Origin: Sporomusa sphaeroides DSM 2875
GTDB taxonomy: Bacteria > Bacillota > Negativicutes > Sporomusales > Sporomusaceae
NCBI RefSeq assembly: GCF_001941975.2
Contig: NZ_CP146991.1
Span: 4,519,501 to 4,583,500 of the forward strand
Reading direction: 5' to 3'
Length of the DNA stretch: 64,000 nt
How positions within the stretch are numbered: the first letter of the stretch is position 1; the number at the start of each line of letters is the position of its first letter. Below the pieces are notes generated by a model. That model was not told where the DNA came from and ran no database searches. It saw only the letters and a program-made list of their open reading frames with translations. Shown piece after piece: positions 1-64,000 of this stretch. A program made the translations under genes and the position numbers.

Positions 1-1
1 A

Positions 2-946
2 GTAAAAAGCAGCGGCGGTATAGTAATTGCCCAGGTTGAAAGAATCGTAGCCAACGGAACGATACATCCGATGCTGGTAAAGGTACCTTCTATTAGTGTA
101 GACTACATCGTTGTCGCCAATCCGGATGAACATATGCAGACATTTGTCCAGCAGTATAACCCGGCTTACTCCGGCGAAACCCGTATTCCCTTATCATCAT
201 TGCCGGCTCTGCCACTCAATGAGCGTAAAATTATTGCCAGAAGAGCAACAATGGAATTAATTCCCGACGCCAGAGTGAATTTAGGAATTGGGATGCCGGA
301 GGGCGTTTCCATGGTTGCTGCCGAGGAAGGTATTAGCAATACTATGACCTTAACAGTAGAAGCTGGCCCCATCGGCGGCGTTCCTGCCGGCGGATTGGAA
401 TTTGGTGCGGCTGCCAATGCCGAAGCCATTCTTGATCAACCCTATCAATTTGACTTTTATGATGGCGGCGGACTTGATATCGCGTTTCTGGGTCTTGCCG
501 AAACCGATGAACTGGGCAATATCAATGTAAGCAAATTCAAAGGCCGCGTTGCCGGCTGCGGCGGGTTTATTAATATCACCCAAAACTCTAAGAAAGTAGT
601 TTTCTGCGGAACCTTTACCGCCGGCGGGCTAAAAGTCCAGGTTGCCGATAATAAGCTTTCTATCGTACACGAAGGTAAAGCCAAAAAGTTCTTAAAAGAA
701 GTAGAGCAAATTACTTTCAGCGGCAATTATGCCAGAAAAACCAGACAAACAGTCAAGTACATCACGGAAAGAGCCGTTTTTGAGTTACAAGCGGCAGGCA
801 TGACAATTACCGAAATAGCACCCGGTATAGATTTAGAAAAAGATGTGCTGGCTTATATGGATTTTAAACCTATCATCTCTCCTAGCCTGAAAATTATGGA
901 CGAACGTATTTTCCGTGATGAACCAATGAATTTGAAAATTGATTAA
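2..946 (+). CDS. acyl-CoA:acetate/3-ketoacid CoA-transferase, 5'-truncated
   Basis: The reading frame is open from base 2, and the first visible residues ([12 protein letters not shown], then [12 protein letters not shown]) match the middle of family I CoA-transferases of the propionate/YdiF type, so the start lies outside the window. About 315 residues remain of a usual 510-530. The C-terminal half carries the [10 protein letters not shown] segment and [14 protein letters not shown], whose glutamate is the likely catalytic residue forming the enzyme-CoA thioester in this family. It lies just upstream of thiolase and 3-hydroxybutyryl-CoA dehydrogenase on the same strand, so it probably moves CoA between short-chain acids and acetoacetate or butyrate. 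The exact substrate cannot be read from the sequence. Confidence 0.9.
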
Positions 947-975
947 CAAGTAAAATCATAGAGGTGGTAATACAT

Positions 976-2157
976 ATGACTAATATCGTAATCGTAAGTG
1001 CCGTTCGGACAGCGCTTGGCAGCTTCAACGGTTCTCTGGCTCCCATATCTGCAGTTAAACTTGGCGCTACCGTTATCAGTGAAGCAATTAGCCGCGCCGG
1101 CATCGAAAAATTTTCAGTTGACGAGGTTGTCTTTGGCAATGTTCTGCAGGCCGGTTTGGGTCAAAACCCAGCCCGTCAGTGTGCAGTAGGCGCCGGCATA
1201 CCTGTTGAGGTTCCAGCCTACACAGTAAACCTGGTCTGCGGTTCAGGAATGAAGACTGTGGCCTTGGCTGCTCAGAGTATTGCCAGCGGAGCCGCCGACA
1301 TAGTGGTAGCCGGCGGTACGGAGAGCATGAGTAATGCCCCCTTTGTTTTGAATAAGGCTCGCTGGGGCTATCGTATGGGTAACGGTACCGTAACCGACGT
1401 CATGATAAATGACGGCCTATGGGATGCATTTAACAACTATCACATGGGTATTACCGCCGAAAATATAGCTGAAAAATATGGAATCACCCGTGAGGAACAG
1501 GATCAAGCGGCCTACGAATCGCAAACCAAAGCAAGCCAGGCTATACAATCAGGCGCTTTTAAAAAAGAAATTTGTCCTGTCACCATTCCGAGTAAAAAGG
1601 GGGACATAATTTTTGCTGTGGACGAATTCCCGCGCGCCGGCACTACCTCCGAGAGTCTGGCAAAATTAAAACCTGCCTTCAAAAAAGACGGCACCGTCAC
1701 TGCCGGCAATGCTTCAGGAATCAATGACGGTGCCGCAGCCCTTGTCCTTATGTCCGAAGCCAAAGCAAAACAGCTGGGCATTAAACCGTTAGCCCGCATC
1801 ATCGCCACTGCCACCGCCGGTGTCGATCCGAGCATAATGGGAATTGGCCCGGTTCCGGCAGCCACTAAAGCCCTGAAGCAGGCCGGTTTGTCCGTTAATG
1901 ATATCGATCTTTTCGAAGCAAACGAAGCGTTTGCTGCTCAGTTTATTGCCGCCGGCCGGGATCTCAAGCTGCCAAAAGAAAAGGTAAATGTAAACGGTGG
2001 CGCCATCGCGTTGGGACATCCAATCGGTGCAAGCGGTGCCCGTATTCTTGTGACTCTTTTACATGCACTGGAACAAAGAAAGCTGCGCCGCGGTTTAGCT
2101 ACACTCTGCATTGGCGGCGGCATGGGCATTGCCACCATTATCGAAAGCTACAACTAA
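976..2157 (+). CDS. thlA: acetyl-CoA C-acetyltransferase (thiolase)
   Basis: A 393-residue thiolase that condenses two acetyl-CoA to acetoacetyl-CoA or does the reverse. The nucleophilic cysteine is C88 in NLVCGSGM, the catalytic histidine is in [16 protein letters not shown] and the second acid/base cysteine is C378 in TLCIGGGMG. The length is that of bacterial biosynthetic thiolases. An in-frame GTG at 964 overlaps the Shine-Dalgarno GAGGTGG (961-967), so the ATG at 976 with 8-base spacing is the start. It is 29 bases after the CoA-transferase and 39 bases before hbd, consistent with one operon for acetoacetyl-CoA metabolism. Confidence 0.96.
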
Positions 2158-2196
2158 TACCATACATGTTATATAAATTTATCAGGAGGATTTTAG

Positions 2197-3054
2197 ATGG
2201 ATATCAAAAAGGTTTTAATTATCGGAGCCGGCCAAATGGGCAGCGGTATTGCCCAGGTTATGGCTCAAAGCGGCTTAACCGTTATCATTCGTGATATTAA
2301 AGAGGAATTTGTGCAAAAAGGGCTTGAGGGTATTGCCAAAAATTTGGCCAGAGCCGTGGAAAAAGGTAAACTGACTGCTGCTGACAAAGCTGACATTATG
2401 GGACGCATTTCCGGCGCAGTTGAGCTTACTTCTGCAGTATGTAATGTTGATTTGGTAATTGAAGCAGCTGTTGAAAATATGAACATCAAAAAGAGTATCT
2501 TTGAACAATTGGACGAATTGACTCCGGCACATACTATTTTGGCAACTAATTCCTCTTCTTTGTCAGTCACGGCAATCGGTGCCTTTACCAGACGCCCGTC
2601 CCAGGTTATTGGCATGCATTTCTTTAATCCCGCTCCTGTTATGAAGCTTGTTGAAGTCATTAACGGCCTGGCAACAAGTGAGGACTCTTTCAATACTATA
2701 AAAGAACTTGCACTAAAATTAGGCAAAAGTCCGGTAAAAGTATTTGATGCACCCGGCTTTGTCGGCAACCGCATCATGATTCCGATGATTAATGAGGCTA
2801 TCTTCACGCTGGCAGAAGGCGTCGCCACCGCAGAAGATATCGATACTGTCGCTAAACTTGGCTTTAACCATGTCATTGGGCCACTTGCTCTTTCCGACCT
2901 TATCGGCAATGATACTGTCCTCTATATTATGGAAGTGCTGTATAAGGAATACGGTGACCAAAAATACCGTCCTTGCCCGCTGCTTAAGAAAATGGTGGAA
3001 GCCGGATATCTGGGACGTAAAACCGGCAAAGGCTTTTATGATTATAATGCCTAG
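2197..3054 (+). CDS. hbd: 3-hydroxybutyryl-CoA dehydrogenase
   Basis: A 285-residue NAD(P)-dependent dehydrogenase interconverting acetoacetyl-CoA and 3-hydroxybutyryl-CoA. The N-terminus has the Rossmann motif [11 protein letters not shown], followed by [15 protein letters not shown], which contains the catalytic histidine of the family, and [18 protein letters not shown]. The C-terminal helical domain includes [13 protein letters not shown] and ends [11 protein letters not shown]. An AGGAGG lies just upstream of the ATG. It is the last gene of the CoA-transferase/thiolase operon and is followed by a strong hairpin terminator. Confidence 0.96.
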
Positions 3055-3128
3055 AAGGGTTTATTCCGCGCTTCTATCGGTTTAGTTAGAATAGTTGCAA
3101 TTACGGTATATGTAAAATTATATGTCAA

Positions 3129-3166
3129 AAAAGGGGCTGTCGCAGTAACCCAGCCCCTTTTATTTC
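3129..3166 (+). terminator. terminator after hbd, with an IS-end-like 5' arm
   Basis: AAAAGGGGCTG pairs with CAGCCCCTTTT across a short loop and is followed by a T-rich tail, a good intrinsic terminator after hbd. Its 5' arm GGGGCTGTCGCA (3133-3144) is identical over 12 bases to the terminal inverted repeat of the IS1182-family element at 41117. Confidence 0.85.
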
Positions 3167-3173
3167 CACCCCC

Positions 3174-3200
3174 AAAGAGGCGGACTAACCGCCTCTTTTA
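3174..3200. terminator. second hairpin, usable in both directions
   Basis: AAAGAGGCGG and CCGCCTCTTT form a 10-bp perfect stem around ACTAA, with T on one flank and A on the other. It backs up the hbd terminator and isolates the small gene downstream. Confidence 0.75.
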
Positions 3201-3256
3201 TGTTGTCACATGCTAAGAGGAAAAAGGCATAAGAAAAACCGCCCCCAAAGGACGGT

Positions 3257-3296
3257 TATGGTATAATATGTAAAGGACGGGATTACGGCCCGTCCT
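3257..3296 (+). promoter_or_regulatory. extended -10 promoter and 5' stem for the small ORF at 3321
   Basis: TATGGTATAAT (3257-3267) is an extended -10 box; no good -35 is visible. About 7 bases downstream the transcript would open with a 7-bp perfect stem GGACGGG/CCCGTCC (3275-3295). A hairpin at the very 5' end of a short mRNA often stabilises it. Confidence 0.55.
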
Positions 3297-3320
3297 AAAC
3301 TGAATACGGGAGGTGATTTC

Positions 3321-3413
3321 ATGTGGATTTCTCCACAGGTGATTGTCTGGTTGATTATTGCGCTAACAATAATCGCACTTAAACCGGATAAAATCACTGT
3401 CTGGTTCCGCTAA
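3321..3413 (+). CDS. 30-residue single-helix membrane peptide
   Basis: A short ORF with a strong Shine-Dalgarno sequence (GGGAGGTGA, 3309-3317) 3-4 bases before the ATG. The peptide starts MWISPQ, runs through a continuous hydrophobic helix (VIVWLIIALTIIAL) and ends with the charged tail KPDKITVWFR. I recognise no family. It has its own promoter, a 5' stem and a downstream hairpin, so it looks like an independent small gene. Alternatives are a type I toxin-like peptide or a small membrane regulator. Only the ORF, ribosome site and flanking structures are seen; function is unknown. Confidence 0.6.
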   Translation: MWISPQVIVWLIIALTIIALKPDKITVWFR

Positions 3414-3428
3414 CCTCCGGTATCCATC

Positions 3429-3461
3429 GAACGTCCCTGCGCCAACAGGGGCGTTCATTTA
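3429..3461 (+). terminator. terminator of the small membrane peptide gene
   Basis: GAACGTCCCTG pairs with CAGGGGCGTTC (one wobble) around GCCAA, followed by a weak T-rich stretch. It may also serve ettA from the other strand, but no T-run follows in that direction. Confidence 0.6.
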
Positions 3462-3570
3462 GTTTCTATGCTTATTATACCCTATTTATACATATTTTAA
3501 AATGGTTTATTATTATTTTAAATACCCCACCTTTCTAAACGCCCAAAAATCCGGGTTTTTCAGTAGCTTC

Positions 3571-5253
3571 CTAGCGGGTGAGTTTTCTGAACTTCAGTCG
3601 ATGCGGCTGATCGGCTTCTTTGCCAAGGCGTTTTTTGCGTTCGGCTTCGTAGTCCGAATAGTTACCCTCAAAGAAGGTCACGACGGAGTCACCCTCAAAA
3701 GCCATGATGTGACTCGCGATGCGATCAAGGAACCAGCGGTCGTGGCTGATGACCAACACGCAACCGGCAAAGTTTTCCAGTGCATCTTCCAGGGCACGCA
3801 TGGTGTTCACGTCCAGGTCGTTGGTGGGTTCGTCAAGGAGGATTACGTTGGCCCCGGTTTTCAGCATCTTGGCCAGATGAACGCGGTTGCGTTCACCGCC
3901 GGATAGCACGTCCACTTTCTTTTGCTGGTCCTGTCCCATGATGTTGAAGCGCGCGCAGTAAGCCCGAGAGTTAATCTCGCGGTTGCCTAGCTTGATAGTG
4001 TCGTAGCCGTCGCTGATAACTTCGTAGACGGTTTTTTCGGGCTCAAGGGAGTCGCGGTTCTGGTCCACGTAAGCCAAACTAACGGTTTCGCCGACTTTCA
4101 GGTTACCACTGTCGGGCTTTTCCTGTCCGGTGATCATCTTGAAGAGAGTGGTTTTACCGGCTCCGTTTGGGCCGATGATACCGACGATGGCTCCAGCCGG
4201 AATCATGAAGCTCATGTTTTCCACGAGCACCTTGTCGCCCATAGCTTTGCTGACATTTTCGGCTTCAATGACGATCTTACCTAAGCGCGGTCCCGGTGGA
4301 ATGTATATTTCCAAATCCTTACCCAAGCGCTCAGACTCATGTGAAAGCATGGCTTCATAAGCGTTGATCCTGGCTTTGCTCTTGGCGTGGCGTCCTTTGG
4401 GAGCCATGCGGATCCACTCAAGTTCGCGGGCCAGGGTCTTCTGCCGTTCGTCTTCGCTTTTTTCTTCGTTGGCCAGACGTTGTTGCTTTTGTTCCAGCCA
4501 GGAAGAGTAGTTGCCCTTCCAGGGAATGCCGCGACCGCGATCAAGTTCAAGAATCCATCCAGCCACGTTGTCAAGGAAGTAACGGTCATGGGTTACGGCA
4601 ATTACAGTACCGGGGAAAGTTTTCAAAAAATGTTCCAACCAGGATACCGATTCAGCGTCCAGGTGGTTAGTTGGTTCGTCCAGAAGCAGGATGTCCGGGC
4701 TTTTCAGCAGCAGGCGGCACAAGGCCACACGGCGGCGTTCACCGCCCGAAATCACCGAAACCGATGAGTCGGGCGGAGGGCAGCGCAAGGCGTCCATGGC
4801 CATTTCAAGCTTGGAGTCCAGATCCCAGACGCCCTTGATGTCCATAAGCTCCTGCACTTCACCCTGGCGGGTGATAAGCGCGTCCATTTCGTCCGGTTCC
4901 ATGGGCTCGGAAAATTTGGCGTTGATGGCTTCGTACTCATCACGAATCTGAACCAGTTCTTGTACGCCTTCTTCCACCACCTCGCGCACGGTGCGGGTTT
5001 CATCCACCAACGGCTCCTGTGGGAGGTAACCGATGGTGTAGCCGGGGGCGATAACGGTCTTACCGTCAAAACTCTGATCTTCTCCGGCCAGTATTTTGAG
5101 GAGCGAACTTTTGCCGGATCCGTTCAGACCCAGGACACCGATTTTTGCTCCGTAAAAGTAAGAGAGCGAAATGTCCTTGAGGACTTCTTTCTGCCCGTGT
5201 TTTTTAGATACACGGATCATGGAATAAATAATTTTGTCTATTTCCTGACTCAT
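3571..5253 (-). CDS. ettA: ABC-F translational throttle ATPase EttA
   Basis: A 560-residue soluble protein with two ABC ATPase domains and no membrane segment. Domain 1 has Walker A GLNGSGKSS near residue 43 and signature SGGERRRVAL. Domain 2 has GPNGAGKTT near residue 355 and SGGERNRVHLA. The linker between them is basic, and the first domain has an EttA-type arm (DEMDALITRQGEVQELMD). EttA binds the ribosomal E site and couples elongation to ATP supply. An AGAGGTGAG lies just upstream of the ATG. It is monocistronic. Confidence 0.93.
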   Translation of the reverse strand: MSQEIDKIIYSMIRVSKKHGQKEVLKDISLSYFYGAKIGVLGLNGSGKSSLLKILAGEDQSFDGKTVIAPGYTIGYLPQEPLVDETRTVREVVEEGVQELVQIRDEYEAINAKFSEPMEPDEMDALITRQGEVQELMDIKGVWDLDSKLEMAMDALRCPPPDSSVSVISGGERRRVALCRLLLKSPDILLLDEPTNHLDAESVSWLEHFLKTFPGTVIAVTHDRYFLDNVAGWILELDRGRGIPWKGNYSSWLEQKQQRLANEEKSEDERQKTLARELEWIRMAPKGRHAKSKARINAYEAMLSHESERLGKDLEIYIPPGPRLGKIVIEAENVSKAMGDKVLVENMSFMIPAGAIVGIIGPNGAGKTTLFKMITGQEKPDSGNLKVGETVSLAYVDQNRDSLEPEKTVYEVISDGYDTIKLGNREINSRAYCARFNIMGQDQQKKVDVLSGGERNRVHLAKMLKTGANVILLDEPTNDLDVNTMRALEDALENFAGCVLVISHDRWFLDRIASHIMAFEGDSVVTFFEGNYSDYEAERKKRLGKEADQPHRLKFRKLTR

Positions 5254-5505
5254 ATACTCACCTCTTAAAAATTTTTAGTTAAAAGTAATAATAAATTTCT
5301 TGATAATACTATCAAATTTACGGGCAAATAAAAACAAGTGCAATTGTCTACATATAATTATAGCACATCCCGTCATCGCAACACACTCAACATGTGTTTT
5401 GATAGAAACGTGGTACAGATTGGCGAAAGTAGGGTTTTGCGGGAAAGTTATACCCCTAGAGTAACAGGAGGTATAAGCAAAAATCAACTAATTGCGTTTT
5501 CATGG

Positions 5506-5546
5506 CCTAAGGCACCCATATGTCAAGTACACACTGAAAAAATATT
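5506..5546 (+). repeat. diverged direct repeat, copy 1 (left edge of accessory block)
   Basis: This stretch resembles 9287-9326: both read GGC, then GCACCC-like, then TATGT-AAGTACACAC-GAAAAA, with a few substitutions. In one frame both encode a peptide ending APxCxVHTEK, so they may be remains of the same coding end. The rest of 5254-5719 holds AT-rich sequence and likely promoters (TATAAT-like boxes near 5600) but no gene I can support. Confidence 0.5.
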
Positions 5547-5719
5547 TATGTTCTTCAACTGCTAGATACATTCTCCTTTTTATTCTCTTTTAAATAAGTA
5601 TAATTATAATAGAGCTATTTGTTGTTCAAATACAGTGTTTTGCATGAGTTTAGGCCTGTGCAATAAATCAGTGAAATAGTATATCACGCAGATAAATAGG
5701 AATCTAGCGAGGGTTGAGA

Positions 5720-6217
5720 ATGAAAGATGTTTTTTTGATTGGCGGTACAATGGGCGTAGGGAAAACAGCTACTTGCCAAATTTTGAAGAAAAAATTGAAC
5801 AACAGCATTTTTCTTGATGGGGATTGGTGCTGGGACATGTACCCATTTCAAGTTACCGAAGAAACAAAACAAATGGTCATGGAGAATATTTGCTTTCTTT
5901 TGAATAATTTTATCAAGTGCTCTATTTATGAACATATTGTATTTTGCTGGGTTATGCATGAACAAAGCATTATTGACGACATTCTTTCACATCTTGATAC
6001 GGCGAATTGCCGTGTTCATCTTATATCCTTAGTCTGCGATAAACAGTCGCTACAAGCCCGACTGAGCAAGGATGTAGATTCCGGTATCCGAGTGGAAGAT
6101 ATAGTTTGTAGAAGCATAGAACGCATCGCTCTTTATGAAAAACTGGACACATATAAGCTTGATGTATCGAAAATCACACCGGAGCAAACAGCCGAATTTA
6201 TTATTCAGAATTGTTGA
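5720..6217 (+). CDS. P-loop nucleoside/adenylate kinase-like protein
   Basis: About 165 residues with an N-terminal Walker A loop GGTMGVGKTATC directly after the first beta-strand, typical of small nucleotide or chloramphenicol-phosphotransferase-like kinases. LDGDWCWD follows as a possible substrate-binding segment. A TTG at 5714 is in frame, but the ATG at 5720 is better placed after GAGGG. It is the first gene of a run of unrelated small plus-strand genes (5.7-9.1 kb), richer in A+T than the flanks, suggesting acquisition. The substrate cannot be told from the sequence. Confidence 0.7.
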   Translation: MKDVFLIGGTMGVGKTATCQILKKKLNNSIFLDGDWCWDMYPFQVTEETKQMVMENICFLLNNFIKCSIYEHIVFCWVMHEQSIIDDILSHLDTANCRVHLISLVCDKQSLQARLSKDVDSGIRVEDIVCRSIERIALYEKLDTYKLDVSKITPEQTAEFIIQNC

Positions 6218-6258
6218 ATTCCAATATGCAAACAAGCACCACGAAGGAGGACTAAAAA

Positions 6259-7020
6259 ATGGAAAACTGGTTTACGCTTGATCAAATTGATATATATACT
6301 CACATAATCAGTGAATACCGCCATTGGGAGGAAACACATTGCTACCTGCTTGAAGGTAACGAGCGGTGTTTGCTCATCGATACAGGGCTAGGCATCTGCA
6401 ATATTTCCGAAGAAGTGAAAAAACTGACGGACAAGCCGGTAATTGCCGCGGCAACACATATCCATTGGGATCACATCGGCGGGCATGAATACTACCCAGA
6501 TTTCTATGCTCATGAAGCAGAATTAAACTGGCTGTGTGGTGAGTTCCCACTGACGATGGATACCATCCGGGGTATGGTGATCGACCGGTGCGATTTACCG
6601 GAGGGCTATGATGTCAACACTTATAAGTTTTTTCAGGGAGTTCCGACACGGGTACTGAAAGACGGTGACACCATTGATCTGGGTGGGCTCGTAATCACGG
6701 CGCTGCATACACCGGGGCACTCTCCGGGGCATCTATGCTTTTGGGAACCGCAACATGGATACTTATTCACCGGTGATCTTGTCTATAAAGACACACTGTT
6801 TGCATATTACCCTTCCACCGATCCGCAGGAATATCTCACGTCACTTGAAAAGGTTTCTGCTCTACCCGTAAAAAATGTGTTCCCCGCACATCACAGCCTA
6901 GACATTCAGCCCGAAATTTTGATCCGTATGCGGAACACTTTTCGTCAACTGAAAGTTGATGGAAAGCTACATCATGGCAGCGGCACCTTTGATTACGGTG
7001 ATTGGGCTGTTTGGTTGTAA
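6259..7020 (+). CDS. MBL-fold metallo-hydrolase
   Basis: A 253-residue metallo-beta-lactamase-fold protein. The metal-binding HxHxDH motif is seen as THIHWDHIGGH. HTPGHSPGHLCF provides the next histidine, FTGDLVYKD the bridging aspartate and FPAHHSL the last histidine, so the dinuclear site looks complete. There is no signal peptide, so the protein is cytoplasmic. Family members hydrolyse thioesters, lactones or phosphodiesters; the substrate is not predictable here. It has a GAAGGAGG ribosome site and lies 41 bases after the kinase-like gene. Confidence 0.85.
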   Translation: MENWFTLDQIDIYTHIISEYRHWEETHCYLLEGNERCLLIDTGLGICNISEEVKKLTDKPVIAAATHIHWDHIGGHEYYPDFYAHEAELNWLCGEFPLTMDTIRGMVIDRCDLPEGYDVNTYKFFQGVPTRVLKDGDTIDLGGLVITALHTPGHSPGHLCFWEPQHGYLFTGDLVYKDTLFAYYPSTDPQEYLTSLEKVSALPVKNVFPAHHSLDIQPEILIRMRNTFRQLKVDGKLHHGSGTFDYGDWAVWL

Positions 7021-7080
7021 TGATATAGAACGTAATATGAATTCAAGATGAAATATAGATAACACAACGGAGGGATGGCT

Positions 7081-7494
7081 ATGCTTGAAAAAGTACCAAC
7101 GAATGAAGAAATGATTATTCTAATCGGACAACCCTTATTTGATGTATGGACGAAGCTGACCGATTTTATTGAATCAAAATATGATATGGATCGTCTTTGG
7201 AACAACGGCGGGAAGAAATGGACCTATGAGTATAAATACCGAAGAGGCGGGAAATCCTTATGCGCTTTGTACGCAAAGGAAAATGTATTCGGCTTTATGA
7301 TTATTTTCGGCAAGGCGGAGCGGGAAAAAGTTGAAGCAATCCGCAGTGATTTGTCGCCCGAAACACAACGTATTTACGACGAGGCGACCACCTACCATGA
7401 CGGAAAATGGGTCATTTTTGAATTAACTGATACATCATTGTTTTCAGACATGGAGAAGCTGTTAATGATTAAACGAAAGCCTAATAAAAAATAA
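7081..7494 (+). CDS. DUF3788 family protein
   Basis: A 137-residue soluble protein resembling the DUF3788 family: an N-terminal PTNEEMIILIG, a central KWTYEYKYRRGGKSLCALY segment and a C-terminal helix-rich part. Function is unknown; the fold is close to small DUF1801/YdhG-like proteins. An ATG at 7075 abuts the Shine-Dalgarno GGAGGG, so the ATG at 7081 is the likelier start. It belongs to the accessory gene block. Confidence 0.7.
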   Translation: MLEKVPTNEEMIILIGQPLFDVWTKLTDFIESKYDMDRLWNNGGKKWTYEYKYRRGGKSLCALYAKENVFGFMIIFGKAEREKVEAIRSDLSPETQRIYDEATTYHDGKWVIFELTDTSLFSDMEKLLMIKRKPNKK

Positions 7495-7560
7495 TGTTTT
7501 GGCGATGTTGTGTCATAACAGGCTGTCAAATAATCCATACTTGAGAAGGAGAAAACACCA

Positions 7561-8028
7561 ATGGTACATTTAGTTTATTGCGATAACACCGGCAAAAAGG
7601 GCGAGCATGTTTTAGATAAAATCTTATCCGGAACAAAAACAATGATTGTCAGGGGTGCGGCAGGACGTAAAATTCCGCATAGCCGTGTTTTTAAGGGCGA
7701 AAGCCTGTACTTTATGGAAAAAGGCACGGCTCTTATTGCGGCAAAAGCCGTTGTGAAATCCGTACAAAATTACGTGAAGCTGACGGAAGATGAAATTGTA
7801 AAAACCTTTGATGATCATCAGGACAAGCTGAATTTGACCGATAAACAGCGCACGCGCTGGCATAAAAAATGCCTGTGTCTGGTGGAGTTTGAACAGGTGG
7901 AAGCGATTGAGCCTGCGTTGGCATTTGACCATCAGGGCAATATGGACGACTGGCTGATTATCGAAAAAATTGAAGACGTGGTTGTCGGAACCAGCATTCC
8001 ATATAATTATGAAAAATCGAAGTTTTGA
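7561..8028 (+). CDS. ASCH/PUA-like small protein
   Basis: A 155-residue protein opening MVHLVYCDNTGKKGEHVLDK and containing ILSGTKTMIVRG, which resembles the I-x-GxKTxxxR start of ASCH (PUA-like) domains, and later a beta-rich segment with VEFEQVEAIEP. ASCH domains are thought to bind RNA or nucleotides. The assignment rests on motif resemblance only. An AGAAGGAG site precedes the ATG. Confidence 0.55.
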   Translation: MVHLVYCDNTGKKGEHVLDKILSGTKTMIVRGAAGRKIPHSRVFKGESLYFMEKGTALIAAKAVVKSVQNYVKLTEDEIVKTFDDHQDKLNLTDKQRTRWHKKCLCLVEFEQVEAIEPALAFDHQGNMDDWLIIEKIEDVVVGTSIPYNYEKSKF

Positions 8029-8130
8029 TAAAAAATGCGGGTAATTGAATCAGAGCAAGTAAAATCAAGCCGTACGCTCTCTGCTCCTATATAATAAATG
8101 CAGGGCAGTAGAAACGGGGTGAACAGACAA

Positions 8131-9096
8131 ATGTACGAGTGGCACAAGCAGATTCAAATCATCGTTGATGAAATAGACGAGTGTATCAGACACTATCACA
8201 ATGAAGCCCTGACACTGAGGTTTCTTTCCCGCAAGCTGGGTTATTCAGAATTTCATACCACCAGAAAGTTCAAGGAAATATCGGGTATGCAGTTTCGGGA
8301 TTATCTGCGGCTTAGAAAGCTGACCTTTGCGCTCAAAGAGGTTCGGGATCATGAAAGAAGCCTCTTGGATATTGCTTTTGATTACGGCTTTTCCTCTCAC
8401 GAGGCTTTTACAAGAGCTTTTAAGGGAACCTATGGGGTAACGCCAAGTGAATACAGGAAAAAGCCTGTGCCTGTGGTTCTTCGTACAAAAATCAACCCTT
8501 TCGACCGCTACTTTTTCGGATTTGGAGAGATTGGCATGATAAAATCAACAGAGGATGTTAAAATTTATTTCGTAACCATTCCCGCACACAAGTTTCTGCA
8601 TATTAAAAACTACGAAAGCAACGGATATTGGGATTTTTGGCAAAAGCAAAGTCAGATTCCGGGGCAGGACTGCGAAACCATCTGCGGCTTGCTGGAAAGC
8701 ATCAAGGGGAAACTGGATGATGACGGCGGAAGCGATGCAAACAGCGGGAGCGGCCAGCTTATGGCGTATATCAGCGATCCGGAGGGCAGGCTCTGCGATT
8801 GGGGTTTTCCACGCACAGAGTGCTATGGTGTGCGCCTTCCTGCTGATTACCGGGGCGAAGTACCGTCGCAAATGCTGATGATTGATATTCCCGAAGCAGA
8901 GTATGTCGTTTTTGAACATGGGCCGTTCGATTACGAGCAGGAAAACCGTAGCGTGGAGGAAAAGATAGAAACTGCTATGTCAGCGTTTGACTTTTCAGGC
9001 ACAGGGTATTGCTTTGATACAACGCCTAGCAGAATCATTTATATGTATCATGATCCGGAGCGATTTTTTAAATATATTCGGCCGGTACGGAAGTAA
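8131..9096 (+). CDS. AraC-family regulator with GyrI-like effector domain
   Basis: About 321 residues. The N-terminal 100 residues form the double helix-turn-helix of AraC regulators (LRFLSRKLGYSEFHTTRKFK, then LLDIAFDYGFSSHEAFTRAF and TYGVTPSEYRK). The rest is a GyrI/effector-binding domain, as in Rob-type activators that sense small hydrophobic ligands. The ATG at 8131 with GGGGTGA upstream is preferred; an earlier in-frame ATG at 8098 lies against a TATAAT box (8090-8095) and is probably in the promoter. It may regulate the preceding accessory genes, but that is not shown. Confidence 0.85.
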   Translation: MYEWHKQIQIIVDEIDECIRHYHNEALTLRFLSRKLGYSEFHTTRKFKEISGMQFRDYLRLRKLTFALKEVRDHERSLLDIAFDYGFSSHEAFTRAFKGTYGVTPSEYRKKPVPVVLRTKINPFDRYFFGFGEIGMIKSTEDVKIYFVTIPAHKFLHIKNYESNGYWDFWQKQSQIPGQDCETICGLLESIKGKLDDDGGSDANSGSGQLMAYISDPEGRLCDWGFPRTECYGVRLPADYRGEVPSQMLMIDIPEAEYVVFEHGPFDYEQENRSVEEKIETAMSAFDFSGTGYCFDTTPSRIIYMYHDPERFFKYIRPVRK

Positions 9097-9286
9097 GTTG
9101 ATACGACTGCCTATCCACTATCGTTTCTGACGGGAAACCAAATTGGCATATTCCTTAAAAATCCCAAGCGAGCAGGCTATATTTCACGATTTATTATATC
9201 GGAGAAATATAGCCTGCTCAATGTCTTGATATATTCAATTTGTACGTAATATTATGAAATATGGTATTTCTGCGTAGGGGGAGCGT

Positions 9287-9326
9287 AGGCGCACCCGTAT
9301 GTGAAGTACACACCGAAAAATAATTT
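9287..9326 (+). repeat. diverged direct repeat, copy 2 (right edge of accessory block)
   Basis: This is the partner of 5506-5546. Here the frame reads ATG at 9255 to a TAA near 9317, encoding about 20 residues ending GAPVCEVHTEK. It lies about 40 bases from the 3' end of the selenocysteine tRNA gene. Together the copies bracket the accessory genes at 5.7-9.1 kb. Confidence 0.5.
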
Positions 9327-9365
9327 GCTGACAAAAATCTTTTTATCAATAGATGGTATTTTCTT

Positions 9366-9462
9366 TGGCGGGAGTGTGTAGGAATCGAACCCACCATCGA
9401 CAGGTTAATGCCGAACGGACAGTTTTGAAGACTGCAGGAGCCACCAGGCCCCATCCACTCCC
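9366..9462 (-). tRNA. selC: tRNA-Sec (anticodon TCA)
   Basis: The 97-base minus-strand sequence folds as a bacterial selenocysteine tRNA. It has a long acceptor stem starting GGGAGTG and ending CACTCCC-G-CCA with the CCA encoded. The 6-bp D-stem GGGGCC/GGCTCC has a 4-base loop. The anticodon loop CTTCAAA (anticodon TCA, at 9426-9428 on the plus strand) sits on a CAGT/ACTG stem. There is a long variable arm, and the T-arm is GTGGG-TTCGATT-CCTAC. It reads UGA, so this organism makes selenoproteins and should carry selA, selB and selD elsewhere. Confidence 0.96.
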
Positions 9463-9586
9463 ATATGAACTTTACATATATAATATATCATGAGGCTTCT
9501 TATTATTCAAGGTTCACCGTCCGCAAACACAAACCTTTAATGTCCTTATTTGAGAGTACATAGGGTTTTTAGTAAAAAAATGTTAC

Positions 9587-9616
9587 TTGACACTGGCGTA
9601 TTGCCTCTGCTATAGT
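9587..9616 (+). promoter_or_regulatory. sigma-70 promoter of amtB-glnK
   Basis: TTGACA (9587-9592), an 18-base spacer and TATAGT (9611-9616). It leaves a leader of about 200 bases before amtB, which holds two terminators. Confidence 0.75.
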
Positions 9617-9649
9617 GACTACATCAACCAAATAACGTTAGGCAACGAA

Positions 9650-9680
9650 GCCTTCGCAATTCATTTGCGAAGGCTTTTTC
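9650..9680 (+). terminator. leader terminator 1 upstream of amtB
   Basis: A perfect 10-bp stem GCCTTCGCAA/TTGCGAAGGC with a 5-base loop and five T. It lies only about 25 bases after the predicted transcription start, so it would stop most transcripts unless overridden. Confidence 0.85.
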
Positions 9681-9701
9681 TGTCTACGGTTCCGGACAAT
9701 G

Positions 9702-9738
9702 GCGTCCTGAAAGCTGCGGCTTTTAGGGCGCTTTTTGT
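9702..9738 (+). terminator. leader terminator 2 upstream of amtB
   Basis: A 13-bp stem (two G-T pairs) between GCGTCCTGAAAGC and GCTTTTAGGGCGC, loop TGCG, then TTTTT. It follows terminator 1 by 22 bases. Two terminators in series in a leader suggest attenuation of the ammonium operon. Confidence 0.8.
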
Positions 9739-9823
9739 ATTGGAGCCTCACAAGGAGGGATGTTGTTATCCATACATTTGCTTTTATCGTAAAAATATTA
9801 TTAGATAAGGGAAGGGATGCAAA

Positions 9824-11236
9824 ATGAGAAAACTATGGACTATTTTCAGTGTGTGCCTGTTAGTAATGCTCACATTCATACCGGCAGCCTTTGCTAATGA
9901 AACTGCTGCCGCCCCGGCTGCTGTTGATACTGGTGATACGGCCTTCGTTCTTGTATGTGCTGCACTTGTTATGCTTATGACTCCTGGTTTGGCCTTATTC
10001 TATGGCGGCATGGTAAGAACTAAAAATGCCTTAAGCACCATCATGCAGAGCTTTTTTGTCATCGGTCTGGTAACTGTGCAATGGACACTCTTCGGCTATT
10101 CGTTAGCCTTTGGGCCTGACATCGGCCATTTTATCGGCTCACTGGACTGGATAGGCTTAAACGGTGTTGGTCAGGCGCCAAATGCCGATTATTCCGCCAC
10201 CATTCCCCATCAGGCCTTTATGATTTTTCAGAGTATGTTTGCGGTTCTCACTGTCGCTTTAATTACCGGCGCTTTTGCCGAACGGATGAAATTCGGCGCT
10301 TTTGTCGTATTTGCCTTACTCTGGACTACCTTTGTCTACGACCCTATTGCCCACTGGGTATGGGGTGTAGGTGGCTGGATTCGTGAACTGGGTGTGCTTG
10401 ACTTTGCGGGTGGTACGGTTGTTCATATTATTTCCGGTGTTTCCGGCCTGGTTATCGCCATGATGATTGGCAAACGCAAAGGATATGGCACTGAGGTTAT
10501 GATGCCCCATCATCTGCCGATGACGGTAATCGGCGCCTCGCTGCTCTGGTTTGGCTGGTTCGGCTTCAATGCCGGCAGCGCCTTATCTGCCAACGGCCTT
10601 GCGGCCAGTGCCTTTGTCGTTACCCATGCAGCCGCAGCGGCTGCCACCGTATCCTGGGTATTGACCGAATGGCTTCAGCATGGAAAGCCGACGATCCTGG
10701 GTGCTGCCTCCGGTTGTGTTGCCGGTCTTGTTGCCATCACTCCGGCTGCCGGTTTTGTCAGCCTCATTCCAGCCGTCATTATCGGCCTGGGTGCCGGCAT
10801 TATCTGCTTCCTGGCGGTAGCTGTCCTCAAAACGAGACTGGGTTATGACGATTCGCTTGATGCCTTTGGCGTGCATGGTATTGGCGGCACCTGGGGGGCT
10901 ATCGCTACCGGCCTGTTTGCCTCCACGGCAGTTAACCCTGCCGGTGCCGATGGTCTGTTCTACGGCAATCCCGGCCAGCTTGTCAACCAGCTCATCGGTG
11001 TTGGCGCCAGCTGGATATTTGCTGCCATTATGACCTTTATTATTCTTAAAGCCATCGGTATGTTCATGCAGGTCCGCGCTAACCCTGAACAGGAAACGCA
11101 AGGCCTTGACATCACCGAACATGGCGAACGCGGTTACGCTTACCAGGACTTCATGGCAGGTTCACCGGTTGGTCTTGGCTCTGCGGTAAACGCTGCCACT
11201 CAAGAAATCACTGTCAAAAAGACAACGCTGGCATAA
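9824..11236 (+). CDS. amtB: ammonium transporter AmtB
   Basis: A 470-residue Amt/Mep/Rh channel for ammonium uptake in the inner membrane. It begins with a cleavable signal peptide (cut after AFA near residue 24) and then has about eleven membrane helices. Typical motifs are seen: LFYGGMVRTKNALSTIMQS, DFAGGTVVHIISG and DSLDAFGVHGIGGTWGA, the last two carrying the paired pore histidines. A GGAAGGGA site precedes the ATG. glnK follows by 40 bases, the classical amtB-glnK pair in which PII blocks the channel when nitrogen is ample. Confidence 0.97.
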   Translation: MRKLWTIFSVCLLVMLTFIPAAFANETAAAPAAVDTGDTAFVLVCAALVMLMTPGLALFYGGMVRTKNALSTIMQSFFVIGLVTVQWTLFGYSLAFGPDIGHFIGSLDWIGLNGVGQAPNADYSATIPHQAFMIFQSMFAVLTVALITGAFAERMKFGAFVVFALLWTTFVYDPIAHWVWGVGGWIRELGVLDFAGGTVVHIISGVSGLVIAMMIGKRKGYGTEVMMPHHLPMTVIGASLLWFGWFGFNAGSALSANGLAASAFVVTHAAAAAATVSWVLTEWLQHGKPTILGAASGCVAGLVAITPAAGFVSLIPAVIIGLGAGIICFLAVAVLKTRLGYDDSLDAFGVHGIGGTWGAIATGLFASTAVNPAGADGLFYGNPGQLVNQLIGVGASWIFAAIMTFIILKAIGMFMQVRANPEQETQGLDITEHGERGYAYQDFMAGSPVGLGSAVNAATQEITVKKTTLA

Positions 11237-11276
11237 GCGGCAGGTACTGTGCGCTTGAGGAAAAGGAGGAAAAATC

Positions 11277-11648
11277 ATGCGACCAATAACCAAAATTGAT
11301 GTTGTTACCCGTCCGGAAAAGTTGGAAGAACTCAAAGAAGCTCTGAGAAAAATTGGTGTTACCGGTATGACAGTGACGCAAGTCTACGGTTGTGGCCTAA
11401 CCAAAGGGCATACCGAAGTATACCGGGGACAGGAATACAGTATCAACCTGGTCCCTAAGGTAAAGGTCGAAATTGTCGTCTGTGAAGTCCCGGTAGAACT
11501 TGTGCTGGAAGCCGTCAAGGCCGCTTGCCGTACCGGTAAAATTGGCGACGGCAAAATCTTCGTCTACCCGGTTGCCAACGCCGTGCGCATCCGTACCGGT
11601 GAGGAAGGCGATATCGCCATTATGGACCCGGCTGACATGCCGAAATAA
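11277..11648 (+). CDS. glnK: nitrogen regulatory PII protein GlnK
   Basis: A 123-residue PII signal protein. The T-loop reads GHTEVYRGQEYSINLVPK, with both T-loop tyrosines present (Y49, Y54, equivalent to 46 and 51 of E. coli, the latter being the uridylylation site in enteric bacteria). The C-terminal RTGKIGDGKIFV is the ATP-binding B-loop. It senses 2-oxoglutarate and ATP/ADP and gates AmtB. AAAAGGAGG precedes the ATG. Whether it is modified here is unknown. Confidence 0.96.
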   Translation: MRPITKIDVVTRPEKLEELKEALRKIGVTGMTVTQVYGCGLTKGHTEVYRGQEYSINLVPKVKVEIVVCEVPVELVLEAVKAACRTGKIGDGKIFVYPVANAVRIRTGEEGDIAIMDPADMPK

Positions 11649-11720
11649 ATTTGTTTCCTAAAAGCTGCGCTATCGACGACAAGGTATATGCAGGATACCC
11701 TGCGTCAGATAACAGCGATA

Positions 11721-11760
11721 AAGAGACCTTGGAATTCAGTGAATTCCAAGGTCTCTTTGC
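11721..11760 (+). terminator. terminator after glnK
   Basis: A perfect palindrome: AAGAGACCTTGGAATTC pairs with GAATTCCAAGGTCTCTT around AGT. It also faces the end of the minus-strand feo operon, so it probably works in both directions. Confidence 0.9.
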
Positions 11761-11790
11761 TCATCCCGTTGTGACGGTCTTTTGTCGCTT

Positions 11791-11928
11791 TCAGGAACAT
11801 TTATGCTTTTCTTTGCACTTGCTGCAATTTCCATTACATTGGGTTAATAATAGTTTGTAACAGCGCGGGCAGCGTACCTCACCCTGTTCACAGACCATTT
11901 TGCATTGCGGGCAAATTTGCTGTTGCAT
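11791..11928 (-). CDS. 45-residue Cys-rich zinc-ribbon protein of the feo operon
   Basis: A small ORF 21 bases after feoB with GAGGTGATT before its ATG. The peptide has ten cysteines: CPQC, then C, CPRC, then C, C and CSKC, with one more near the C-terminus. The pairs fit two zinc ribbons or an Fe-S site. I recognise no named family. Its place as the third gene after feoA and feoB is where FeoC-like or other small accessory proteins occur, so a role in FeoB function or maturation is plausible but inferred. Confidence 0.75.
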   Translation of the reverse strand: MQQQICPQCKMVCEQGEVRCPRCYKLLLTQCNGNCSKCKEKHKCS

Positions 11929-11949
11929 GGCAATCACCTCAATAAGCGG

Positions 11950-13797
11950 CTACATTACGAACGCCGCCACAATAGCACCGATAATAAAGGCAAATACCCA
12001 GGAGCTAAGCCAAATCAAGCCACCCTCTTTGCTGCCGCGTTCTTTAAACATGACAATTACGGTGGCAACACAGGGGACAAATAAAGTAATGGTTACCAGC
12101 GACACTAAGGTCTGAGCCGCCGTAAGATCCATATCGCTTAACCCGGCAGCGCCAAAGTCACGGCGGATAAGACCCATGATAAAAGCGGTAGCTGTTTCCC
12201 TCGGTAGTTTGAGCATGCCTTCGGTCACAGGAGCCAGCGCTGCCTGGATAGCCTCCAGCAGTCCGGTAACCTGCAAGACGGAAATAATCAGCGCACCCAG
12301 CATAAACAGCGGCGATGCTTCCAAAAGAAATGCATAGGATTTGGTAACCGTCTTTTTCAGGACGTTTTCTCCACGCGGTAAACGAATGGGCGGTAAATCA
12401 ATGAGAAGGTCAGAGGATTGGCCTGGCAATACTTTGTTGAGAATTTTACCTGTTATACCCAATACCAGGAGAATGACACCAACATAAATGGCAATATATT
12501 TGCCGCCAATGCCTGCCAGCATCCCGGCAATAACTCCCAACTGGGCCGAGCAGGGTATAGCTAAACCGAGTACGGCGGTAGCAATTGTCCGCTCACGTTT
12601 GGTTCCTAAAATCCGGGTAGTAATGGTGGCCATGGTTACACAGCCAAAACCTAAAATCAAGGGAATGATAGCTCGTCCGTTTAAGCCGATGCTGATCATA
12701 GCCCGGTCAACCAGGGTGGCCAGACGCGGCAGGTAGCCTGAGTCCTCCATGATGGAAAGCGCAAAATAAAAGCCCACAACCAGTGGCAGCAGCAATCCCA
12801 GAATATAAGTTACCGTCATGGTTAAGACGCCGAATTCACCAATCAGGATTATGCCAAGCACCGATTCCTCGCTGACAAATCTCCCTATCAGATCCCGCAC
12901 CGCCGGTTCATACATCCCCTGCATGACCGTCTCTTCGGTAAAACCGACAATGTCCTGGGCGACAATGACACCAATCAGATAATACATAGCATACAGCACA
13001 AGGGCAAAAATGGGGATACCGGTCCAGGGCCGCAGCATATACCGTCCTAATTTAGTACCAAACGTAGTACCTTCTTGTGTCTCTTTTACCACATGCTTGA
13101 CAATATCATTGACCCTATGGCGGCGGGCATGGTAAATTTCTTCCCGCATATCGCCTGCAGGTATGCCGTGACGTTCTGCCACATGGGGATCTCCTTCCAG
13201 CACTAACAGTGCTTCACCCCAGGAGCCAATCCGGTTAAGCATGCCTTGCAGCTTACTTTTCAGTTCAGGTTCTATCAGACCTGTCCGGGCTTCAAAAAGC
13301 CGGTTTTTAACCTCATCAAGACCTTTTCCCTTTACCGCTACGGTTGAGATCACCGGCACCCCCAGAAGATGCTCCAGCAAATCAAGATCCACTTTAATCC
13401 CCTGGGCAGCAGCCTCGTCCATCATATTGATGGCAACAATAGTAGGGATTCCGGTATCAATGACCTGCAGTGTCAGAAACAGGTCGCGTTCTAAGTGTAC
13501 CGCATCAACTACATTTAAAATTAAGTCAGCGGAAAGAATAACATCTCTGGCTACAATCTCTTCATCATTAAAGGAAGAAATGCCATACACGCCAGGTGTA
13601 TCAATTACCACATCCTGTTTGTAACGTCCATGCGAAATATCAACAGTAGTGCCTGGAAAGTTGGATACATCCACATACATGCCGGTTAATGCGTTAAAAA
13701 ACACAGACTTGCCGACATTTGGGTTACCAACAAGTACAATCTTCCTGGCTCCCTCAGGGATGTCCATATGACTTAAGCTATTATGACAATGACTCAT
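11950..13797 (-). CDS. feoB: ferrous iron transporter FeoB
   Basis: About 615 residues. The N-terminal GTPase domain shows G1 GNPNVGKS, G3 DTPGVYG and G4 NMMD. A helical regulatory segment and two Gate-type membrane domains follow, with about eight helices (IILIGEFGVLTMTVTYILGL, LVPLILGFGCVTMATITTRI-like segments, VLGLAIPCSAQLGV). It imports Fe(II) across the inner membrane. An in-frame TTG at 13809 overlaps the GGAGGAG ribosome site, so the ATG at 13797 (MSHCHNS) is chosen. It is shorter than E. coli FeoB, as usual in Firmicutes. It follows feoA and precedes a Cys-rich small gene. Confidence 0.96.
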   Translation of the reverse strand: MSHCHNSLSHMDIPEGARKIVLVGNPNVGKSVFFNALTGMYVDVSNFPGTTVDISHGRYKQDVVIDTPGVYGISSFNDEEIVARDVILSADLILNVVDAVHLERDLFLTLQVIDTGIPTIVAINMMDEAAAQGIKVDLDLLEHLLGVPVISTVAVKGKGLDEVKNRLFEARTGLIEPELKSKLQGMLNRIGSWGEALLVLEGDPHVAERHGIPAGDMREEIYHARRHRVNDIVKHVVKETQEGTTFGTKLGRYMLRPWTGIPIFALVLYAMYYLIGVIVAQDIVGFTEETVMQGMYEPAVRDLIGRFVSEESVLGIILIGEFGVLTMTVTYILGLLLPLVVGFYFALSIMEDSGYLPRLATLVDRAMISIGLNGRAIIPLILGFGCVTMATITTRILGTKRERTIATAVLGLAIPCSAQLGVIAGMLAGIGGKYIAIYVGVILLVLGITGKILNKVLPGQSSDLLIDLPPIRLPRGENVLKKTVTKSYAFLLEASPLFMLGALIISVLQVTGLLEAIQAALAPVTEGMLKLPRETATAFIMGLIRRDFGAAGLSDMDLTAAQTLVSLVTITLFVPCVATVIVMFKERGSKEGGLIWLSSWVFAFIIGAIVAAFVM

Positions 13798-13875
13798 TTT
13801 CTCCTCCAATGACTAATAACAACCTGCTACAGGCGCTATGTACCGCCTTCTCTATATAACCAAATAACCAAGCTT

Positions 13876-14094
13876 TTAGGCTGGCTTCACTTCAATATTC
13901 TCGGCAAGACGGCGGCCAATGGCGATTTGCTGTTTGCCTCTGCCGACAACAATCGGCCCGGCAGGCAATTTCTCATAACATTCCACTTCAGCGCCCTCTG
14001 CAATCCCAAACCGGATAGCCTGTGCTCTGATGGCAGCATCTGGAATAGCAGCAATCAAAAGACGCTGACCGCGTGTAGCTTGAGCAAGTGTCAT
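13876..14094 (-). CDS. feoA: FeoA family SH3-like protein
   Basis: A 72-residue FeoA-domain protein: MTLAQATRGQRLLI, then AIRFGIAEGAEVECYEKLPAG and GRGKQQIAIGRRLAENIEV, the usual small beta-barrel. It assists FeoB. The ATG at 14094 has GGGGA about 7 bases upstream; the longer in-frame version starting further upstream would run through the Fur box and is unlikely. feoB starts 78 bases downstream. Confidence 0.93.
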   Translation of the reverse strand: MTLAQATRGQRLLIAAIPDAAIRAQAIRFGIAEGAEVECYEKLPAGPIVVGRGKQQIAIGRRLAENIEVKPA

Positions 14095-14114
14095 ATATAT
14101 TCCCCTTCCAATAG

Positions 14115-14129
14115 CAATAATCATTATCA
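14115..14129 (-). promoter_or_regulatory. Fur box upstream of feoA
   Basis: The minus strand reads TGATAATGATTATTG, 13 of 15 matches to the 7-1-7 Fur consensus TGATAATNATTATCA. It ends about 20 bases before the feoA start, so Fur bound here would block initiation or elongation into feoAB. Confidence 0.85.
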
Positions 14130-14137
14130 ATATTTAA

Positions 14138-14168
14138 ATAAAAAATTACGCCACCTAACTGGCGATAA
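14138..14168 (-). terminator. terminator hairpin in the feoA leader
   Basis: On the minus strand TTATCGCCA pairs with TGGCGTAA (one bulge) around GTTAGG, followed by TTTTTTATTT. It lies between a strong promoter (14190-14219) and the Fur box. It may end transcripts from btuF or attenuate feoAB. Confidence 0.65.
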
Positions 14169-14189
14169 CTGCTATCTATTTTCAAGCAC

Positions 14190-14219
14190 ATTATATGAAA
14201 ATTAGTCATGACTTGTCAA
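14190..14219 (-). promoter_or_regulatory. sigma-70 promoter upstream of feoA
   Basis: The minus strand has TTGACA (14219-14214), an 18-base spacer and TATAAT (14195-14190). The start would be near 14183, immediately before the hairpin at 14168-14138. Confidence 0.75.
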
Positions 14220-14314
14220 GGAGGAATTAAGCACTGCGCAGCTTTAGCAAAACAAACAAGGACCAAACAGAGCGATGCGCTCTTCTGATCCCTATTGCAG
14301 CCAATCCCCCTATT

Positions 14315-15265
14315 TTATTGGACGGAAAAAACTTCCGGATACAGTAGTCTGGCCAATTGTTCCACACCGTCGGCCAAACGGAAAGACGGAGTGGACACCA
14401 GCTTTTCATCGACAATATAGACCTGGCCCTCACGCACGGCCTTTATTTTGTCAAATCCCGGACGCTGCTTAATCGCCTCCGGCGTTACCCCCGGATTCAT
14501 CGGACCGCGCTGGGCCAGAAAAACGTCAATTTCCTCAGCCTTCATCAACAGGCGCTCGCTGCCATAGGCAGCTATACTGCCGGAGGTCTTGAGCGGCTGA
14601 GCATCGGCAGCCATATTTACGCCTCCGGCCAGCTGCAATACCCTGCCAGGCATACTGTCAGGAGTTATGGTCCGGTATTCTGTAGTGGTTGCCTCAAAAT
14701 ACACCCGTTTTTTAACCTGCGCTTTGGCAGTATGTTCAGCTACGGCGTTTAACCTGGCATGAAAAGCAGCCAATTGTTCACCAGCCTGCTGCTCCCTGCC
14801 TGTTAAAACAGCCAGCTTTTTAATATAGCCGTCAAACTCCTCAAACCTCTCCGGATAAAGACAAACCACCTTAATATTGGCTTGCTCTAAGGTTTTGACA
14901 AAGTCAGGATGGCTTTGCTTGATAAACGGCCGGATAATAACAACATCAGGCTGCGCCGCCAATACCTTTTCCGGGTCGGCGCGGTAATCAAACACCGGCT
15001 TGTCCTTGGCTGCCTGCGCAGATTCAGCCGGACTCACACCAATAATTTCGGCTTCAAGACCAAGGGCCAGGAGATTTTCCGTATGGGCCGAGTACAGCGA
15101 GATAATGCGTTTGGCCGGAGCCTTAAGCACAATGGTCTGATTGAAGTCATCGGTGATTTTTATATTGCCGTCAACAGAACCGGCGGCAGGCTTGGATGAG
15201 CCGCAGCCGGCCAGCGCCACTGCCAGCAGGACTACAGCTACAACACTTAGCAATTTAGCTTTCAT
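14315..15265 (-). CDS. btuF: cobalamin-type ABC transporter substrate-binding lipoprotein
   Basis: A 316-residue lipoprotein. The N-terminus MKAKLLSVVAVVLLAVALAG ends in the lipobox LAGC, so it is anchored outside the inner membrane. The mature part is a class III binding protein of the BtuF/FhuD type: RIISLYSAHTENLLALGLE, then QPDVVIIRPF and RPGFDKIKAVREGQVY. The riboswitch and cobI in the same operon point to cobalamin or cobinamide, though the family also binds iron chelates. It lies 18 bases after the ATPase gene. Confidence 0.85.
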   Translation of the reverse strand: MKAKLLSVVAVVLLAVALAGCGSSKPAAGSVDGNIKITDDFNQTIVLKAPAKRIISLYSAHTENLLALGLEAEIIGVSPAESAQAAKDKPVFDYRADPEKVLAAQPDVVIIRPFIKQSHPDFVKTLEQANIKVVCLYPERFEEFDGYIKKLAVLTGREQQAGEQLAAFHARLNAVAEHTAKAQVKKRVYFEATTTEYRTITPDSMPGRVLQLAGGVNMAADAQPLKTSGSIAAYGSERLLMKAEEIDVFLAQRGPMNPGVTPEAIKQRPGFDKIKAVREGQVYIVDEKLVSTPSFRLADGVEQLARLLYPEVFSVQ

Positions 15266-15283
15266 CGGCTTTCTTCTCCCTTA

Positions 15284-16045
15284 CTATATGTCGGAAAGCA
15301 CGGCAAGACCGGTTTCACCTGCCCTCACAACCCGGATGCGGAATATTTCCTTAATAAGCTCAGGTGTAAGTACGGCAGGTGCCGGACCGTGTGTAATCAG
15401 GCTGCCTGAAGCAAGCACAATAGCATCCGAGCAGAAAGCGCTGACTAAGTTCAGGTCATGGATAATGGACACCACTGTCAGCCCTTGCTTGGCACACAGC
15501 TCCCGCAGCAAATTCAGGCAGGTAATACTATAATAAATATCCATATTGGAAAAAGACTCATCCAAAAACAAAATCTCCGGCTGTTGGGCCAGGGCTTTGG
15601 CAAACAGTACCCGCTGCCGTTCACCGCCGCTAAGTTCGGTAACTAAACGCCCGGCAAAATCCAGTGTGTTCGTGAGTCGCATGGCATTTTCAATAATCGC
15701 CAGGTCTCCGTCACTAAGCCCCTGCATCCTGGTCTTAAAGGGGGTACGCGCCATGCCGACAATCTCCAGACAGGTATAAGGAAACCGGATATCCATGTTT
15801 TGCGGCACAACAGCAATATGGCGGGCCAGTTCTTCAATCCGGTAAGAACCGATATCCCGCCCTCTCAGGCTTATCCTGCCTGCTGCCGCCGCAAGCTGGC
15901 CGGTAATAATGTTAAGCAGGGTTGTTTTGCCTGAGCCGTTAGGCCCGACAATGCCGTTGAAACTGCCCTGCCTGATGTTGAAACTAATGTCTTGCAATAC
16001 CTGTTTGGCAGCATATTTAAAACTTACGTTCTCTACTTTTATCAT
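15284..16045 (-). CDS. btuD: cobalamin-type ABC transporter ATPase
   Basis: A 253-residue ABC ATPase of the BtuD/FecE group: Walker A GPNGSGKTT near residue 36, signature LSGGERQRVLFAKAL, Walker B ILFLDESF (S where most have P) and the H-loop IHDLN. It powers the permease encoded 11 bases upstream. The operon order is cobI, btuC, btuD, btuF. Confidence 0.9.
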   Translation of the reverse strand: MIKVENVSFKYAAKQVLQDISFNIRQGSFNGIVGPNGSGKTTLLNIITGQLAAAAGRISLRGRDIGSYRIEELARHIAVVPQNMDIRFPYTCLEIVGMARTPFKTRMQGLSDGDLAIIENAMRLTNTLDFAGRLVTELSGGERQRVLFAKALAQQPEILFLDESFSNMDIYYSITCLNLLRELCAKQGLTVVSIIHDLNLVSAFCSDAIVLASGSLITHGPAPAVLTPELIKEIFRIRVVRAGETGLAVLSDI

Positions 16046-16056
16046 AAATAACGCTC

Positions 16057-17112
16057 CTATTGCAGCGTCTTGTTGCGCATCCTGAAAATATAGACAAAGA
16101 AAGGACCGCCTAAAAGGGTAGTCAACACCCCTACCGGAATCTCAATATTGCCGACAGAACGGCCAAATGTATCGGCCGTTAGCAGCAGAATACCGCCGGT
16201 GAGGCCACTGAGCGGAATAAGCGCCTTGTTATCTGAACCGGTCAACATCCTGACCATATGCGGCACAATGAGGCCGACAAAGCCAATAATACCGCTGATA
16301 GCCACACATACGGCAGTAATCAGGGCTCCGGCCGCCAAAAGTATCATACGCAGGCGGGAAGCGTTAATGCCCAGACTGCGGGCCTCACGGTCCCCCAGGG
16401 ATACAACATTGAGATCTTCGGCATAGTAATAGCATACGAAGCAAGCAGCCAGAATAAGCGGCCAGCCATATACCACATGCTCCCAGCTTTTAGCTGCCAG
16501 GCTGCCGATCAGCCAGGCAACAATGGCCGATACCTGTTCGCCGGCCAGACTCTTAACCATGCTGATGGCGGCTGACAGAATACTGCTGACAATAATCCCG
16601 GCAATAACCAGATTGGCAGATGACACATAGCCGCCTACCCGGGCCATAGACATGACAACAAGCAGGGTGGCCACCGCCCCGCCAAAGGCCAACAGCGTGA
16701 CAGGCAGGCTACTCTGGGCAAGAATATTAAGATAGATAGCTATACTGGCCCCAAAGGCTGCACCTGTCGATACACCCATGGTATAGGAATCTGCCAGCGG
16801 ATTCCTGAGCAACGCCTGAAAGACAACACCAGCCACCGCCAAGCCGCCGCCAACAGCAATGGCAGCCAGAATGCGCGGCAGGCGGATATCCCAGATAATG
16901 GCCGTGATAGCCCCATTTACGTGGCTATAGCTGTCAGCATTGCCGGTAATTTTTCCATAAATAACAACCGCAGCGTCCTCGATACCGATATCCGCCCGGC
17001 CAAAACCTACGGCAGCTAAAGTAAACAGAACCATTACCACCAAAAGCACCATAGCCGCCAGACGGGTTTTGGCCTTCTGGCGGCTCAAGAGCGCGGTTAA
17101 CGTACTGCTCAT
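16057..17112 (-). CDS. btuC: FecCD-type permease of the cobalamin transporter
   Basis: A 351-residue membrane protein with about ten helices. It has the family landmarks RLPRILAAIAVGGGLAVAG, QALLRNPLADSYTMGVSTGA, SGIIGFVGLIVPHMVR (coupling loop to the ATPase) and EIPVGVLTTLLGGPFFVYI. Its ATG overlaps the end of cobI by 4 bases (17109-17112), implying translational coupling. It works with the ATPase and lipoprotein encoded downstream. Confidence 0.92.
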   Translation of the reverse strand: MSSTLTALLSRQKAKTRLAAMVLLVVMVLFTLAAVGFGRADIGIEDAAVVIYGKITGNADSYSHVNGAITAIIWDIRLPRILAAIAVGGGLAVAGVVFQALLRNPLADSYTMGVSTGAAFGASIAIYLNILAQSSLPVTLLAFGGAVATLLVVMSMARVGGYVSSANLVIAGIIVSSILSAAISMVKSLAGEQVSAIVAWLIGSLAAKSWEHVVYGWPLILAACFVCYYYAEDLNVVSLGDREARSLGINASRLRMILLAAGALITAVCVAISGIIGFVGLIVPHMVRMLTGSDNKALIPLSGLTGGILLLTADTFGRSVGNIEIPVGVLTTLLGGPFFVYIFRMRNKTLQ

Positions 17113-17837
17113 GCCAATGCGTGCTTACTCACTTTTGAACGTTTGGTCAGAATGGTTGAGAGGTAATTTACCTTCTGGTTACCGGCAGCCGCCAAATCAC
17201 GAATAATTTCTTCGCCTTCCAGGCCGCATTTTGAGACCATTACAGCATTTTCTACCATACCGTGCTTATGCAGTTTTTCAACAATTTCGGTATAATTTTT
17301 ATACACTTTCATCAGCACCACATTATCAGAGGCAGCCAGCACTCTTTCCAGCCGCTCATCATCAATGGTAGCCGGTACGATGCTCAGAATATCGCCGCCT
17401 TCAGCCAGGGCCACCCCTAAGCGATTGCCAATTGCCGAGAAGGAGTTTACGCCGGGAATATTGACAATTTCATGGCCGGAGGCTTCCAACAGGCGGAAAA
17501 CATACATATAAGTACTGTATAGCATAGGATCGCCCAGGGTAAGAAAAGCTACTTTTTTGCCGCTGTTTAATAATCCAAGAATGATCTCTTTGTTGTTCAC
17601 CCAGGCATCGGACAAAGCCTGAGCATTGTAGTTCATAGGAAATACCAGCTCAAGAACCTCAGTCCCCTCCTGGATGTAGGGACGGGCAATGGAAAGTGCC
17701 GTGCTTTCATCCTTTTTCTCGGTACGGGGAGCAATAACCACATCGGATGATTTAATGGCGTTAATGGCTTTCAAAGTAAGTAATTCGGGGTCGCCGGGGC
17801 CTACGCCGACGCCGTAAAAAATCCCTGACATTATCAA
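17109..17837 (-). CDS. cobI: precorrin-2/cobalt-factor II C20-methyltransferase
   Basis: A 242-residue SAM-dependent tetrapyrrole methylase (CobI/CbiL). It has YGVGVGPGDPELLTLKA at the N-terminus, the central TLGDPMLYSTYMYV and NIPGVNSFSAIGNRLG. It adds the C20 methyl group in corrin synthesis. Starts at TTG 17837 (5 bases from AAGGAG) and ATG 17831 (11 bases) are both possible. It is first in an operon with a cobalamin transporter and is directly controlled by the riboswitch upstream. The other cobalamin synthesis genes are not in this window. Confidence 0.93.
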   Translation of the reverse strand: MIMSGIFYGVGVGPGDPELLTLKAINAIKSSDVVIAPRTEKKDESTALSIARPYIQEGTEVLELVFPMNYNAQALSDAWVNNKEIILGLLNSGKKVAFLTLGDPMLYSTYMYVFRLLEASGHEIVNIPGVNSFSAIGNRLGVALAEGGDILSIVPATIDDERLERVLAASDNVVLMKVYKNYTEIVEKLHKHGMVENAVMVSKCGLEGEEIIRDLAAAGNQKVNYLSTILTKRSKVSKHALA

Positions 17838-17847
17838 AACAACTCCT

Positions 17848-17890
17848 TAAAATAAATAAATCTCTGTCACCTCTAAAGGGTTGACAGAGA
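17848..17890 (-). terminator. riboswitch-controlled terminator before cobI
   Basis: The minus strand has TCTCTGTCA pairing with TGACAGAGA around a 12-base loop, then TTTATTTATTTT. It lies between the cobalamin aptamer and cobI and is the likely expression platform, stopping transcription when cobalamin is bound. Confidence 0.85.
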
Positions 17891-17952
17891 AATTGCCCAG
17901 ACTAACGCGCAAATCCCCTCCCCATCGCTCGTGGGTGAAAACCGGTGATTGT

Positions 17953-18119
17953 CAAACAGGCAGATCTTCTGACTCAGGTTCATAGCCAAACTGCGCCTTC
18001 CCAAAATAGCAAGCTATTTCAGTGGCTTGTTGCAGGCAGCTCCCCTTCACAGCGGCGGGACCGTGCCGGATTTCAACCGGCTTCCCTATTAAGCCCAATC
18101 GGGCACCTGTTCCATATTA
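17953..18119 (-). promoter_or_regulatory. cobalamin riboswitch
   Basis: The minus strand shows the aptamer landmarks in order: GGAACAGGTGCCC, GGGAAGCCGGTTGAAATCCG, then CACGGTCCCGCCGCTGTGA, the B12 box GCCACTG and the closing AGTCAGAAGATCTGCC. It senses adenosyl- or methylcobalamin and controls cobI-btuCDF through the terminator at 17848-17890. Confidence 0.97.
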
Positions 18120-18198
18120 AGTTATTTAAATTGTATGATTAAAAGTGCAAAAAGTCAAGCAGATTATGTCTGCCCCGGTCTCAAAGCATGGCAAATAA

Positions 18199-18372
18199 CC
18201 AAATAGCCATTACATATATAAAATAACTTGCAGCTACGGCAACACCGTAAACTTCCGGGTCCCGGCCGATGTTATTGAGTCCGGCCAAGTGGATTTGACT
18301 TTGGAAGAGTGGCAGTAGCTGCTGGCAAAGGTGCAGCAGGCACCTGGTGCCATGGTGAACATTGAATTGTAG
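18199..18372 (+). pseudogene. decayed small ORF with in-frame TAG
   Basis: One frame reads TCSYGNTVNFRVPADVIESG and continues VDLTLEEWQ, then a TAG at 18316-18318, then LLAKVQQAPGAMVNIEL and a stop at 18370. The residues on both sides of the TAG look like one small protein. No start codon is seen in this frame; an ATG at 18188 is in another frame and would need a frameshift within the run of A near 18221. A hairpin follows downstream. I do not recognise the family. Confidence 0.5.
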
Positions 18373-18422
18373 AACACCCAGACAACTCCCTTGCCTGTTG
18401 TGAGGTAATTTAATGAAGTAAT

Positions 18423-18460
18423 TTTTTTAGCATCATGGTCGCTCCATGATGCTAAAAAAT
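18423..18460. terminator. bidirectional terminator between decayed ORF and chemoreceptor gene
   Basis: TTTTTTAGCATCATGG and CCATGATGCTAAAAAA are perfect complements around TCGCT. The minus strand uses it to end the chemoreceptor operon; the plus strand uses it to end the decayed ORF. Confidence 0.85.
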
Positions 18461-20184
18461 TACAGCCTAAATTGTTGTAACACCTGTTGCAACTGCTCTG
18501 CCAGTTTGGCCAATTTCTCACTGGAAACTGCCATTTCCGTCATAGTCGCCGACTGTTCCTCCGTGGCAGCCGAAACCGTTTGCGTCACAGCCGAGGTATC
18601 CCGGCTGATTGCTTCTGTTGCGCTTACCGACCCGGCAATTTGCCGGCTGCTTGCAGCTATTTGACCGACTGCCGCTGCAATTTCTTTGATTTGTCCGGAC
18701 AGTTCCACGACAAACGCTGCGATTTCCCTGAAATGATCGCCGGCAGCACCGACTACTTCCGCGCCGGCATTTACTTCCTGTGTCCCCTGGCTCATCGCAA
18801 TAACGGCATGACCGGTATCCTGCTGAATACTACTGATCAGGTTCTCAATTTGTTTAGTGGCTGCCTGGGATTGCTCAGCCAGCTTCCGGACTTCCTCCGC
18901 AACAACGGCAAATCCTCTTCCCTGCTCACCGGCCCTGGCCGCTTCGATCGCGGCATTCAACGCCAACAAGTTGGTTTGTGCGGCAATCCCGTCAATGGTG
19001 GATACAATTTGGCCAATTTCTTTGGACCTGGCCCCCAGTTCGGCAACAACAGCGGCGGAATTGTCCACACTCTGCTTGATATCATTCATTTTGCTGATGA
19101 CCAGTGAAATTGCCTGACTGCCGTCCTCGGCCGAGCTTGACGCCCTGTCGGCAGTAGCAGTGGCGGTGGCAGTATTAACCGCAATCTTGTCCACTCCGGC
19201 CGACATTTGTTCAACCACTGCCACCGTATCCATCAGGGCTTGCATTTGCTGCTCCGCCCCCTGAGCTATCCCGGCTACTGTTCCGGCAATTTGCTCAGAC
19301 GCCTGAGCGGATCGGTCAATGCTGGCAGTAAGCTCTTCCGACGATGCGGCAACCTGACCGGAAGACTGGCCAACCTGAGTCACCAGGCTTTTCAAATTGG
19401 CCGCCATTACGCTGAAGGACATACCAAGCTGGCCAATCTCGTCCTTGGCCACAGTGTAGCGAGCGGGAATATTGCCGGTAAGATCCCCCTGGGAAATTTT
19501 ATTGGCTGCCGCCGCTACCGCTACCAGCGGCACACTGATTATCCGCGAGATACCAATACCAAGCCCGATCGCCAGCACACCTGCCAGCACGATCAAAAAG
19601 CCGGTTACCCCAATGGCCGCCTGTGACCGGCTTGCATTCAGCTCCGCGGTTTGCCTGCCGCTGTCCGCCTTCATTTGTGATAATTTGTCAATAGCCCTGG
19701 AAAAATTAGCAGACAGCTTGGGGCCGTCATTCATCAGCACAGTACGCGCGAATTCTTTATTGCCTGTTTTGCAAAGCTCCACAATCTGATCCCGGTGGTA
19801 GCCAAAATTCTCTAACACATTAGAAAAATATTCAAACTCCTTTTTCTCGGCCTGGGTCAGCAGGCTTTGCGAAAAGACCTGCAGGGAACTATCAATTTTT
19901 TTGCTATTCTCCTCCATAGCCCGGATGGCTGTTTCCACTTTTTTCGGATCGTTTTCCAAAATAATATCCCGCATATACGCCCGGTTCTGCTCAAAAGCCC
20001 CGTTGATCACCCGCAGTTCCAGCAGCGGGAGGGTCTGGTACCGGTAAAGCTCGTTATCCATATCCTGCAAACGGTTGATGTTGAAGATACCGACAATCCC
20101 TACCAGTAACGACACGACTGCCACTAACCCGAAACTTAGCAATAACTTGGTGCTTACTTTCAAATTTGTAAATAAATCGCGCAT
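18460..20184 (-). CDS. methyl-accepting chemotaxis protein (4HB sensor)
   Basis: A 574-residue chemoreceptor. A first membrane helix ([20 protein letters not shown]) is followed by an all-helical extracytoplasmic sensor of four-helix-bundle type with [17 protein letters not shown]. Then come a second membrane helix ([20 protein letters not shown]), a HAMP domain and the signalling domain with hairpin tip [20 protein letters not shown]. It signals to CheA/CheW. Its ATG shares a base with the stop of the FMN-binding protein gene (TAATG), so the two are translationally coupled and may work together in redox or ligand sensing. Confidence 0.93.
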
Positions 20185-20693
20185 TACTTCTTCTCCTTAG
20201 CATCGGGGGCAACTAATTCCGGTTGAGGTATGTAAATAGTGGATTGATTGCCAATTTGAGCATTTTTGAAAGCTGCCTGGGCAAAATCCTTAAAATCATG
20301 AGAGGAATGGGTTGCTCCGGTAATACCATCCACCTCATCAGGATTTTGGTACACCCGCAGATTTTTTACGAATCGCGGGCAGTAATCGCTGGGACCAACA
20401 CCACTCTTGCTTCTCATCCGCTTATTATATTCCACATCCTGTGTCTTCAAGCCCCCCGACGAATTGATATAGTCAAAGGTAATCTCTTCCATTTCTCCCG
20501 TTGCATTGACTTCCATAACGAAAAAAGCCTTCCAGCCTCTAAAATCCGGCTGATCATACTCTACTTTGTAAGTTCCGGGTTTCAGCTTTGAGACAGCTTC
20601 CGGAGCTTGCTGCTGAACATCATCACCTGCGAAAAAAACAAAAAGCCCTCCGGTCAACACACAAACAATGAATAATAAAGCATACGGTTTCAC
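20184..20693 (-). CDS. secreted FMN-binding domain protein
   Basis: A 169-residue protein with an N-terminal membrane/signal segment ([20 protein letters not shown]) and an FMN-binding domain. The motif [10 protein letters not shown] near residues 118-127 is the site where ApbE-type enzymes attach FMN covalently to the threonine. So it is probably an extracytoplasmic flavoprotein tethered to the inner membrane, as in PplA or RnfG relatives. It is coupled to a chemoreceptor gene by a TAATG overlap. The partner electron donor is unknown. Confidence 0.8.
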
Positions 20694-20825
20694 TCAATCC
20701 CTCCTATTTTAGAGGCCTGCCATGTCAATAGGACAGCCATGATACTACCAACGGGACAGCTGAACAGACAGAAAGCTTACTATCACACCAACCTGTCCCA
20801 AACCAAAAGCCTTTCAGTAAGCAAA

Positions 20826-20875
20826 TAAAAAAAAGCGCCAAATCCACTCCTTACCAGAATGGCGGACTGGCGGTC
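20826..20875 (-). terminator. leader terminator/attenuator upstream of the FMN-binding gene
   Basis: On the minus strand CGCCAGTCC pairs with GGATTTGGCG (one bulge), followed by CTTTTTTTT. It lies about 60 bases after the predicted start and 130 before the gene, preceded by a small stem TTATCC/GGATAA. It may be an attenuator or the end of a short RNA of about 110 bases. Confidence 0.65.
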
Positions 20876-20920
20876 ATATTTTTTATCCCAAATGGATAAT
20901 TAAGCTTAATAATTAATAAA

Positions 20921-20970
20921 TGATAATTATTTATAAATACATTATACGCCAAAAAACATTTTCCTGTCTA
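20921..20970 (-). promoter_or_regulatory. promoter of FMN-binding/chemoreceptor operon with Fur-like box
   Basis: The minus strand has TAGACA (20970-20965), 18 bases and TATAAT (20946-20941). Directly downstream, on the plus strand, TGATAATTATTTATA (20921-20935) matches the Fur consensus at about 12 of 15 positions. The promoter is well supported; Fur control is tentative because the area is AT-rich. Confidence 0.55.
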
Positions 20971-21103
20971 CTGGTATTTTGTCATTTTTTTGCCATTTAA
21001 CTCAATCTCGGCAGTTGCTTACTCATGCGGCCCAGCACTAAAACTTTGCTGCCATGCTGCCAGCGATTTCCGCAATTGTCTCGTCAACCGCCCTGTTCCG
21101 GAA

Positions 21104-21158
21104 ATAAAGAAAATAAAAAAAACAGAGACAAAGCGGAATAATTCCCTTTGTCTCTGTC
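21104..21158 (-). terminator. terminator of serS
   Basis: ACAGAGACAAAG pairs with CTTTGTCTCTGT around GGAATTATTCCG, followed by a run of T on the minus strand. The stretch 20971-21103 holds nothing else I can support. Confidence 0.9.
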
Positions 21159-21190
21159 CATGGTACCTGAGAAATGATTAAATAGTAATC

Positions 21191-22459
21191 TTACTTGATT
21201 ACATCAACACCCATATAGGGACGCAGCAGTTCAGGGATCATTACTGAACCGTCTTCCTGCTGATAGTTCTCTAAAATAGCAGCCACGGTCCGGCCGATGG
21301 CTACCCCGGAGCCGTTCAGGGTATGCACGAACTCCGGCTTGGCCTTGGGCTCGCGGCGGAACTTGATTTCGGCACGCCGGGCCTGGAAGTCTTCAAAATT
21401 GGAACAGGATGAAATTTCGCGATAGGTATTGAAGCTGGGCAGCCATACTTCCAGATCATAGGTTTTAGCCGAGCAAAAGCCCATATCACCGGTGCATAAC
21501 AGAATTGTCCGGTGCGGCAGCCCCAACAGTTGCAGCACCTTTTCAGCATTAAGAGTCAGCTTTTCCAGCTCGTTATAAGACTCTTCCGGCAGACAGAATT
21601 TAACCATTTCTACTTTGTTAAACTGATGCTGACGGATAAGGCCGCGGGTATCCCGCCCGGCAGCACCGGCCTCAGCCCGGAAACAGGCGCTGTAGGCAGT
21701 ATAGTTAAGCGGCAGTTCTTTGGCATCCAGGATTTCCTGGCGATGCAGGTTGGTAATAGGCACTTCGGCAGTGGGAATGAGATAATAGTCAAGCCCTTCC
21801 AGTTTGAACATATCCTGAGCAAACTTAGGCAATTGACCTGTGCCAATCATACTGGCTTCATTGACGATAAACGGCGGGAAAAATTCTGTATAACCATGCT
21901 CTTTCGTGTGCAGGTCAAGCATAAAGTTGATGAGCGAACGCTCCAGCCGGGAGCCCAGTCCTTTATAAAAGGTGAATCTGGCCCCGGTTACTTTGCCACC
22001 CCGTTCAAAATCGAGAATACCCAGCTTTTCGCCGATTTCCCAGTGTGGTTTGGGTTCAAAGGCAAACTCGCGCGGCGTCCCCCAGCGGCGTACTTCCGGA
22101 TTATCCTGCTCGTCTTTGCCCACAGGAACCGATTGGTGAGGCACATTGGGTATATTCATAAGAATAGCCGCCAGCGCAGCTTCAGTCTCTTTCACCCGGG
22201 CGTCAATAACACCAATGCGGTCGCCCACTTCCCGCATTTCAACAATCATGTCATCGGCATTTTCGCCGGCCTTTTTCTTCTTGCTGATTTCCTGAGAAAC
22301 CGTATTCCGCTTGTTTTTGAGTACCTCAACTTCAGCTAACAGTTCCCGGCGCTCTTTCTCGCGGCCAAGAAACTCGTCCAAGCTCATGGCGGCACCCCGG
22401 TTCTGCAGCGCTTGTTCTACTTTCTCAGGGTTGTCCCGTAAAAATTTAATGTCTAGCAT
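21191..22459 (-). CDS. serS: seryl-tRNA synthetase
   Basis: A 422-residue class II synthetase charging tRNA-Ser, and also tRNA-Sec as the first step of selenocysteine synthesis. The N-terminal long coiled-coil arm (about residues 27-100) binds the long variable arm. Motif 2 is [22 protein letters not shown] and motif 3 [19 protein letters not shown]; the C-terminus is [15 protein letters not shown] precedes the ATG. A serine T-box leader lies immediately upstream. Confidence 0.98.
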
Positions 22460-22527
22460 GTATGTATTCCTCCCTTATATAATCAATAGCAGCTTCTCCA
22501 CCTGAGAGAATTCAGTAGGTCTGTCAC

Positions 22528-22765
22528 ATAAAAAAACCTCGTCCCACAAATATAGGGACGAGAGCTGTATTTTTCTCCCGCGTTGCCACCCTGATTGACT
22601 GCTTGCCAGTCCGCTCGGCACGCATAACGGGCGTGGAACCGTGCGGCTCATCACCGCATGCTCATAGGGTGGATTACATAATTGTGTTACCGGCTCACAC
22701 CTGCCACCGGCTCTCTGAAAACCCTGAATTATGCGCGGCCCTGTCATTGCATCTAAACGCTATAG
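22528..22765 (-). promoter_or_regulatory. T-box leader (serine, UCC) of serS
   Basis: The minus strand has the stem I landmarks CAGAGAGCCGGTGGCAGGTG and a specifier region ATCCACC with the serine codon TCC at 22673-22671. The T-box is AGGGTGGCAACGCGG, near 22575-22592, and the terminator arms are CTCGTCCC/GGGACGAG followed by TTTTTTT (22530-22563). The bulge TGGC matches tRNA-Ser, whose discriminator is G. Uncharged tRNA-Ser should promote readthrough. Confidence 0.93.
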
Positions 22766-22791
22766 ATATACAATATATTATGCAATATAAA

Positions 22792-22820
22792 ATTATACCT
22801 TATTCAAGGTAAATTGTAAA
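22792..22820 (-). promoter_or_regulatory. promoter of serS T-box leader
   Basis: TTTACA (22820-22815), 17-base spacer, TATAAT (22797-22792) on the minus strand. Confidence 0.7.
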
Positions 22821-22838
22821 GTACTGGCAGCCCAGGTA

Positions 22839-23423
22839 CTAAGGGTTAAACGTAAAGCGGTTATGATAATCCTGGCAGCACTCAATAAAATCCACAAAAC
22901 AACGGGATATTACCGGATCAAACTGTGTGCCGGCACAGTTGATAATTTCCGCCAAAGCCTTATGATTGCTTAACGGCTGCTGCCGGTAGCAACGAATGGT
23001 GGTCATAGCATCAAAGCTGTCGCACACGGCTAGCATCCGGCTGATAAAAGGGATTTCCTCCCCGGACAGCCCGGCACCGTAGCCGCTGCCATTATACCAT
23101 TCATGGTGATAACGCACGATTTCCGCTACCTTCTCCAAACCGGGCACTTTAGCCAGAATATTGGCGCCAACAATCGGATGATTTTTTATCTCGGCAAATT
23201 CTTCCTCAGTCAAACGCCCCGGCTTATTTAAAATATAATCAGGCACACTGATTTTGCCCACATCGTGAACAGCACCGGCAATATAGGCCAAGGTGATATC
23301 CTCTGTTGACAGTTCAGCATATTTGGCAAAAGCAGACATTAGCCGGGCTACATTTTTGCTGTGTTCAACGGTATAACGGTCCCGCTTGCCAATCAGCCGG
23401 CAAACGGCCTGAGTTACAGTCAT
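22839..23423 (-). CDS. HD-GYP-like HD domain phosphohydrolase
   Basis: A 194-residue stand-alone HD domain. AGAVHDVGKI supplies the HD metal pair; HPIVGANIL and RYHHEWYNGSGYG follow in HD-GYP order. The canonical HHExxDGxGYP reads HHEWYNGSGYG, with N for D and G for P, so cyclic-di-GMP hydrolysis is uncertain. No sensor or receiver domain is attached. GAGGGG lies before the ATG. Confidence 0.8.
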   Translation of the reverse strand: MTVTQAVCRLIGKRDRYTVEHSKNVARLMSAFAKYAELSTEDITLAYIAGAVHDVGKISVPDYILNKPGRLTEEEFAEIKNHPIVGANILAKVPGLEKVAEIVRYHHEWYNGSGYGAGLSGEEIPFISRMLAVCDSFDAMTTIRCYRQQPLSNHKALAEIINCAGTQFDPVISRCFVDFIECCQDYHNRFTFNP

Positions 23424-23634
23424 AGTTTAAATTCCCCTCTTGGCGTATGGCTCTACCACTATATATTCTAAGTTGCGGCGCCAGCAACCGTCAAGGAAAT
23501 TTATTACACTATTCTATATTTTTTATAAAAATCTGACAAGTACAGCATTGCAACAGACTGCCGGAACGGGAATTTGTGTTGCGTCAAAAGGATTTTTTCA
23601 ATTATTAAGCGAATATATGTAGTGAGGTGAGACC

Positions 23635-24303
23635 ATGACATACTCTACCCATGAACAACTGGAACAATCGCTCCTAACCTGCGCCGCCTGCCCGCTTCGT
23701 CAGAGCGCCATTGGCCCGACATCCTATAACGGCTCGCCGCTAAGCCCGTTGGCAATTGTCGGTGAAGGACCCGGCGGCGTCGAGGATGAATATGGCGTGC
23801 CTTTGGTCGGTCCGTCAGGTCAGCTGCTGGACAAAGCGCTGGCCAGTGTCGCCATTACCAGAGACCGCATATACACTACAAATGTAATTAAATGCCGTCC
23901 GAAGAATAACCGTACCCCCACCATAGAGGAAGGGGAATTTTGTGCCACAGCCTGGCTGGACCAGGAACTGACCTTTGTTCAGCCAAAGGTTATTATTGCT
24001 TTAGGCAGTGTGGCGTTAAAGTATCTGCTCTCGCCAACGGCCCGGATCACCAAAGACCGCGGTCAGTGGTTTACTACCAAATACGGTATTCCGGCCATTG
24101 CCACCTACCATCCGGCCTATCTGCTCCGCCTTGTCGGCAAGGACCTGGTAAAAGCTAAATGGGAAGTGTATTACGATCTGAAAGCAGCCGTAGAAAAATG
24201 TCAGGAGCTGGCGCCTGAATATATTTTCAAGTCCGCTGAGCCGCCAGATTTACTGGCACTCTACAGCCAGCGGCGCGAACAGCGCCAAGCCGCCAAACGG
24301 TAA
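23635..24303 (+). CDS. uracil-DNA glycosylase, Fe-S family (type 4/5)
   Basis: A 222-residue DNA repair enzyme removing uracil. Motif 1 is GEGPGGVEDEYGVPLVGPSG and the last motif is TYHPAYLLR. Cysteines in CAAC (near residue 17), CRP and a further C in the FCATAW segment fit the 4Fe-4S ligands of family 4. GAGGTGAG lies before the ATG. It is longer than usual at the C-terminus, with a basic QRREQRQAAKR tail. Confidence 0.88.
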   Translation: MTYSTHEQLEQSLLTCAACPLRQSAIGPTSYNGSPLSPLAIVGEGPGGVEDEYGVPLVGPSGQLLDKALASVAITRDRIYTTNVIKCRPKNNRTPTIEEGEFCATAWLDQELTFVQPKVIIALGSVALKYLLSPTARITKDRGQWFTTKYGIPAIATYHPAYLLRLVGKDLVKAKWEVYYDLKAAVEKCQELAPEYIFKSAEPPDLLALYSQRREQRQAAKR

Positions 24304-24334
24304 CAGTCACTGACTGAGTACCGTTTTTTATTAC
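24299..24334 (+). terminator. terminator after the uracil-DNA glycosylase gene
   Basis: ACGGTA/TACCGT with an inner AGTCACTGACT fold and TTTTTT following. Confidence 0.75.
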
Positions 24335-24349
24335 TGTTTGTTAAAAAAA

Positions 24350-24406
24350 GAAAGCAAGATTGCTTCACCGGCCGCTGACGAACAGGCCAGGCAATCTTGC
24401 TTTTAT
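24350..24406. terminator. bidirectional terminator
   Basis: AAAGCAAGATTGC pairs perfectly with GCAATCTTGCTTT across a 28-base loop that itself contains GGCC pairs. It ends the minus-strand reductase operon and faces the plus-strand glycosylase gene. Confidence 0.85.
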
Positions 24407-24407
24407 T

Positions 24408-25274
24408 TTACTTTTTGTCAATATGCGTAATGGCACTCAGCACAGCGACAAGCCCTTCGCCGGTCGCCTTGGCTATCTGCCACGGTTTCCCTGTACAATC
24501 ACCGGCGGCAAACACACCGGGAATATTGGTTGACATATCCCTGTTTACCTTGATAACCTCGCCATCCAATTCCAGGCCTGGCAGCAAATTTTCAACAGGG
24601 TCGGAATGACGCAGGATAAATACGCCATGCACCTTGAGCTCTTCCTTGTCGGTGACCAGTTTTTCCACCTGCCCGTCGCCGACAATAGCCTTGGGCCTGC
24701 CGGATACTACGGTAATGGGTGCACGCAGCTCACCGAAATCGCCCTTATACTGGGGCAGATAATACACATTGCGGCACAGCTCGCCTAAGAAAGCTGTTTC
24801 ATTCTCACCTTCTTCGGTATAGGAGATGACCGCGACATCCCGCCCCTGAAACATGCGCCCGTCACAGGTGGCACAATAGCTGACTCCCCGGCCAAGCAGC
24901 TCGCGTTCGCCGGCAAACAACAGTGTGCTTACCACACCGGTAGCAAAAATGACAGCCTTAGCTTCATACGTGTTACCCGGCGTAAGCAGGGTAAACATGT
25001 TATCTCCGGGAAACACGGTAATTACTTTTTCCTTAATAAGCTGCGGGCCATGGGCCAGCGCATGTGCGGAAAAGTGTTGCATCATGCCTTTACCGGTAAC
25101 CTCCGGCAAACCCAGGTAATTATCTACCAGATGGGCTTTTTGCAGCTTCTGGCTAAAATCGAGATGCTCAAACAATCCAATATTTTTATTACGAATACGC
25201 CCTGTCAGCGCCGCCGACAACCCTGCCGGGCCGCCGCCGATAACGGCAATGTCAAAATTCGCAGCTTCGCCCAT
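24408..25274 (-). CDS. thioredoxin reductase-like FAD/NAD(P) oxidoreductase
   Basis: A 288-residue flavoprotein of the TrxR-like group. FAD-binding GGGPAGLSAAL is at the N-terminus, ATGVV mid-protein, the CATC redox disulfide in SYCATCDGRMF, and the C-terminal FAD motif is GVFAAGDCTGKPWQIAKATG. The NAD(P)-binding segment (VAVISYTEEGENET) lacks the usual GxGxxA loop, so its electron donor may differ from normal TrxB; ferredoxin-type or deviant members occur in anaerobes. It is 24 bases after the aldo/keto reductase gene, in one operon with it and the TPR gene. Confidence 0.85.
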   Translation of the reverse strand: MGEAANFDIAVIGGGPAGLSAALTGRIRNKNIGLFEHLDFSQKLQKAHLVDNYLGLPEVTGKGMMQHFSAHALAHGPQLIKEKVITVFPGDNMFTLLTPGNTYEAKAVIFATGVVSTLLFAGERELLGRGVSYCATCDGRMFQGRDVAVISYTEEGENETAFLGELCRNVYYLPQYKGDFGELRAPITVVSGRPKAIVGDGQVEKLVTDKEELKVHGVFILRHSDPVENLLPGLELDGEVIKVNRDMSTNIPGVFAAGDCTGKPWQIAKATGEGLVAVLSAITHIDKK

Positions 25275-25298
25275 GTGTATTCCTCCTTGCCTTATATC

Positions 25299-26306
25299 CT
25301 ACCCGAGGTCTGCGGCTACCTGTTTCATGCGCTCACGAATAGGCAAATTGTATGGACACCGTGCCTCGCACTCACCACACTCGACACAGGCGGAAGCTTT
25401 TACCTTCATGCCTTTATAGCGTCCCGGAATAGCTTCCGTTAAACCATATCTTGTGTATTGTAAGTAGAAAATAAACATCTGCGGAATATCAATTCCGGCA
25501 ACACAAGGCATACAGTACCCGCAGCGGCGGCAGAAGTTAGCACCAAGCGCCTCGGCCTCGGCAGCCAGTTTAGCCGCTTCCTCGTCATTAAGCGGTTTAA
25601 AGTCGTGTGTCGGAGCCAAATTCTCCGTCACATGCTCGATCTTATCCATACCGGGAATGGCCACCAAGCCTTCTTGCTGTAAAATAAACCGCAGCGCTAA
25701 ATCCACATAGGGAATCAAGCCGCCGCCCAGGGGCTTCATGACAATAATGCCAATATCCTGTGCTCTGGCGAGCGGAAACAGCTCGTCCATAGCTTTTTGT
25801 TCCACACAATTAAACGGCACCTGAATGGTGCTGAATTCCCCGGTTTTTACCGCCTTTATCAACATATCCAGGTTATGGCCGGTTATCCCAATATGCCGGA
25901 TTTTGCCGGCCTGCTGCGCCTCTTTAAGGGCCTCCAGCGCTCCGTCCGGAGCCATAATGGTTTCCCAGTCCTGCTCGGTCTTAACATTGTGCAGCTGATA
26001 AATATCAATATAATCTGCCTGCAGATTGGCTAAGCTGATATCTATATCCTGGAGCATAGCCGCTTTGGTTCTGGCCATACTCTTGGTTGCCAGATAATAT
26101 TCACTGCGACGGTCAGCTATATATCTGCCGATCTTCTCTTCACTGTCGGTGTATGCTCTGGCTGTATCAATGAAATTTATGCCGGCATCCAAGGCAGCTT
26201 TAAGCACTTCGCCTGCTTCCGGCATGGTGCAGCGCTGCATGGGCAGTGCGCCAAAGCTGATTGGTGTTACCATAAGGCCGGTGCGGCCTAACCGTCTCTT
26301 CTCCAT
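25299..26306 (-). CDS. aldo/keto reductase with C-terminal 4Fe-4S domain
   Basis: A 335-residue protein. The N-terminal barrel has FIDTARAYTDSEEKIG (catalytic Asp/Tyr), ATKS lysine and the LHNV segment. The C-terminal part has two cysteine sets, CRRCGYCMPC and CVECGECEARCPYN, fitting ferredoxin-like clusters, as in anaerobe-type aldo/keto reductases. An upstream in-frame start is discarded: ATG 26306 has AGGAGGACAAAT directly before it. Substrate unknown. Confidence 0.9.
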   Translation of the reverse strand: MEKRRLGRTGLMVTPISFGALPMQRCTMPEAGEVLKAALDAGINFIDTARAYTDSEEKIGRYIADRRSEYYLATKSMARTKAAMLQDIDISLANLQADYIDIYQLHNVKTEQDWETIMAPDGALEALKEAQQAGKIRHIGITGHNLDMLIKAVKTGEFSTIQVPFNCVEQKAMDELFPLARAQDIGIIVMKPLGGGLIPYVDLALRFILQQEGLVAIPGMDKIEHVTENLAPTHDFKPLNDEEAAKLAAEAEALGANFCRRCGYCMPCVAGIDIPQMFIFYLQYTRYGLTEAIPGRYKGMKVKASACVECGECEARCPYNLPIRERMKQVAADLG

Positions 26307-26316
26307 ATTTGTCCTC

Positions 26317-27399
26317 CTACTGTAGTTTAGTTTCACCTTCCCCCGGAACCAGCACCGCTAAACGCTCAAGGGCATGTTTAGCTTCCGGCGATTCAGGGTC
26401 GGCCTTGCTTAAAAATTCTTTATAGGTGGCAATCGCTTCACCGGTACGCTCCAGGATTTCGCAGCAAAGCGCCTTGTTGTGATAGGCCAGGGCGTTGGTG
26501 GAATCAAGCTCAATCGCACGGGTGAAATCAGCAATGGCTTCATCATAGGATTTCCGGGCTGCATAGGCCATGCCACGGAAGAAGTAAGGTCTGGCATCAC
26601 CGGGGTCAAGTTCAATAGCCTTAGTAAAGTCGGCAACGGCTTCATCAAATTTTCCCTGCCCCAAATAGATGGACGCCCGAATGGCAATCGCCTGGATGTT
26701 ATCAGGCTCAAGCTCAACCACCTTATTATAATCGGCCAGCGACTCCTCGTTCATGCCTAATTCAAAATAAGCCTGCCCGCGTTTCATCAGTGCAGCGCTT
26801 TCCTCCGGAAAACGCTCAAGTACCTTATTATAGTCGGCAATGGCCACCGAATACAGGTTACGGGCGGTAAAAGCATCGCCCCGGTGTAAATATGCCCCCA
26901 TATCTTCAGGTTCTAACTCGATAGCTTTGCTTAAATCATCAATGGCATGTTCATAAGCGGCATTGTTCAGATAGATTACGCCCCGGTTGGCATAGTTAAC
27001 CCAGTCTCCCGGGTTATACAGGATGGCTTTGGAATAATCCAGTACGGCATTTTTGATATCATCCAGCATGGCATAGGCACTGCCACGGTAGGAATAGTAA
27101 GCAGCCTGTTTTTCATTACGCTCAATAGCACTCGTATAGTCTGTCAGCGCTTGCTCAAAATTGCCGGCCACGGCGGCTACTACGCCACGCCAGAAATAAG
27201 CATCACTATTTTCCGGGTTCTCATTCAAAGCCTTATCACATGCGGTGAGCATGTCTGCTGTCTGACCGGATTCATAAAGGTCCCGCATCTCTTTACTGAA
27301 CTGACTTTCCATATTGGTACCCGCACTGCCGCACCCGGAGCAACCGCAGTCACATTCCTGAGAGCAAGCCGCCTCATTGCAAACCTTATCTTTATCCAT
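26317..27399 (-). CDS. TPR-repeat protein with Cys-rich N-terminus
   Basis: A 360-residue soluble protein. Residues 1-27 hold seven cysteines (CNEAACSQECDCGCSGCG), possibly a metal or Fe-S site. The rest is about nine tetratricopeptide repeats, several of the form AIELDPGDARPYFFRGMAYA. It is a protein-protein interaction scaffold, likely for the Fe-S aldo/keto reductase encoded next in the operon (10 bases away). In its leader CTCGTGGT pairs with ACCACGAG (27424-27479) without a T-run; purpose unknown. Confidence 0.8.
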   Translation of the reverse strand: MDKDKVCNEAACSQECDCGCSGCGSAGTNMESQFSKEMRDLYESGQTADMLTACDKALNENPENSDAYFWRGVVAAVAGNFEQALTDYTSAIERNEKQAAYYSYRGSAYAMLDDIKNAVLDYSKAILYNPGDWVNYANRGVIYLNNAAYEHAIDDLSKAIELEPEDMGAYLHRGDAFTARNLYSVAIADYNKVLERFPEESAALMKRGQAYFELGMNEESLADYNKVVELEPDNIQAIAIRASIYLGQGKFDEAVADFTKAIELDPGDARPYFFRGMAYAARKSYDEAIADFTRAIELDSTNALAYHNKALCCEILERTGEAIATYKEFLSKADPESPEAKHALERLAVLVPGEGETKLQ

Positions 27400-27586
27400 A
27401 GTAACAACTCCCTCACCGAATTTAACGAAGCATGGTTCTCGTGGTCCGACTGCACGGAAAGCGCAGGCAAACCACGAGTAATCGTTATTAACTACTACCC
27501 TATTTCGCGACTTTCCGTCTAATACCTGCTATTATTTCCAAATTTATCATCCGGCACTACAAAAACGCACTGGTTTTGTTTACCTG

Positions 27587-27619
27587 TAAAAAACAAAGAG
27601 GCGAGACTGCCTTGTCGCC
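27587..27619 (-). terminator. terminator after the phosphatase gene
   Basis: On the minus strand GGCGA pairs with TCGCC around a 10-base loop, followed by TCTTTGTTTTTT. Confidence 0.7.
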
Positions 27620-27629
27620 GCCACTCCCG

Positions 27630-27692
27630 CGCTGACCAGAACCGATAGGTCATTGCGAAGGCAACAATATGTGGCAATCCCGCCCGGGGCAA
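27630..27692. repeat. REP-like dispersed palindrome remnant
   Basis: GTCATTGCGAAGGCAACAA, then TGTGGCAATCCCGC, resembles the widespread intergenic repeat family with GTCATTGCGA and GCAATC arms. I see one copy in this window. It lies between the terminator and the end of the phosphatase gene. Confidence 0.5.
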
Positions 27693-27695
27693 AAA

Positions 27696-28346
27696 TTACA
27701 ACCCTTTTTGCTCGATACCGCTGTACAGAAAACCTAAGTGAGTGGTTGAGTTCATCAGCACTAACCGCCACTTGCCATCCTGGTACTCAAATACATTAAT
27801 ACAGGTATTGTCCTGCTTGAGCTGCCAGAAATGCGACAAATCAATATCCAGGATATCGCATAAGACAGCCTTGTTAACCGCGTCATGGGCTACCACCAGC
27901 ACCGTCTGTCCCTGATGTTTTGCCGCCAACTCACGAAAAACCTCCATGGAACGGTCCCTGACAGCGGTAATATCTTCCCCGCCCGGCCCCGGCATAGTAA
28001 CGCCCACTACCGTGGTTTTCCACTTCTCCAGCAATTCAGGATAGGTTTTGCCCACCTCATCACTCAGCAGCCCTTCCCACTCGCCATGGTTAATTTCCAG
28101 CAAGCGCTTATCGGTATTGACATTCAAGCCATGGGCTGCCACACACATCTTCGCGGTATCCACCGCCCGGCTAAGAGGGCTGGCATAACAAACATCGATA
28201 GGGACATCCTTAAGGGCCTTGGCGGCCAACTCGCCCTGTTCCCGCCCAAAGACGGTAAGCGGTGTATCAATCTGCCCCTGATAACGTCCTTCTTTATTCC
28301 AGGTGGTCTCACCATGCCGAACTAAAATAAACCGGGTAATTGCCAT
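27696..28346 (-). CDS. histidine phosphatase family protein (phosphoglycerate mutase-like)
   Basis: A 216-residue cytoplasmic phosphatase. The catalytic motif is LVRHGETTWN, with CYASPLSRAVDTA, INHGEWEG and the second histidine in VVAHDAVNKAV. The family includes CobC (alpha-ribazole phosphatase), GpmB and broad phosphatases; neighbours do not fix the substrate. No cobalamin gene is adjacent. Confidence 0.88.
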   Translation of the reverse strand: MAITRFILVRHGETTWNKEGRYQGQIDTPLTVFGREQGELAAKALKDVPIDVCYASPLSRAVDTAKMCVAAHGLNVNTDKRLLEINHGEWEGLLSDEVGKTYPELLEKWKTTVVGVTMPGPGGEDITAVRDRSMEVFRELAAKHQGQTVLVVAHDAVNKAVLCDILDIDLSHFWQLKQDNTCINVFEYQDGKWRLVLMNSTTHLGFLYSGIEQKGL

Positions 28347-28424
28347 ATTTCCTCCTTAAGACTGTAGTTGAATAATATTAGGTATCGGCTACTCATTTAA
28401 TTTTACCATAATCAAGATTGGACT

Positions 28425-29522
28425 TTAACCATTTTTCTTTTGGAAAGCCAGCATCAGATCTCCCAGCGCCTGGCAGGACTCATAAGGCACGGCATTGTAG
28501 ATCGACGCACGGCAGCCGCCAACTAAGCGATGACCGTTCAGGCCGACAAAGCCTGCCTGTTTGGCTTGCTCAAGAAATTTTTTCTCCAATTCCTGGTTAG
28601 GCAGCCTGAAGGTCACATTCATTAACGATCTGGCATCAGGCCGGGCATGCCCCTGGTAAAAACCATTGCTGGCATCAATGATATCGTAAAGCAGCGCCGC
28701 TTTTTGCCGGTTGCGTTTCTCCATGGCCACCGCGCCGCCCTGGGCTTTCACCCATTCCAGCATGAGCTTTACCATATAAATACTGAAGGTTGGCGGCGTA
28801 TTATACATGGAATTGTCTTTGGCATATGTCCCGTACTTAAGCATTGTCGGCAGGTTTTGGTTGGCCTGTTCCAGCAAATCACGGCGAATAATAACCACCG
28901 TTACGCCGGACGGGCCAAGATTTTTTTGGGCACCGGCATAAATCAGCGCAAATTTACTTACATCAATCGGCCTGGACAAAATATCACTGGACATATCGGC
29001 AATCAAGGGCACGCCTTTGCTATCGGGAAAAGCCTGCCACTCTGTGCCATAGATGGTGTTATTGGAAGTAATATGCAAGTACGCGCTGGCAGCATCATAG
29101 GTTATCTCATCAAAGGCCGGTATCCGGCAATAGTTGCCTTCCTTGGCAGAGGCAGCGATAAATGCCTTGCCCAGTTTCCCGGCTTCCTCATACGCTTTTT
29201 CCGACCAGACACCGGTCATAACATAGCCGGCCTGTTTACCTGCCGGTAAAAAGTTCATCGGCACCATGGCAAACTGAAGGCTGGCACCGCCTTGCAGGAA
29301 CAGCACCTCATACCCTTCAGGTACGGACAACAGTTCTTTTACCAGGGCAATGGCCTGATTGTGTACGGCATCATAATCTTTGCCCCGGTGACTGTGCTCC
29401 ATAATGGACATCCCTGTACCGTTAAAATTCAGCAGCTCCGCTTGGGCCTGCTCCAGTGCAGTCAGCGGCAGAGCCCCCGGTCCGGCATTGAAGTTGTGTG
29501 CTCTTGTTACATTCTTTTCCAT
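28425..29522 (-). CDS. serC: phosphoserine aminotransferase
   Basis: A 365-residue PLP enzyme converting 3-phosphohydroxypyruvate to phosphoserine in serine synthesis. It starts with FNAGPGALP, has LFLQGGASLQFAMVPMN, and the lysine carrying PLP is in YAGAQKNLGPSGV. GAGGTGATGTAA precedes the ATG. A serine T-box leader with two antiterminator-terminator modules lies upstream. Confidence 0.97.
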   Translation of the reverse strand: MEKNVTRAHNFNAGPGALPLTALEQAQAELLNFNGTGMSIMEHSHRGKDYDAVHNQAIALVKELLSVPEGYEVLFLQGGASLQFAMVPMNFLPAGKQAGYVMTGVWSEKAYEEAGKLGKAFIAASAKEGNYCRIPAFDEITYDAASAYLHITSNNTIYGTEWQAFPDSKGVPLIADMSSDILSRPIDVSKFALIYAGAQKNLGPSGVTVVIIRRDLLEQANQNLPTMLKYGTYAKDNSMYNTPPTFSIYMVKLMLEWVKAQGGAVAMEKRNRQKAALLYDIIDASNGFYQGHARPDARSLMNVTFRLPNQELEKKFLEQAKQAGFVGLNGHRLVGGCRASIYNAVPYESCQALGDLMLAFQKKNG

Positions 29523-29635
29523 TTACATCACCTCATAATAAGATTAGTCGCCCCAAGCCCGGGGACTTAGCCGCTCACCTTTGCACGCCGCCGGCAGCAA
29601 AACCGGCGTCCTAGAGCAGGGTTAGTCCCAGGACA

Positions 29636-29962
29636 AAAAAGAAAGTCCCGCCCCATATAGATATTGGGGCGGGACAAGCATCCCACGGTACCACCCAATT
29701 AGCCAAAACAGCCGGCATGGGTTGCGTAAATCAAAAAACTCTCATCCCCACCAGGGACGAGAGCTATTTTCCCGCGTTGCCACCCATGTTGCCTTTCAGC
29801 CAACTTTTGCCGCTATACCGGGCGGACCCGTCAGATTCATCATCAGCCACTCCCAGGCGGAATCAACTGTTACCTGCACCGGCTCACACCTGCCGCCGGC
29901 TCTCTGAAGCCTGTATACAATCAACTTCCTGCTCATCGTGCTGCTGCTATTTAACTTGGTTT
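29636..29962 (-). promoter_or_regulatory. serine T-box leader with two antiterminator/terminator modules
   Basis: On the minus strand one stem I (CAGAGAGCCGGCGGCAGGTG) and one specifier region (GATTCCGCC, codon TCC) are followed by T-box 1 TGGGTGGCAACGCGGG (29786-29771) with its terminator CTCTCGTCCC/GGGGATGAGAG plus TTTTTT. Then, without a second stem I, comes T-box 2 TTGGGTGGTACCGTGGG (29699-29682) with terminator GTCCCGCCCC/GGGGCGGGAC (29645-29675). T-box 1 offers TGGC, T-box 2 TGGT. Confidence 0.9.
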
Positions 29963-29964
29963 TG

Positions 29965-29993
29965 ATTATACATTATACCCTGGCTACAGTCAA
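29965..29993 (-). promoter_or_regulatory. promoter of the serC leader
   Basis: TTGACT (29993-29988), 17 bases, TATAAT (29970-29965) on the minus strand. Confidence 0.8.
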
Positions 29994-30014
29994 GTGTATT
30001 CTTGACAAAAACGT

Positions 30015-31436
30015 TTACAGACATTCTTCCTGTTTTTTGGCCAACCGCTGCCCACGGGCATTAAGTGCCGCCGTCAGTGCGACAGGTTCATTCAGTAATT
30101 GTCCGGCCTGAATTCTTAGCAACAGGTTCTGCTGAAACCGGCCTACCTCAGGCCCACTGCCCAATTTCGCCGCAATATCCCGGGCGCTAAGCGCAAGCTG
30201 CTCCGGGAAAAAAGGAATCTCTGACAAAATAGTCCGGGTTATCTCCTTTACGGCATAGAGACCGTTACAATCCGGTTGTGTATGCCCACCCAGACGATCA
30301 GCCTCATGTAAGGCAAACAACTGCCACAAAGCAGTTTCGAACTGACCTTGGCTTTTAAACCCTCCTATCAGACGTTTCAGCCATTTCAACACAGCCTTCT
30401 CCGCCACTGCCGGGAAAATCAGATGATGCCGGATAAGCCATACTACCCGCTCAGCTGTATGACGCTCTACCCGCAGACGACGCAAAATGATCGCTGCCGC
30501 TTCAGCACCAACCTTGTCATGACCCGGGTCGGAAGGCTGACCTTCGCCATTGACTGTCCGCACTCCCGGCCAGCCTTTTGCAATATCATGCAACAACGCC
30601 GCCCAGCGCAGCACAGGGTCACATGGTGCCAGGCCGACAACGTCCAGGGTATGCCGCCAGGCATCATACAAATGATAGCGCGGATTTTGCGGCAACCCGT
30701 CAAGGTGGCAAAGCTCCGGCAGAATGGGAACAGCCTGTACCTGCTGCTGGTTCCGCATCTGGCAGCAGACGGCCAACAGCCCGGCTTTTAAAAGAATATC
30801 CAGACCCTGGGCCGCAAAATCGGCCAGCAGAATTTTCTCTAGTTCGTTGCGAACCCGTTCGACCGATAAGCCGCTAACCCGTTCGAGATTATCGGTAATT
30901 GCCTGGAAAGTAGCGGCTTCCAGCGTAAAATTGAACCTGGCGGCAAACCGGGCAGCCCGGAACATTCTCAGCCCATCCTCGGCAAAACGTTCTCTGGGTG
31001 CGCCTACTGCCCGGATAATCCCGGCAGCTAAATCCTCCCGCCCGCCGAATAGGTCAATCACGCTGCCGTCAGCAGCCAGCGCCATAGCATTTATGGTGAA
31101 ATCCCGTCTGGCCAGGTCTTGTGCCAGGCCAACTCCCAGCTCGACCGACTCAGGCCGGTGACTGTCGGCACCATACCTTTCACTGCGGAAAGTGGCTATC
31201 TCATAGCTGTGTCCGGCGGCAACAACGGCCACCACACCGAAGGCCGCCCCCACCATAACAGCCTTCCAGCCCTGTTTTTCAGCGATGCCGGCAATACGCT
31301 CAGGCACTGCACTTGTAGCAATATCAATATCAACCGGCGGCACCCCGCGCAAAAGATCGCGAACAGCACCGCCCACAATATAGGCTTCATGGCCGGCAGC
31401 AGCCAGCGCCGCCATAATGTTCCGGGCCGTTTCCAT
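30015..31436 (-). CDS. cca: CCA tRNA nucleotidyltransferase with HD domain
   Basis: A 473-residue protein. The polymerase head has GGAVRDLLRG and VDIDIATSA, with RRDFTINAMA further on, typical of class II CCA-adding enzymes. ALLHDIAKG begins a C-terminal HD domain that may act as phosphohydrolase. It repairs or adds the CCA end of tRNAs. Its ATG overlaps the stop of the ABC ATPase gene (TAATG). Confidence 0.94.
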   Translation of the reverse strand: METARNIMAALAAAGHEAYIVGGAVRDLLRGVPPVDIDIATSAVPERIAGIAEKQGWKAVMVGAAFGVVAVVAAGHSYEIATFRSERYGADSHRPESVELGVGLAQDLARRDFTINAMALAADGSVIDLFGGREDLAAGIIRAVGAPRERFAEDGLRMFRAARFAARFNFTLEAATFQAITDNLERVSGLSVERVRNELEKILLADFAAQGLDILLKAGLLAVCCQMRNQQQVQAVPILPELCHLDGLPQNPRYHLYDAWRHTLDVVGLAPCDPVLRWAALLHDIAKGWPGVRTVNGEGQPSDPGHDKVGAEAAAIILRRLRVERHTAERVVWLIRHHLIFPAVAEKAVLKWLKRLIGGFKSQGQFETALWQLFALHEADRLGGHTQPDCNGLYAVKEITRTILSEIPFFPEQLALSARDIAAKLGSGPEVGRFQQNLLLRIQAGQLLNEPVALTAALNARGQRLAKKQEECL

Positions 31437-32275
31437 TAGCCGCTCACCCGGCGGCCGGTTAATTCTACAAATACATCTTCCAGACTGGTATGCCGCAGCG
31501 TCGCATTAACTGCCAGTGTTCCGGCAAACGCCGCTGCGTCTGTCCGGCTGGCAAAAAAACGGTATTGTGTGCCTTCGCTTTCGGCCCACTCCACAACATA
31601 GTTGCCCAGTCGTTCGCAAAGTGCGGTAGGGCTGTTAAGCGCAATCAGCCGGCCCTTTTCCATAATAGCCACCCGCCGGCAAAGATTTTGGGCTTCTTCA
31701 ATATAATGGGTAGTCAATAACACGGTCAAACCATCGGCATTCAAGTGCCTGATGAGGTCCCACAGCCGCCGTCTGACCTGCGGGTCAAGTCCTACCGTCG
31801 GCTCGTCAAGAAATAGGACTTTTGGCTTATGTAAGAGCGCCCGCGCAATCATTAACCGCCGTTTCATCCCGCCGGAAAATGTATTAACCATATCGTTGCC
31901 CCGGTCTCTTAGCTCCACATACTCCAGCAACTCTTCCCGGCGCGCTTCCCGCTCACCGCACGGCAGATGGTGCAGCCGCCCATGCAGATCAAGATTTTCC
32001 CTGGCAGTTAAATCACTGTCAAGATTAAAGTGCTGGGGAACAACGCCGATAACCGACTTAATGGCGATTTCATCATGCGGCAGACGCCAGCCGTTGATGG
32101 TCACAGCACCGGCAGTCGGCCGGGTAAGCATGGTTAGAATTCTTATTGTTGTCGTTTTCCCGGCACCGTTAGGGCCAAGCAAGCCGAAGGTTTCTCCCTG
32201 CTCAATGGTTAGATTCAAATTATCAACTGCTGTACGCTCGCCAAACTTTTTTACCAAACCCTCTATAGCAATCAT
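31436..32275 (-). CDS. orphan ABC transporter ATPase (DrrA/CcmA type)
   Basis: A 279-residue ATPase with Walker A GPNGAGKTT, signature FSGGMKRRLMIARAL, Walker B VLFLDEPTVGLD and a C-terminal SLEDVFVELTGRR typical of ATPases serving ABC-2 exporters. The start ATG 32275 follows AGGTGAGG; a longer in-frame version is discarded. No permease gene is adjacent, and its stop is fused to the start of cca. It may serve a permease elsewhere, for example those at 48005 or 54735, though each already has an ATPase. Confidence 0.88.
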   Translation of the reverse strand: MIAIEGLVKKFGERTAVDNLNLTIEQGETFGLLGPNGAGKTTTIRILTMLTRPTAGAVTINGWRLPHDEIAIKSVIGVVPQHFNLDSDLTARENLDLHGRLHHLPCGEREARREELLEYVELRDRGNDMVNTFSGGMKRRLMIARALLHKPKVLFLDEPTVGLDPQVRRRLWDLIRHLNADGLTVLLTTHYIEEAQNLCRRVAIMEKGRLIALNSPTALCERLGNYVVEWAESEGTQYRFFASRTDAAAFAGTLAVNATLRHTSLEDVFVELTGRRVSG

Positions 32276-32433
32276 AACAACCTCACCTAATACATTTATG
32301 TTATATTTTTTCAACAATTCCCTGAAAAGTCCTCCTGCCTATTTTGTCCATAGGTCAAAAGTCCTATATGGAAACTGTCATCATAAATGGTATTATACAT
32401 TTATCAGTCTATATTTAGGAGGTAAATCCGGGT

Positions 32434-34146
32434 GTGACTCAGTTTAAAGCTAATTTTGATGAATTAGAGCAAATATTTAACGCCACTGTTGACGGCATTT
32501 GCGTTATTGACCGGGAGTTTACCATACTGAGAATGAATGACGCATTTAGCGCCATGACAGGGATTTCACGCGAAACTTCACCCGGTAAAAAGTGCTTCGA
32601 GGTAATGCCCAAGACTGCCTGCAAAATTAAGCATTGCCCGTTGAACCAGCTATTAATCACAGGCAAAGGCTTCTCCACCGACATTACTATGACTGCTGGT
32701 ACTAATGAACAAAAATATTACATTCTAACAGTCACACCACTATTTAATGCCGACGGCCAATTAATTGGTATCGTAAAAAATCTTAAAGACATCACCGAAC
32801 GCAAGCGTTTGGAACAACAATTAATAACCCTCAATCAAACCTTAGAAAAAAGAGTAAATGAACGGACGCAAGAACTCAAAGACCGTGAAGCTCAGCTTAT
32901 TCATATGCTGTATACCGACTCACTCACCAAACTGCCTAACCGTTTGCGGCTGCTGCGGGATGTGGAAAAATCCCAGGTACCGGTAGTGGCACTCATCAAT
33001 ATCGACGATTTTGAACAAATAAACAATTTTTATGGTTATGCCAAAGGCGATTTTATTCTGGTCCACCTGGCGCACCTGCTGGCAGATATACTGCCTACAT
33101 CCGCCTACCAGCTTTACCGGGTGCATGCCGACGAATATGCCATCTTCCTGGATGCCCGGCGGGCGGCCAACCTCCCGGACGTTTTAGACAGTTTTGAACA
33201 GCTGGCCAAGCAAGTTACCGGAATCATACCTTCCAACAAGTTCACGAACAACCAGCAGGAAGTGCAGCTTAGGGTAACCATGGGCATAGCCTTTACGATA
33301 AGCGACAATCCAGAAAAGCTGGTCATAAAGGCAGATATCGCCTTACGCGAAGCTCGCAGCCACCGGAAACCCTATCTGTTCTTTAAAGAGTCGGAAGGCA
33401 TTGATGCCCGCTATCAGGATAACATCAAATGGGCCAATTTACTGCAGGATGCGATTAAACATGATCGTATCGTGCCTTATTTTCAGCCGATCTATAACCA
33501 TCGACACCCGCATAACCAGCATTATGAGGTGCTGGCCCGCCTTATTGATAATCACGGCAATATTATTTCGCCGTTTCAATTTATCAACATTGCCAAAACC
33601 ACCAGACAATATCCGGCTATTACCAAGGCTATTATTGAAAAATCCTTTGCCCTCTTTCATGATCTGCCTGGCGAAATCTCGATAAACCTTGATGTTGAGG
33701 ATATGGAAGACCTCCCAACCACCAGCTTGATTCAAGAGCAGCTGGCAAAATATAATATAGCTGACAGAGTAGTTTTTGAGGTGCTGGAAAACCATCGTCT
33801 TGAAGGCCACACTGCGGCGGTCCAGTTTTTGCAAACACTAAAAGCCGCCGGCTGCAAACTGGCTGTCGACGATTTTGGCTCAGGCTACTCCAACTTTGCC
33901 TACGTCCTCTCCCTGGATTTTGACTATCTGAAAATTGATGCTTCCCTGATTAAAAATATTGATAAAGATTCCCATTCCCAGACAATAGTCAAAAGCATAG
34001 TCACCTTCGCTCAGGACATGGGCATTAAAACCATTGCCGAATTTGTCCATTCGGAATCGGTATTTGACGCTGTTCAGAATTGTAATATAGATTTTTCCCA
34101 GGGATACTATATTGGTAAGCCCGGCCCCTGGCCGGTAGTTATATGA
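32434..34146 (+). CDS. PAS-GGDEF-EAL cyclic-di-GMP protein
   Basis: A 570-residue cytoplasmic protein: PAS domain (about 1-125, with cysteines in CFEVMPKTACKIKHCP), a coiled linker (about 125-160), a GGDEF domain (about 160-300) and an EAL domain (about 315-560). The GGDEF signature is degenerate (VHADEY), so it should not make cyclic-di-GMP. The EAL core is largely intact (EVLAR, SINLD, FEVLEN, DDFGSGYSNF, YLKID, IAEFV), predicting phosphodiesterase activity. The GTG start follows AGGAGG by about 10 bases. Confidence 0.88.
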   Translation: MTQFKANFDELEQIFNATVDGICVIDREFTILRMNDAFSAMTGISRETSPGKKCFEVMPKTACKIKHCPLNQLLITGKGFSTDITMTAGTNEQKYYILTVTPLFNADGQLIGIVKNLKDITERKRLEQQLITLNQTLEKRVNERTQELKDREAQLIHMLYTDSLTKLPNRLRLLRDVEKSQVPVVALINIDDFEQINNFYGYAKGDFILVHLAHLLADILPTSAYQLYRVHADEYAIFLDARRAANLPDVLDSFEQLAKQVTGIIPSNKFTNNQQEVQLRVTMGIAFTISDNPEKLVIKADIALREARSHRKPYLFFKESEGIDARYQDNIKWANLLQDAIKHDRIVPYFQPIYNHRHPHNQHYEVLARLIDNHGNIISPFQFINIAKTTRQYPAITKAIIEKSFALFHDLPGEISINLDVEDMEDLPTTSLIQEQLAKYNIADRVVFEVLENHRLEGHTAAVQFLQTLKAAGCKLAVDDFGSGYSNFAYVLSLDFDYLKIDASLIKNIDKDSHSQTIVKSIVTFAQDMGIKTIAEFVHSESVFDAVQNCNIDFSQGYYIGKPGPWPVVI

Positions 34147-34182
34147 CAAAAAAATCCGTTATACCAGTTTATCATAAGCCAT

Positions 34183-34229
34183 AGCAAGAAACCCTAGACT
34201 TATTTGCCGTAAGTCTGGGGTTTCTTGCT
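34183..34229 (+). terminator. terminator after the EAL protein gene
   Basis: AGCAAGAAACCCTAGACTTA pairs with TAAGTCTGGGGTTTCTTGCT with one wobble around TTTGCCG. The stretch 34230-34409 holds nothing else I can support. Confidence 0.85.
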
Positions 34230-34409
34230 ATACTGCCAAATGCACGTTACTTAGCCGGCCATGTTCGCACACTACCGCACTATAAAAGCATATTTTCAAA
34301 ACAACCAAGTAATAGGGAAATTTTTCAAGCTACATTCTGTAAGAAGAAGAAATGATGAAATTAATCAAAAAAACCTTGCTAAAATGCCTATTTTTGCCCA
34401 ATTTCGCTC

Positions 34410-34472
34410 TTGATTTTCAGTAACAAATTTTTATAATTATACTTGTTAGCACTCAACGATTGAGAGTGCTAA
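34410..34472 (+). promoter_or_regulatory. groESL promoter and CIRCE operator
   Basis: TTGATT (34410-34415), 16 bases, TATAAT (34432-34437), then a perfect CIRCE: TTAGCACTC, 9 bases, GAGTGCTAA (34446-34472). HrcA binds this operator, so groES-groEL should be heat-shock regulated by HrcA. Confidence 0.96.
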
Positions 34473-34502
34473 CAAAAAAAATACACAAAGGGGGTTTTGC
34501 CC

Positions 34503-34787
34503 ATGATCAAACCATTAAGCGACAGGGTAGTCATCCAAGCTTTGGAACGAGAAGAAAAGACCAAGAGCGGTATTGTCCTTCCCGATACTGCTAAAGAAAA
34601 GCCCCAGGAAGGCAGAATTGTGGCTGTCGGCAACGGCAGACTTCTGGATAACGGCCAGCGCGTATCCCTCGACGTCAAAGCAGGCGACAAGGTTATGTTC
34701 TCTAAATACGCTGGCACTGAAATCAAAATCGATGGACAGGACTACCTCATTCTCAGCGAGCGGGATGTCCTGGCAATTATTGAATAA
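34503..34787 (+). CDS. groES: co-chaperonin GroES
   Basis: A 94-residue Gro[13 protein letters not shown] at the start, the mobile loop [19 protein letters not shown] and the end [12 protein letters not shown]. It caps GroEL. The ATG at 34503 follows AAGGGGG by 8 bases; an in-frame TTG at 34497 is too close. groEL follows by 19 bases. Confidence 0.98.
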
Positions 34788-34800
34788 ATAAAGGGGGTAA

Positions 34801-36420
<1,620 letters not shown>

Positions 36421-36485
36421 GCGGCAAATAAACCTTGGTAATGTGCACACTATAACTACTACCAAAAAGAAAAGGAGATGGTCGT

Positions 36486-36923
36486 ATGTTCGGTTTAGTA
36501 CCCTTCCGAAACCGGAATTTGCCGGCACGGGATCATTTTAACCAGCTTATGCACGGGTTCTTTGATGATGATTTTATCACCCCGTTTGGGAACATGGGCA
36601 ATCCCTTCCGCATAGATCTCCGCGAAACGGAAAGCGCCTATATTGTAGAAGCAGACTTGCCCGGAATCAAAAAAGGCGATATCACTTTACAATATGAAAA
36701 CCAGTATCTGACTATTTCCGCCAAACGGGATGAGACTAGCGAAGTAAAAGATAATAGCTATGTACGCCGCGAAAGACGGTACGGACAATTTCAGAGAAGC
36801 ATCTATATAGATAATGTTATGGATGATAAGATTGATGCAAAATTTGATGACGGTGTACTTACGGTAACTTTACCAAAACAAGACAAAACTAAAAAACGTC
36901 CGGGAAACATTCCTATACGCTAA
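36486..36923 (+). CDS. Hsp20/alpha-crystallin small heat-shock protein
   Basis: A 145-residue small heat-shock protein: N-terminal arm, alpha-crystallin domain from about FRIDLRETESAYIVEADLPG to DDGVLTVTLPK, and a C-terminal IPIR resembling the I-x-I/V anchoring motif. AAAGGAG precedes the ATG. It follows groEL by 65 bases with no terminator between, so it may be co-transcribed with groESL. Confidence 0.95.
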   Translation: MFGLVPFRNRNLPARDHFNQLMHGFFDDDFITPFGNMGNPFRIDLRETESAYIVEADLPGIKKGDITLQYENQYLTISAKRDETSEVKDNSYVRRERRYGQFQRSIYIDNVMDDKIDAKFDDGVLTVTLPKQDKTKKRPGNIPIR

Positions 36924-36930
36924 CGTGAAT

Positions 36931-36994
36931 AACTGTCAGGGGACAAATTGACTTTTCTTATAAAACAAGGTCAATTTGTCCCCTTTAACAGTTA
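36931..36994 (+). terminator. terminator after the Hsp20 gene
   Basis: AACTGT then GGGGACAAATTGAC pairs with GTCAATTTGTCCCC and ACAGTT, a long stem with a 17-base loop and TTT at its base. Confidence 0.85.
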
Positions 36995-37065
36995 AATTAA
37001 TAAGAATCGGCGACTCCAGCGTAACAAATACAGCCCCGGTTTCCAGCCTGAACTATTTCTTTAGC

Positions 37066-37097
37066 TAAATAAAATGGCCTCTCCCTCGCAGGAGAAG
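37066..37097 (-). terminator. terminator of the Cys-Pro-Arg repeat gene
   Basis: On the minus strand GGCTTCTCC pairs with GGGAGAGGCC around TGCGA, followed by ATTTTATTT. Confidence 0.75.
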
Positions 37098-37114
37098 CCA
37101 AAGAATAAACTAAC

Positions 37115-37393
37115 CTACAGTGGGAAACACAACCATGGGTAACACCCCTGACGCGGACGACAGAACTGGCGCGGTCGGCAGGACCAGCGCGGATTGCAGT
37201 TCCACCGGGGATTACAGTATCGCCGCGGATTGCAGCCAAAACCTAAGCCTAACCCCAAACCAACTACAAAAGGCAATACTTGCCGGTCTTCTCTGGTTTG
37301 GAATTCTTTTGCTTCCCAGTCATCGTCATCATCATCGTCGTCCCAGTCTTCAATTTCAGGCTCTTCCCAATAGGGACGCTTTCTATTATTCAA
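37115..37393 (-). CDS. Cys-x-Pro-Arg hexapeptide repeat protein
   Basis: A 92-residue protein of low complexity. The TTG start at 37393 has AAGGAGGGACTTAC directly upstream. The N-terminal half is acidic (EEPEIEDW then eight aspartates). A Gly-rich segment (VVGLGLGLGFG) follows, then about six hexapeptide repeats: CNPRRY, CNPRWN, CNPRWS, CRPRQF, CRPRQG, CYPWL, ending CFPL. The repeats sit in an 18-base tandem DNA repeat. Such Cys-rich repeats occur in spore-coat and other cross-linked structural proteins; that role is inferred. No family is recognised. Confidence 0.75.
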   Translation of the reverse strand: MNNRKRPYWEEPEIEDWDDDDDDDDWEAKEFQTREDRQVLPFVVGLGLGLGFGCNPRRYCNPRWNCNPRWSCRPRQFCRPRQGCYPWLCFPL

Positions 37394-37525
37394 GTAAGTC
37401 CCTCCTTTACATGCCTTTGCTACATAATATGCAGACATCTGCAGTATTGCTACCGGAATAGCACAATAACCAAATATAACTCTCAGTATCCTATGAGGCA
37501 GTGTTGAAACGACCTCTCCCAGACA

Positions 37526-37568
37526 TAAAAAAACCGACGGACGCCAAAAAACATCCATCGGTTTTTTT
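37526..37568. terminator. bidirectional terminator after the chemoreceptor gene
   Basis: AAAAAAACCGACGGACG pairs with CATCCATCGGTTTTTTT with one C-A mismatch pair. It separates the chemoreceptor gene from the Cys-Pro-Arg repeat gene downstream on the minus strand. Confidence 0.8.
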
Positions 37569-37574
37569 CTTTGC

Positions 37575-39533
37575 CTATACCTTAAACTTCATAATCATAT
37601 CTTTTAGCTCTGCCGCCATGCTGGTCAGTTGTTCGGCACTGGCAGCCACTGTTTCCACGACGCCGGCTGTCTGCTCGGCACCGTCGGCTACTTCTTTACT
37701 AAGCCCTGCAGTCTCCTGCAACCCTTGCGCCATGCTGTTGATCAGCACCACAATCCGGCTTGAGGTCGCCACTTCCTCCTCAGCTACCTTCATAATCTGG
37801 TCAATATCAACTACCGTTTCACCGGCAGCCGTCAGGATGCTGTCAAGTGCATTGCTGACAGAACCGGTGGAGTCCACCACCTGCTCCATACCCGCCCGGC
37901 CATGTTGGGCAGCTGTCACAGCAGCGACGGTAGTATCTGTGACCTTGGCTAAGAGGGCGGCTACTTCCTGGGCTCCCTGACTTGACTGTTCGGCCAGTCT
38001 GCGCACCTCGTCAGCCACTACCGCAAAGCCGCGTCCGGCTTCGCCTGCCCTGGCGGCCTCGATGGCGGCGTTTAAGGCCAGCAGGTTGGTTTGAGCCGCA
38101 ATGCCGGTAATGGTTTCCGTAATAACACCAATCTGGCTGGAATAAGCGTTAAGTTGGTTGATGAAGCCTTCGGTTTCGGTGATTTTAGTCTGCATCTGCG
38201 TAATACTGGCTACTGTAGCGGCTACTGTTGACTGCCCGGACATGGCCGCCTGGGAAGTAACGGCAGAAGTGCCCTGGGCAGAGACCGCCCGTTCCTTAGC
38301 CAGAGTTATTAGCCCAGCCAAGTCGGACACCACTGCGGCGGCTGTCTGGGCTGCCGCTTCCCCGGACTGAGCATTGTCAGCCACCCGCACCATATTACCG
38401 GCCACTTCCGTAACCGTAGAGCTCATCTCCTGACTGGAAGCAGCCAAATGCTCCGATGCCGCGGCTATCTCCCCGCTGGCCCGGCCGACAGCGGCAACAA
38501 GCTCAGCCTGATTGGAAATCATAGTATTAAACGCTTCCGTTAACCGGCCAATTTCATCCCTGGAAGTTACCTCCGCCTTCACCGTCAGGTCGCCTGCACC
38601 AGCCCGCTGCATCAAAGCCTCTACGGTTTGAATGGGCTTGGTCAGCTTGCGTGCCGACCAGACAGAAAAGCCAATCCCGAGAAGGAGAACAAGCAAGCCT
38701 GTTGTTCCCAGTGTAACCAGAATCTTATTCCGCGCAGCCAGCGCTTCGACTTCTGATTTTCCGGCAAACAGCACACCCACCGGCTGCTCATTACTGCCGA
38801 TAAGCGGCTCATAATAGGTAATATACGGTATACCCAAAATCTTGGCATCCCCGGCAAAAGCCTGACCGCTGCCGGTTACTATTTCGGCAATTTTGCCATC
38901 CAAATTAGTTCCCACTACCCGTTTGCCATCCTGCATTATGGTAGTAGCTACCCGGACATTGCCGGCAAAAACCGTTACATCCACCTTGTGAATGGCTTTA
39001 ATTTTGTCAACAAAAGCATCATGATTGACGGCAGAACCGGCGACAACTGCGCCAATCGTACTGCCTGCCGCATCTTTAACAGGCACAACCGACACCACCA
39101 TAATGGTCTCGCCCGGCACAGCCTCATAATATGCGGCTGCGCCCCGCTGCATATGCTTTGCAGCTGTCTGTTGATTAACAGGCTTGCCTGTACTGGCAAG
39201 CATACGCCCCTGCCGGTCCAGCAGCTGAACAGCAGTAACATGTCCCTGGCTCACACCGGCAATCGCCCGCAAAGCGGCAGCAGGATCTTGAGCGGCCAGC
39301 GCCTGAACAATATCCGGCCGGCTGGCCGCCATTGCCGTCACCGCATTAGTCTCTTCCCGGTAGCCGTCAAGCTCCAAACGCAAACCGGCCACACCCTGAA
39401 CCGCCGCTTCCCGGTTGACACTGTCGGCATAACGGGTGAAAAAATAGCTACTCCCGCTCAGCAGCAAAACAATCACTGCTAAAATGATACAACCGGTATA
39501 AAGCGACTGCTTAAACTGGATACTTTGAAACAT
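37575..39533 (-). CDS. methyl-accepting chemotaxis protein (Cache sensor)
   Basis: About 651 residues. A membrane helix ([20 protein letters not shown]) is followed by a periplasmic Cache-type sensor of about 250 residues ([20 protein letters not shown] and [17 protein letters not shown]). A second helix ([20 protein letters not shown]), HAMP and the signalling domain with tip [20 protein letters not shown] come next. The ATG at 39533 follows GGAGGGACTTTTC; ten codons upstream are discarded. Ligand unknown. Confidence 0.93.
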
Positions 39534-39736
39534 GAAAAGTCCCTCCTCACGTTCGGAAAACAATTATTACTTAGTTTTTATAATTAAATAAATTCTAACT
39601 AAAATCGTAAAATCCTCTAGGTTAGAAAAATTTTCTTAACCGGCGAGTTAATACACCCCCTATGTTGGAGGACGTAAGTTCACCCAGGGTAGACTCTGAT
39701 TAAATCCAATGTTTCGTTTCTTCTGAACAGGTCTCA

Positions 39737-40996
39737 TTAAATAAGTCCTTTGGCAAGATATACCTTGTGCGCCGCCGACCGCCAGTCATGCAGCTTCCTG
39801 CCAAAGGCTACCGCGCCGGCCAACGCCAGTATCCCTCCCAGCAAAAAGGTATACGAAGTCCCGATAATACCGGCCACATGACCGGCCATCAAACTGCCAA
39901 TAGGCGCGATACCGCCAAAAGACAGCACATACAAACTCATGACCCGGCCGCGCTTATCCTCATCCACCAGGGTTTGAATGATGGTATTGGTGGAAGCCAT
40001 CTGAGCAATAATGCCGAAACCCATAATAAAAGCAATGACCAGTGAAAGTTCGAGACGTACCGACAGCGCAAACGCCATTAAACCCACCGAAAAAATAATT
40101 GATGTTACGGCAATCACCTTTTCAATGCCCACAATACTTGGACGTGACGCCAAAAAAATAGTTCCCACAAAGGCCCCGGCACCGAATGCCGCCATGAGCC
40201 ACCCCAAAGTATCAGGACCACCGCCAAGTACTTCCCCGGCAAACAGCGGCATCAGCGGCAAAACGGGAAAGCCTACCAGACTCATCAACGCCAGCAACAA
40301 TAGCACCATCCTAATCGGCAGCGAATTATAGGTATAGGCAAAACCTTCCTTTAAGCCGCCTGCTATGTTGCTGGAAGTTCCGGCAGCCGTTTGCGCTACC
40401 GTAATCTTCATTGCCAGCAACGCCCCAATGATTGCAATATAACTCAAGCCATTGAACAAATAACACAGCCCCTCGCCAAACACGGCAATTGCCAAACCGG
40501 CCACCGACGGACCGATAATTCTCGCACCATTAAACATGGCAGAATTGAGGGCAATGGCATTGGCCAAATCGTCCTTATCCTCAACGATTTGAGAAATAAA
40601 TGCCTGCCTGGCAGGCATATCAAACGAATTAATAATACCCAGAAACGCATTAAGTACAACAATATGCCACACAGCTACTATGCCGCTAAATACCAAGCCT
40701 GCCAGCAGCAGCGCCTGAACCATGCTCAGTACCTGTGTCCAAATAATTACCCGGTATCGATTCCAGCGATCCAGCAGCACCCCGGCAATAGGAATCAGCA
40801 CCACACCGGCAATTTGTCCGCTAAAGTCGACATTCCCCAAAACCTCCGGCGACTGCGTCAGACGATATACCAGCCAAACGGTAGCCGTCCGCTGCATCCA
40901 GGTACCGATAAGCGACATACCATGACCAAAGTAAAACAAGCGGAAATTGTGGTGTTTGAGTGCCCGAAAGGTCTCCCTCACAGCTAATCCTGCCAT
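39737..40996 (-). CDS. MFS transporter, EntS-like exporter family
   Basis: A 419-residue membrane protein with about twelve helices, LFYFGHGMSLIGTWMQRTA at the start and IAGVLLDRWNRYRVI as the MFS loop motif. It resembles enterobactin exporter/MFS_3 proteins. A much longer frame runs upstream into the IS flank, but the ATG at 40996 follows GGGAGGTGG and is the true start. Substrate unknown. The IS1182-family element is inserted about 120 bases upstream and may have replaced or disturbed its promoter. Confidence 0.88.
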   Translation of the reverse strand: MAGLAVRETFRALKHHNFRLFYFGHGMSLIGTWMQRTATVWLVYRLTQSPEVLGNVDFSGQIAGVVLIPIAGVLLDRWNRYRVIIWTQVLSMVQALLLAGLVFSGIVAVWHIVVLNAFLGIINSFDMPARQAFISQIVEDKDDLANAIALNSAMFNGARIIGPSVAGLAIAVFGEGLCYLFNGLSYIAIIGALLAMKITVAQTAAGTSSNIAGGLKEGFAYTYNSLPIRMVLLLLALMSLVGFPVLPLMPLFAGEVLGGGPDTLGWLMAAFGAGAFVGTIFLASRPSIVGIEKVIAVTSIIFSVGLMAFALSVRLELSLVIAFIMGFGIIAQMASTNTIIQTLVDEDKRGRVMSLYVLSFGGIAPIGSLMAGHVAGIIGTSYTFLLGGILALAGAVAFGRKLHDWRSAAHKVYLAKGLI

Positions 40997-41286
40997 TTGC
41001 CACCTCCCAACGTGTTGGCAATTAATAGTGTATTCCAGAAAATAGACAGAGTCAACCTGTACTGCGGAGTATGAACAAAAGGGCGGCTCCTGCCTTTCTG
41101 CATCACAATCAGCAATGGGGCTGTCGCAAAACGTTTTTTCAAAAAAACGCAAAGCGACGCCCTTTTTTTGAGTAAACAGGCAAGAAACAGGCAGACAAAC
41201 GCAGAAAAATAAACCCACTGGCGGGCTTATGGGCATGACAAAACAGAGGAAAGCTTTCCCCCTAAGAAAAAATATGTATATGCTTG

Positions 41287-42897
41287 TCAGGCTGTTTTAG
41301 GAATATGTAAATAGGTTCCACACCGGTCCTTTTGGATCTTGTTGTGGAGTTTGTTTAGGTTGTACCCCATACACAGTAAGAGAAATTCCGTCTGCACTTT
41401 GATGCTGCTCCTCAGCAGAAATCGCCGGAAGCCCATGTCCTGTTTGAGTACCCCAAAGGCTCCCTCTACCTGAATGGAACGGTTTAGGCGCAGCAGGATG
41501 CCTGCTTTGCTTTGGATACGCTCCTGCATTTGCCGCCTTTGTCGGAGAAAGGTTTTGGATACATACAGGTTCTTGCTCCTCTCTTCAAGCGGTGTCTTGC
41601 TTTTCCCTTTGATGCATTGGGCCTTATGCTCACAGCCGGCACACTCGGTGCAGGTGTAGACTGTTGTCACAATGGCATAGCCCGCCTTAGACCGGGTCTT
41701 TTTCTCATATGCCGCCCGGATTGGGTGGCCCTTGTGGCAGCGATAGCTGTCACTGCTCTCAGCGTAGGGCATATTTTCCCGCCTGCCGATATCGCTCTTG
41801 TACTTGCGGGTTTTGGCCTTTTCATAATTGGCCGGTTTAATGAACGCGGTTAGTTTGTTTTCTTCGCACCAGGTGTAGTTTTCCTCGCTCTCAAAGCCTG
41901 CGTCTGCTACCGGCTTGGTATAGCCCAATCCCTGAAGCTTCTTGAGCATTGGAATTAAGGTCTGGCTGTCGCTTCGCTCCTGAGTGATAGTGGCACCTAC
42001 GATATATTCGGCATCCACTGCCAAGGTGGCATTGTAGCCGGGCTTTAACTGCCCGTTTTTCATGTGGTCTTCTTTCATCCGCAGGAACGTGGCGTCGCGG
42101 TCGGTTTTGGAAAAGCTGTTGCGTTCCCCGAAGCTGTGGTTGTAGTCGTCATATTTTTTCTGTCGGAGAAGGTATTGTTCCACCGTTTCCACCGCCCGCT
42201 GCAGCACACTTTTACGCTGCCCCTTACCGTTAACAAAGACGATGCCTTGTCGCGCCTGCAGCACTTTGAGCTGTTTGCGCAGCTTTTTCAGGTCTTTGGC
42301 TTTGATCTTCTGGCCGACGTGAAAGCGCAGTCCCAGCTTTGCTGCAAGGACCGGCAATTGTACTTTCATTTTGGCCTGCATCTTTTGTTCATTGCTTTGT
42401 GTTGATTTCTTCCAGACAAAGCTGTAGCGGTTGGCATTGGCCTCCAGCTTGGTGCCGTCGATAAATACGCTCGACAGTGACAATTCACCTGCATCGGCCA
42501 ACTGTCCGACAAGCTGGGCGAACAGGTCGTCTATCACCTCAGTCAGTCGTTCACTGCGAAACCGGGCAATAGTCGCGTGATCGGGGGCTTTTTCCCGTCC
42601 CAACAAATAGATGAAGTTCACATCCCGCCGACAGGCCTGTTCGAGCTTACGGCTGGAATAGATGCCGTTCATGTAGCCATAGACCAGGATTTTGAATAGA
42701 CGTTTCGGTGATCTCTCGATTCTGCCCAGACGGGAGTACGCGGCCTCTAATTTGCTGTAATCCATCCTTTCCAATACCGCGCTGAGTAGTCGCACCGAAT
42801 CATCTGCCGGGATTATATCTCCGATGTCCATGGGTAAGACTAGTTGATATATGTTTCCATCTGTTGTATAATTTGCTTGTAATTTTTCAGTTAGCAC
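41287..42897 (-). CDS. IS1182-family transposase
   Basis: A 536-residue DDE transposase. DIIPADDSVRLLSAVLERMD and KLLV-type KILVYGYMNGIYSSRKLEQA form the N-terminal domain; SSVFIDGTKLEANANRYSF supplies the first Asp, and VADAGFESEENY the second. A Cys-rich zinc segment (CTECAGCEHKAQC) precedes the C-terminal QVEGAFGVLKQDMGFRRF with the final Glu. The frame is intact, so the element may be active. The start is taken as GTG 42897; no strong ribosome site is visible. Confidence 0.95.
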   Translation of the reverse strand: MLTEKLQANYTTDGNIYQLVLPMDIGDIIPADDSVRLLSAVLERMDYSKLEAAYSRLGRIERSPKRLFKILVYGYMNGIYSSRKLEQACRRDVNFIYLLGREKAPDHATIARFRSERLTEVIDDLFAQLVGQLADAGELSLSSVFIDGTKLEANANRYSFVWKKSTQSNEQKMQAKMKVQLPVLAAKLGLRFHVGQKIKAKDLKKLRKQLKVLQARQGIVFVNGKGQRKSVLQRAVETVEQYLLRQKKYDDYNHSFGERNSFSKTDRDATFLRMKEDHMKNGQLKPGYNATLAVDAEYIVGATITQERSDSQTLIPMLKKLQGLGYTKPVADAGFESEENYTWCEENKLTAFIKPANYEKAKTRKYKSDIGRRENMPYAESSDSYRCHKGHPIRAAYEKKTRSKAGYAIVTTVYTCTECAGCEHKAQCIKGKSKTPLEERSKNLYVSKTFLRQRRQMQERIQSKAGILLRLNRSIQVEGAFGVLKQDMGFRRFLLRSSIKVQTEFLLLCMGYNLNKLHNKIQKDRCGTYLHIPKTA

Positions 42898-42908
42898 AAA
42901 CTGATTTT

Positions 42909-42958
42909 ACAACAAAAAAATGGCTCCCGACTACTGTCGGTTGCCATTTTTTTGTTGT
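42909..42958. terminator. hairpin inside the IS, before the transposase start
   Basis: ACAACAAAAAAATGGC and GCCATTTTTTTGTTGT are perfect complements, with CCGAC/GTCGG inside. On the minus strand it lies between the IS end and the transposase start, where it could block transcription entering from outside. Confidence 0.8.
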
Positions 42959-43023
42959 GAGGCTTTCCTAATGCGACAGCCCCATTGCTTCATTCCGGCC
43001 AAACAGTCACCGGCACAATAACT

Positions 43024-43713
43024 TTACGGTCTCCTTAGTTTAGCCCTGATGGCTCTGACAATTTCACGGGCAAACGGCCCCAGGTCATCCTCGGCGTAGG
43101 CCTTAAGTATTCCGGCCGCCACCTGACTGATGGCGCTTTTTATTACATCTGCGTTCGCATATGGCTGTGAGCGCAATGTTTCCTCAATCAGTACGGCAGC
43201 CGTCAATGCTTTTTCTGCCGCCTGTGTGTTGATATAGGTAACGGCATCAGCATTGCCGGTAACAATTTTACCCACCGGTGCAAAAACCTCCTGTACCAAG
43301 GCGGTAAGCTCGGCAGGCCGTTCATCGACAAGAATCACCGGCTCAGCCCCCATCGCTATTTCTTTTGCTTGCCCAATAAACTTGGCTCCAATACATTGGA
43401 CTTGCGGGGAAGCCGTTGCCACAAGTACATGGCGGGCAACATTGGTAGCAACATTAATAATAATAAGGGCTCGCTCCATTTGATTAAAGTCTTTAATTAA
43501 ACTGATAACCTCCCTGTCAGGGACTACCAAAATAATGGTTCCTAATTCTGCCAGCTCTTCCAGACTGGCGGCGGTGGGAATGCCAATCTCCTCTGCCACA
43601 GCCTGCAGCCGGCTTTCATCACGGTCAAAAATTTTAAGTTTAACATGACCGGATAGTTTTCTTGACAAGACTTTGCCCATTCGTCCTACACCAATTAAAC
43701 CGACTTCTTTCAT
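43024..43713 (-). CDS. NAD(P)-binding oxidoreductase (ProC/F420-dependent-like)
   Basis: A 229-residue Rossmann protein starting MKEVGLIGVGRMGKVLSRKL, with LVVPDREVI and IGAKFIGQAKEIAMGAEPV further on. It resembles the pyrroline-5-carboxylate reductase/NADP-F420 superfamily, including ComER-type proteins, but the substrate is not clear. It has its own gene upstream of the IS. Confidence 0.7.
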   Translation of the reverse strand: MKEVGLIGVGRMGKVLSRKLSGHVKLKIFDRDESRLQAVAEEIGIPTAASLEELAELGTIILVVPDREVISLIKDFNQMERALIIINVATNVARHVLVATASPQVQCIGAKFIGQAKEIAMGAEPVILVDERPAELTALVQEVFAPVGKIVTGNADAVTYINTQAAEKALTAAVLIEETLRSQPYANADVIKSAISQVAAGILKAYAEDDLGPFAREIVRAIRAKLRRP

Positions 43714-43931
43714 TCGCTTTTAGCCACCTCGTCTATCAGGTTACCTTCCTAGCTGTGTGTTCATACAATACAGTAAGCTCTTTTAATATATGTCTTGAAG
43801 CTATAGGTGGTGCACAACTGCGCCTACAGTAAGAAAAACCGCCGGCACAGTCCTTACAACATCAACATTAGTGAAGCGCAGGCGGATGTTAGGCATTAAA
43901 CTTTCTTCATGCTTAATATATATTTAATAAA

Positions 43932-43960
43932 TTGATAACATACTCACGCCTTGCTATTAG
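43932..43960 (+). promoter_or_regulatory. promoter-like sequence upstream of the PhoH gene
   Basis: TTGATA (43932-43937), 17 bases, TATTAG (43955-43960). Moderately matched; the rest of 43714-44043 shows nothing I can support. Confidence 0.45.
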
Positions 43961-44043
43961 TACAATTTAATAAACAGCAATCAGCATGAAACCAATCAAC
44001 ATTCGCTTTCAATTATGAGTAGATAAAGAAGGGGGATTGCTTT

Positions 44044-45429
44044 TTGATTAAGTATTATGTGTTAGACACCAATGTGTTATTACACTCTCCCTATGCAATT
44101 ACTGCTTTTAACGAACACATGGTAATCATTCCCGAAGTAGTGCTTGAGGAACTTGACCGGTTCAAATCCGAAACCAGTGAACGGGGTGCCAACAGCCGTC
44201 TGGTCAGCCGTATGATTGACAAGTTCCGGATCGAGGGTAATTTATTGACGGGCGTATCTCTCAACAACCAAGGCGGACTTGTGCGTATTGAAGCCAATCA
44301 TCTCGATACCCATATGCCGCCTCACTGGGACAAACTAAAAGCTGATAACCGTATCCTGCAAGTATGCAAAGGGCTTGCCGAGGACAATTTGCCTACCGTG
44401 TTAGTCAGCCGGGATACCAATATGCGGGTAAAAGCCGCTATATTAGGCATTCAGGCCGAAGATTTCCGTAATGAAAAAGTCGCCAGCGTGGAAGAACAAT
44501 ACACAGGCCGCGCCATAGTGTATACCGCCTCCAACATCATTGATGCGTTTCATCAGGATGACGGCAATTATCTGGACCCAAGCGTGCTCCAGGTTTTTGA
44601 CGAAGCCACCCATACTATGCTGCCCATCGAACTGGTAACCAATCAGTTTTTGTTAATTCGTTCCACCGATAACGACCGCCATACCGCCCTTGGGCGTTTT
44701 GACGGTCAAAAAATCGTGCATCTCAAATACCGCAGCCGTAATCCTTTCGGTGTTTCACCGCGCAATGTCGGGCAGGTGTTCATGCAAGAATGCCTGATGC
44801 TGAGCGCGGAAGAAGCACCGCTTGTTATTATTAAGGGCCCGGCCGGTACGGCTAAAACTTTCTATTCGCTGGCCGTCGGCCTCTATAACCATCTGGACTG
44901 CCGCCCCCGTGCCTACCACCATGTATTAATCTGCCGTCCAAATGTACCCATGGATGAAGATCTTGGTTTTCTTCCCGGCTCGGAACAGGATAAGATCGAT
45001 CCCTATATGCGCGCTATTCGCGACAATCTGTTTACCCTCATGTCAAGTCACAACATGACTGAGCCAAAAGAAATTGAGCAAGCCGAAGACACGGTGCAAA
45101 TGCTGTTTGATAAACACATTATTCAGACCGAAGCCCTGGCCTACCAACGTGGCCGCTCACTACAAAAATACTGGATTATTCTTGATGAAATGCAAAACTC
45201 TACTCCCCGCCAGGCCAAAGGAGTTATTACCCGTCCCGGCCTGGGCACCAAAATCATTCTCTTAGGCGACCCCGAGCAAATCGACCATCCCTTCCTGGAC
45301 AGCCGCACCAACGGTCTGGTCTATGCGGCCGAGAAAATGAAAGGCAGCAAGCTGTGCTTCCAGGTAACCTTAGACCATGATGAATGCGAGCGTTCCCCCC
45401 TTGCCGCCGAAGCGTCATTAAGACTCTAA
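44044..45429 (+). CDS. PIN-PhoH family RNA helicase/ribonuclease
   Basis: A 461-residue PhoH2-type protein. The N-terminal PIN domain has YVLDTNVLLHSP and EVVLEELDRFK, with acidic metal ligands. The C-terminal PhoH ATPase domain has GPAGTAKTFYSL, then ILDEMQNSTPRQAKGVITR and GDPEQIDHPFLD. PhoH2 proteins unwind and cleave RNA. TTG at 44044 follows GAAGGGGGA and is the start. Not next to an antitoxin gene here. Confidence 0.92.
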   Translation: MIKYYVLDTNVLLHSPYAITAFNEHMVIIPEVVLEELDRFKSETSERGANSRLVSRMIDKFRIEGNLLTGVSLNNQGGLVRIEANHLDTHMPPHWDKLKADNRILQVCKGLAEDNLPTVLVSRDTNMRVKAAILGIQAEDFRNEKVASVEEQYTGRAIVYTASNIIDAFHQDDGNYLDPSVLQVFDEATHTMLPIELVTNQFLLIRSTDNDRHTALGRFDGQKIVHLKYRSRNPFGVSPRNVGQVFMQECLMLSAEEAPLVIIKGPAGTAKTFYSLAVGLYNHLDCRPRAYHHVLICRPNVPMDEDLGFLPGSEQDKIDPYMRAIRDNLFTLMSSHNMTEPKEIEQAEDTVQMLFDKHIIQTEALAYQRGRSLQKYWIILDEMQNSTPRQAKGVITRPGLGTKIILLGDPEQIDHPFLDSRTNGLVYAAEKMKGSKLCFQVTLDHDECERSPLAAEASLRL

Positions 45430-45439
45430 GAGAGTAAAA

Positions 45440-45480
45440 TATAAAATCCCGCCCCTTTTCAGGGTGCGGGATTTTATATT
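45440..45480. terminator. bidirectional terminator between PhoH and DUF445 genes
   Basis: ATATAAAATCCCGC pairs with GCGGGATTTTATAT around a 13-base loop. It touches the stop codon of the minus-strand DUF445 gene. Confidence 0.85.
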
Positions 45481-46738
45481 AGACCAGCCACTGGACAACA
45501 GCCAATACCAGTCCGGCTATACCACCGACAAATACGCCATTAATCCGAATCCAGTCAAGATCTTCGCCAGCCTTGTCTTCAATAAATTGGTTAAGTTCCT
45601 CATCGGAAAGCTTACGCAGCGCACTGCCGGCAACTTGGCCGACAAGCGAATGCTCCTTATTGAAGATGTCGGTCAGCAACGTTTTCAAATAAGTTTCTGC
45701 CCGGTGCTGCAAAAGAGTGCTTTCCTTAACCTGCTGCCAATAACTTGCCAGTTGGCCGGCAAGCCAGTCAGCCACAGAGTCACGGTAAGCCGAAGGCCGC
45801 TTAAACGCCTCCAGTATCGCCTGCACCACCGCAGTCAAAGGTCCGGCAAACGAAGCCCTGGCAAGCTGGCCATTCTTCCAGTCATCAATAATGGCCGCCC
45901 ACTCAGGTGTTTCCAGGTTTACGGACACCTCCTTAAGTTCTTCCTGAAACCACTGGCGCACAGGGTGCTCCGGTCCGGTCAATTCATCAACTGTACGAAT
46001 AAGCTCCTCATGCAAAGCCGTTGCTGCATCCTCCAGGTTAATGCCGTCCATGCCCTCCAGTACCCCGGTAACCAGCGAAGCCAGCCAGTTCTTCTGAGCC
46101 GTGTTTTGTTTTAACTGCTCCAGATAGTTATAAATGGCCTCCCTGGTGCCCTCCTGCGCACACCTGACGGCAAGCTCGTTAACCACTGCCGTATAAAGCT
46201 CTCCTCCCTTTTCCTCCTGCAGGGTCCAGCGAAGCAGGGCAGCAGCCTGCGGGGCAGCCGACTGTCGTCTGAATATAACTTTAAGCAAACGTTCACCATA
46301 TTTGCCAACCGCCCCGGGATCTATCGTCTGGGCCAGTTCTGCCAGCAAAGTATCCAAAACCGTTCTGACACCGGCTTTACTCATATGAGTTCCGGCATAT
46401 GCCGTCAGTTTATCCAGAATATTAACCTGGTGAATCCGGTCGGCAATTGACTGTTTATTAAAGAAATCCTGCTCAATAGTACGGGTTAATGCCTCAATAA
46501 TCCGGTCACGGTTGCGGGGAACAAGCGCGGTATGATAAGGAAATCCCAGCGGCCGGCGAAATAATGCCGTAACGGCGAACCAGTCGGCAACACCACCGGC
46601 CAGACTGGCTTCACTGATCGTTAACAAGGCGGCTGCCAGCTCATTGCCGGGATAATGATACTTTAACGCCAACGCACCGGCAAACAAACCGCCTGCTGCC
46701 GCAAGTACCGTATTGGCCTGCCGCTTAACCGGCCTCAT
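45479..46738 (-). CDS. DUF445 membrane protein, second copy
   Basis: A 419-residue DUF445 protein: N-terminal hydrophobic segment (AAAGGLFAGALALKYHY), then GGVADWFAVTALFRRPLGFPYHTALVPRNRDRI, a long helical region and a C-terminal helix (GGIAGLVLAVVQWLV). It belongs to the YheB/YjiN-like group, likely anchored to the inner membrane at both ends. Function unknown; relatives are spore-related in some Firmicutes. Its start overlaps the previous gene by 4 bases. Confidence 0.85.
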   Translation of the reverse strand: MRPVKRQANTVLAAAGGLFAGALALKYHYPGNELAAALLTISEASLAGGVADWFAVTALFRRPLGFPYHTALVPRNRDRIIEALTRTIEQDFFNKQSIADRIHQVNILDKLTAYAGTHMSKAGVRTVLDTLLAELAQTIDPGAVGKYGERLLKVIFRRQSAAPQAAALLRWTLQEEKGGELYTAVVNELAVRCAQEGTREAIYNYLEQLKQNTAQKNWLASLVTGVLEGMDGINLEDAATALHEELIRTVDELTGPEHPVRQWFQEELKEVSVNLETPEWAAIIDDWKNGQLARASFAGPLTAVVQAILEAFKRPSAYRDSVADWLAGQLASYWQQVKESTLLQHRAETYLKTLLTDIFNKEHSLVGQVAGSALRKLSDEELNQFIEDKAGEDLDWIRINGVFVGGIAGLVLAVVQWLV

Positions 46739-47973
46739 GGCGTCACTCCTGCCACATAGGCGATCACAAATAAGATCATGCCCACAAAGCCCCCGACAAC
46801 CGAACCATTAATGCGAATCATTTGCAAGTCATCCTTAACTTTATCTTCAATATAGTGCACCAGATCATCATTGCTGAAGCTTTCCAAATAAGCGCTGACA
46901 ATCCGGCCAATTTCACCATGATTTTGGCCGACCCAGCGGCTGATCCAATCAGCCAGGTAATTATCAAAACCGGCCTGACGCTCCGGGTCGCCAACAAATT
47001 CATCGGCCAGCTTCATCGCCTGCCTAACCGCCCACTTACTGCCGCCGGCAAGCATCTCCGGCTGAGAAGCCGGCAGTTCTGCCAATTGCCCGGCAATCCT
47101 TACCACCAGTGGGCGGAGTTCCATTTCAGCCTTCTCAGCCAACACCGGATCTGTCTGCAAACCATCGGCCAGGGTGACCGCCCAGTCGCGCAACCGCTCA
47201 CGCAGCGGATGCTCCTGGTCGTATATTGCTTCCAACCATGCCGCCGTTTTTTTCTGAATGATGACGGCAACGTTAACCGGATCAAGCTTTAATAATTCCT
47301 GCAATATCCATTTTACCAGCTTGCGCTCACCATGCCTGGCGGCATAGGAATTCAGCGCGCCGCGGTATATATCGGCAATCAGCTTGGTCATATACGGCTC
47401 ACCCAGCAAGCGTTTCCCTTCAGTAATGAGAAAATCTATGCATTTATCCGCAAAGCCATGCTCTATCGACCAACGTAAAGCCTGACCGGCCAGCGGTGCT
47501 GCCTGCACACGCCCCGGGTGCTCTGCCAGCAGCCTGTCCAGCGCCGCTGACAGTTCTGCTGCCCGGATGCCGGTTGCCGCCTCCCGCAGCACATCTTCAG
47601 TTAATACCTGCAGCTGCTGCCTGGCCTCAGGCCTGTTGGCACAGCTCAGCAGCAGCCGGGCCAGTCCGGCTTTGGCCAGCGTGTCTTTGATATTGGCGGC
47701 AGTAATAATTTCTTCTTCTACCATAGCAACAATGGCGCTAAAAATGCGTTCACGATTTTTGGGGATAATGGCGGTACGGAATGGAATATTCAGCGGCCGG
47801 CGAAACAAGGCGGTTACTGCATACCAATCAGCCAGGCCCCCGACCATAGCCGCACCAAAGCCGCTATGCACCAGCCCGCCCCAAAAACTGTATTGCCAGG
47901 GATAACTCAGGCAAAACCCGGCAGCGGCAGCAGCCAGGGTTAAGCCTGCTTTACTGCTATTGTCAATACGCAA
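46735..47973 (-). CDS. DUF445 membrane protein, first copy
   Basis: A 412-residue paralogue of the next gene: GGLADWYAVTALFRRPLNIPFRTAIIPKNRERIF, helical middle and C-terminal membrane helix (GGFVGMILFVIAYVAGV). The two copies are transcribed together with an ATGA overlap, suggesting a hetero-oligomeric membrane complex. Confidence 0.85.
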   Translation of the reverse strand: MRIDNSSKAGLTLAAAAAGFCLSYPWQYSFWGGLVHSGFGAAMVGGLADWYAVTALFRRPLNIPFRTAIIPKNRERIFSAIVAMVEEEIITAANIKDTLAKAGLARLLLSCANRPEARQQLQVLTEDVLREAATGIRAAELSAALDRLLAEHPGRVQAAPLAGQALRWSIEHGFADKCIDFLITEGKRLLGEPYMTKLIADIYRGALNSYAARHGERKLVKWILQELLKLDPVNVAVIIQKKTAAWLEAIYDQEHPLRERLRDWAVTLADGLQTDPVLAEKAEMELRPLVVRIAGQLAELPASQPEMLAGGSKWAVRQAMKLADEFVGDPERQAGFDNYLADWISRWVGQNHGEIGRIVSAYLESFSNDDLVHYIEDKVKDDLQMIRINGSVVGGFVGMILFVIAYVAGVTP

Positions 47974-48004
47974 GCGATTCCCGTCCTTTACAGTTATTTA
48001 ACAA

Positions 48005-48754
48005 TTATAAAATCAACCGCTTAGTCATGAGCTTTACGGCCAGCGGCATTAACAAAGCCGCCAGCAGCACCAGCACCCCGGCATGCACCAGCAGGCTGGG
48101 ATTACTGTTTCCCAAAACCAGCGCCCGACATACTTCCACACTGTGATAAATCGGATTAAACCAGGCTACCGCCTGTGCCCATCCCGGCATGGAATGGATG
48201 GGAAAAAATACGCCGGAAAAGAGATAAGCCGGTGTTAAAAACAAGGTTATGTAGTAATTAAATTTATCAATATTCTCAATGAGACCGGTATAACAAATGG
48301 CTAACAGGGAAAATGCCAGCCCCGGAATAGCCAAAAACAACGGAATCAATAATGCCCACCAGGACTGGACTTGCCCCAGGGCGGTAATGACTGTCAGAAT
48401 AACCAGCCCAAACAGCATGCTCTTACAGGTGCCGTACAAAACATCGCCGGCAACAATATCGCGGACAGTAACCGGACCGGCCAGCATAGCATGAAAAGTC
48501 TTTTGGTAATGGAGTCTGACAAAACTGCCATACGTACACTCAAACGAAGCGGCAAACATGGCTGAAGAAGCCACCATTCCTGGCGCAATATACTGGATAT
48601 AGGACAACCCGTCGATATCCCGGACAAAGCTCCCCAGTCCATACCCCATAGCCGTAAGATAGAGCAGCGGTTCAATAAAATTGAACATTACATTCGTAAA
48701 CCATATCTTTTTAAACACTGCCAGGTGGCGGGCAAAAATCCGCAAAATGGCCAT
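48005..48754 (-). CDS. ABC-2 type permease (NodJ-like)
   Basis: A 249-residue membrane protein with six helices: KIWFTNVMFNFIEPLLYL, GMVASSAMFAASFECTYGSF, then IPGLAFSLLAICYTG and SGVFFPIHSMPGWAQAVAW. It is the permease of an exporter whose ATPase gene is directly upstream (TAATG overlap at 48754). An upstream extension of the frame is discarded: ATG 48754 is preceded by GGGGGCG. Confidence 0.9.
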   Translation of the reverse strand: MAILRIFARHLAVFKKIWFTNVMFNFIEPLLYLTAMGYGLGSFVRDIDGLSYIQYIAPGMVASSAMFAASFECTYGSFVRLHYQKTFHAMLAGPVTVRDIVAGDVLYGTCKSMLFGLVILTVITALGQVQSWWALLIPLFLAIPGLAFSLLAICYTGLIENIDKFNYYITLFLTPAYLFSGVFFPIHSMPGWAQAVAWFNPIYHSVEVCRALVLGNSNPSLLVHAGVLVLLAALLMPLAVKLMTKRLIL

Positions 48755-49683
48755 TATGCTTCGCCCCCTGAGCCGGTCAGCTTCAAAAACACATCCTCCA
48801 GATTGGACGGTCTGAGCAGGCAGGCATGCTGCGGCAGCCCCCACTCTTCCAGGCTGTGCCACAAGGCCTTCCCGTCGGCAGCATATAAAAAGAGACCATC
48901 CACCACCTGGATAACCTGACCGCCCCAGGCCGTAACCTTCTCCGCCAAACCGGCCGGCAATTCGCTTAGCGGCAGATGCACCTCAATCGCGTCAGGCAAA
49001 ACATAGGTTTCAATCAAATGATGCGGGCTGCCTTCGGCCAAAATAATACCCTCATGCATGATGACCAGCCGGTCGCATAGCTGTACCGCCTCCTCCATGT
49101 AATGGGTCGTCAAAATCAGTGTCACACCACTGGCTTTAAGGCTGCGGAGCTTTTGCCACACCAAATGCCTGGCCTGAGGATCAAGCCCGGTGGTCGGTTC
49201 GTCCAGAATCACAATGTCCGGCTGGTTTATCAGAGCCCGGGCAATGACCAGCCGCCGCTTCAGGCCGCCTGACAAGCTTTCGATCTTATTATGCTGCTTA
49301 TCTTCAAGTCCCATGAAATTGAGCAGCTCCTGTCCCCGCTTCCTGGACTCGGTGCGGGTAAGGCCAAAAACCACGCCATAAGCCTCCAGATTCTCAAGGA
49401 CAGTCAATTCCACGTCCAAATTGTCCTCCTGGGGCACAACACCCAGCCGGGCCTTAATCGCCGGCGGCGTCAGTCTGACCGGCTCTCGAAACAGCCACAG
49501 CCGGCCCTCCTCTACCGTGGACATGCCATACATCATGCGCATGGTCGTAGTTTTACCCGCACCGTTATGACCTAAAAAGCCATAGCACTCTCCGGCCTGA
49601 ATGCTGAAGGAAATGCCTTTAAGCGCCCGAAAGCTGCCATATGTTTTGCCAAGGTTTTCGGCCCTGACAATTTGTTCATTCAT
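48754..49683 (-). CDS. ABC exporter ATPase (NodI-like)
   Basis: A 309-residue ATPase with Walker A GHNGAGKTTT, signature LSGGLKRRLVIARAL, Walker B IVILDEPTTGLD and the C-terminal SNLEDVFLKLTG. The pair resembles NodIJ exporters of lipo-oligosaccharides or drugs. It starts 24 bases after a terminator that closes the heme operon, so it is a separate unit. Confidence 0.9.
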   Translation of the reverse strand: MNEQIVRAENLGKTYGSFRALKGISFSIQAGECYGFLGHNGAGKTTTMRMMYGMSTVEEGRLWLFREPVRLTPPAIKARLGVVPQEDNLDVELTVLENLEAYGVVFGLTRTESRKRGQELLNFMGLEDKQHNKIESLSGGLKRRLVIARALINQPDIVILDEPTTGLDPQARHLVWQKLRSLKASGVTLILTTHYMEEAVQLCDRLVIMHEGIILAEGSPHHLIETYVLPDAIEVHLPLSELPAGLAEKVTAWGGQVIQVVDGLFLYAADGKALWHSLEEWGLPQHACLLRPSNLEDVFLKLTGSGGEA

Positions 49684-49707
49684 GCTATCATCCTTCCATA
49701 GAGAAAA

Positions 49708-49748
49708 AGAGCAGTGGTATTATTCTAATAATACCACTGCTCTCAAAA
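49708..49748 (-). terminator. terminator of the heme operon
   Basis: AGAGCAGTGGTATTATT and AATAATACCACTGCTCT form a 17-bp perfect stem around AGA, followed on the minus strand by TTTTTCTC. Confidence 0.92.
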
Positions 49749-49802
49749 ATTCACCACACTATGCCGGTTTTACTTACTAACATTGCCAATTATAATTGCC
49801 TC

Positions 49803-50693
49803 TCAAGACTGCCGGCGTACAAACACAATCCAATCGCCGGCCTGCTGATGTTGTTTCAGCAAGTCGGGTATATCAGCAGAATCCTCCAGATAAACAGGCG
49901 TAATAACGGCTATCCGCAAATCCGGCTGTAACAACTGCAGCTTTTCCACAACTCCCAGCCGCCATTTACTGTGAAAATCACCCTGGTAATGGATAATTTT
50001 ATACTCAGGATGGGCCTGACGGTAGTTGGCAATACTCTCTGCCATCGTATCATCCTTCAGGCACTGCGCCTTATAATAATCCTCAAGTTTATCCGGGCTG
50101 ACCGGCATTGTTCCCGCTTTACCGATTTCAGTCATATGGGCGAGAAACCGTTCCCGGTATTCCCCGTCCGGGGTAAGATGAAGCTGCGGCAGGTAACCCG
50201 TCATCTCTGGTGCGATTTGTGTCAGCGACCCGGTTTTGGCATACTGCGCCGCCAGTGTGCGGGGAATATTGGCCGCAATAACCGGCAGCGAGTTAACGCC
50301 GGCAAACGCCACTAACGGCCGGTAGGCTTCCTGATAATTATTCCACGGACGGGACTTGGCCAGAAACTCCTGTTCTGTAATTTGGCCTGCCAGATAGTCG
50401 TCAAGCTGGCCTTGCACATCACGCTCAAACATTTCCAAAGATACAGCAAGCCCGGGCTGGTGGGCAAAGGTACGTTGCAGCAGTTCCAGCTCCAGTGCAT
50501 GCAAAACCGCATTATCGTGATACTCCCCGAACACCAGGACATCATACTGCTGAATGAGTCCGGCCATCGCTTCGACGGTCGTCTCCTGGCCGGCGACGGT
50601 ATAAATCCGGTAATCGGCCTGAGCCGCCTGCACAGCATTGGGCATTGTCAGCAACACTATCACCGCCACAATATATTTTATTATACTCATCAT
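49803..50693 (-). CDS. ChaN-like heme-binding protein
   Basis: A 296-residue protein with a signal peptide (IIKYIVAVIVLLTMPNAVQA). The mature part has VLVFGEYHDNAVLHALELELL, VSLEMFERDVQG and IIHYQGDFHSKWRLG, matching the ChaN/DUF399 family of iron-regulated heme-binding proteins. There is no lipobox, so it is periplasmic. It overlaps the receptor gene by 4 bases and is the last gene of the heme operon. Confidence 0.85.
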   Translation of the reverse strand: MMSIIKYIVAVIVLLTMPNAVQAAQADYRIYTVAGQETTVEAMAGLIQQYDVLVFGEYHDNAVLHALELELLQRTFAHQPGLAVSLEMFERDVQGQLDDYLAGQITEQEFLAKSRPWNNYQEAYRPLVAFAGVNSLPVIAANIPRTLAAQYAKTGSLTQIAPEMTGYLPQLHLTPDGEYRERFLAHMTEIGKAGTMPVSPDKLEDYYKAQCLKDDTMAESIANYRQAHPEYKIIHYQGDFHSKWRLGVVEKLQLLQPDLRIAVITPVYLEDSADIPDLLKQHQQAGDWIVFVRRQS

Positions 50694-52672
50694 AATGTAA
50701 AGGTCATGCCGGCATGGACCATGGATCCCATCAAATTAAGTTCTGCATCCTTCTTATTAAAGATATTCTTTACACCAAGCTGGCTGCTGAAATTTTCATT
50801 CCACTTTTTATTAACCGATACATTCCACAAGGCATAGGTTTTATGAATATCATCATTAGAGGAATACAAATAATCTTTCTTCCACTCGTTCCATAACACC
50901 GCACTGATACCATTTTCCCGGTTGTCATCATAATGTAGTTGTACCGTTCCCTGCTGCTTGGCCCGGCCTTCCAGCCGCTGCCCGGTCGTCCCGGTGGCAT
51001 CCAGATAGGTGTAATTGAGCTTCAGCGTCAGCTTGTCCGTCAGCTTGCGGCCAATTTCAAACTCCACACCGTCAATGTCGGCCTTGTCCTCATTTAAATA
51101 TTTTGAATCGGCACGCATTCCTACCCCCGGAACAAAAGACACCTTTGTATTCGTAGATATAAGGTCTTTCACATCATTAACAAAATACGATAATTTGCCA
51201 AAAGTGTTGCCTCTCTCCCCTTCGATAGCCAGCTCATAGCTGGTGGATTTCTCCGGTTTCAAATCAGGATTGCCGGTTACATGTACAGTCATACCTGCCA
51301 TTCTTTTCGTCATTTCCATATACATGTCATCCAGAGTAGGTGCTTTAAAACCCTTACCAACATTTAGCTTTAAACGGGAATTGTCGTTCATTTTGTAAGT
51401 CATACCCAGTTTGGGGCTGACATTGCCGGAAAAGCGGTTGCTGTCGTCATACCGCACCGAAGGAATAACCAGCAGACGGTCATTGACCAGCCACTCATCC
51501 TGCACATAGATGGCCGAATAATCCATATCAGCTTCCGAACCTTGTTTGGTAATATTGCCGTAAGTAATGTCAAAAATATTATTACCGGTACCAATTCGCG
51601 TTCCCCGGTATTCTTCCTTTCGAATTTCACCGCCTGTTGTCAGTAAATGGTTATCAGCAATCTGCGTTGAAAGATGTCCTTCCAGGGTCCAGGTTTTACG
51701 CTTGGAAACATCAAAGTCTGTTAGTTGTCCGGTGCTATCTAAAAAGCTTTTATTAATTTTTTCATGTTCCCCATAATAAGTCCGTATTTGATAATCACCA
51801 TTTTTAGCCTTACCGCGCAGCCCCAGGCTGAATTGGTCCCGGGTATTATCATAAGTGTCATTGCGAAGAGCCCCTGAGGTTTCGGTTGTGCGTCCCTTTA
51901 AATCCTCGCGCAATAAATTAATAGAGACATCAAGGAAGGTATCGTCAGATAAATCATAGGTACCTTCCAGGTTAAAATTGTCGCGCTGCCCGAATTGATT
52001 TTCAGCGGTACCATCATCATTAGTATAAGCATCGGTCTCAGTCCGGTCGGCACTGACAATCCAGGACCATTTGCTATTTTTGCCACTATCATAGCGAAGA
52101 AAATAATTTTCATTACCGACACTAAATTTATCACTGTAGCGCTGGGGGCTTAGGGAAAAAGTAAACTCTTCCTTCTCTGGTTTGCGGGTTATGATATTAA
52201 TTACACCTCCCAAGGCATCTGACCCGTACATAGAACTGACTGGTCCCCGGACAATCTCAATCCGTTCAACATTCTCCATGTTAATCCGTTCCAGTTCATA
52301 GGAATTGGCAGTCGAATAACTGCCTTCTGAAACCAACCGTTTGCCATTGATCAGAATCAGTGAATGTCGTGTCGACATCCCCCGTACGGTTATATTACTG
52401 CCAGCCATCGCCGGAGCGGAAACGTTGATGCTGGTAGCCATCTGCAAGGCATCGGCCAAATTATGCGCCCCGATTTTGTCTAGATCCTCCCTGGTAATGA
52501 CCTCAACAGCCGACGGGGTTTCTTTAATCTCCTGCTCGGTTCTGGTGGCTGTAATCGTTACATTGCGGGTATCAACGGCCTGTTCCTCCGCATAGACCGG
52601 CATAGCCAGTGCGGTTAATATCGACAGGCTCAGCAGCGTCAGCTTCCTGGGGCTTGTAAACACGTTTTTCAT
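50690..52672 (-). CDS. TonB-dependent outer-membrane receptor (heme/siderophore type)
   Basis: About 660 residues: signal peptide (LTLLSLSILTALAMPVYA), a TonB-box-like VTITATRTEQ, the plug (KIGAHNLADALQMA, GMSTRHSLILINGKR and IEIVRGPVSSMYGSDALGGV) and a 22-strand-type barrel with KVGKGFKAPTLDD and a C-terminal aromatic/hydrophobic end. It imports a chelate across the outer membrane, which a monoderm Firmicute would not need. The ATG at 52672 is preferred over GTG 52678. The leader element A lies just upstream. Confidence 0.95.
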   Translation of the reverse strand: MKNVFTSPRKLTLLSLSILTALAMPVYAEEQAVDTRNVTITATRTEQEIKETPSAVEVITREDLDKIGAHNLADALQMATSINVSAPAMAGSNITVRGMSTRHSLILINGKRLVSEGSYSTANSYELERINMENVERIEIVRGPVSSMYGSDALGGVINIITRKPEKEEFTFSLSPQRYSDKFSVGNENYFLRYDSGKNSKWSWIVSADRTETDAYTNDDGTAENQFGQRDNFNLEGTYDLSDDTFLDVSINLLREDLKGRTTETSGALRNDTYDNTRDQFSLGLRGKAKNGDYQIRTYYGEHEKINKSFLDSTGQLTDFDVSKRKTWTLEGHLSTQIADNHLLTTGGEIRKEEYRGTRIGTGNNIFDITYGNITKQGSEADMDYSAIYVQDEWLVNDRLLVIPSVRYDDSNRFSGNVSPKLGMTYKMNDNSRLKLNVGKGFKAPTLDDMYMEMTKRMAGMTVHVTGNPDLKPEKSTSYELAIEGERGNTFGKLSYFVNDVKDLISTNTKVSFVPGVGMRADSKYLNEDKADIDGVEFEIGRKLTDKLTLKLNYTYLDATGTTGQRLEGRAKQQGTVQLHYDDNRENGISAVLWNEWKKDYLYSSNDDIHKTYALWNVSVNKKWNENFSSQLGVKNIFNKKDAELNLMGSMVHAGMTFTL

Positions 52673-52696
52673 CACCACAACTCCTCATATAATTAG

Positions 52697-52756
52697 AATA
52701 AAAATAATAAAACTCCATGCGATATAAACCGTCATGGAGCTCACAGGCTCTCTTAT
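52697..52756 (-). promoter_or_regulatory. Com-type leader element A (before the receptor gene)
   Basis: On the minus strand: AGAGAGCC (52753-52746), then TGTGAGCTCCATG, a 13-base loop, CATGGAG and TTTTATTATTTTT. The stem CTCCATG/CATGGAG plus U-tract is a terminator; GAGC/GCTC is a competing hairpin. It lies between the hutW stop (52767) and the receptor start, inside the operon. See copies B, C and D. Confidence 0.8.
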
Positions 52757-52766
52757 GTTCCCGGTA

Positions 52767-54173
52767 TCAGCCCTGGGCGGCGATAGGTTCCACTTCCACC
52801 GAATGGACTCCGTCCAGCAGGGCGTGCAGGCATTCTAATACCGATTGCGTAATATTCATATGCCAGAACTGTCCGGCTACCGTTAAGCGGACAAGGTCGG
52901 CCCGGCGCGTAATCAGGCCGCGTGACTCCCAAATATCCAGCAGGGCTTCCAATTCCCAGACAACGGCCCCATAGTGCCTTGCCAGGACAGGCAGACTTAA
53001 ATATCCCCGCTCCAGCTGGCCGACAACCATATTATGCAGCTCACTGCCGTCAGGCTGCAGCGCCATCGCGGCAACAGGCTTATGCCCTTCCTCAATACTC
53101 TTGATATAAGCAGCCATATTCCGGTGCAAAAACATGGTTACGCCGCCGACATTGCCGCCAGCTCCGGCGCCAAACGGAATGACATTATGTCCCGCCTTGG
53201 TAAGGGTATTGTACAGGCTGCGCTCCCGGGTGGTTTTTCCCCAATGGCAGTTGCTGAGCCGGGAAAATATACCGGCCGACAAATTGGCCTCAGCCAGGGC
53301 AAACATTTCGGCCTGCTCGGCGGTGGTAGCTGCCGGCGGCAGTTTCCCGGCAGTAATCGCCTGCTGCAAAGCGCTGTTCGGATAAATATTAAGCTGATAT
53401 AAGTCCAGCCCGTCAATGGCCGCCAGCTTCAGCAACCGGATGTCGTTGGCCCAGACTTCACTGGTTTGATGAGGCAGCCCGTACATCAGGTCAATAATAA
53501 CCGTCGCCTGGTTATAGCCTGACAGCAGCTCCAGCTTCGCTAAAATGGTTTCCGTATCATCCATGCGGCCAACCGCACGCCGCACGCCGGTATCGAAGGA
53601 CTGAACACCGATGGAAACGCGGTTTACCCCATGGGCCAGCCAGGCTTCTATTTTGGCCGGTACCAAATCATTAATCCGCCCTTCAAGTGTTAACTCATAG
53701 TCATTGGCCAGCGGCAGGCAATCCTGAATCGCCCCCAGCAGGCGGGAAACATTTTGCGGCGCCAGGGTACTCGGGGTTCCGCCGCCAATAAATACGGCAT
53801 TGACCGGTCCACTGTCCAGATAGCTGCTGCCTTTACTCAGCTGCAGCTCTTTAACCAGACTGTCAATATACAGGGTTTCCATTTCCTCGTTCGAGTAATT
53901 CTGGAAAAAACCGCAATACAGGCAGCGCTGCCGGCAAAACGGGATATGAATATAGGCAACACGCTGTTCCGGTTTTACTTTTTGCTTCAGCAAAGATTGC
54001 CAGGTACTCTGCCAATTGCCTGGCAGCAGCGGCTTGCCGCGGACGCCGGCATGCACCACCCGGCGTTTTTCAAAGGCGGAGGTCAGCGGCTCACCGGCCG
54101 CAGTGCCAACAGTCAGAGCATATTGTTCGGAATCCATAGCAGTCAAAATTTGGTTTAATCTGTTTCCTCGCAA
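52767..54173 (-). CDS. hutW: anaerobic heme-degrading radical SAM enzyme HutW/ChuW
   Basis: A 468-residue radical SAM protein of the HemW-related HutW/ChuW branch: SAFEKRRVVHAGVRGKPL near the N-terminus, the cluster motif CRQRCLYCGF, GGGTPSTLAPQN and RVSIGVQSFDTGVRRAVGR. ChuW opens the heme ring anaerobically by a radical methyl transfer. The TTG start at 54173 follows GAGGTGATTG by about 6 bases. The flavodoxin encoded upstream is a plausible electron donor. Confidence 0.92.
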   Translation of the reverse strand: MRGNRLNQILTAMDSEQYALTVGTAAGEPLTSAFEKRRVVHAGVRGKPLLPGNWQSTWQSLLKQKVKPEQRVAYIHIPFCRQRCLYCGFFQNYSNEEMETLYIDSLVKELQLSKGSSYLDSGPVNAVFIGGGTPSTLAPQNVSRLLGAIQDCLPLANDYELTLEGRINDLVPAKIEAWLAHGVNRVSIGVQSFDTGVRRAVGRMDDTETILAKLELLSGYNQATVIIDLMYGLPHQTSEVWANDIRLLKLAAIDGLDLYQLNIYPNSALQQAITAGKLPPAATTAEQAEMFALAEANLSAGIFSRLSNCHWGKTTRERSLYNTLTKAGHNVIPFGAGAGGNVGGVTMFLHRNMAAYIKSIEEGHKPVAAMALQPDGSELHNMVVGQLERGYLSLPVLARHYGAVVWELEALLDIWESRGLITRRADLVRLTVAGQFWHMNITQSVLECLHALLDGVHSVEVEPIAAQG

Positions 54174-54185
54174 GCGGCAATCACC

Positions 54186-54716
54186 TCACTTTTCCCCGGC
54201 TGCTTGCAGCAGTTTTATTTTTATATCTGTAAATACCGCCCGTGCTGCCTGCAAGTCTCCGGCATCAGGATGTTTGGCGGCTTCCGCATAGCGCGCCAGC
54301 CGCTCCGGTGTAACAGCATGCGGATGATCTCCCGGCATTTTCTTAAACTGTTCTATTAAACGGGGGTCAATTTTTCCCTGGCAGATAAACGTTCCCACCA
54401 ATTGGTTACTGGCATCCAGGAATGCAGCAGCATTCTTCAGGCTGTCAGCAGCATGCTCCGAATCTGGATAGGCGCCCAGCGTGGCAAATAAGGCAACAGG
54501 CTTGCCCTCAATGGTCTTAAGAAACTCCTGAGCTTTCTTATCAGCAGTTCCTTTATCCACCCAAAAGCCAACTGCCACAAAATCATAATCTGTCGGTGAC
54601 GGCGCTGTCTCCACCGGAAACAAGCCGGCTTCCGGACCAAAAACCTCATGGATGGCTTCTGCCACCAGCTTGGTATTCCCGGTTAAACTTGAGTAAACAA
54701 TTAATGTCTTCATCAT
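54186..54716 (-). CDS. flavodoxin family protein (BilS-like)
   Basis: A 176-residue flavodoxin: KTLIVYSSLTGNTKLVAEAI is the FMN phosphate loop, and GFWVDKGTADKK and ATLGAYPDSEHA follow the other FMN loops. Two adjacent ATG codons (54716, 54713) follow GGGAGG. Its place before hutW fits a reductase that supplies electrons for heme or bilin reduction. Confidence 0.88.
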   Translation of the reverse strand: MMKTLIVYSSLTGNTKLVAEAIHEVFGPEAGLFPVETAPSPTDYDFVAVGFWVDKGTADKKAQEFLKTIEGKPVALFATLGAYPDSEHAADSLKNAAAFLDASNQLVGTFICQGKIDPRLIEQFKKMPGDHPHAVTPERLARYAEAAKHPDAGDLQAARAVFTDIKIKLLQAAGEK

Positions 54717-54734
54717 AAAGCCTCCCGTAAATTT

Positions 54735-55472
54735 TTATTCACTATAATTTTTTAACCCCCGTGCCCCCCAGAGCAGCAATCCCAGGCCCATTAACCCCAA
54801 TATTGCAGTACTCCCGGCAGCCTGACTGTCCCAGGCCGGCAGCCGCATCAGTTTATTGGCAAGGCTTAACGGCAAAACCGAGACAATGGTTTGCAGAGCG
54901 GGCGGCAGATTCTGAACAGGAAAAAACGAACCGCAGAAGAAAATCATGGGGGTAATAATAAAATTATTAACAAGCGATATGTCGTCCGGATCGGCAATGG
55001 CTAAGCCCAAAGCAACTCCCAGCGCCGCAAAGAAAAAAGCCGATAACAATATGGCGATTACAGCAATGCCGGACAGCGCCGGCACAGCAAACGCCAGCCA
55101 GGCGACAACATATACCAGCCCACCCATTAATACACCACGGGTTATGCCTGCCAGGACAATACCGCCGACAATTTGCAGCGCCGGCACCGGACTTAAAAAA
55201 ACCGTCTGAAAGGTATGGAAATATAATCTCCCGGCACTTACCGACAAGGCGGTCTGCTGAAAAGAATTGAGCATGACTGTCAGGCTGACAATCCCGGTAG
55301 TCAAAAAAGGAACATAACCGCCGCTGACCTCAACCCGGGAACCCAGCCCCAGGCCAAAAGCAAATAAATAGATAACCGGAAACATCACTGCCGAAAAAAC
55401 ATAGCCCAGCTTGCCGATTTTTTTCTGCATTAACAGCATTTCCCGGCAGTATACCGCCCAATAGCCGCTCAT
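54735..55472 (-). CDS. ABC-2 type permease in heme operon
   Basis: A 245-residue membrane protein with about six helices (FSAVMFPVIYLFAFGLGLGS at the start; FFAALGVALGLAIADPDD; MIFFCGSFFPVQNLPPALQ). It pairs with the ATPase encoded upstream (4-base overlap). Exporters in heme operons are unusual; heme, bilin or siderophore efflux is possible. Confidence 0.88.
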   Translation of the reverse strand: MSGYWAVYCREMLLMQKKIGKLGYVFSAVMFPVIYLFAFGLGLGSRVEVSGGYVPFLTTGIVSLTVMLNSFQQTALSVSAGRLYFHTFQTVFLSPVPALQIVGGIVLAGITRGVLMGGLVYVVAWLAFAVPALSGIAVIAILLSAFFFAALGVALGLAIADPDDISLVNNFIITPMIFFCGSFFPVQNLPPALQTIVSVLPLSLANKLMRLPAWDSQAAGSTAILGLMGLGLLLWGARGLKNYSE

Positions 55473-56257
55473 GCCTGCCCCTCCCTGATTAAGCGGAGAA
55501 AAGCGGTTTCCAGTGTCGTCTGCTGATCATTGCCGGACTCAGCGTCAGCCAGTCGCTTAATGCCTGCCGGGGTATCAACAGCAACAATCTGCCCGGCTTT
55601 CAACAAGGCCACCCGCTGGCACAGCTGTTCGGCTTCCTCCATATAGTGGGTTGTCATAAAAATAGTGGTGCCGGCAGCCACCAGACCTCTGATCATGGCC
55701 CAAATATCCTGCCTGACATCCGGGTCAAGCCCGACTGTCGGCTCATCCAGCAGCAGCAGCCGGGGTTCGGGCAAGAGCGCCCGGGCAATTAAGAGCCGCC
55801 GGGCCATGCCGCCGGATAAAACACCCACCCGCTTACGGCACAGCTCTGTCAAATTGAACTTATGTACAAGCTCTTCCACCCGCTGCCGGGGTTTGGCAAC
55901 CCCATACAGCCTGGCATAGGTGAGTAATGCCTCCTGCACCGTGAACTCACGTTCCAGATTATTTTCCTGAGCCACCAGGGCAATCCTTTGTTTCATGCCC
56001 TGCCGTTCCCCGCCTCCATCCCGGCCAAATATCGTCAGCTGACCACCGTCAGGGCGGCTCAGCCCGGCAACCAGTTTCATCAGCGTGGTCTTGCCGGCAC
56101 CATTAGGACCAAGCAGGCCAAAGGTTTCTCCCTGAGCTACCGTTAAGGAGATACCGCGTAAAATCTCCTGCTTGTCATAGGTTTTGGCCAGCCGGTGCAG
56201 AACCAGGGCGGCCTCAGGCTCCCGGTGCGAGGCAAGTGTCGTGCGGGAAACAGACAA
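55469..56257 (-). CDS. ABC exporter ATPase in heme operon
   Basis: About 262 residues: Walker A GPNGAGKTTL, signature LSGGMARRLLIARAL, Walker B LLLLDEPTVGLD and TTHYMEEAEQLC. The frame starts as early as 56281, inside the preceding gene, but AAGGAGG within that stretch suggests the TTG at 56257. It overlaps the upstream ATPase gene by about 44 bases. It pairs with the ABC-2 permease gene at 54735. Confidence 0.85.
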   Translation of the reverse strand: MSVSRTTLASHREPEAALVLHRLAKTYDKQEILRGISLTVAQGETFGLLGPNGAGKTTLMKLVAGLSRPDGGQLTIFGRDGGGERQGMKQRIALVAQENNLEREFTVQEALLTYARLYGVAKPRQRVEELVHKFNLTELCRKRVGVLSGGMARRLLIARALLPEPRLLLLDEPTVGLDPDVRQDIWAMIRGLVAAGTTIFMTTHYMEEAEQLCQRVALLKAGQIVAVDTPAGIKRLADAESGNDQQTTLETAFLRLIREGQA

Positions 56258-57029
56258 GATGTGAACTACCTCCTTGTTCAACCGTCATCACCGTGGTTTC
56301 AACCCCATACAAGGAACGCAGGTTTTCAGCGGTAAATACTTCTTTTATCGAGCCGTCGGCAAAAATCCGGCCGTCTTTAACGGCGATAATCCGCTGACTG
56401 AAGCGGGCCGCATGATTCAAATCATGCAGTACCATAACAACCGTAAGCTGCCGGTCCTGATGCAGTTTGCGAACCAGTTTCATTAATTCCAGCTGGTGAT
56501 GCAGATCCAGGTAAGTTGTCGGTTCATCCAGCAGCAGCAGGCGGGGCTGCTGGGCCAGCGCCATGGCCAGCCAGGCCCGCTGCCGTTCACCGCCTGACAA
56601 GCTGTCCAGACGGCAGTGCTGCATTGCCTGCATACCGGTAGCTGCCAGCGCTTCGGCCATACAAGCCTGATCAGCGGTTGCCAGCTGTTCAAACATTTTT
56701 TTATAAGGCATCCGCCCATATGACACCAGATCATTGACGGTCATATCCCCCGGGGCATGTACTGTCTGAGGAAGAATGGCCATAATCCGGGCCACCTCCC
56801 GGGGCGGCAGGCTGTAAATATCTTTACCGTCTAAGAGGACAGTGCCGGCCAGCGGCGGCAACAACCGGCTCAACGCCTTCAACAGTGTCGATTTTCCCGA
56901 ACCGTTGGGGCCGATTATCGAGATCACCTCCGGTTTATCAATCACCAGATCCAACTGCGGCGCAATTACCTTATGGCCATAGCCCAGCTTAGCGGCACGC
57001 ACTTCCATAGTGTGATTGGTCAGGTTCAT
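56214..57029 (-). CDS. heme/siderophore ABC importer ATPase (HmuV-like)
   Basis: A 271-residue ATPase of the FecE/HmuV group: GPNGSGKSTL, LSGGERQRAWLAMAL, LLLLDEPTTYLD and VLHDLNHAARF. It powers the permease encoded upstream (ATGA overlap). Its C-terminus SSHLVCFPHDTC is longer than usual and shares DNA with the next gene. Confidence 0.9.
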   Translation of the reverse strand: MNLTNHTMEVRAAKLGYGHKVIAPQLDLVIDKPEVISIIGPNGSGKSTLLKALSRLLPPLAGTVLLDGKDIYSLPPREVARIMAILPQTVHAPGDMTVNDLVSYGRMPYKKMFEQLATADQACMAEALAATGMQAMQHCRLDSLSGGERQRAWLAMALAQQPRLLLLDEPTTYLDLHHQLELMKLVRKLHQDRQLTVVMVLHDLNHAARFSQRIIAVKDGRIFADGSIKEVFTAENLRSLYGVETTVMTVEQGGSSHLVCFPHDTCLAPGA

Positions 57030-58030
57030 CGTCTCATCCCCTTTCGCAGCAAATAAATAAAGAACGGAGCTCCCAGAAAAGCCATAAAAATTCCCACAGG
57101 CACTTCCACCGGACTGAACAGCGTACGGGCCACCGTATCGGCGGCTACCACCAGCGTGGCTCCCAGCACTGCCGCGCAGGGCAGCAAATATTCGAAATCA
57201 GAACCCACCAGCATGCGGGTTATATGGGGAACAATCAGTCCGACAAAGCCTAACAGACCTGCGACACTTACGGCGGAAGCGGCCAGCAGCGCCGCCAGCA
57301 CCACCAGCAAAAAGCGTGCCCTTTCTACCCTGATACCCAGTCCCTTAGCCACATCATCCCCTAATTGCAACGCGTTCAAATACCGGTAAGACAGTACCGC
57401 TCCCACTATGCCGATAATACTGTACGGCAAAATCATGCTGACATGATCCCAGCTGCGGCCCTGAAAGCCCCCAGCCATCCAGTTGACAACCCCCTGGACC
57501 TTATCGGAATGAAAAACCATGAGTGCACTCATGCCGCCGCCAAAAAAAGCCGCCAGCGCCACACCGGCCAAAATCAGCCGCAGCGGCTGCACCCCCCGGT
57601 CCCAGGACAATAAGAATACGATTGCGGCAGCCACCAGAGCGCCGCCAAAGGCCATCGCCGGTACCAGCGCCGTCAGTCCCGGCCACAAAATCATCACCGC
57701 CATAGCGGCCAGTCCGGCTCCCGCCGATACCCCGATAATACCGGGGTCGGCCAGCGGATTGCGCAGCACACCCTGCAGAATGCAGCCGGCCAGTGCCAGG
57801 TTTATCCCGGTCAAAGCTCCGACAAGTACCCGGGGAACCCGGATATTATAAATAATCTGGTAAACTTCCGTACCGGCCGGAGAGGCAAACACATTCCAGA
57901 TGTCAGACATACTGACAGCCACGGCACCCACCCTGATGCCAATTAACAGCGCCAGAACCAAGGCCGCCAGCCCGGTAATACTGATAACCGCCCGTCGGGT
58001 CATCCGCGGATCTGCAGCCAATTCTCTCAC
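57026..58030 (-). CDS. heme/siderophore ABC importer permease (HmuU-like)
   Basis: A 334-residue FecCD-type permease with about ten helices: IRVPRVLVGALTGINLALAG, GVLRNPLADPGIIGVSAGAG and GLLGFVGLIVPHITRMLVGS. The GTG start at 58030 shares a base with the stop of the binding-protein gene (TAGTG), implying translational coupling. It is part of a complete importer with the proteins encoded at 58030-59004 and 56214-57029. Confidence 0.93.
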   Translation of the reverse strand: MRELAADPRMTRRAVISITGLAALVLALLIGIRVGAVAVSMSDIWNVFASPAGTEVYQIIYNIRVPRVLVGALTGINLALAGCILQGVLRNPLADPGIIGVSAGAGLAAMAVMILWPGLTALVPAMAFGGALVAAAIVFLLSWDRGVQPLRLILAGVALAAFFGGGMSALMVFHSDKVQGVVNWMAGGFQGRSWDHVSMILPYSIIGIVGAVLSYRYLNALQLGDDVAKGLGIRVERARFLLVVLAALLAASAVSVAGLLGFVGLIVPHITRMLVGSDFEYLLPCAAVLGATLVVAADTVARTLFSPVEVPVGIFMAFLGAPFFIYLLRKGMRR

Positions 58031-59004
58031 TACTCAGCCACCTCCGGATATAAATGACCGGCCAAAATACTCATGGCTTCATCTACCTGAGTCCCGGGAT
58101 TAACGGCAAACAGCTTGTACGGCAGCCGGTGAACCTGATTGGTAGCTACAGCCTTCAACCCGCGCCAGGCCGGGTGGCCGGCCAGCTCATTGCTGAACTT
58201 GTCGCTTACCTTATCATCAGGACTATGGGTGATCAGCAAAATCTTATCCGGATTCTGCTTAGCAATATACTCCATACTTAGCGGCACATAGCCCATATGA
58301 CTCTGTCCGTCATCGCCCTGATCACCCAGATTAACAGCTCCCAGCCGTTTGACCAAATCACCGGTAAAGCTGCGCGAAGTTGCCATATGGAAACTTTCCG
58401 GCGACCCCCAGATAACGACAACCTTCGGTGCAGGGCGGTTTTTATTTTTATCAATTATGCTTTGATACCTTGACTGAATTTTGCCGATAACGGCGGCAGC
58501 CTGCTCCGGCTTTCCTGCTAAATCCCCATAAAACTGCAAGGTATCGATAACATGCTGATAGTTTTCCAGCGACTGCAGCAAAATGGGAATCCCCGCCTGA
58601 TCCAGCACCGGAATCAGGTTATGATGAAAGGGCATGTTAACCCCCAAAATTAAATCAGGCTTAAGAGTAACAATTTGCTCAAGGTTGGGATTCGGCGTAC
58701 TGCCAACAGCCGGCACGGCCGCTACCGCCTCCTTCACCGCCTGCGGCAAAGCTTCGGTACTGGGGCGCCCAACCACCGTCCCTCCCACAGCGTAAAATAA
58801 CTCCAGGCTGGAAGCGTTCAGGACAATTACCCGTTCCGGCCGGCGGGGTATTTCCACCTGCCTGCCGGCGCTGTCGGTTACACGGTAGCGCTCAGACACC
58901 TGACTGGCTGCGGGCTGTGACTGGCCTTTCCATAAAAACCAGGCACAGGCAGTCAGCAATACAACCAGCAGGCCAAGTGTCAGTTTAGTAATAGTTTGAC
59001 CCAT
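58030..59004 (-). CDS. heme/siderophore ABC importer binding protein (HmuT-like)
   Basis: A 324-residue class III binding protein. A hydrophobic N-terminus (LTLGLLVVLLTACAWFLWK) is either a lipoprotein signal with cysteine in LLTAC or a membrane anchor. The mature part shows RVIVLNASSLELFYAVGGTV, GRPSTEALP and NPNLEQIVTLKPDLILG. These segments match the cytoplasmic Com fusion protein at 60540 almost position by position. The operon content points to heme; the axial ligand cannot be assigned. Confidence 0.9.
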   Translation of the reverse strand: MGQTITKLTLGLLVVLLTACAWFLWKGQSQPAASQVSERYRVTDSAGRQVEIPRRPERVIVLNASSLELFYAVGGTVVGRPSTEALPQAVKEAVAAVPAVGSTPNPNLEQIVTLKPDLILGVNMPFHHNLIPVLDQAGIPILLQSLENYQHVIDTLQFYGDLAGKPEQAAAVIGKIQSRYQSIIDKNKNRPAPKVVVIWGSPESFHMATSRSFTGDLVKRLGAVNLGDQGDDGQSHMGYVPLSMEYIAKQNPDKILLITHSPDDKVSDKFSNELAGHPAWRGLKAVATNQVHRLPYKLFAVNPGTQVDEAMSILAGHLYPEVAE

Positions 59005-59036
59005 ATTTTCCCCTCATTTCTGCATTTGTCATGCTG

Positions 59037-59750
59037 TCATTCGATTTGATAGTCTATCGGAATATTCATGGCAATCATTTGCCCGGTGTTATGGGTAAAC
59101 GGACAAACCTTCCGCACCAGCGCCAGAGCGGCCTCATCCAAAGCAGCTACCCCTGAGGAACGCAGCACCTGTACACTGGCCAGTTCACCAACCTCATTCA
59201 AACGCACCGCCACCGTGACCGTTCCTACCTGCCCCCGGCGCCTTGCCATATAAGGGTAATCCTTGCGTTTTTCAATTTGCTGGAGAAACGCATTAATAAT
59301 ACTGTCAAGCTCCCCGCCGCCAGGCGCCCTGGCAGCAGTCCTCTCTGAACCCGAACCGGCAGCAGGCTCTGCTGCAGTGCTTTTACCGCTGCCACCGGCA
59401 CCTCCGGCAACCGCTGCTGTTACCACCGCACTTTCACTGCCCGCCAATACATGTCCGGCACGCGGGACAGCCACTTGTCTGTCCACAGGACTAACTGCCG
59501 GCCGGGAAACAACCGGCTTTGCCTGGGTCTCCTCCGGGCTCGCAGCAGGACTGGCAGGGGAAACCGCAGGCGCAGGCTCACTGCTTTGACTGCTGCTGCC
59601 TTCCACAGCCGTAAGTTCAATAACCATCTGCCGTTCCGGCAACGGCTGGGATTCTATATTGCCAAGCACCGCTACCAGTAAAATGCCGCAGAGCAGATGA
59701 GCGACACAAGATAAACTAAAGGCCTTATACCAACACATACCATAGGTCAT
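59037..59750 (-). CDS. tonB: TonB protein
   Basis: A 237-residue protein: N-terminal membrane helix (SCVAHLLCGILLVAVLG), a long Ala/Pro/Ser-rich periplasmic linker (about residues 50-145) and the TonB C-terminal domain (KDYPYMARRRGQVGTVTVAV, then VLRSSGVAALDEAALALV). It transmits energy to the outer-membrane receptor. GAGGTGATTAG precedes the ATG. No exbB or exbD is in the window, so the motor genes must lie elsewhere. Confidence 0.93.
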   Translation of the reverse strand: MTYGMCWYKAFSLSCVAHLLCGILLVAVLGNIESQPLPERQMVIELTAVEGSSSQSSEPAPAVSPASPAASPEETQAKPVVSRPAVSPVDRQVAVPRAGHVLAGSESAVVTAAVAGGAGGSGKSTAAEPAAGSGSERTAARAPGGGELDSIINAFLQQIEKRKDYPYMARRRGQVGTVTVAVRLNEVGELASVQVLRSSGVAALDEAALALVRKVCPFTHNTGQMIAMNIPIDYQIE

Positions 59751-59797
59751 CTAATCACCTCACTTCAATAAAACACGCCGCAACTCCCGCTTTGTCC

Positions 59798-59853
59798 GGC
59801 AATAAAAAAACTCCGTGCAATACTACCCGCACGGAGCTCTCGGCTCTCTGAAG
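59798..59853 (-). promoter_or_regulatory. Com-type leader element B (between com and tonB)
   Basis: On the minus strand: CAGAGAGCC, then GAGAGCTCCGTGC, a 10-base loop, GCACGGAG and TTTTTTTATT. The 8-bp stem CTCCGTGC/GCACGGAG with U-tract is a terminator directly after the com gene; GAGC/GCTC (loop CGAGA) competes with it. It lies within the operon. Confidence 0.85.
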
Positions 59854-59887
59854 ATTATGTAGACTAAATTGTGTTACGCTTCCTCAT

Positions 59888-60076
59888 TTACCAACTGCTG
59901 ATCTTTGTTCCGGACTCTTGGCTGGATTTGCCGATATACTGAACAACACCGCAACGCGAACACTTGATTTCAACATCTTCAGCAATGCCGCGAAACAATA
60001 GTCGATTGCACCGAAAACAACGGACTTCCGGCAATCTTGATTTTGGCGGTCGCAAATTATTTAATTTAGTCTCCAT
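59888..60076 (-). CDS. stand-alone Com-like zinc ribbon protein
   Basis: A 62-residue protein resembling the phage Mu Com zinc ribbon: residues 19-42 have RCFRCNRLLF and VEIKCSRC, with C20, C23, C39 and C42 as zinc ligands. Mu Com binds mom mRNA and activates its translation by changing RNA structure. Basic flanks (RPPKSRLPEVR) fit RNA binding. The same residues line up one for one with the N-terminus of the fusion protein at 60540. ATG 60076 follows GGAGTGG; it is the first gene of the heme operon, between leader elements C and B. Confidence 0.85.
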   Translation of the reverse strand: METKLNNLRPPKSRLPEVRCFRCNRLLFRGIAEDVEIKCSRCGVVQYIGKSSQESGTKISSW

Positions 60077-60116
60077 GTGCACCACTCCAATAGATTGATA
60101 GAATACCCCTGTATCG

Positions 60117-60170
60117 AAAATAAAGCTCCGTGCCCGGTCTTAAGGTGCACGGAGCTCTCAGGCTCTCTTC
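60117..60170 (-). promoter_or_regulatory. Com-type leader element C (operon 5' end)
   Basis: On the minus strand: AGAGAGCC (60168-60161), TGAGAGCTCCGTGC, a 13-base loop, GCACGGAGCT and TTTATTTT. The 10-bp stem AGCTCCGTGC/GCACGGAGCT is the terminator; GAGC (60165-60162) and GCTC (60155-60152) form the competing hairpin with a 6-base loop. The element begins essentially at the predicted transcription start (about 60171). Confidence 0.9.
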
Positions 60171-60177
60171 TATAACC

Positions 60178-60206
60178 ATTATATTGATAATGATTATCAA
60201 AGTCAA
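60178..60206 (-). promoter_or_regulatory. Fur-regulated promoter of the heme operon
   Basis: The minus strand has TTGACT (60206-60201), a 17-base spacer and TATAAT (60183-60178). The spacer itself is the perfect Fur palindrome TTGATAATCATTATCAA (60200-60184), so Fur binding would cover the promoter completely. Confidence 0.95.
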
Positions 60207-60317
60207 CAGCTTTCTGAGAAAATTAAGTAAAAAAAATTTTTATTATTACTATACCTCTATCATCGGAAAAATCTCATAGCTTGGCTGGCTGTGCACCTCT
60301 TAATTTACCGTTTATTC

Positions 60318-60367
60318 TTGACAAAATCGTGTTTCTATTTTTATAATATTAATGAGAATGATTCTTA
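60318..60367 (+). promoter_or_regulatory. promoter and Fur-like box of the Com fusion gene
   Basis: TTGACA (60318-60323), 18 bases, TATAAT (60342-60347); directly downstream TGAGAATGATTCTTA (60353-60367) matches the Fur consensus at 12 of 15 positions and is a near-palindrome. It is divergent from the heme operon promoter, 110 bases away. Confidence 0.85.
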
Positions 60368-60368
60368 A

Positions 60369-60426
60369 AAAGAGAGCCTCGAGCTCCGCGATGAAATAGT
60401 ATTTCACGCGGAGCTTATTTGTTTTA
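60369..60426 (+). promoter_or_regulatory. Com-type leader element D (before the Com fusion gene)
   Basis: AGAGAGCC (60371-60378), TCGAGCTCCGCG, then a TGAAAT/ATTTCA inner stem, CGCGGAGC and TTATTTGTTTT. The 8-bp GCTCCGCG/CGCGGAGC stem is the terminator and GAGC/GCTC (loop CTCGA) the alternative. About 115 bases separate it from the start codon; they contain a small hairpin GCACC/GGTGC (60481-60496). Confidence 0.88.
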
Positions 60427-60539
60427 GCCGTTAACCGCTTCCCCCAATGCCTTCCGTCCTCATGAGGGAAGCTGAGCCTTGCACCGGCAAAGGTGCGTAA
60501 TACATATCCTGGTAAATTTAAATAAAAAGGAGTAATCGC

Positions 60540-61499
60540 ATGAAAACACAGCCTACCACCGGTAAAGTAAATACGGCAGGCTTCAGCGAATGCCGTTGTC
60601 CCAACTGCAACAGACTGCTTTTTAAAGGCCGGGTAAAATATGTTGAGATTCAGTGCCCAAAATGCCGTTTAGTGCAAACAATAAAAAAGGGAAGATCCCT
60701 GCGCCTTGTCGCGCTCAATCCCTCCAATGTCGATCTGTATTATGCTGCCGGCGGACAATTAATCGGCCGGCCCAGCACCACGGCCCTGCCTTCTGATTTG
60801 CTGGAAAAAATCAAAGATGTCCCGGAGGTTGGTGAAACACCCTGCCCGAATATTGATCAGATCATTGCCCTAAAGCCGGACCTGGTATTGGCAGCCGATA
60901 CTCACGTAAAACAGCCAACCCTCTCGACCCTGGAGAAAGCCGGTATACCGGTATATCGCCAACGCTTGGACAGTTTCCAGGAAATCAGCCAGGCCTTGCG
61001 CTTTTACGGCGAATTAGCCGACCGCCCCGGACAAGCCAACGAAGTAATTGACCGCTTGGACAGCAAATTACAGCAGGCCCAGGAAAGAAGCAAAAATAAA
61101 CCCTCCCCCCGGGTACTCACTGTCTGGGGCTCGCTGGAGAAATTGTATATGGCCCTGCCCAACAGTTTTACCGGTGATCTCATCAGCCGCCTCAACGCAC
61201 TTAATGTGGCCGGTGACAGCGATAACCCGGCCACACAGTATGCGCCGCTGACACTGGAATTTGCACTGCAAGCTGATCCGGACCTGATTTTGCTGATTAA
61301 TCACAGCGATGAAGCTAAGGTTGGCGATAAAATCCGCAATGAACTCATGCTTCACCCTGCCTGGCAAAAGCTTAAAGCCGTGCAGCAAAACCAGGTATAT
61401 CAATTGCCCTATCAGCTGTTTGCGGTTAATCCGGCCAGCCGGGCGGATATGGCCATAGATTTTCTGTCAAATTTATTTTATCCTGAGCCTCATTACTGA
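60540..61499 (+). CDS. Com zinc ribbon fused to a cytoplasmic heme/siderophore-binding domain
   Basis: A 319-residue fusion. Residues 18-42 form a Com-like zinc ribbon (CRCPNCNRLLF, VEIQCPKC; ligands C20, C23, C39, C42), matching the separate com protein in register. From about residue 53 it is a class III binding-protein domain (RLVALNPSNVDLYYAAGGQL, GRPSTTALP, NIDQIIALKPDLVLA) paralogous to the operon's binding protein at 58030. There is no signal peptide or membrane helix, so it is cytoplasmic. AAAAAGGAG precedes the ATG. Family knowledge and context suggest a ligand-sensing RNA-binding regulator; direct evidence is limited to domain order and leader elements. Confidence 0.85.
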   Translation: MKTQPTTGKVNTAGFSECRCPNCNRLLFKGRVKYVEIQCPKCRLVQTIKKGRSLRLVALNPSNVDLYYAAGGQLIGRPSTTALPSDLLEKIKDVPEVGETPCPNIDQIIALKPDLVLAADTHVKQPTLSTLEKAGIPVYRQRLDSFQEISQALRFYGELADRPGQANEVIDRLDSKLQQAQERSKNKPSPRVLTVWGSLEKLYMALPNSFTGDLISRLNALNVAGDSDNPATQYAPLTLEFALQADPDLILLINHSDEAKVGDKIRNELMLHPAWQKLKAVQQNQVYQLPYQLFAVNPASRADMAIDFLSNLFYPEPHY

Positions 61500-61526
61500 T
61501 GAAGGTCATGAAGTTATATTTATTCA

Positions 61527-62291
61527 CTAACGTACTGTTCCGAATAGCAATAAAAGTCCACCGATCACCGGAATAGTTACCATCGTAGTTTTCAAAATAA
61601 CGGGAGATAACCGTCTGGTAAACTTCGCACCGATATAGGTTCCGGTCATCAGCCCGGCAATAACCTTAGCTAATAAGCTAAAGTCCAAATGACCGTTAAT
61701 AAGGTAACCTAGTCCACCGAAAAGGGCAATAGGTAAAGAAATAAGCATGGTTGTGCCTGCCGCCTGGTGAACCGGCATATTGAAAACAGTTAACAGTCCA
61801 ATTAAAATAAACGGCATACCGCCTATCCCGAAGGTACCGGACATAATTCCTGAGACTATACCCACCGCGCTGGCGGCCCCCCAATACCGAGCCCCGGTTG
61901 GCGCCGTGAATCCTTGCGCAAAGGATTCTATCCATTCTGGGAAATAAACCCTGATCGCAAGCAAGAAAGCCGATAGAAACAGCATACCGCCAGTCAGCCA
62001 TTTCAGGTCACCGGCTGGCAGCAAACCAGCGAGCTTTGCTCCCAAAAGCGCCCCTGCTGCGCCAAATATGCCGACAACAACCCCACATTTTACAACAACA
62101 TTATCCTCCCGGTAATGGCTGTACGTGCCTGAAACTGTTGTAAACACCATCGCCCCCAGAGATGTCCCCAATGCGGTATGAAGCGGGATGCCGAACATTA
62201 CGGATAAAACCGCAATGACGACTCCCGCTCCCCCAGCACCAACAAAGCCAAGCATCAGTCCCATGATGAGCATTACAAAAATAATCAACAT
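61527..62291 (-). CDS. TSUP family permease (TauE/SafE)
   Basis: A 254-residue membrane protein with about eight helices and the family repeats GLMLGFVGAGGAGVVIAVLS and IVSGIMSGTFGIGGMPFIL. Relatives move sulfite, sulfoacetate or other organosulfonates, or thiosulfate. Substrate unknown. GAGGAAAATAT precedes the ATG. It is downstream of ilvB but separated by a terminator. Confidence 0.88.
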   Translation of the reverse strand: MLIIFVMLIMGLMLGFVGAGGAGVVIAVLSVMFGIPLHTALGTSLGAMVFTTVSGTYSHYREDNVVVKCGVVVGIFGAAGALLGAKLAGLLPAGDLKWLTGGMLFLSAFLLAIRVYFPEWIESFAQGFTAPTGARYWGAASAVGIVSGIMSGTFGIGGMPFILIGLLTVFNMPVHQAAGTTMLISLPIALFGGLGYLINGHLDFSLLAKVIAGLMTGTYIGAKFTRRLSPVILKTTMVTIPVIGGLLLLFGTVR

Positions 62292-62311
62292 ATATTTTCC
62301 TCACTATTACA

Positions 62312-62345
62312 ATAAAAGACGGCTGCTGGCTGCCGCCTTTTATTT
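62312..62345 (-). terminator. terminator of ilvB
   Basis: On the minus strand AAAAGGCGGC pairs with GCCGTCTTTT (one G-T) around AGCCAGCA, with TTTTATT after it. Confidence 0.8.
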
Positions 62346-62377
62346 TTTTATTGGGCTTACTTAGCGCAATAGCCCCT

Positions 62378-64000
62378 TTATTTTACCTCCACATAGGCAT
62401 CCATGGTTCCGCCGGGAGCAATCATCGGCGTAACCAAATCGTCGGTGGCGATATTGGCCACAATCAGTGACGGACCCGGACGTTCCCAGGCGGCGGCAAC
62501 CGCCTGACTGAATTCTTCCCGGCAATTGGTCACAGCTGCCGGAATGCCGAAAGCAGCGGCAAAAGCCGAAAAGTCCATCGGCGTAGGCAGCAGCGAAGCC
62601 GAATAACGCTGTTCGTAAAAGCAGTGCTGCAGTTGTCTGACCATACCCAGACTGTGGTTGTTAATCACAATGGAAATGATGGGCAGACCCTCTGCCGTTA
62701 CCGTATACAGTTCGCAGCCGGTCATCTTCAATGCGCCGTCACCGACAATATGGACCACCCGTTTATCCGGCCTTGCCAGTTGTGCTCCCACCGCCGCCGG
62801 CAAACCAAAGCCCATGGCCCCCAGACCGCCGGAAGTCAGAAACCCGCGCGGACTGTTTACCGAAAGTTTCTGCGCGGCCCACATCTGGTGCTGGCCGACA
62901 TCGGTTACATAGATTACCCCTTTGTCGCCCAACTGGCGGTTGAGCTCGCCCATAATCTCCTCGGCGGTGAAGGCCGCCCCGGCGGCAGTCTCCCGATACA
63001 TGGCCTGCCACTTGCGGATGGTTTCCCACCAGGCTGGCCGTTCTGCCGGCTTTACTGCCTGACAGATGCCCGTAAGGATGGCATTCATTTCACCAACCAG
63101 CGGCACGGTTGCATCCACATTCTTGTGAACTTCCGCCGGATCAATATCAATGTGAATAATGGTTTTACCGGCAGCATAGCTGGCGCGGTCACCGGTTACC
63201 CGGTCATTGAAGCGGCTGCCGGTAACGATAAGCACATCGGCCTCGTGTACAGCCTGATTGGCTGATTTCAGCCCATGAAGACCTGTCAGACCCAGATGGT
63301 TGGGATGAGTTCCGGGCAACGCGCCAATGCCCATCAGGGTGGTGACTACCGGCAAGCGGCACTGCTCGGCAAACTGGGCGAGTGTGCCGGCAGCATTGGC
63401 GCTGATACAGCCGCCGCCGGCAATAATAACCGGCCGCTCAGCCGCGCTGACGGCAGCCGCCGCTTTAGCGATAAGCTCCGGCAAATCCGGCGACTGCCTG
63501 ACAAGCGTCTGCCGCTGATATTCGCTGTCAAACTCAATAAAGTCATAAGTATTGCTCTGAATGTCACGCGGTATATCCACAAGCACCGGTCCGGGCCGTC
63601 CTGAGCGGGCGATGGCAAAGGCCCGCCGCAGGGTTTCTATCAGCTTGCCGCTGTCCTTGACCAGGAAGTTATGTTTGGTAATCGGCATAGTTATACCGGT
63701 AATATCAATTTCCTGGAAGGCATCACGGCCTATCAGGCTGGTTTGTACTTGCCCGGTAATAGCCACTACCGGTATGGAGTCCATAAAAGCAGCCGCCAGA
63801 CCTGTCACCAGATTGGTAGCCCCCGGACCGGAAGTGGCAATACATACTCCTGCCCGGCCGCTGGCTCTGGCATACCCGTCAGCAGCATGGGCGGCTCCCT
63901 GCTCATGTACTGTCAGCACATGACGGACAGGTGAGCCATAAAGTGCGTCATACAGCGGCAAAATGGTTCCCCCGGGATACCCGAATACCGTATCTACACC
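62378..64000 (-). CDS. ilvB: acetolactate synthase large subunit, 5'-truncated
   Basis: A thiamine-diphosphate enzyme making acetolactate for branched-chain amino acids. The frame is still open at the window edge (GVDTVFGYPGGTILPLYDA), so the start is missing; about 540 residues are seen. The catalytic glutamate is in HEQGAAHAADGYARASGR, and the ThDP motif is GDGALKMTGCELYTV ending in NN. GPGATNLVTGLAAA is conserved. The regulatory subunit gene is not in the window. Confidence 0.95.
   Translation of the reverse strand, partial: GVDTVFGYPGGTILPLYDALYGSPVRHVLTVHEQGAAHAADGYARASGRAGVCIATSGPGATNLVTGLAAAFMDSIPVVAITGQVQTSLIGRDAFQEIDITGITMPITKHNFLVKDSGKLIETLRRAFAIARSGRPGPVLVDIPRDIQSNTYDFIEFDSEYQRQTLVRQSPDLPELIAKAAAAVSAAERPVIIAGGGCISANAAGTLAQFAEQCRLPVVTTLMGIGALPGTHPNHLGLTGLHGLKSANQAVHEADVLIVTGSRFNDRVTGDRASYAAGKTIIHIDIDPAEVHKNVDATVPLVGEMNAILTGICQAVKPAERPAWWETIRKWQAMYRETAAGAAFTAEEIMGELNRQLGDKGVIYVTDVGQHQMWAAQKLSVNSPRGFLTSGGLGAMGFGLPAAVGAQLARPDKRVVHIVGDGALKMTGCELYTVTAEGLPIISIVINNHSLGMVRQLQHCFYEQRYSASLLPTPMDFSAFAAAFGIPAAVTNCREEFSQAVAAAWERPGPSLIVANIATDDLVTPMIAPGGTMDAYVEVK

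Follow-up and report, generated by a model that had tools for sequence, protein, structure and literature searches.

Com Zinc-Ribbon Proteins as Candidate Antiterminators at Four Predicted Attenuators of a Heme-Uptake Locus in Sporomusa sphaeroides

The window analyzed here, a 64,000-nucleotide stretch of the genome of Sporomusa sphaeroides DSM 2875 (NZ_CP146991.1, positions 4,519,501 to 4,583,500), contains a heme-uptake locus with four copies (A to D) of a short element. We propose, with a probability of roughly 80%, that each copy is a protein-controlled transcription attenuator at which binding of the zinc-ribbon protein Com holds the antiterminator, and that a fusion of Com to a binding-protein domain (Com-PBP) is the heme-informed form. 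The heme genes would probably be turned on by cancelling early transcription stops. At the level of sequence, this proposal draws on two predicted, mutually exclusive hairpins, the fit of the element to a published SELEX motif, a genomic coupling to Com, and a predicted sensor fold. We infer that Com binds elements A to D and, by analogy with Com of phage Mu, that binding would favor readthrough.

RESULTS

The heme-uptake locus encodes the Com zinc ribbon twice

Based on profile searches, the Com zinc ribbon is encoded twice in the heme-uptake locus, by the free com gene and as part of the Com-PBP fusion (Table 1). Exactly two matches to PF10122 were found in a scan of the genome, both in the heme locus, and together with the four elements they all lie within 9 kb. 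Elements C, B, and A are part of a minus-strand operon with the order C, com, B, tonB, the gene for a heme-type binding protein, the genes for the FecCD permease and the ABC ATPase, a second ABC pair, the flavodoxin gene, hutW, A, and the gene for the TonB-dependent receptor; D lies 5' of a divergent plus-strand gene, i.e., com-PBP. The gene set resembles the hmu loci of anaerobes in the portions of PMC10404700 that describe them, and a word search for Com in the hmu-locus text of these portions gave no passage.

Elements C and D are located close to promoter-like sequences, of which the scanned region contains 4 compared to 1.8 in shuffled sequences. The Com-site hairpin of element C lies 9 bases past the −10-like hexamer of its promoter, and D lies approximately 17 bases past the expected start of its promoter. 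The 17-base spacer of the C promoter, TTGATAATCATTATCAA, resembles what we take to be the consensus of the Fur box, as does, under the same assumption, AATGAGAATGATTCTTA immediately downstream of the D promoter.

Further ABC-type ATPase/permease pairs are encoded on the minus strand at 54735-56281 and 48005-49683, within or adjoining the heme genes. The pair at 54735-56281 has relatives in 12 of the 39 loci compared and is perhaps, as a guess, an exporter of heme or a breakdown product. The window also contains a cobalamin riboswitch (RF00174, 115.2 bits; 17942-18125, minus strand) and a selenocysteine tRNA (RF01852; 9370-9462, minus strand).

Table 1. Coordinates, in window positions, of the genes, promoter-like sequences, and elements of the heme-uptake locus
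Feature	Position	Strand	Remarks
com	59888..60085	-	65-aa Com zinc ribbon; PF10122 38.7 bits vs cut-off 22.9
com-PBP	60540..61499	+	N-terminal Com zinc ribbon and Peripla_BP_2 domain; nearest is IsdE
tonB	59037..59750	-	–
periplasmic heme-binding-type protein, hmuT/isdE-like	58030..59004	-	N-terminal hydrophobic segment
FecCD permease, hmuU-like	57026..58030	-	–
ABC ATPase, hmuV-like	56214..57029	-	–
flavodoxin, hmuF/BilS-like	54186..54716	-	BilS model 132.8 bits, under cut-off 155
hutW/chuW, anaerobic heme-degrading radical SAM enzyme	52767..54173	-	TIGR04107 492.5 bits vs cut-off 400
TonB-dependent receptor	50690..52678	-	top NCBIfam model is heme/hemoglobin subfamily, under cut-off
ChaN-like heme-binding protein	49803..50693	-	–
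promoter-like TTGACT-17-TATAAT, 11/12	60178..60206	-	5' of element C
promoter-like TTGACA-18-TATAAT, 12/12	60318..60347	+	5' of element D
element A	52702..52757 (52697-52756 in the earlier note)	-	hutW/TonB-dependent receptor gap; Com-site hairpin 52736-52753, overlapped by terminator hairpin
element B	59801..59853 (59798-59853 in the earlier note)	-	com/tonB gap; Com-site hairpin 59833-59849
element C	60116..60172 (60117-60170 in the earlier note)	-	leader of com-tonB-heme operon; Com-site hairpin 60151-60168
element D	60367..60424 (60369-60426 in the earlier note)	+	leader of Com-PBP fusion gene; Com-site hairpin 60371-60387

Each element can form a strong terminator hairpin and a weak competing hairpin

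An earlier note on this DNA had described four copies with a common layout, and we confirmed them by direct reading, alignment, and genome-wide pattern and covariance searches. All four consist of AGAGAGCC, 2 to 3 bases, GAGCTCC, a loop, a complementary GGAG arm, and a T-rich tail. The strict pattern matched four times in the 5,015,343-base genome, always in the heme locus, and a reversed control pattern had no match. Similarly, the covariance model returned only A to D with E < 1e-8, followed by the antisense of C at an E value of 0.08. No Rfam family matched elements A to D at the gathering score, the only hit being to a miRNA family on the opposite strand of B, which scored under the threshold (19.4 vs 51 bits).

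Upon folding, the whole elements A, B, C, and D form terminator hairpins of −19.0, −21.8, −24.6, and −24.9 kcal/mol (z of −4.1, −4.0, −4.8, and −6.2), respectively. The same note had suggested that GAGC can pair with the GCTC arm of the terminator across a loop of 5 to 6 bases; the 5' 22 to 24 nt by themselves did fold into this GAGC/GCUC hairpin in four of four copies, the loop having 5 or 6 bases. The hairpin is weak (−4.2 to −4.5 kcal/mol; z only −0.5 to −1.8). As copies of the element precede several genes within a single Fur-type heme locus, these data support the suggestion of repeated conditional stops. A simple terminator scan of 59700-60560, with a loop limit of 3 to 8 and a strict T-window, gave no same-strand entry for B, C, or D. 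On the opposite strand, the reverse complement of the Com hairpin of D, together with its T-run (60387-60373, minus strand), scores as a terminator.

The two hairpins share an arm in 52 aligned copies

Regions of at most 20 kb surrounding matches to the element or to Com yielded 55 copies from 21 genomes, of which 52 were distinct and three were dropped as duplicates. Copies were required to have at most two substitutions from the consensus, a terminator stem, and a T-rich tail; this choice favors both helices, so that the high pairing is partly built in. The collecting scan overlooked some copies (e.g., in G027 and G079) that were later found with R1, the covariance model of the 52 copies.

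In the antiterminator, i.e., the Com hairpin (columns 8-11/20-23), 208 of 208 cells are paired. Changes on both sides occur in two of its four pairs and in three cells in total, one of which (L095, from G016) is doubtful because R1 had no match in G016 at E 1e-4; the pair-type count of this helix was not above that of shuffles (500/500). In the terminator helix (columns 18-27/49-58), 95% of 520 cells are paired, and both-side changes are found in 4 of 10 pairs (21 cells). Thus, the stems, which had been noted to differ among A to D and still pair, display compensatory change in the larger alignment also. Columns 20 to 23 pair in both helices, i.e., one arm is common to the Com hairpin and the terminator in every aligned copy, and the two structures are therefore mutually exclusive.

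The weak hairpin matches the published RNA motif of Com

In PMC6483171, SELEX with Com of a Haemophilus Mu-like prophage is described as yielding NGAGNNCC(N)2-3GAGNNCC, a motif that was bipartite in 868 of 999 sequences and sits in a hairpin closed by a C-G loop pair, in which the loop GA becomes less reactive to SHAPE when Com binds. The sequence AGAGAGCC(N)2-3GAGCTCC, present in all four window copies, conforms exactly to this motif, including the paired NN and the C-G loop closure. Among the 52 aligned copies, the spacer has 4 or 5 bases in 3, and a few copies alter other motif letters. The frame GA-stem-C(N)2-3GA-stem-CC is common to the native 19-mer of Mu, the SELEX motif, and the window element.

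The Com used for SELEX is a distant homologue of the Com proteins of the window. When a phage collection was searched by tblastn with the 64-aa Com of the window, nothing matched at E 0.01. The link to phage Com is therefore based on the Pfam profile, in which com scores above the cut-off of the zinc-ribbon family that includes Mu Com (PF10122). NCBIfam gave no model for the free com. To our knowledge, RNA binding is known only for phage Com and, according to PMC6483171, Mu Com is an activator that opens a translation-inhibition structure of one phage gene, mom. In contrast, the sites in the window are repeated, overlap terminator hairpins, and belong to heme genes of the chromosome, and one of the two Com zinc ribbons is joined to a binding-protein domain.

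The element co-occurs with Com, not with the heme operon as such

As the earlier note had proposed, the genomes of the class were searched with a covariance model. We used R1 on 300 genomes, with stricter filters for many of them, by which weak matches may be lost. PF10122 was found in 27 of the 300 genomes, in 25 of them over the cut-off. At E up to 1e-4, R1 had matches in 21 genomes, all with Com, i.e., in 21 of the 27 Com genomes and 0 of the 273 others (Fisher P = 3e-27, relatedness ignored). Because G006 is the sole positive outside the 21 source genomes, this test is stronger in its negatives than in its positives, and given the physical linkage of com and the elements, part of their co-occurrence is due to joint inheritance. 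The result that the note had named as speaking against its view, an ordinary terminator unrelated to iron genes, did not turn up in the homology search.

HutW was found in 106 of the 300 genomes (E up to 1e-60). R1 matched 21 of the 23 HutW genomes with Com and none of the 83 without Com; the corresponding numbers for the strict pattern are 18 of 23 and 3 of 83. By these counts, the heme operon itself is not the cause of the presence of the element. The two genomes with HutW and Com in which R1 had no match (G057 and G105) contain AGAGAGTC..GAACTCC hairpins changed on both sides (GAGT/ACTC) and followed, by eye, by a matching long-loop terminator. G007, G016, G087, and G167 have Com and neither HutW nor an R1 match. 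Strict-pattern matches in G097, G154, G188, and G196 were rejected as elements; they are single, have no terminator and no R1 match at E 1e-4, and the surrounding 14 kb contain no heme-locus gene beyond weak ABC ATPase similarity.

In the genus of the window, Com is present in four of nine genomes and R1 matches at 1e-4 occur in the same four; in genus g18, both are found in the same five of eight. With E relaxed to 0.01 in 28 genomes of the order, there were 8 with strong matches, all with Com, and 4 without Com (G103, G107, G119, and G143) with weak matches (E 0.002-0.01; 23-24 bits). Extra R1 sites were located 5' of genes for a TonB-receptor-like protein (L229), a small membrane protein (L230), and a binding protein (L231). 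The site at L230 (5218-5269, minus strand) is followed by the gene for the small membrane protein, which resembles what we take to be the DUF454 family.

Hairpins of a similar frame adjoin com genes in other phyla

A scan of genomes with the alignment of the fusions gave 49 loci, including those of Sporomusa, Pelosinus, Anaerospora, and Propionispora with SELEX-type elements. In 20 of these loci (L133-L152), from Deltaproteobacteria, Nitrospirae, SAR324, and others, short Com-like proteins are encoded, and hairpins of the form AGA-N4-YN2-3GA-N4'-C with differing stems adjoin the com genes. PF10122 is uncommon there (14 of 230 genomes in the class of G306 and 16 of 297 in the phylum of G313). 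The generic hairpin occurred 17 times in 12 of the 20 loci at −60 to +400 relative to the com stop, was absent near com in the other 8, and occurred 12 times elsewhere in 571,326 bases. This pattern was devised after some of the same loci had been viewed; a pairing-free test and the later loci L177-L197 are less circular. Among matches to the frame irrespective of pairing in 19 loci (L152 being left out; window of −120 to +400), 20 of 26 near com were paired compared to 9 of 183 elsewhere. The 20 paired hairpins have 12 different stem pairs; 8 have the C-G closure and 12 are unlike the SELEX rule. Of 27 loci found by Pfam, 12 had a sense hairpin (15 matches, 0 antisense), with 0.15 expected from shuffles. 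In the 21 loci added after the pattern was fixed (L177-L197), 7 had a sense hairpin (8 matches, 0 antisense); among the 14 hairpin-less ones, 10 have a PF10122 score of <30 bits, and L185, L187, L188, and L197 have a strong Com. Rfam gave nothing at the gathering score for the hairpins of eight of the other-phyla loci.

By eye, the hairpins overlap a terminator in L135, L141, L142, L144, L146, L149, L178, L179, and L180, with several hairpins in tandem, and lie near the ribosome-binding site, with no terminator seen, in L140, L145, L150, L151, and L130. The next gene encodes a TonB-dependent receptor in L139, L140, and L151 (Pfam) and in L128, L130, and L150 (by eye), a porin-like protein in L134 and L138 (Pfam, just under cut-off) and in L136, L137, and L149 (by eye), and an endolysin-type enzyme in L135 and L146 (Pfam) and in L142 and L147 (by eye); it is feoA-feoB in L144 (Pfam) and of another kind in L143 and L145. 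By eye, the endolysin-gene hairpins of L135, L142, and L146 overlap a terminator, which would fit a use of the same switch by phage lysis genes. L144 has tandem Com-type hairpins and a terminator 5' of feoA-feoB (644-3546); one cysteine is changed in its com, and the same genome has a second Com.

Com-PBP is a candidate cytoplasmic heme sensor

The zinc ribbon of Com-PBP scored 19.7 bits as a protein, under the cut-off of 22.9, and 23 bits, over the cut-off, in the genome scan. Its four zinc cysteines are invariant in 19 of 19 Com-PBP fusions, and by eye no signal peptide was seen in their N termini. The structure model, the best of five (the other four had a pLDDT of 63.6 to 67.1), has a mean pLDDT of 80.7, with values of <65 in the first 50 residues, including the zinc ribbon. 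Compared with known structures, the model was closest to IsdE with heme (Z of 29.1, rmsd of 2.1, 254 residues aligned), tied with Lmo2184 (Z of 29.0), and other binding proteins reached 25.5 and less. The sequence search also favors IsdE (profile E of 2.8e-33); the score against the NCBIfam IsdE equivalog, 135.3 bits, is far under its cut-off of 298.65.

A histidine that aligns with an IsdE histidine is kept in 19 of 19 fusions, and we take the latter to be the heme ligand His229. The second heme ligand of IsdE is presumably a methionine, which is not conserved in the fusions. A TPCP sequence in the window fusion was considered as a heme-regulatory Cys-Pro motif and dropped, because it is not conserved across the 19 fusions. 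The ligand of Com-PBP is most likely heme, and the fusion would add heme sensing; B12 or siderophores may be other ligands of this fold. Btr of Bacillus subtilis, in which an AraC DNA-binding domain is fused to a cytoplasmic siderophore-binding PBP domain, likewise uses a cytoplasmic Peripla_BP_2 domain as a sensor of an iron compound. Btr acts on DNA, whereas the domain fused in the window protein is a presumed RNA binder.

DISCUSSION

We suggest that at each element, RNA polymerase would make the hairpin GA-[GAGC]-C(N)2-3GA-[GCUC]-C, which at C and D would be almost the first RNA made from promoters that are presumably blockable by Fur. Because the terminator hairpin by itself is far stronger, the default should be a stop, with the terminator capturing the 3' arm of the weak hairpin. 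The Com zinc ribbon, free or in Com-PBP, would bind the GA-containing loop, hold the hairpin, and block the terminator, and readthrough would then reach com, tonB, the receptor gene, or the fusion gene. An iron gate (Fur) would thus be followed by a Com gate at four points. The IsdE-like domain would remain in the cytoplasm and most likely report heme, so that uptake of heme would open the stops. Positive feedback would be expected, because com and com-PBP are each preceded by an element of their own.

We take Com to be an antiterminator because the Com hairpin excludes the terminator and Mu Com activates. The sequence does not tell the direction, and Com might instead close the gate by promoting termination or by acting on translation or RNA stability, such that Com or heme-loaded Com-PBP shuts the operon. 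The hairpins near ribosome-binding sites in L140, L145, L150, L151, and L130, where no terminator was seen, would be compatible with such an action. We nevertheless consider it improbable, because the Com hairpin uses letters of the 5' arm of the terminator, so that a held hairpin excludes the terminator, and because Com is an activator in Mu. A true riboswitch, in which the RNA by itself senses heme, iron, or a metabolite, is a good deal less probable. The competing hairpins, the Fur-like context, and the lack of an Rfam family at the gathering score here speak for it, and of the riboswitch idea raised in the earlier note, the attenuator with exclusive hairpins stands. A ligand-sensing RNA as the best reading does not, given that the element fits the Com motif, Com co-occurs, and little sequence is left for an aptamer: the terminator leaves only approximately 15 nt of the conserved element uncovered, and these are the Com motif. 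In addition, the hairpins near com genes of other phyla retain AGA, the loop, and the closing C (a frame fixed by the search pattern) around stems of freely changing sequence, and none of the 83 HutW genomes without Com has an R1 match.

A repeat that has dispersed, or a family of ordinary constitutive terminators, in either case without regulation, is, in our view, slightly less credible still. Each copy does form a strong terminator hairpin followed by a T-rich tail, but two copies lie right behind promoters and two within the operon, changes in the stems are compensatory, no copy was found elsewhere in the genome, and presence tracks Com. The least probable of these alternatives is a DNA-level operator for Fur or another repressor. 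Although Fur-box-like sequence adjoins C and D, the element does not include the Fur-like palindromes, A and B are located between genes of the operon, and conservation tracks the RNA pairing and the T-rich tail.

The preferred reading, antitermination by Com, has counterparts in other bacteria. In the RAT elements of LicT/BglG-type systems, an RNA-binding activator also sets an antiterminator against a terminator; protein fold, RNA, and input are unrelated to those proposed here. Antitermination by an RNA-binding protein that holds a small hairpin with one arm in the terminator is already known from ANTAR/EutV, as presented for the Enterococcus eut operon in the relevant parts of PMC8934654. 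The likeness extends to four terminators in one operon and to tandem hairpins of which the second overlaps the terminator, as in L141, L142, L144, L146, and L149. The ANTAR systems differ in that a three-helix bundle recognizes hexaloops with A1 and G4, whereas the loop in the window is C/U(N)2-3GA and the protein is the Com zinc ribbon; with C-N2-3-GA loops, all four copies depart from the rule of A at 1 and G at 4. In searches of the open-access literature, we recognized no earlier account of Com in heme or iron operons or of antitermination by Com. As far as this literature shows, what would be new is the antitermination role of the Com zinc ribbon, its place in heme operons, and the binding-protein sensor.

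We are evenly balanced on a broader proposal, namely that Com zinc ribbons are widespread bacterial antiterminators, and elsewhere translation activators, of TonB-linked iron and heme uptake in several phyla, acting through freely covarying hairpins, and that Com-PBP, as the first RNA-binding sensor to be derived from a periplasmic heme-binding fold, detects heme in the cytoplasm and opens several terminators in the operon for its own uptake system. Because these chromosomal sites had no part in the selection of the SELEX motif, the prediction made for elements A to D is directly testable with one protein and four RNAs. If true, it would supply both a genome-wide target code and a host function for a protein family that we found studied only in phage Mu and its kin, the zinc ribbon would be added to the short list of protein folds known to act on intrinsic termination, and a candidate heme/iron sensor that acts on RNA in anaerobes would have been named.
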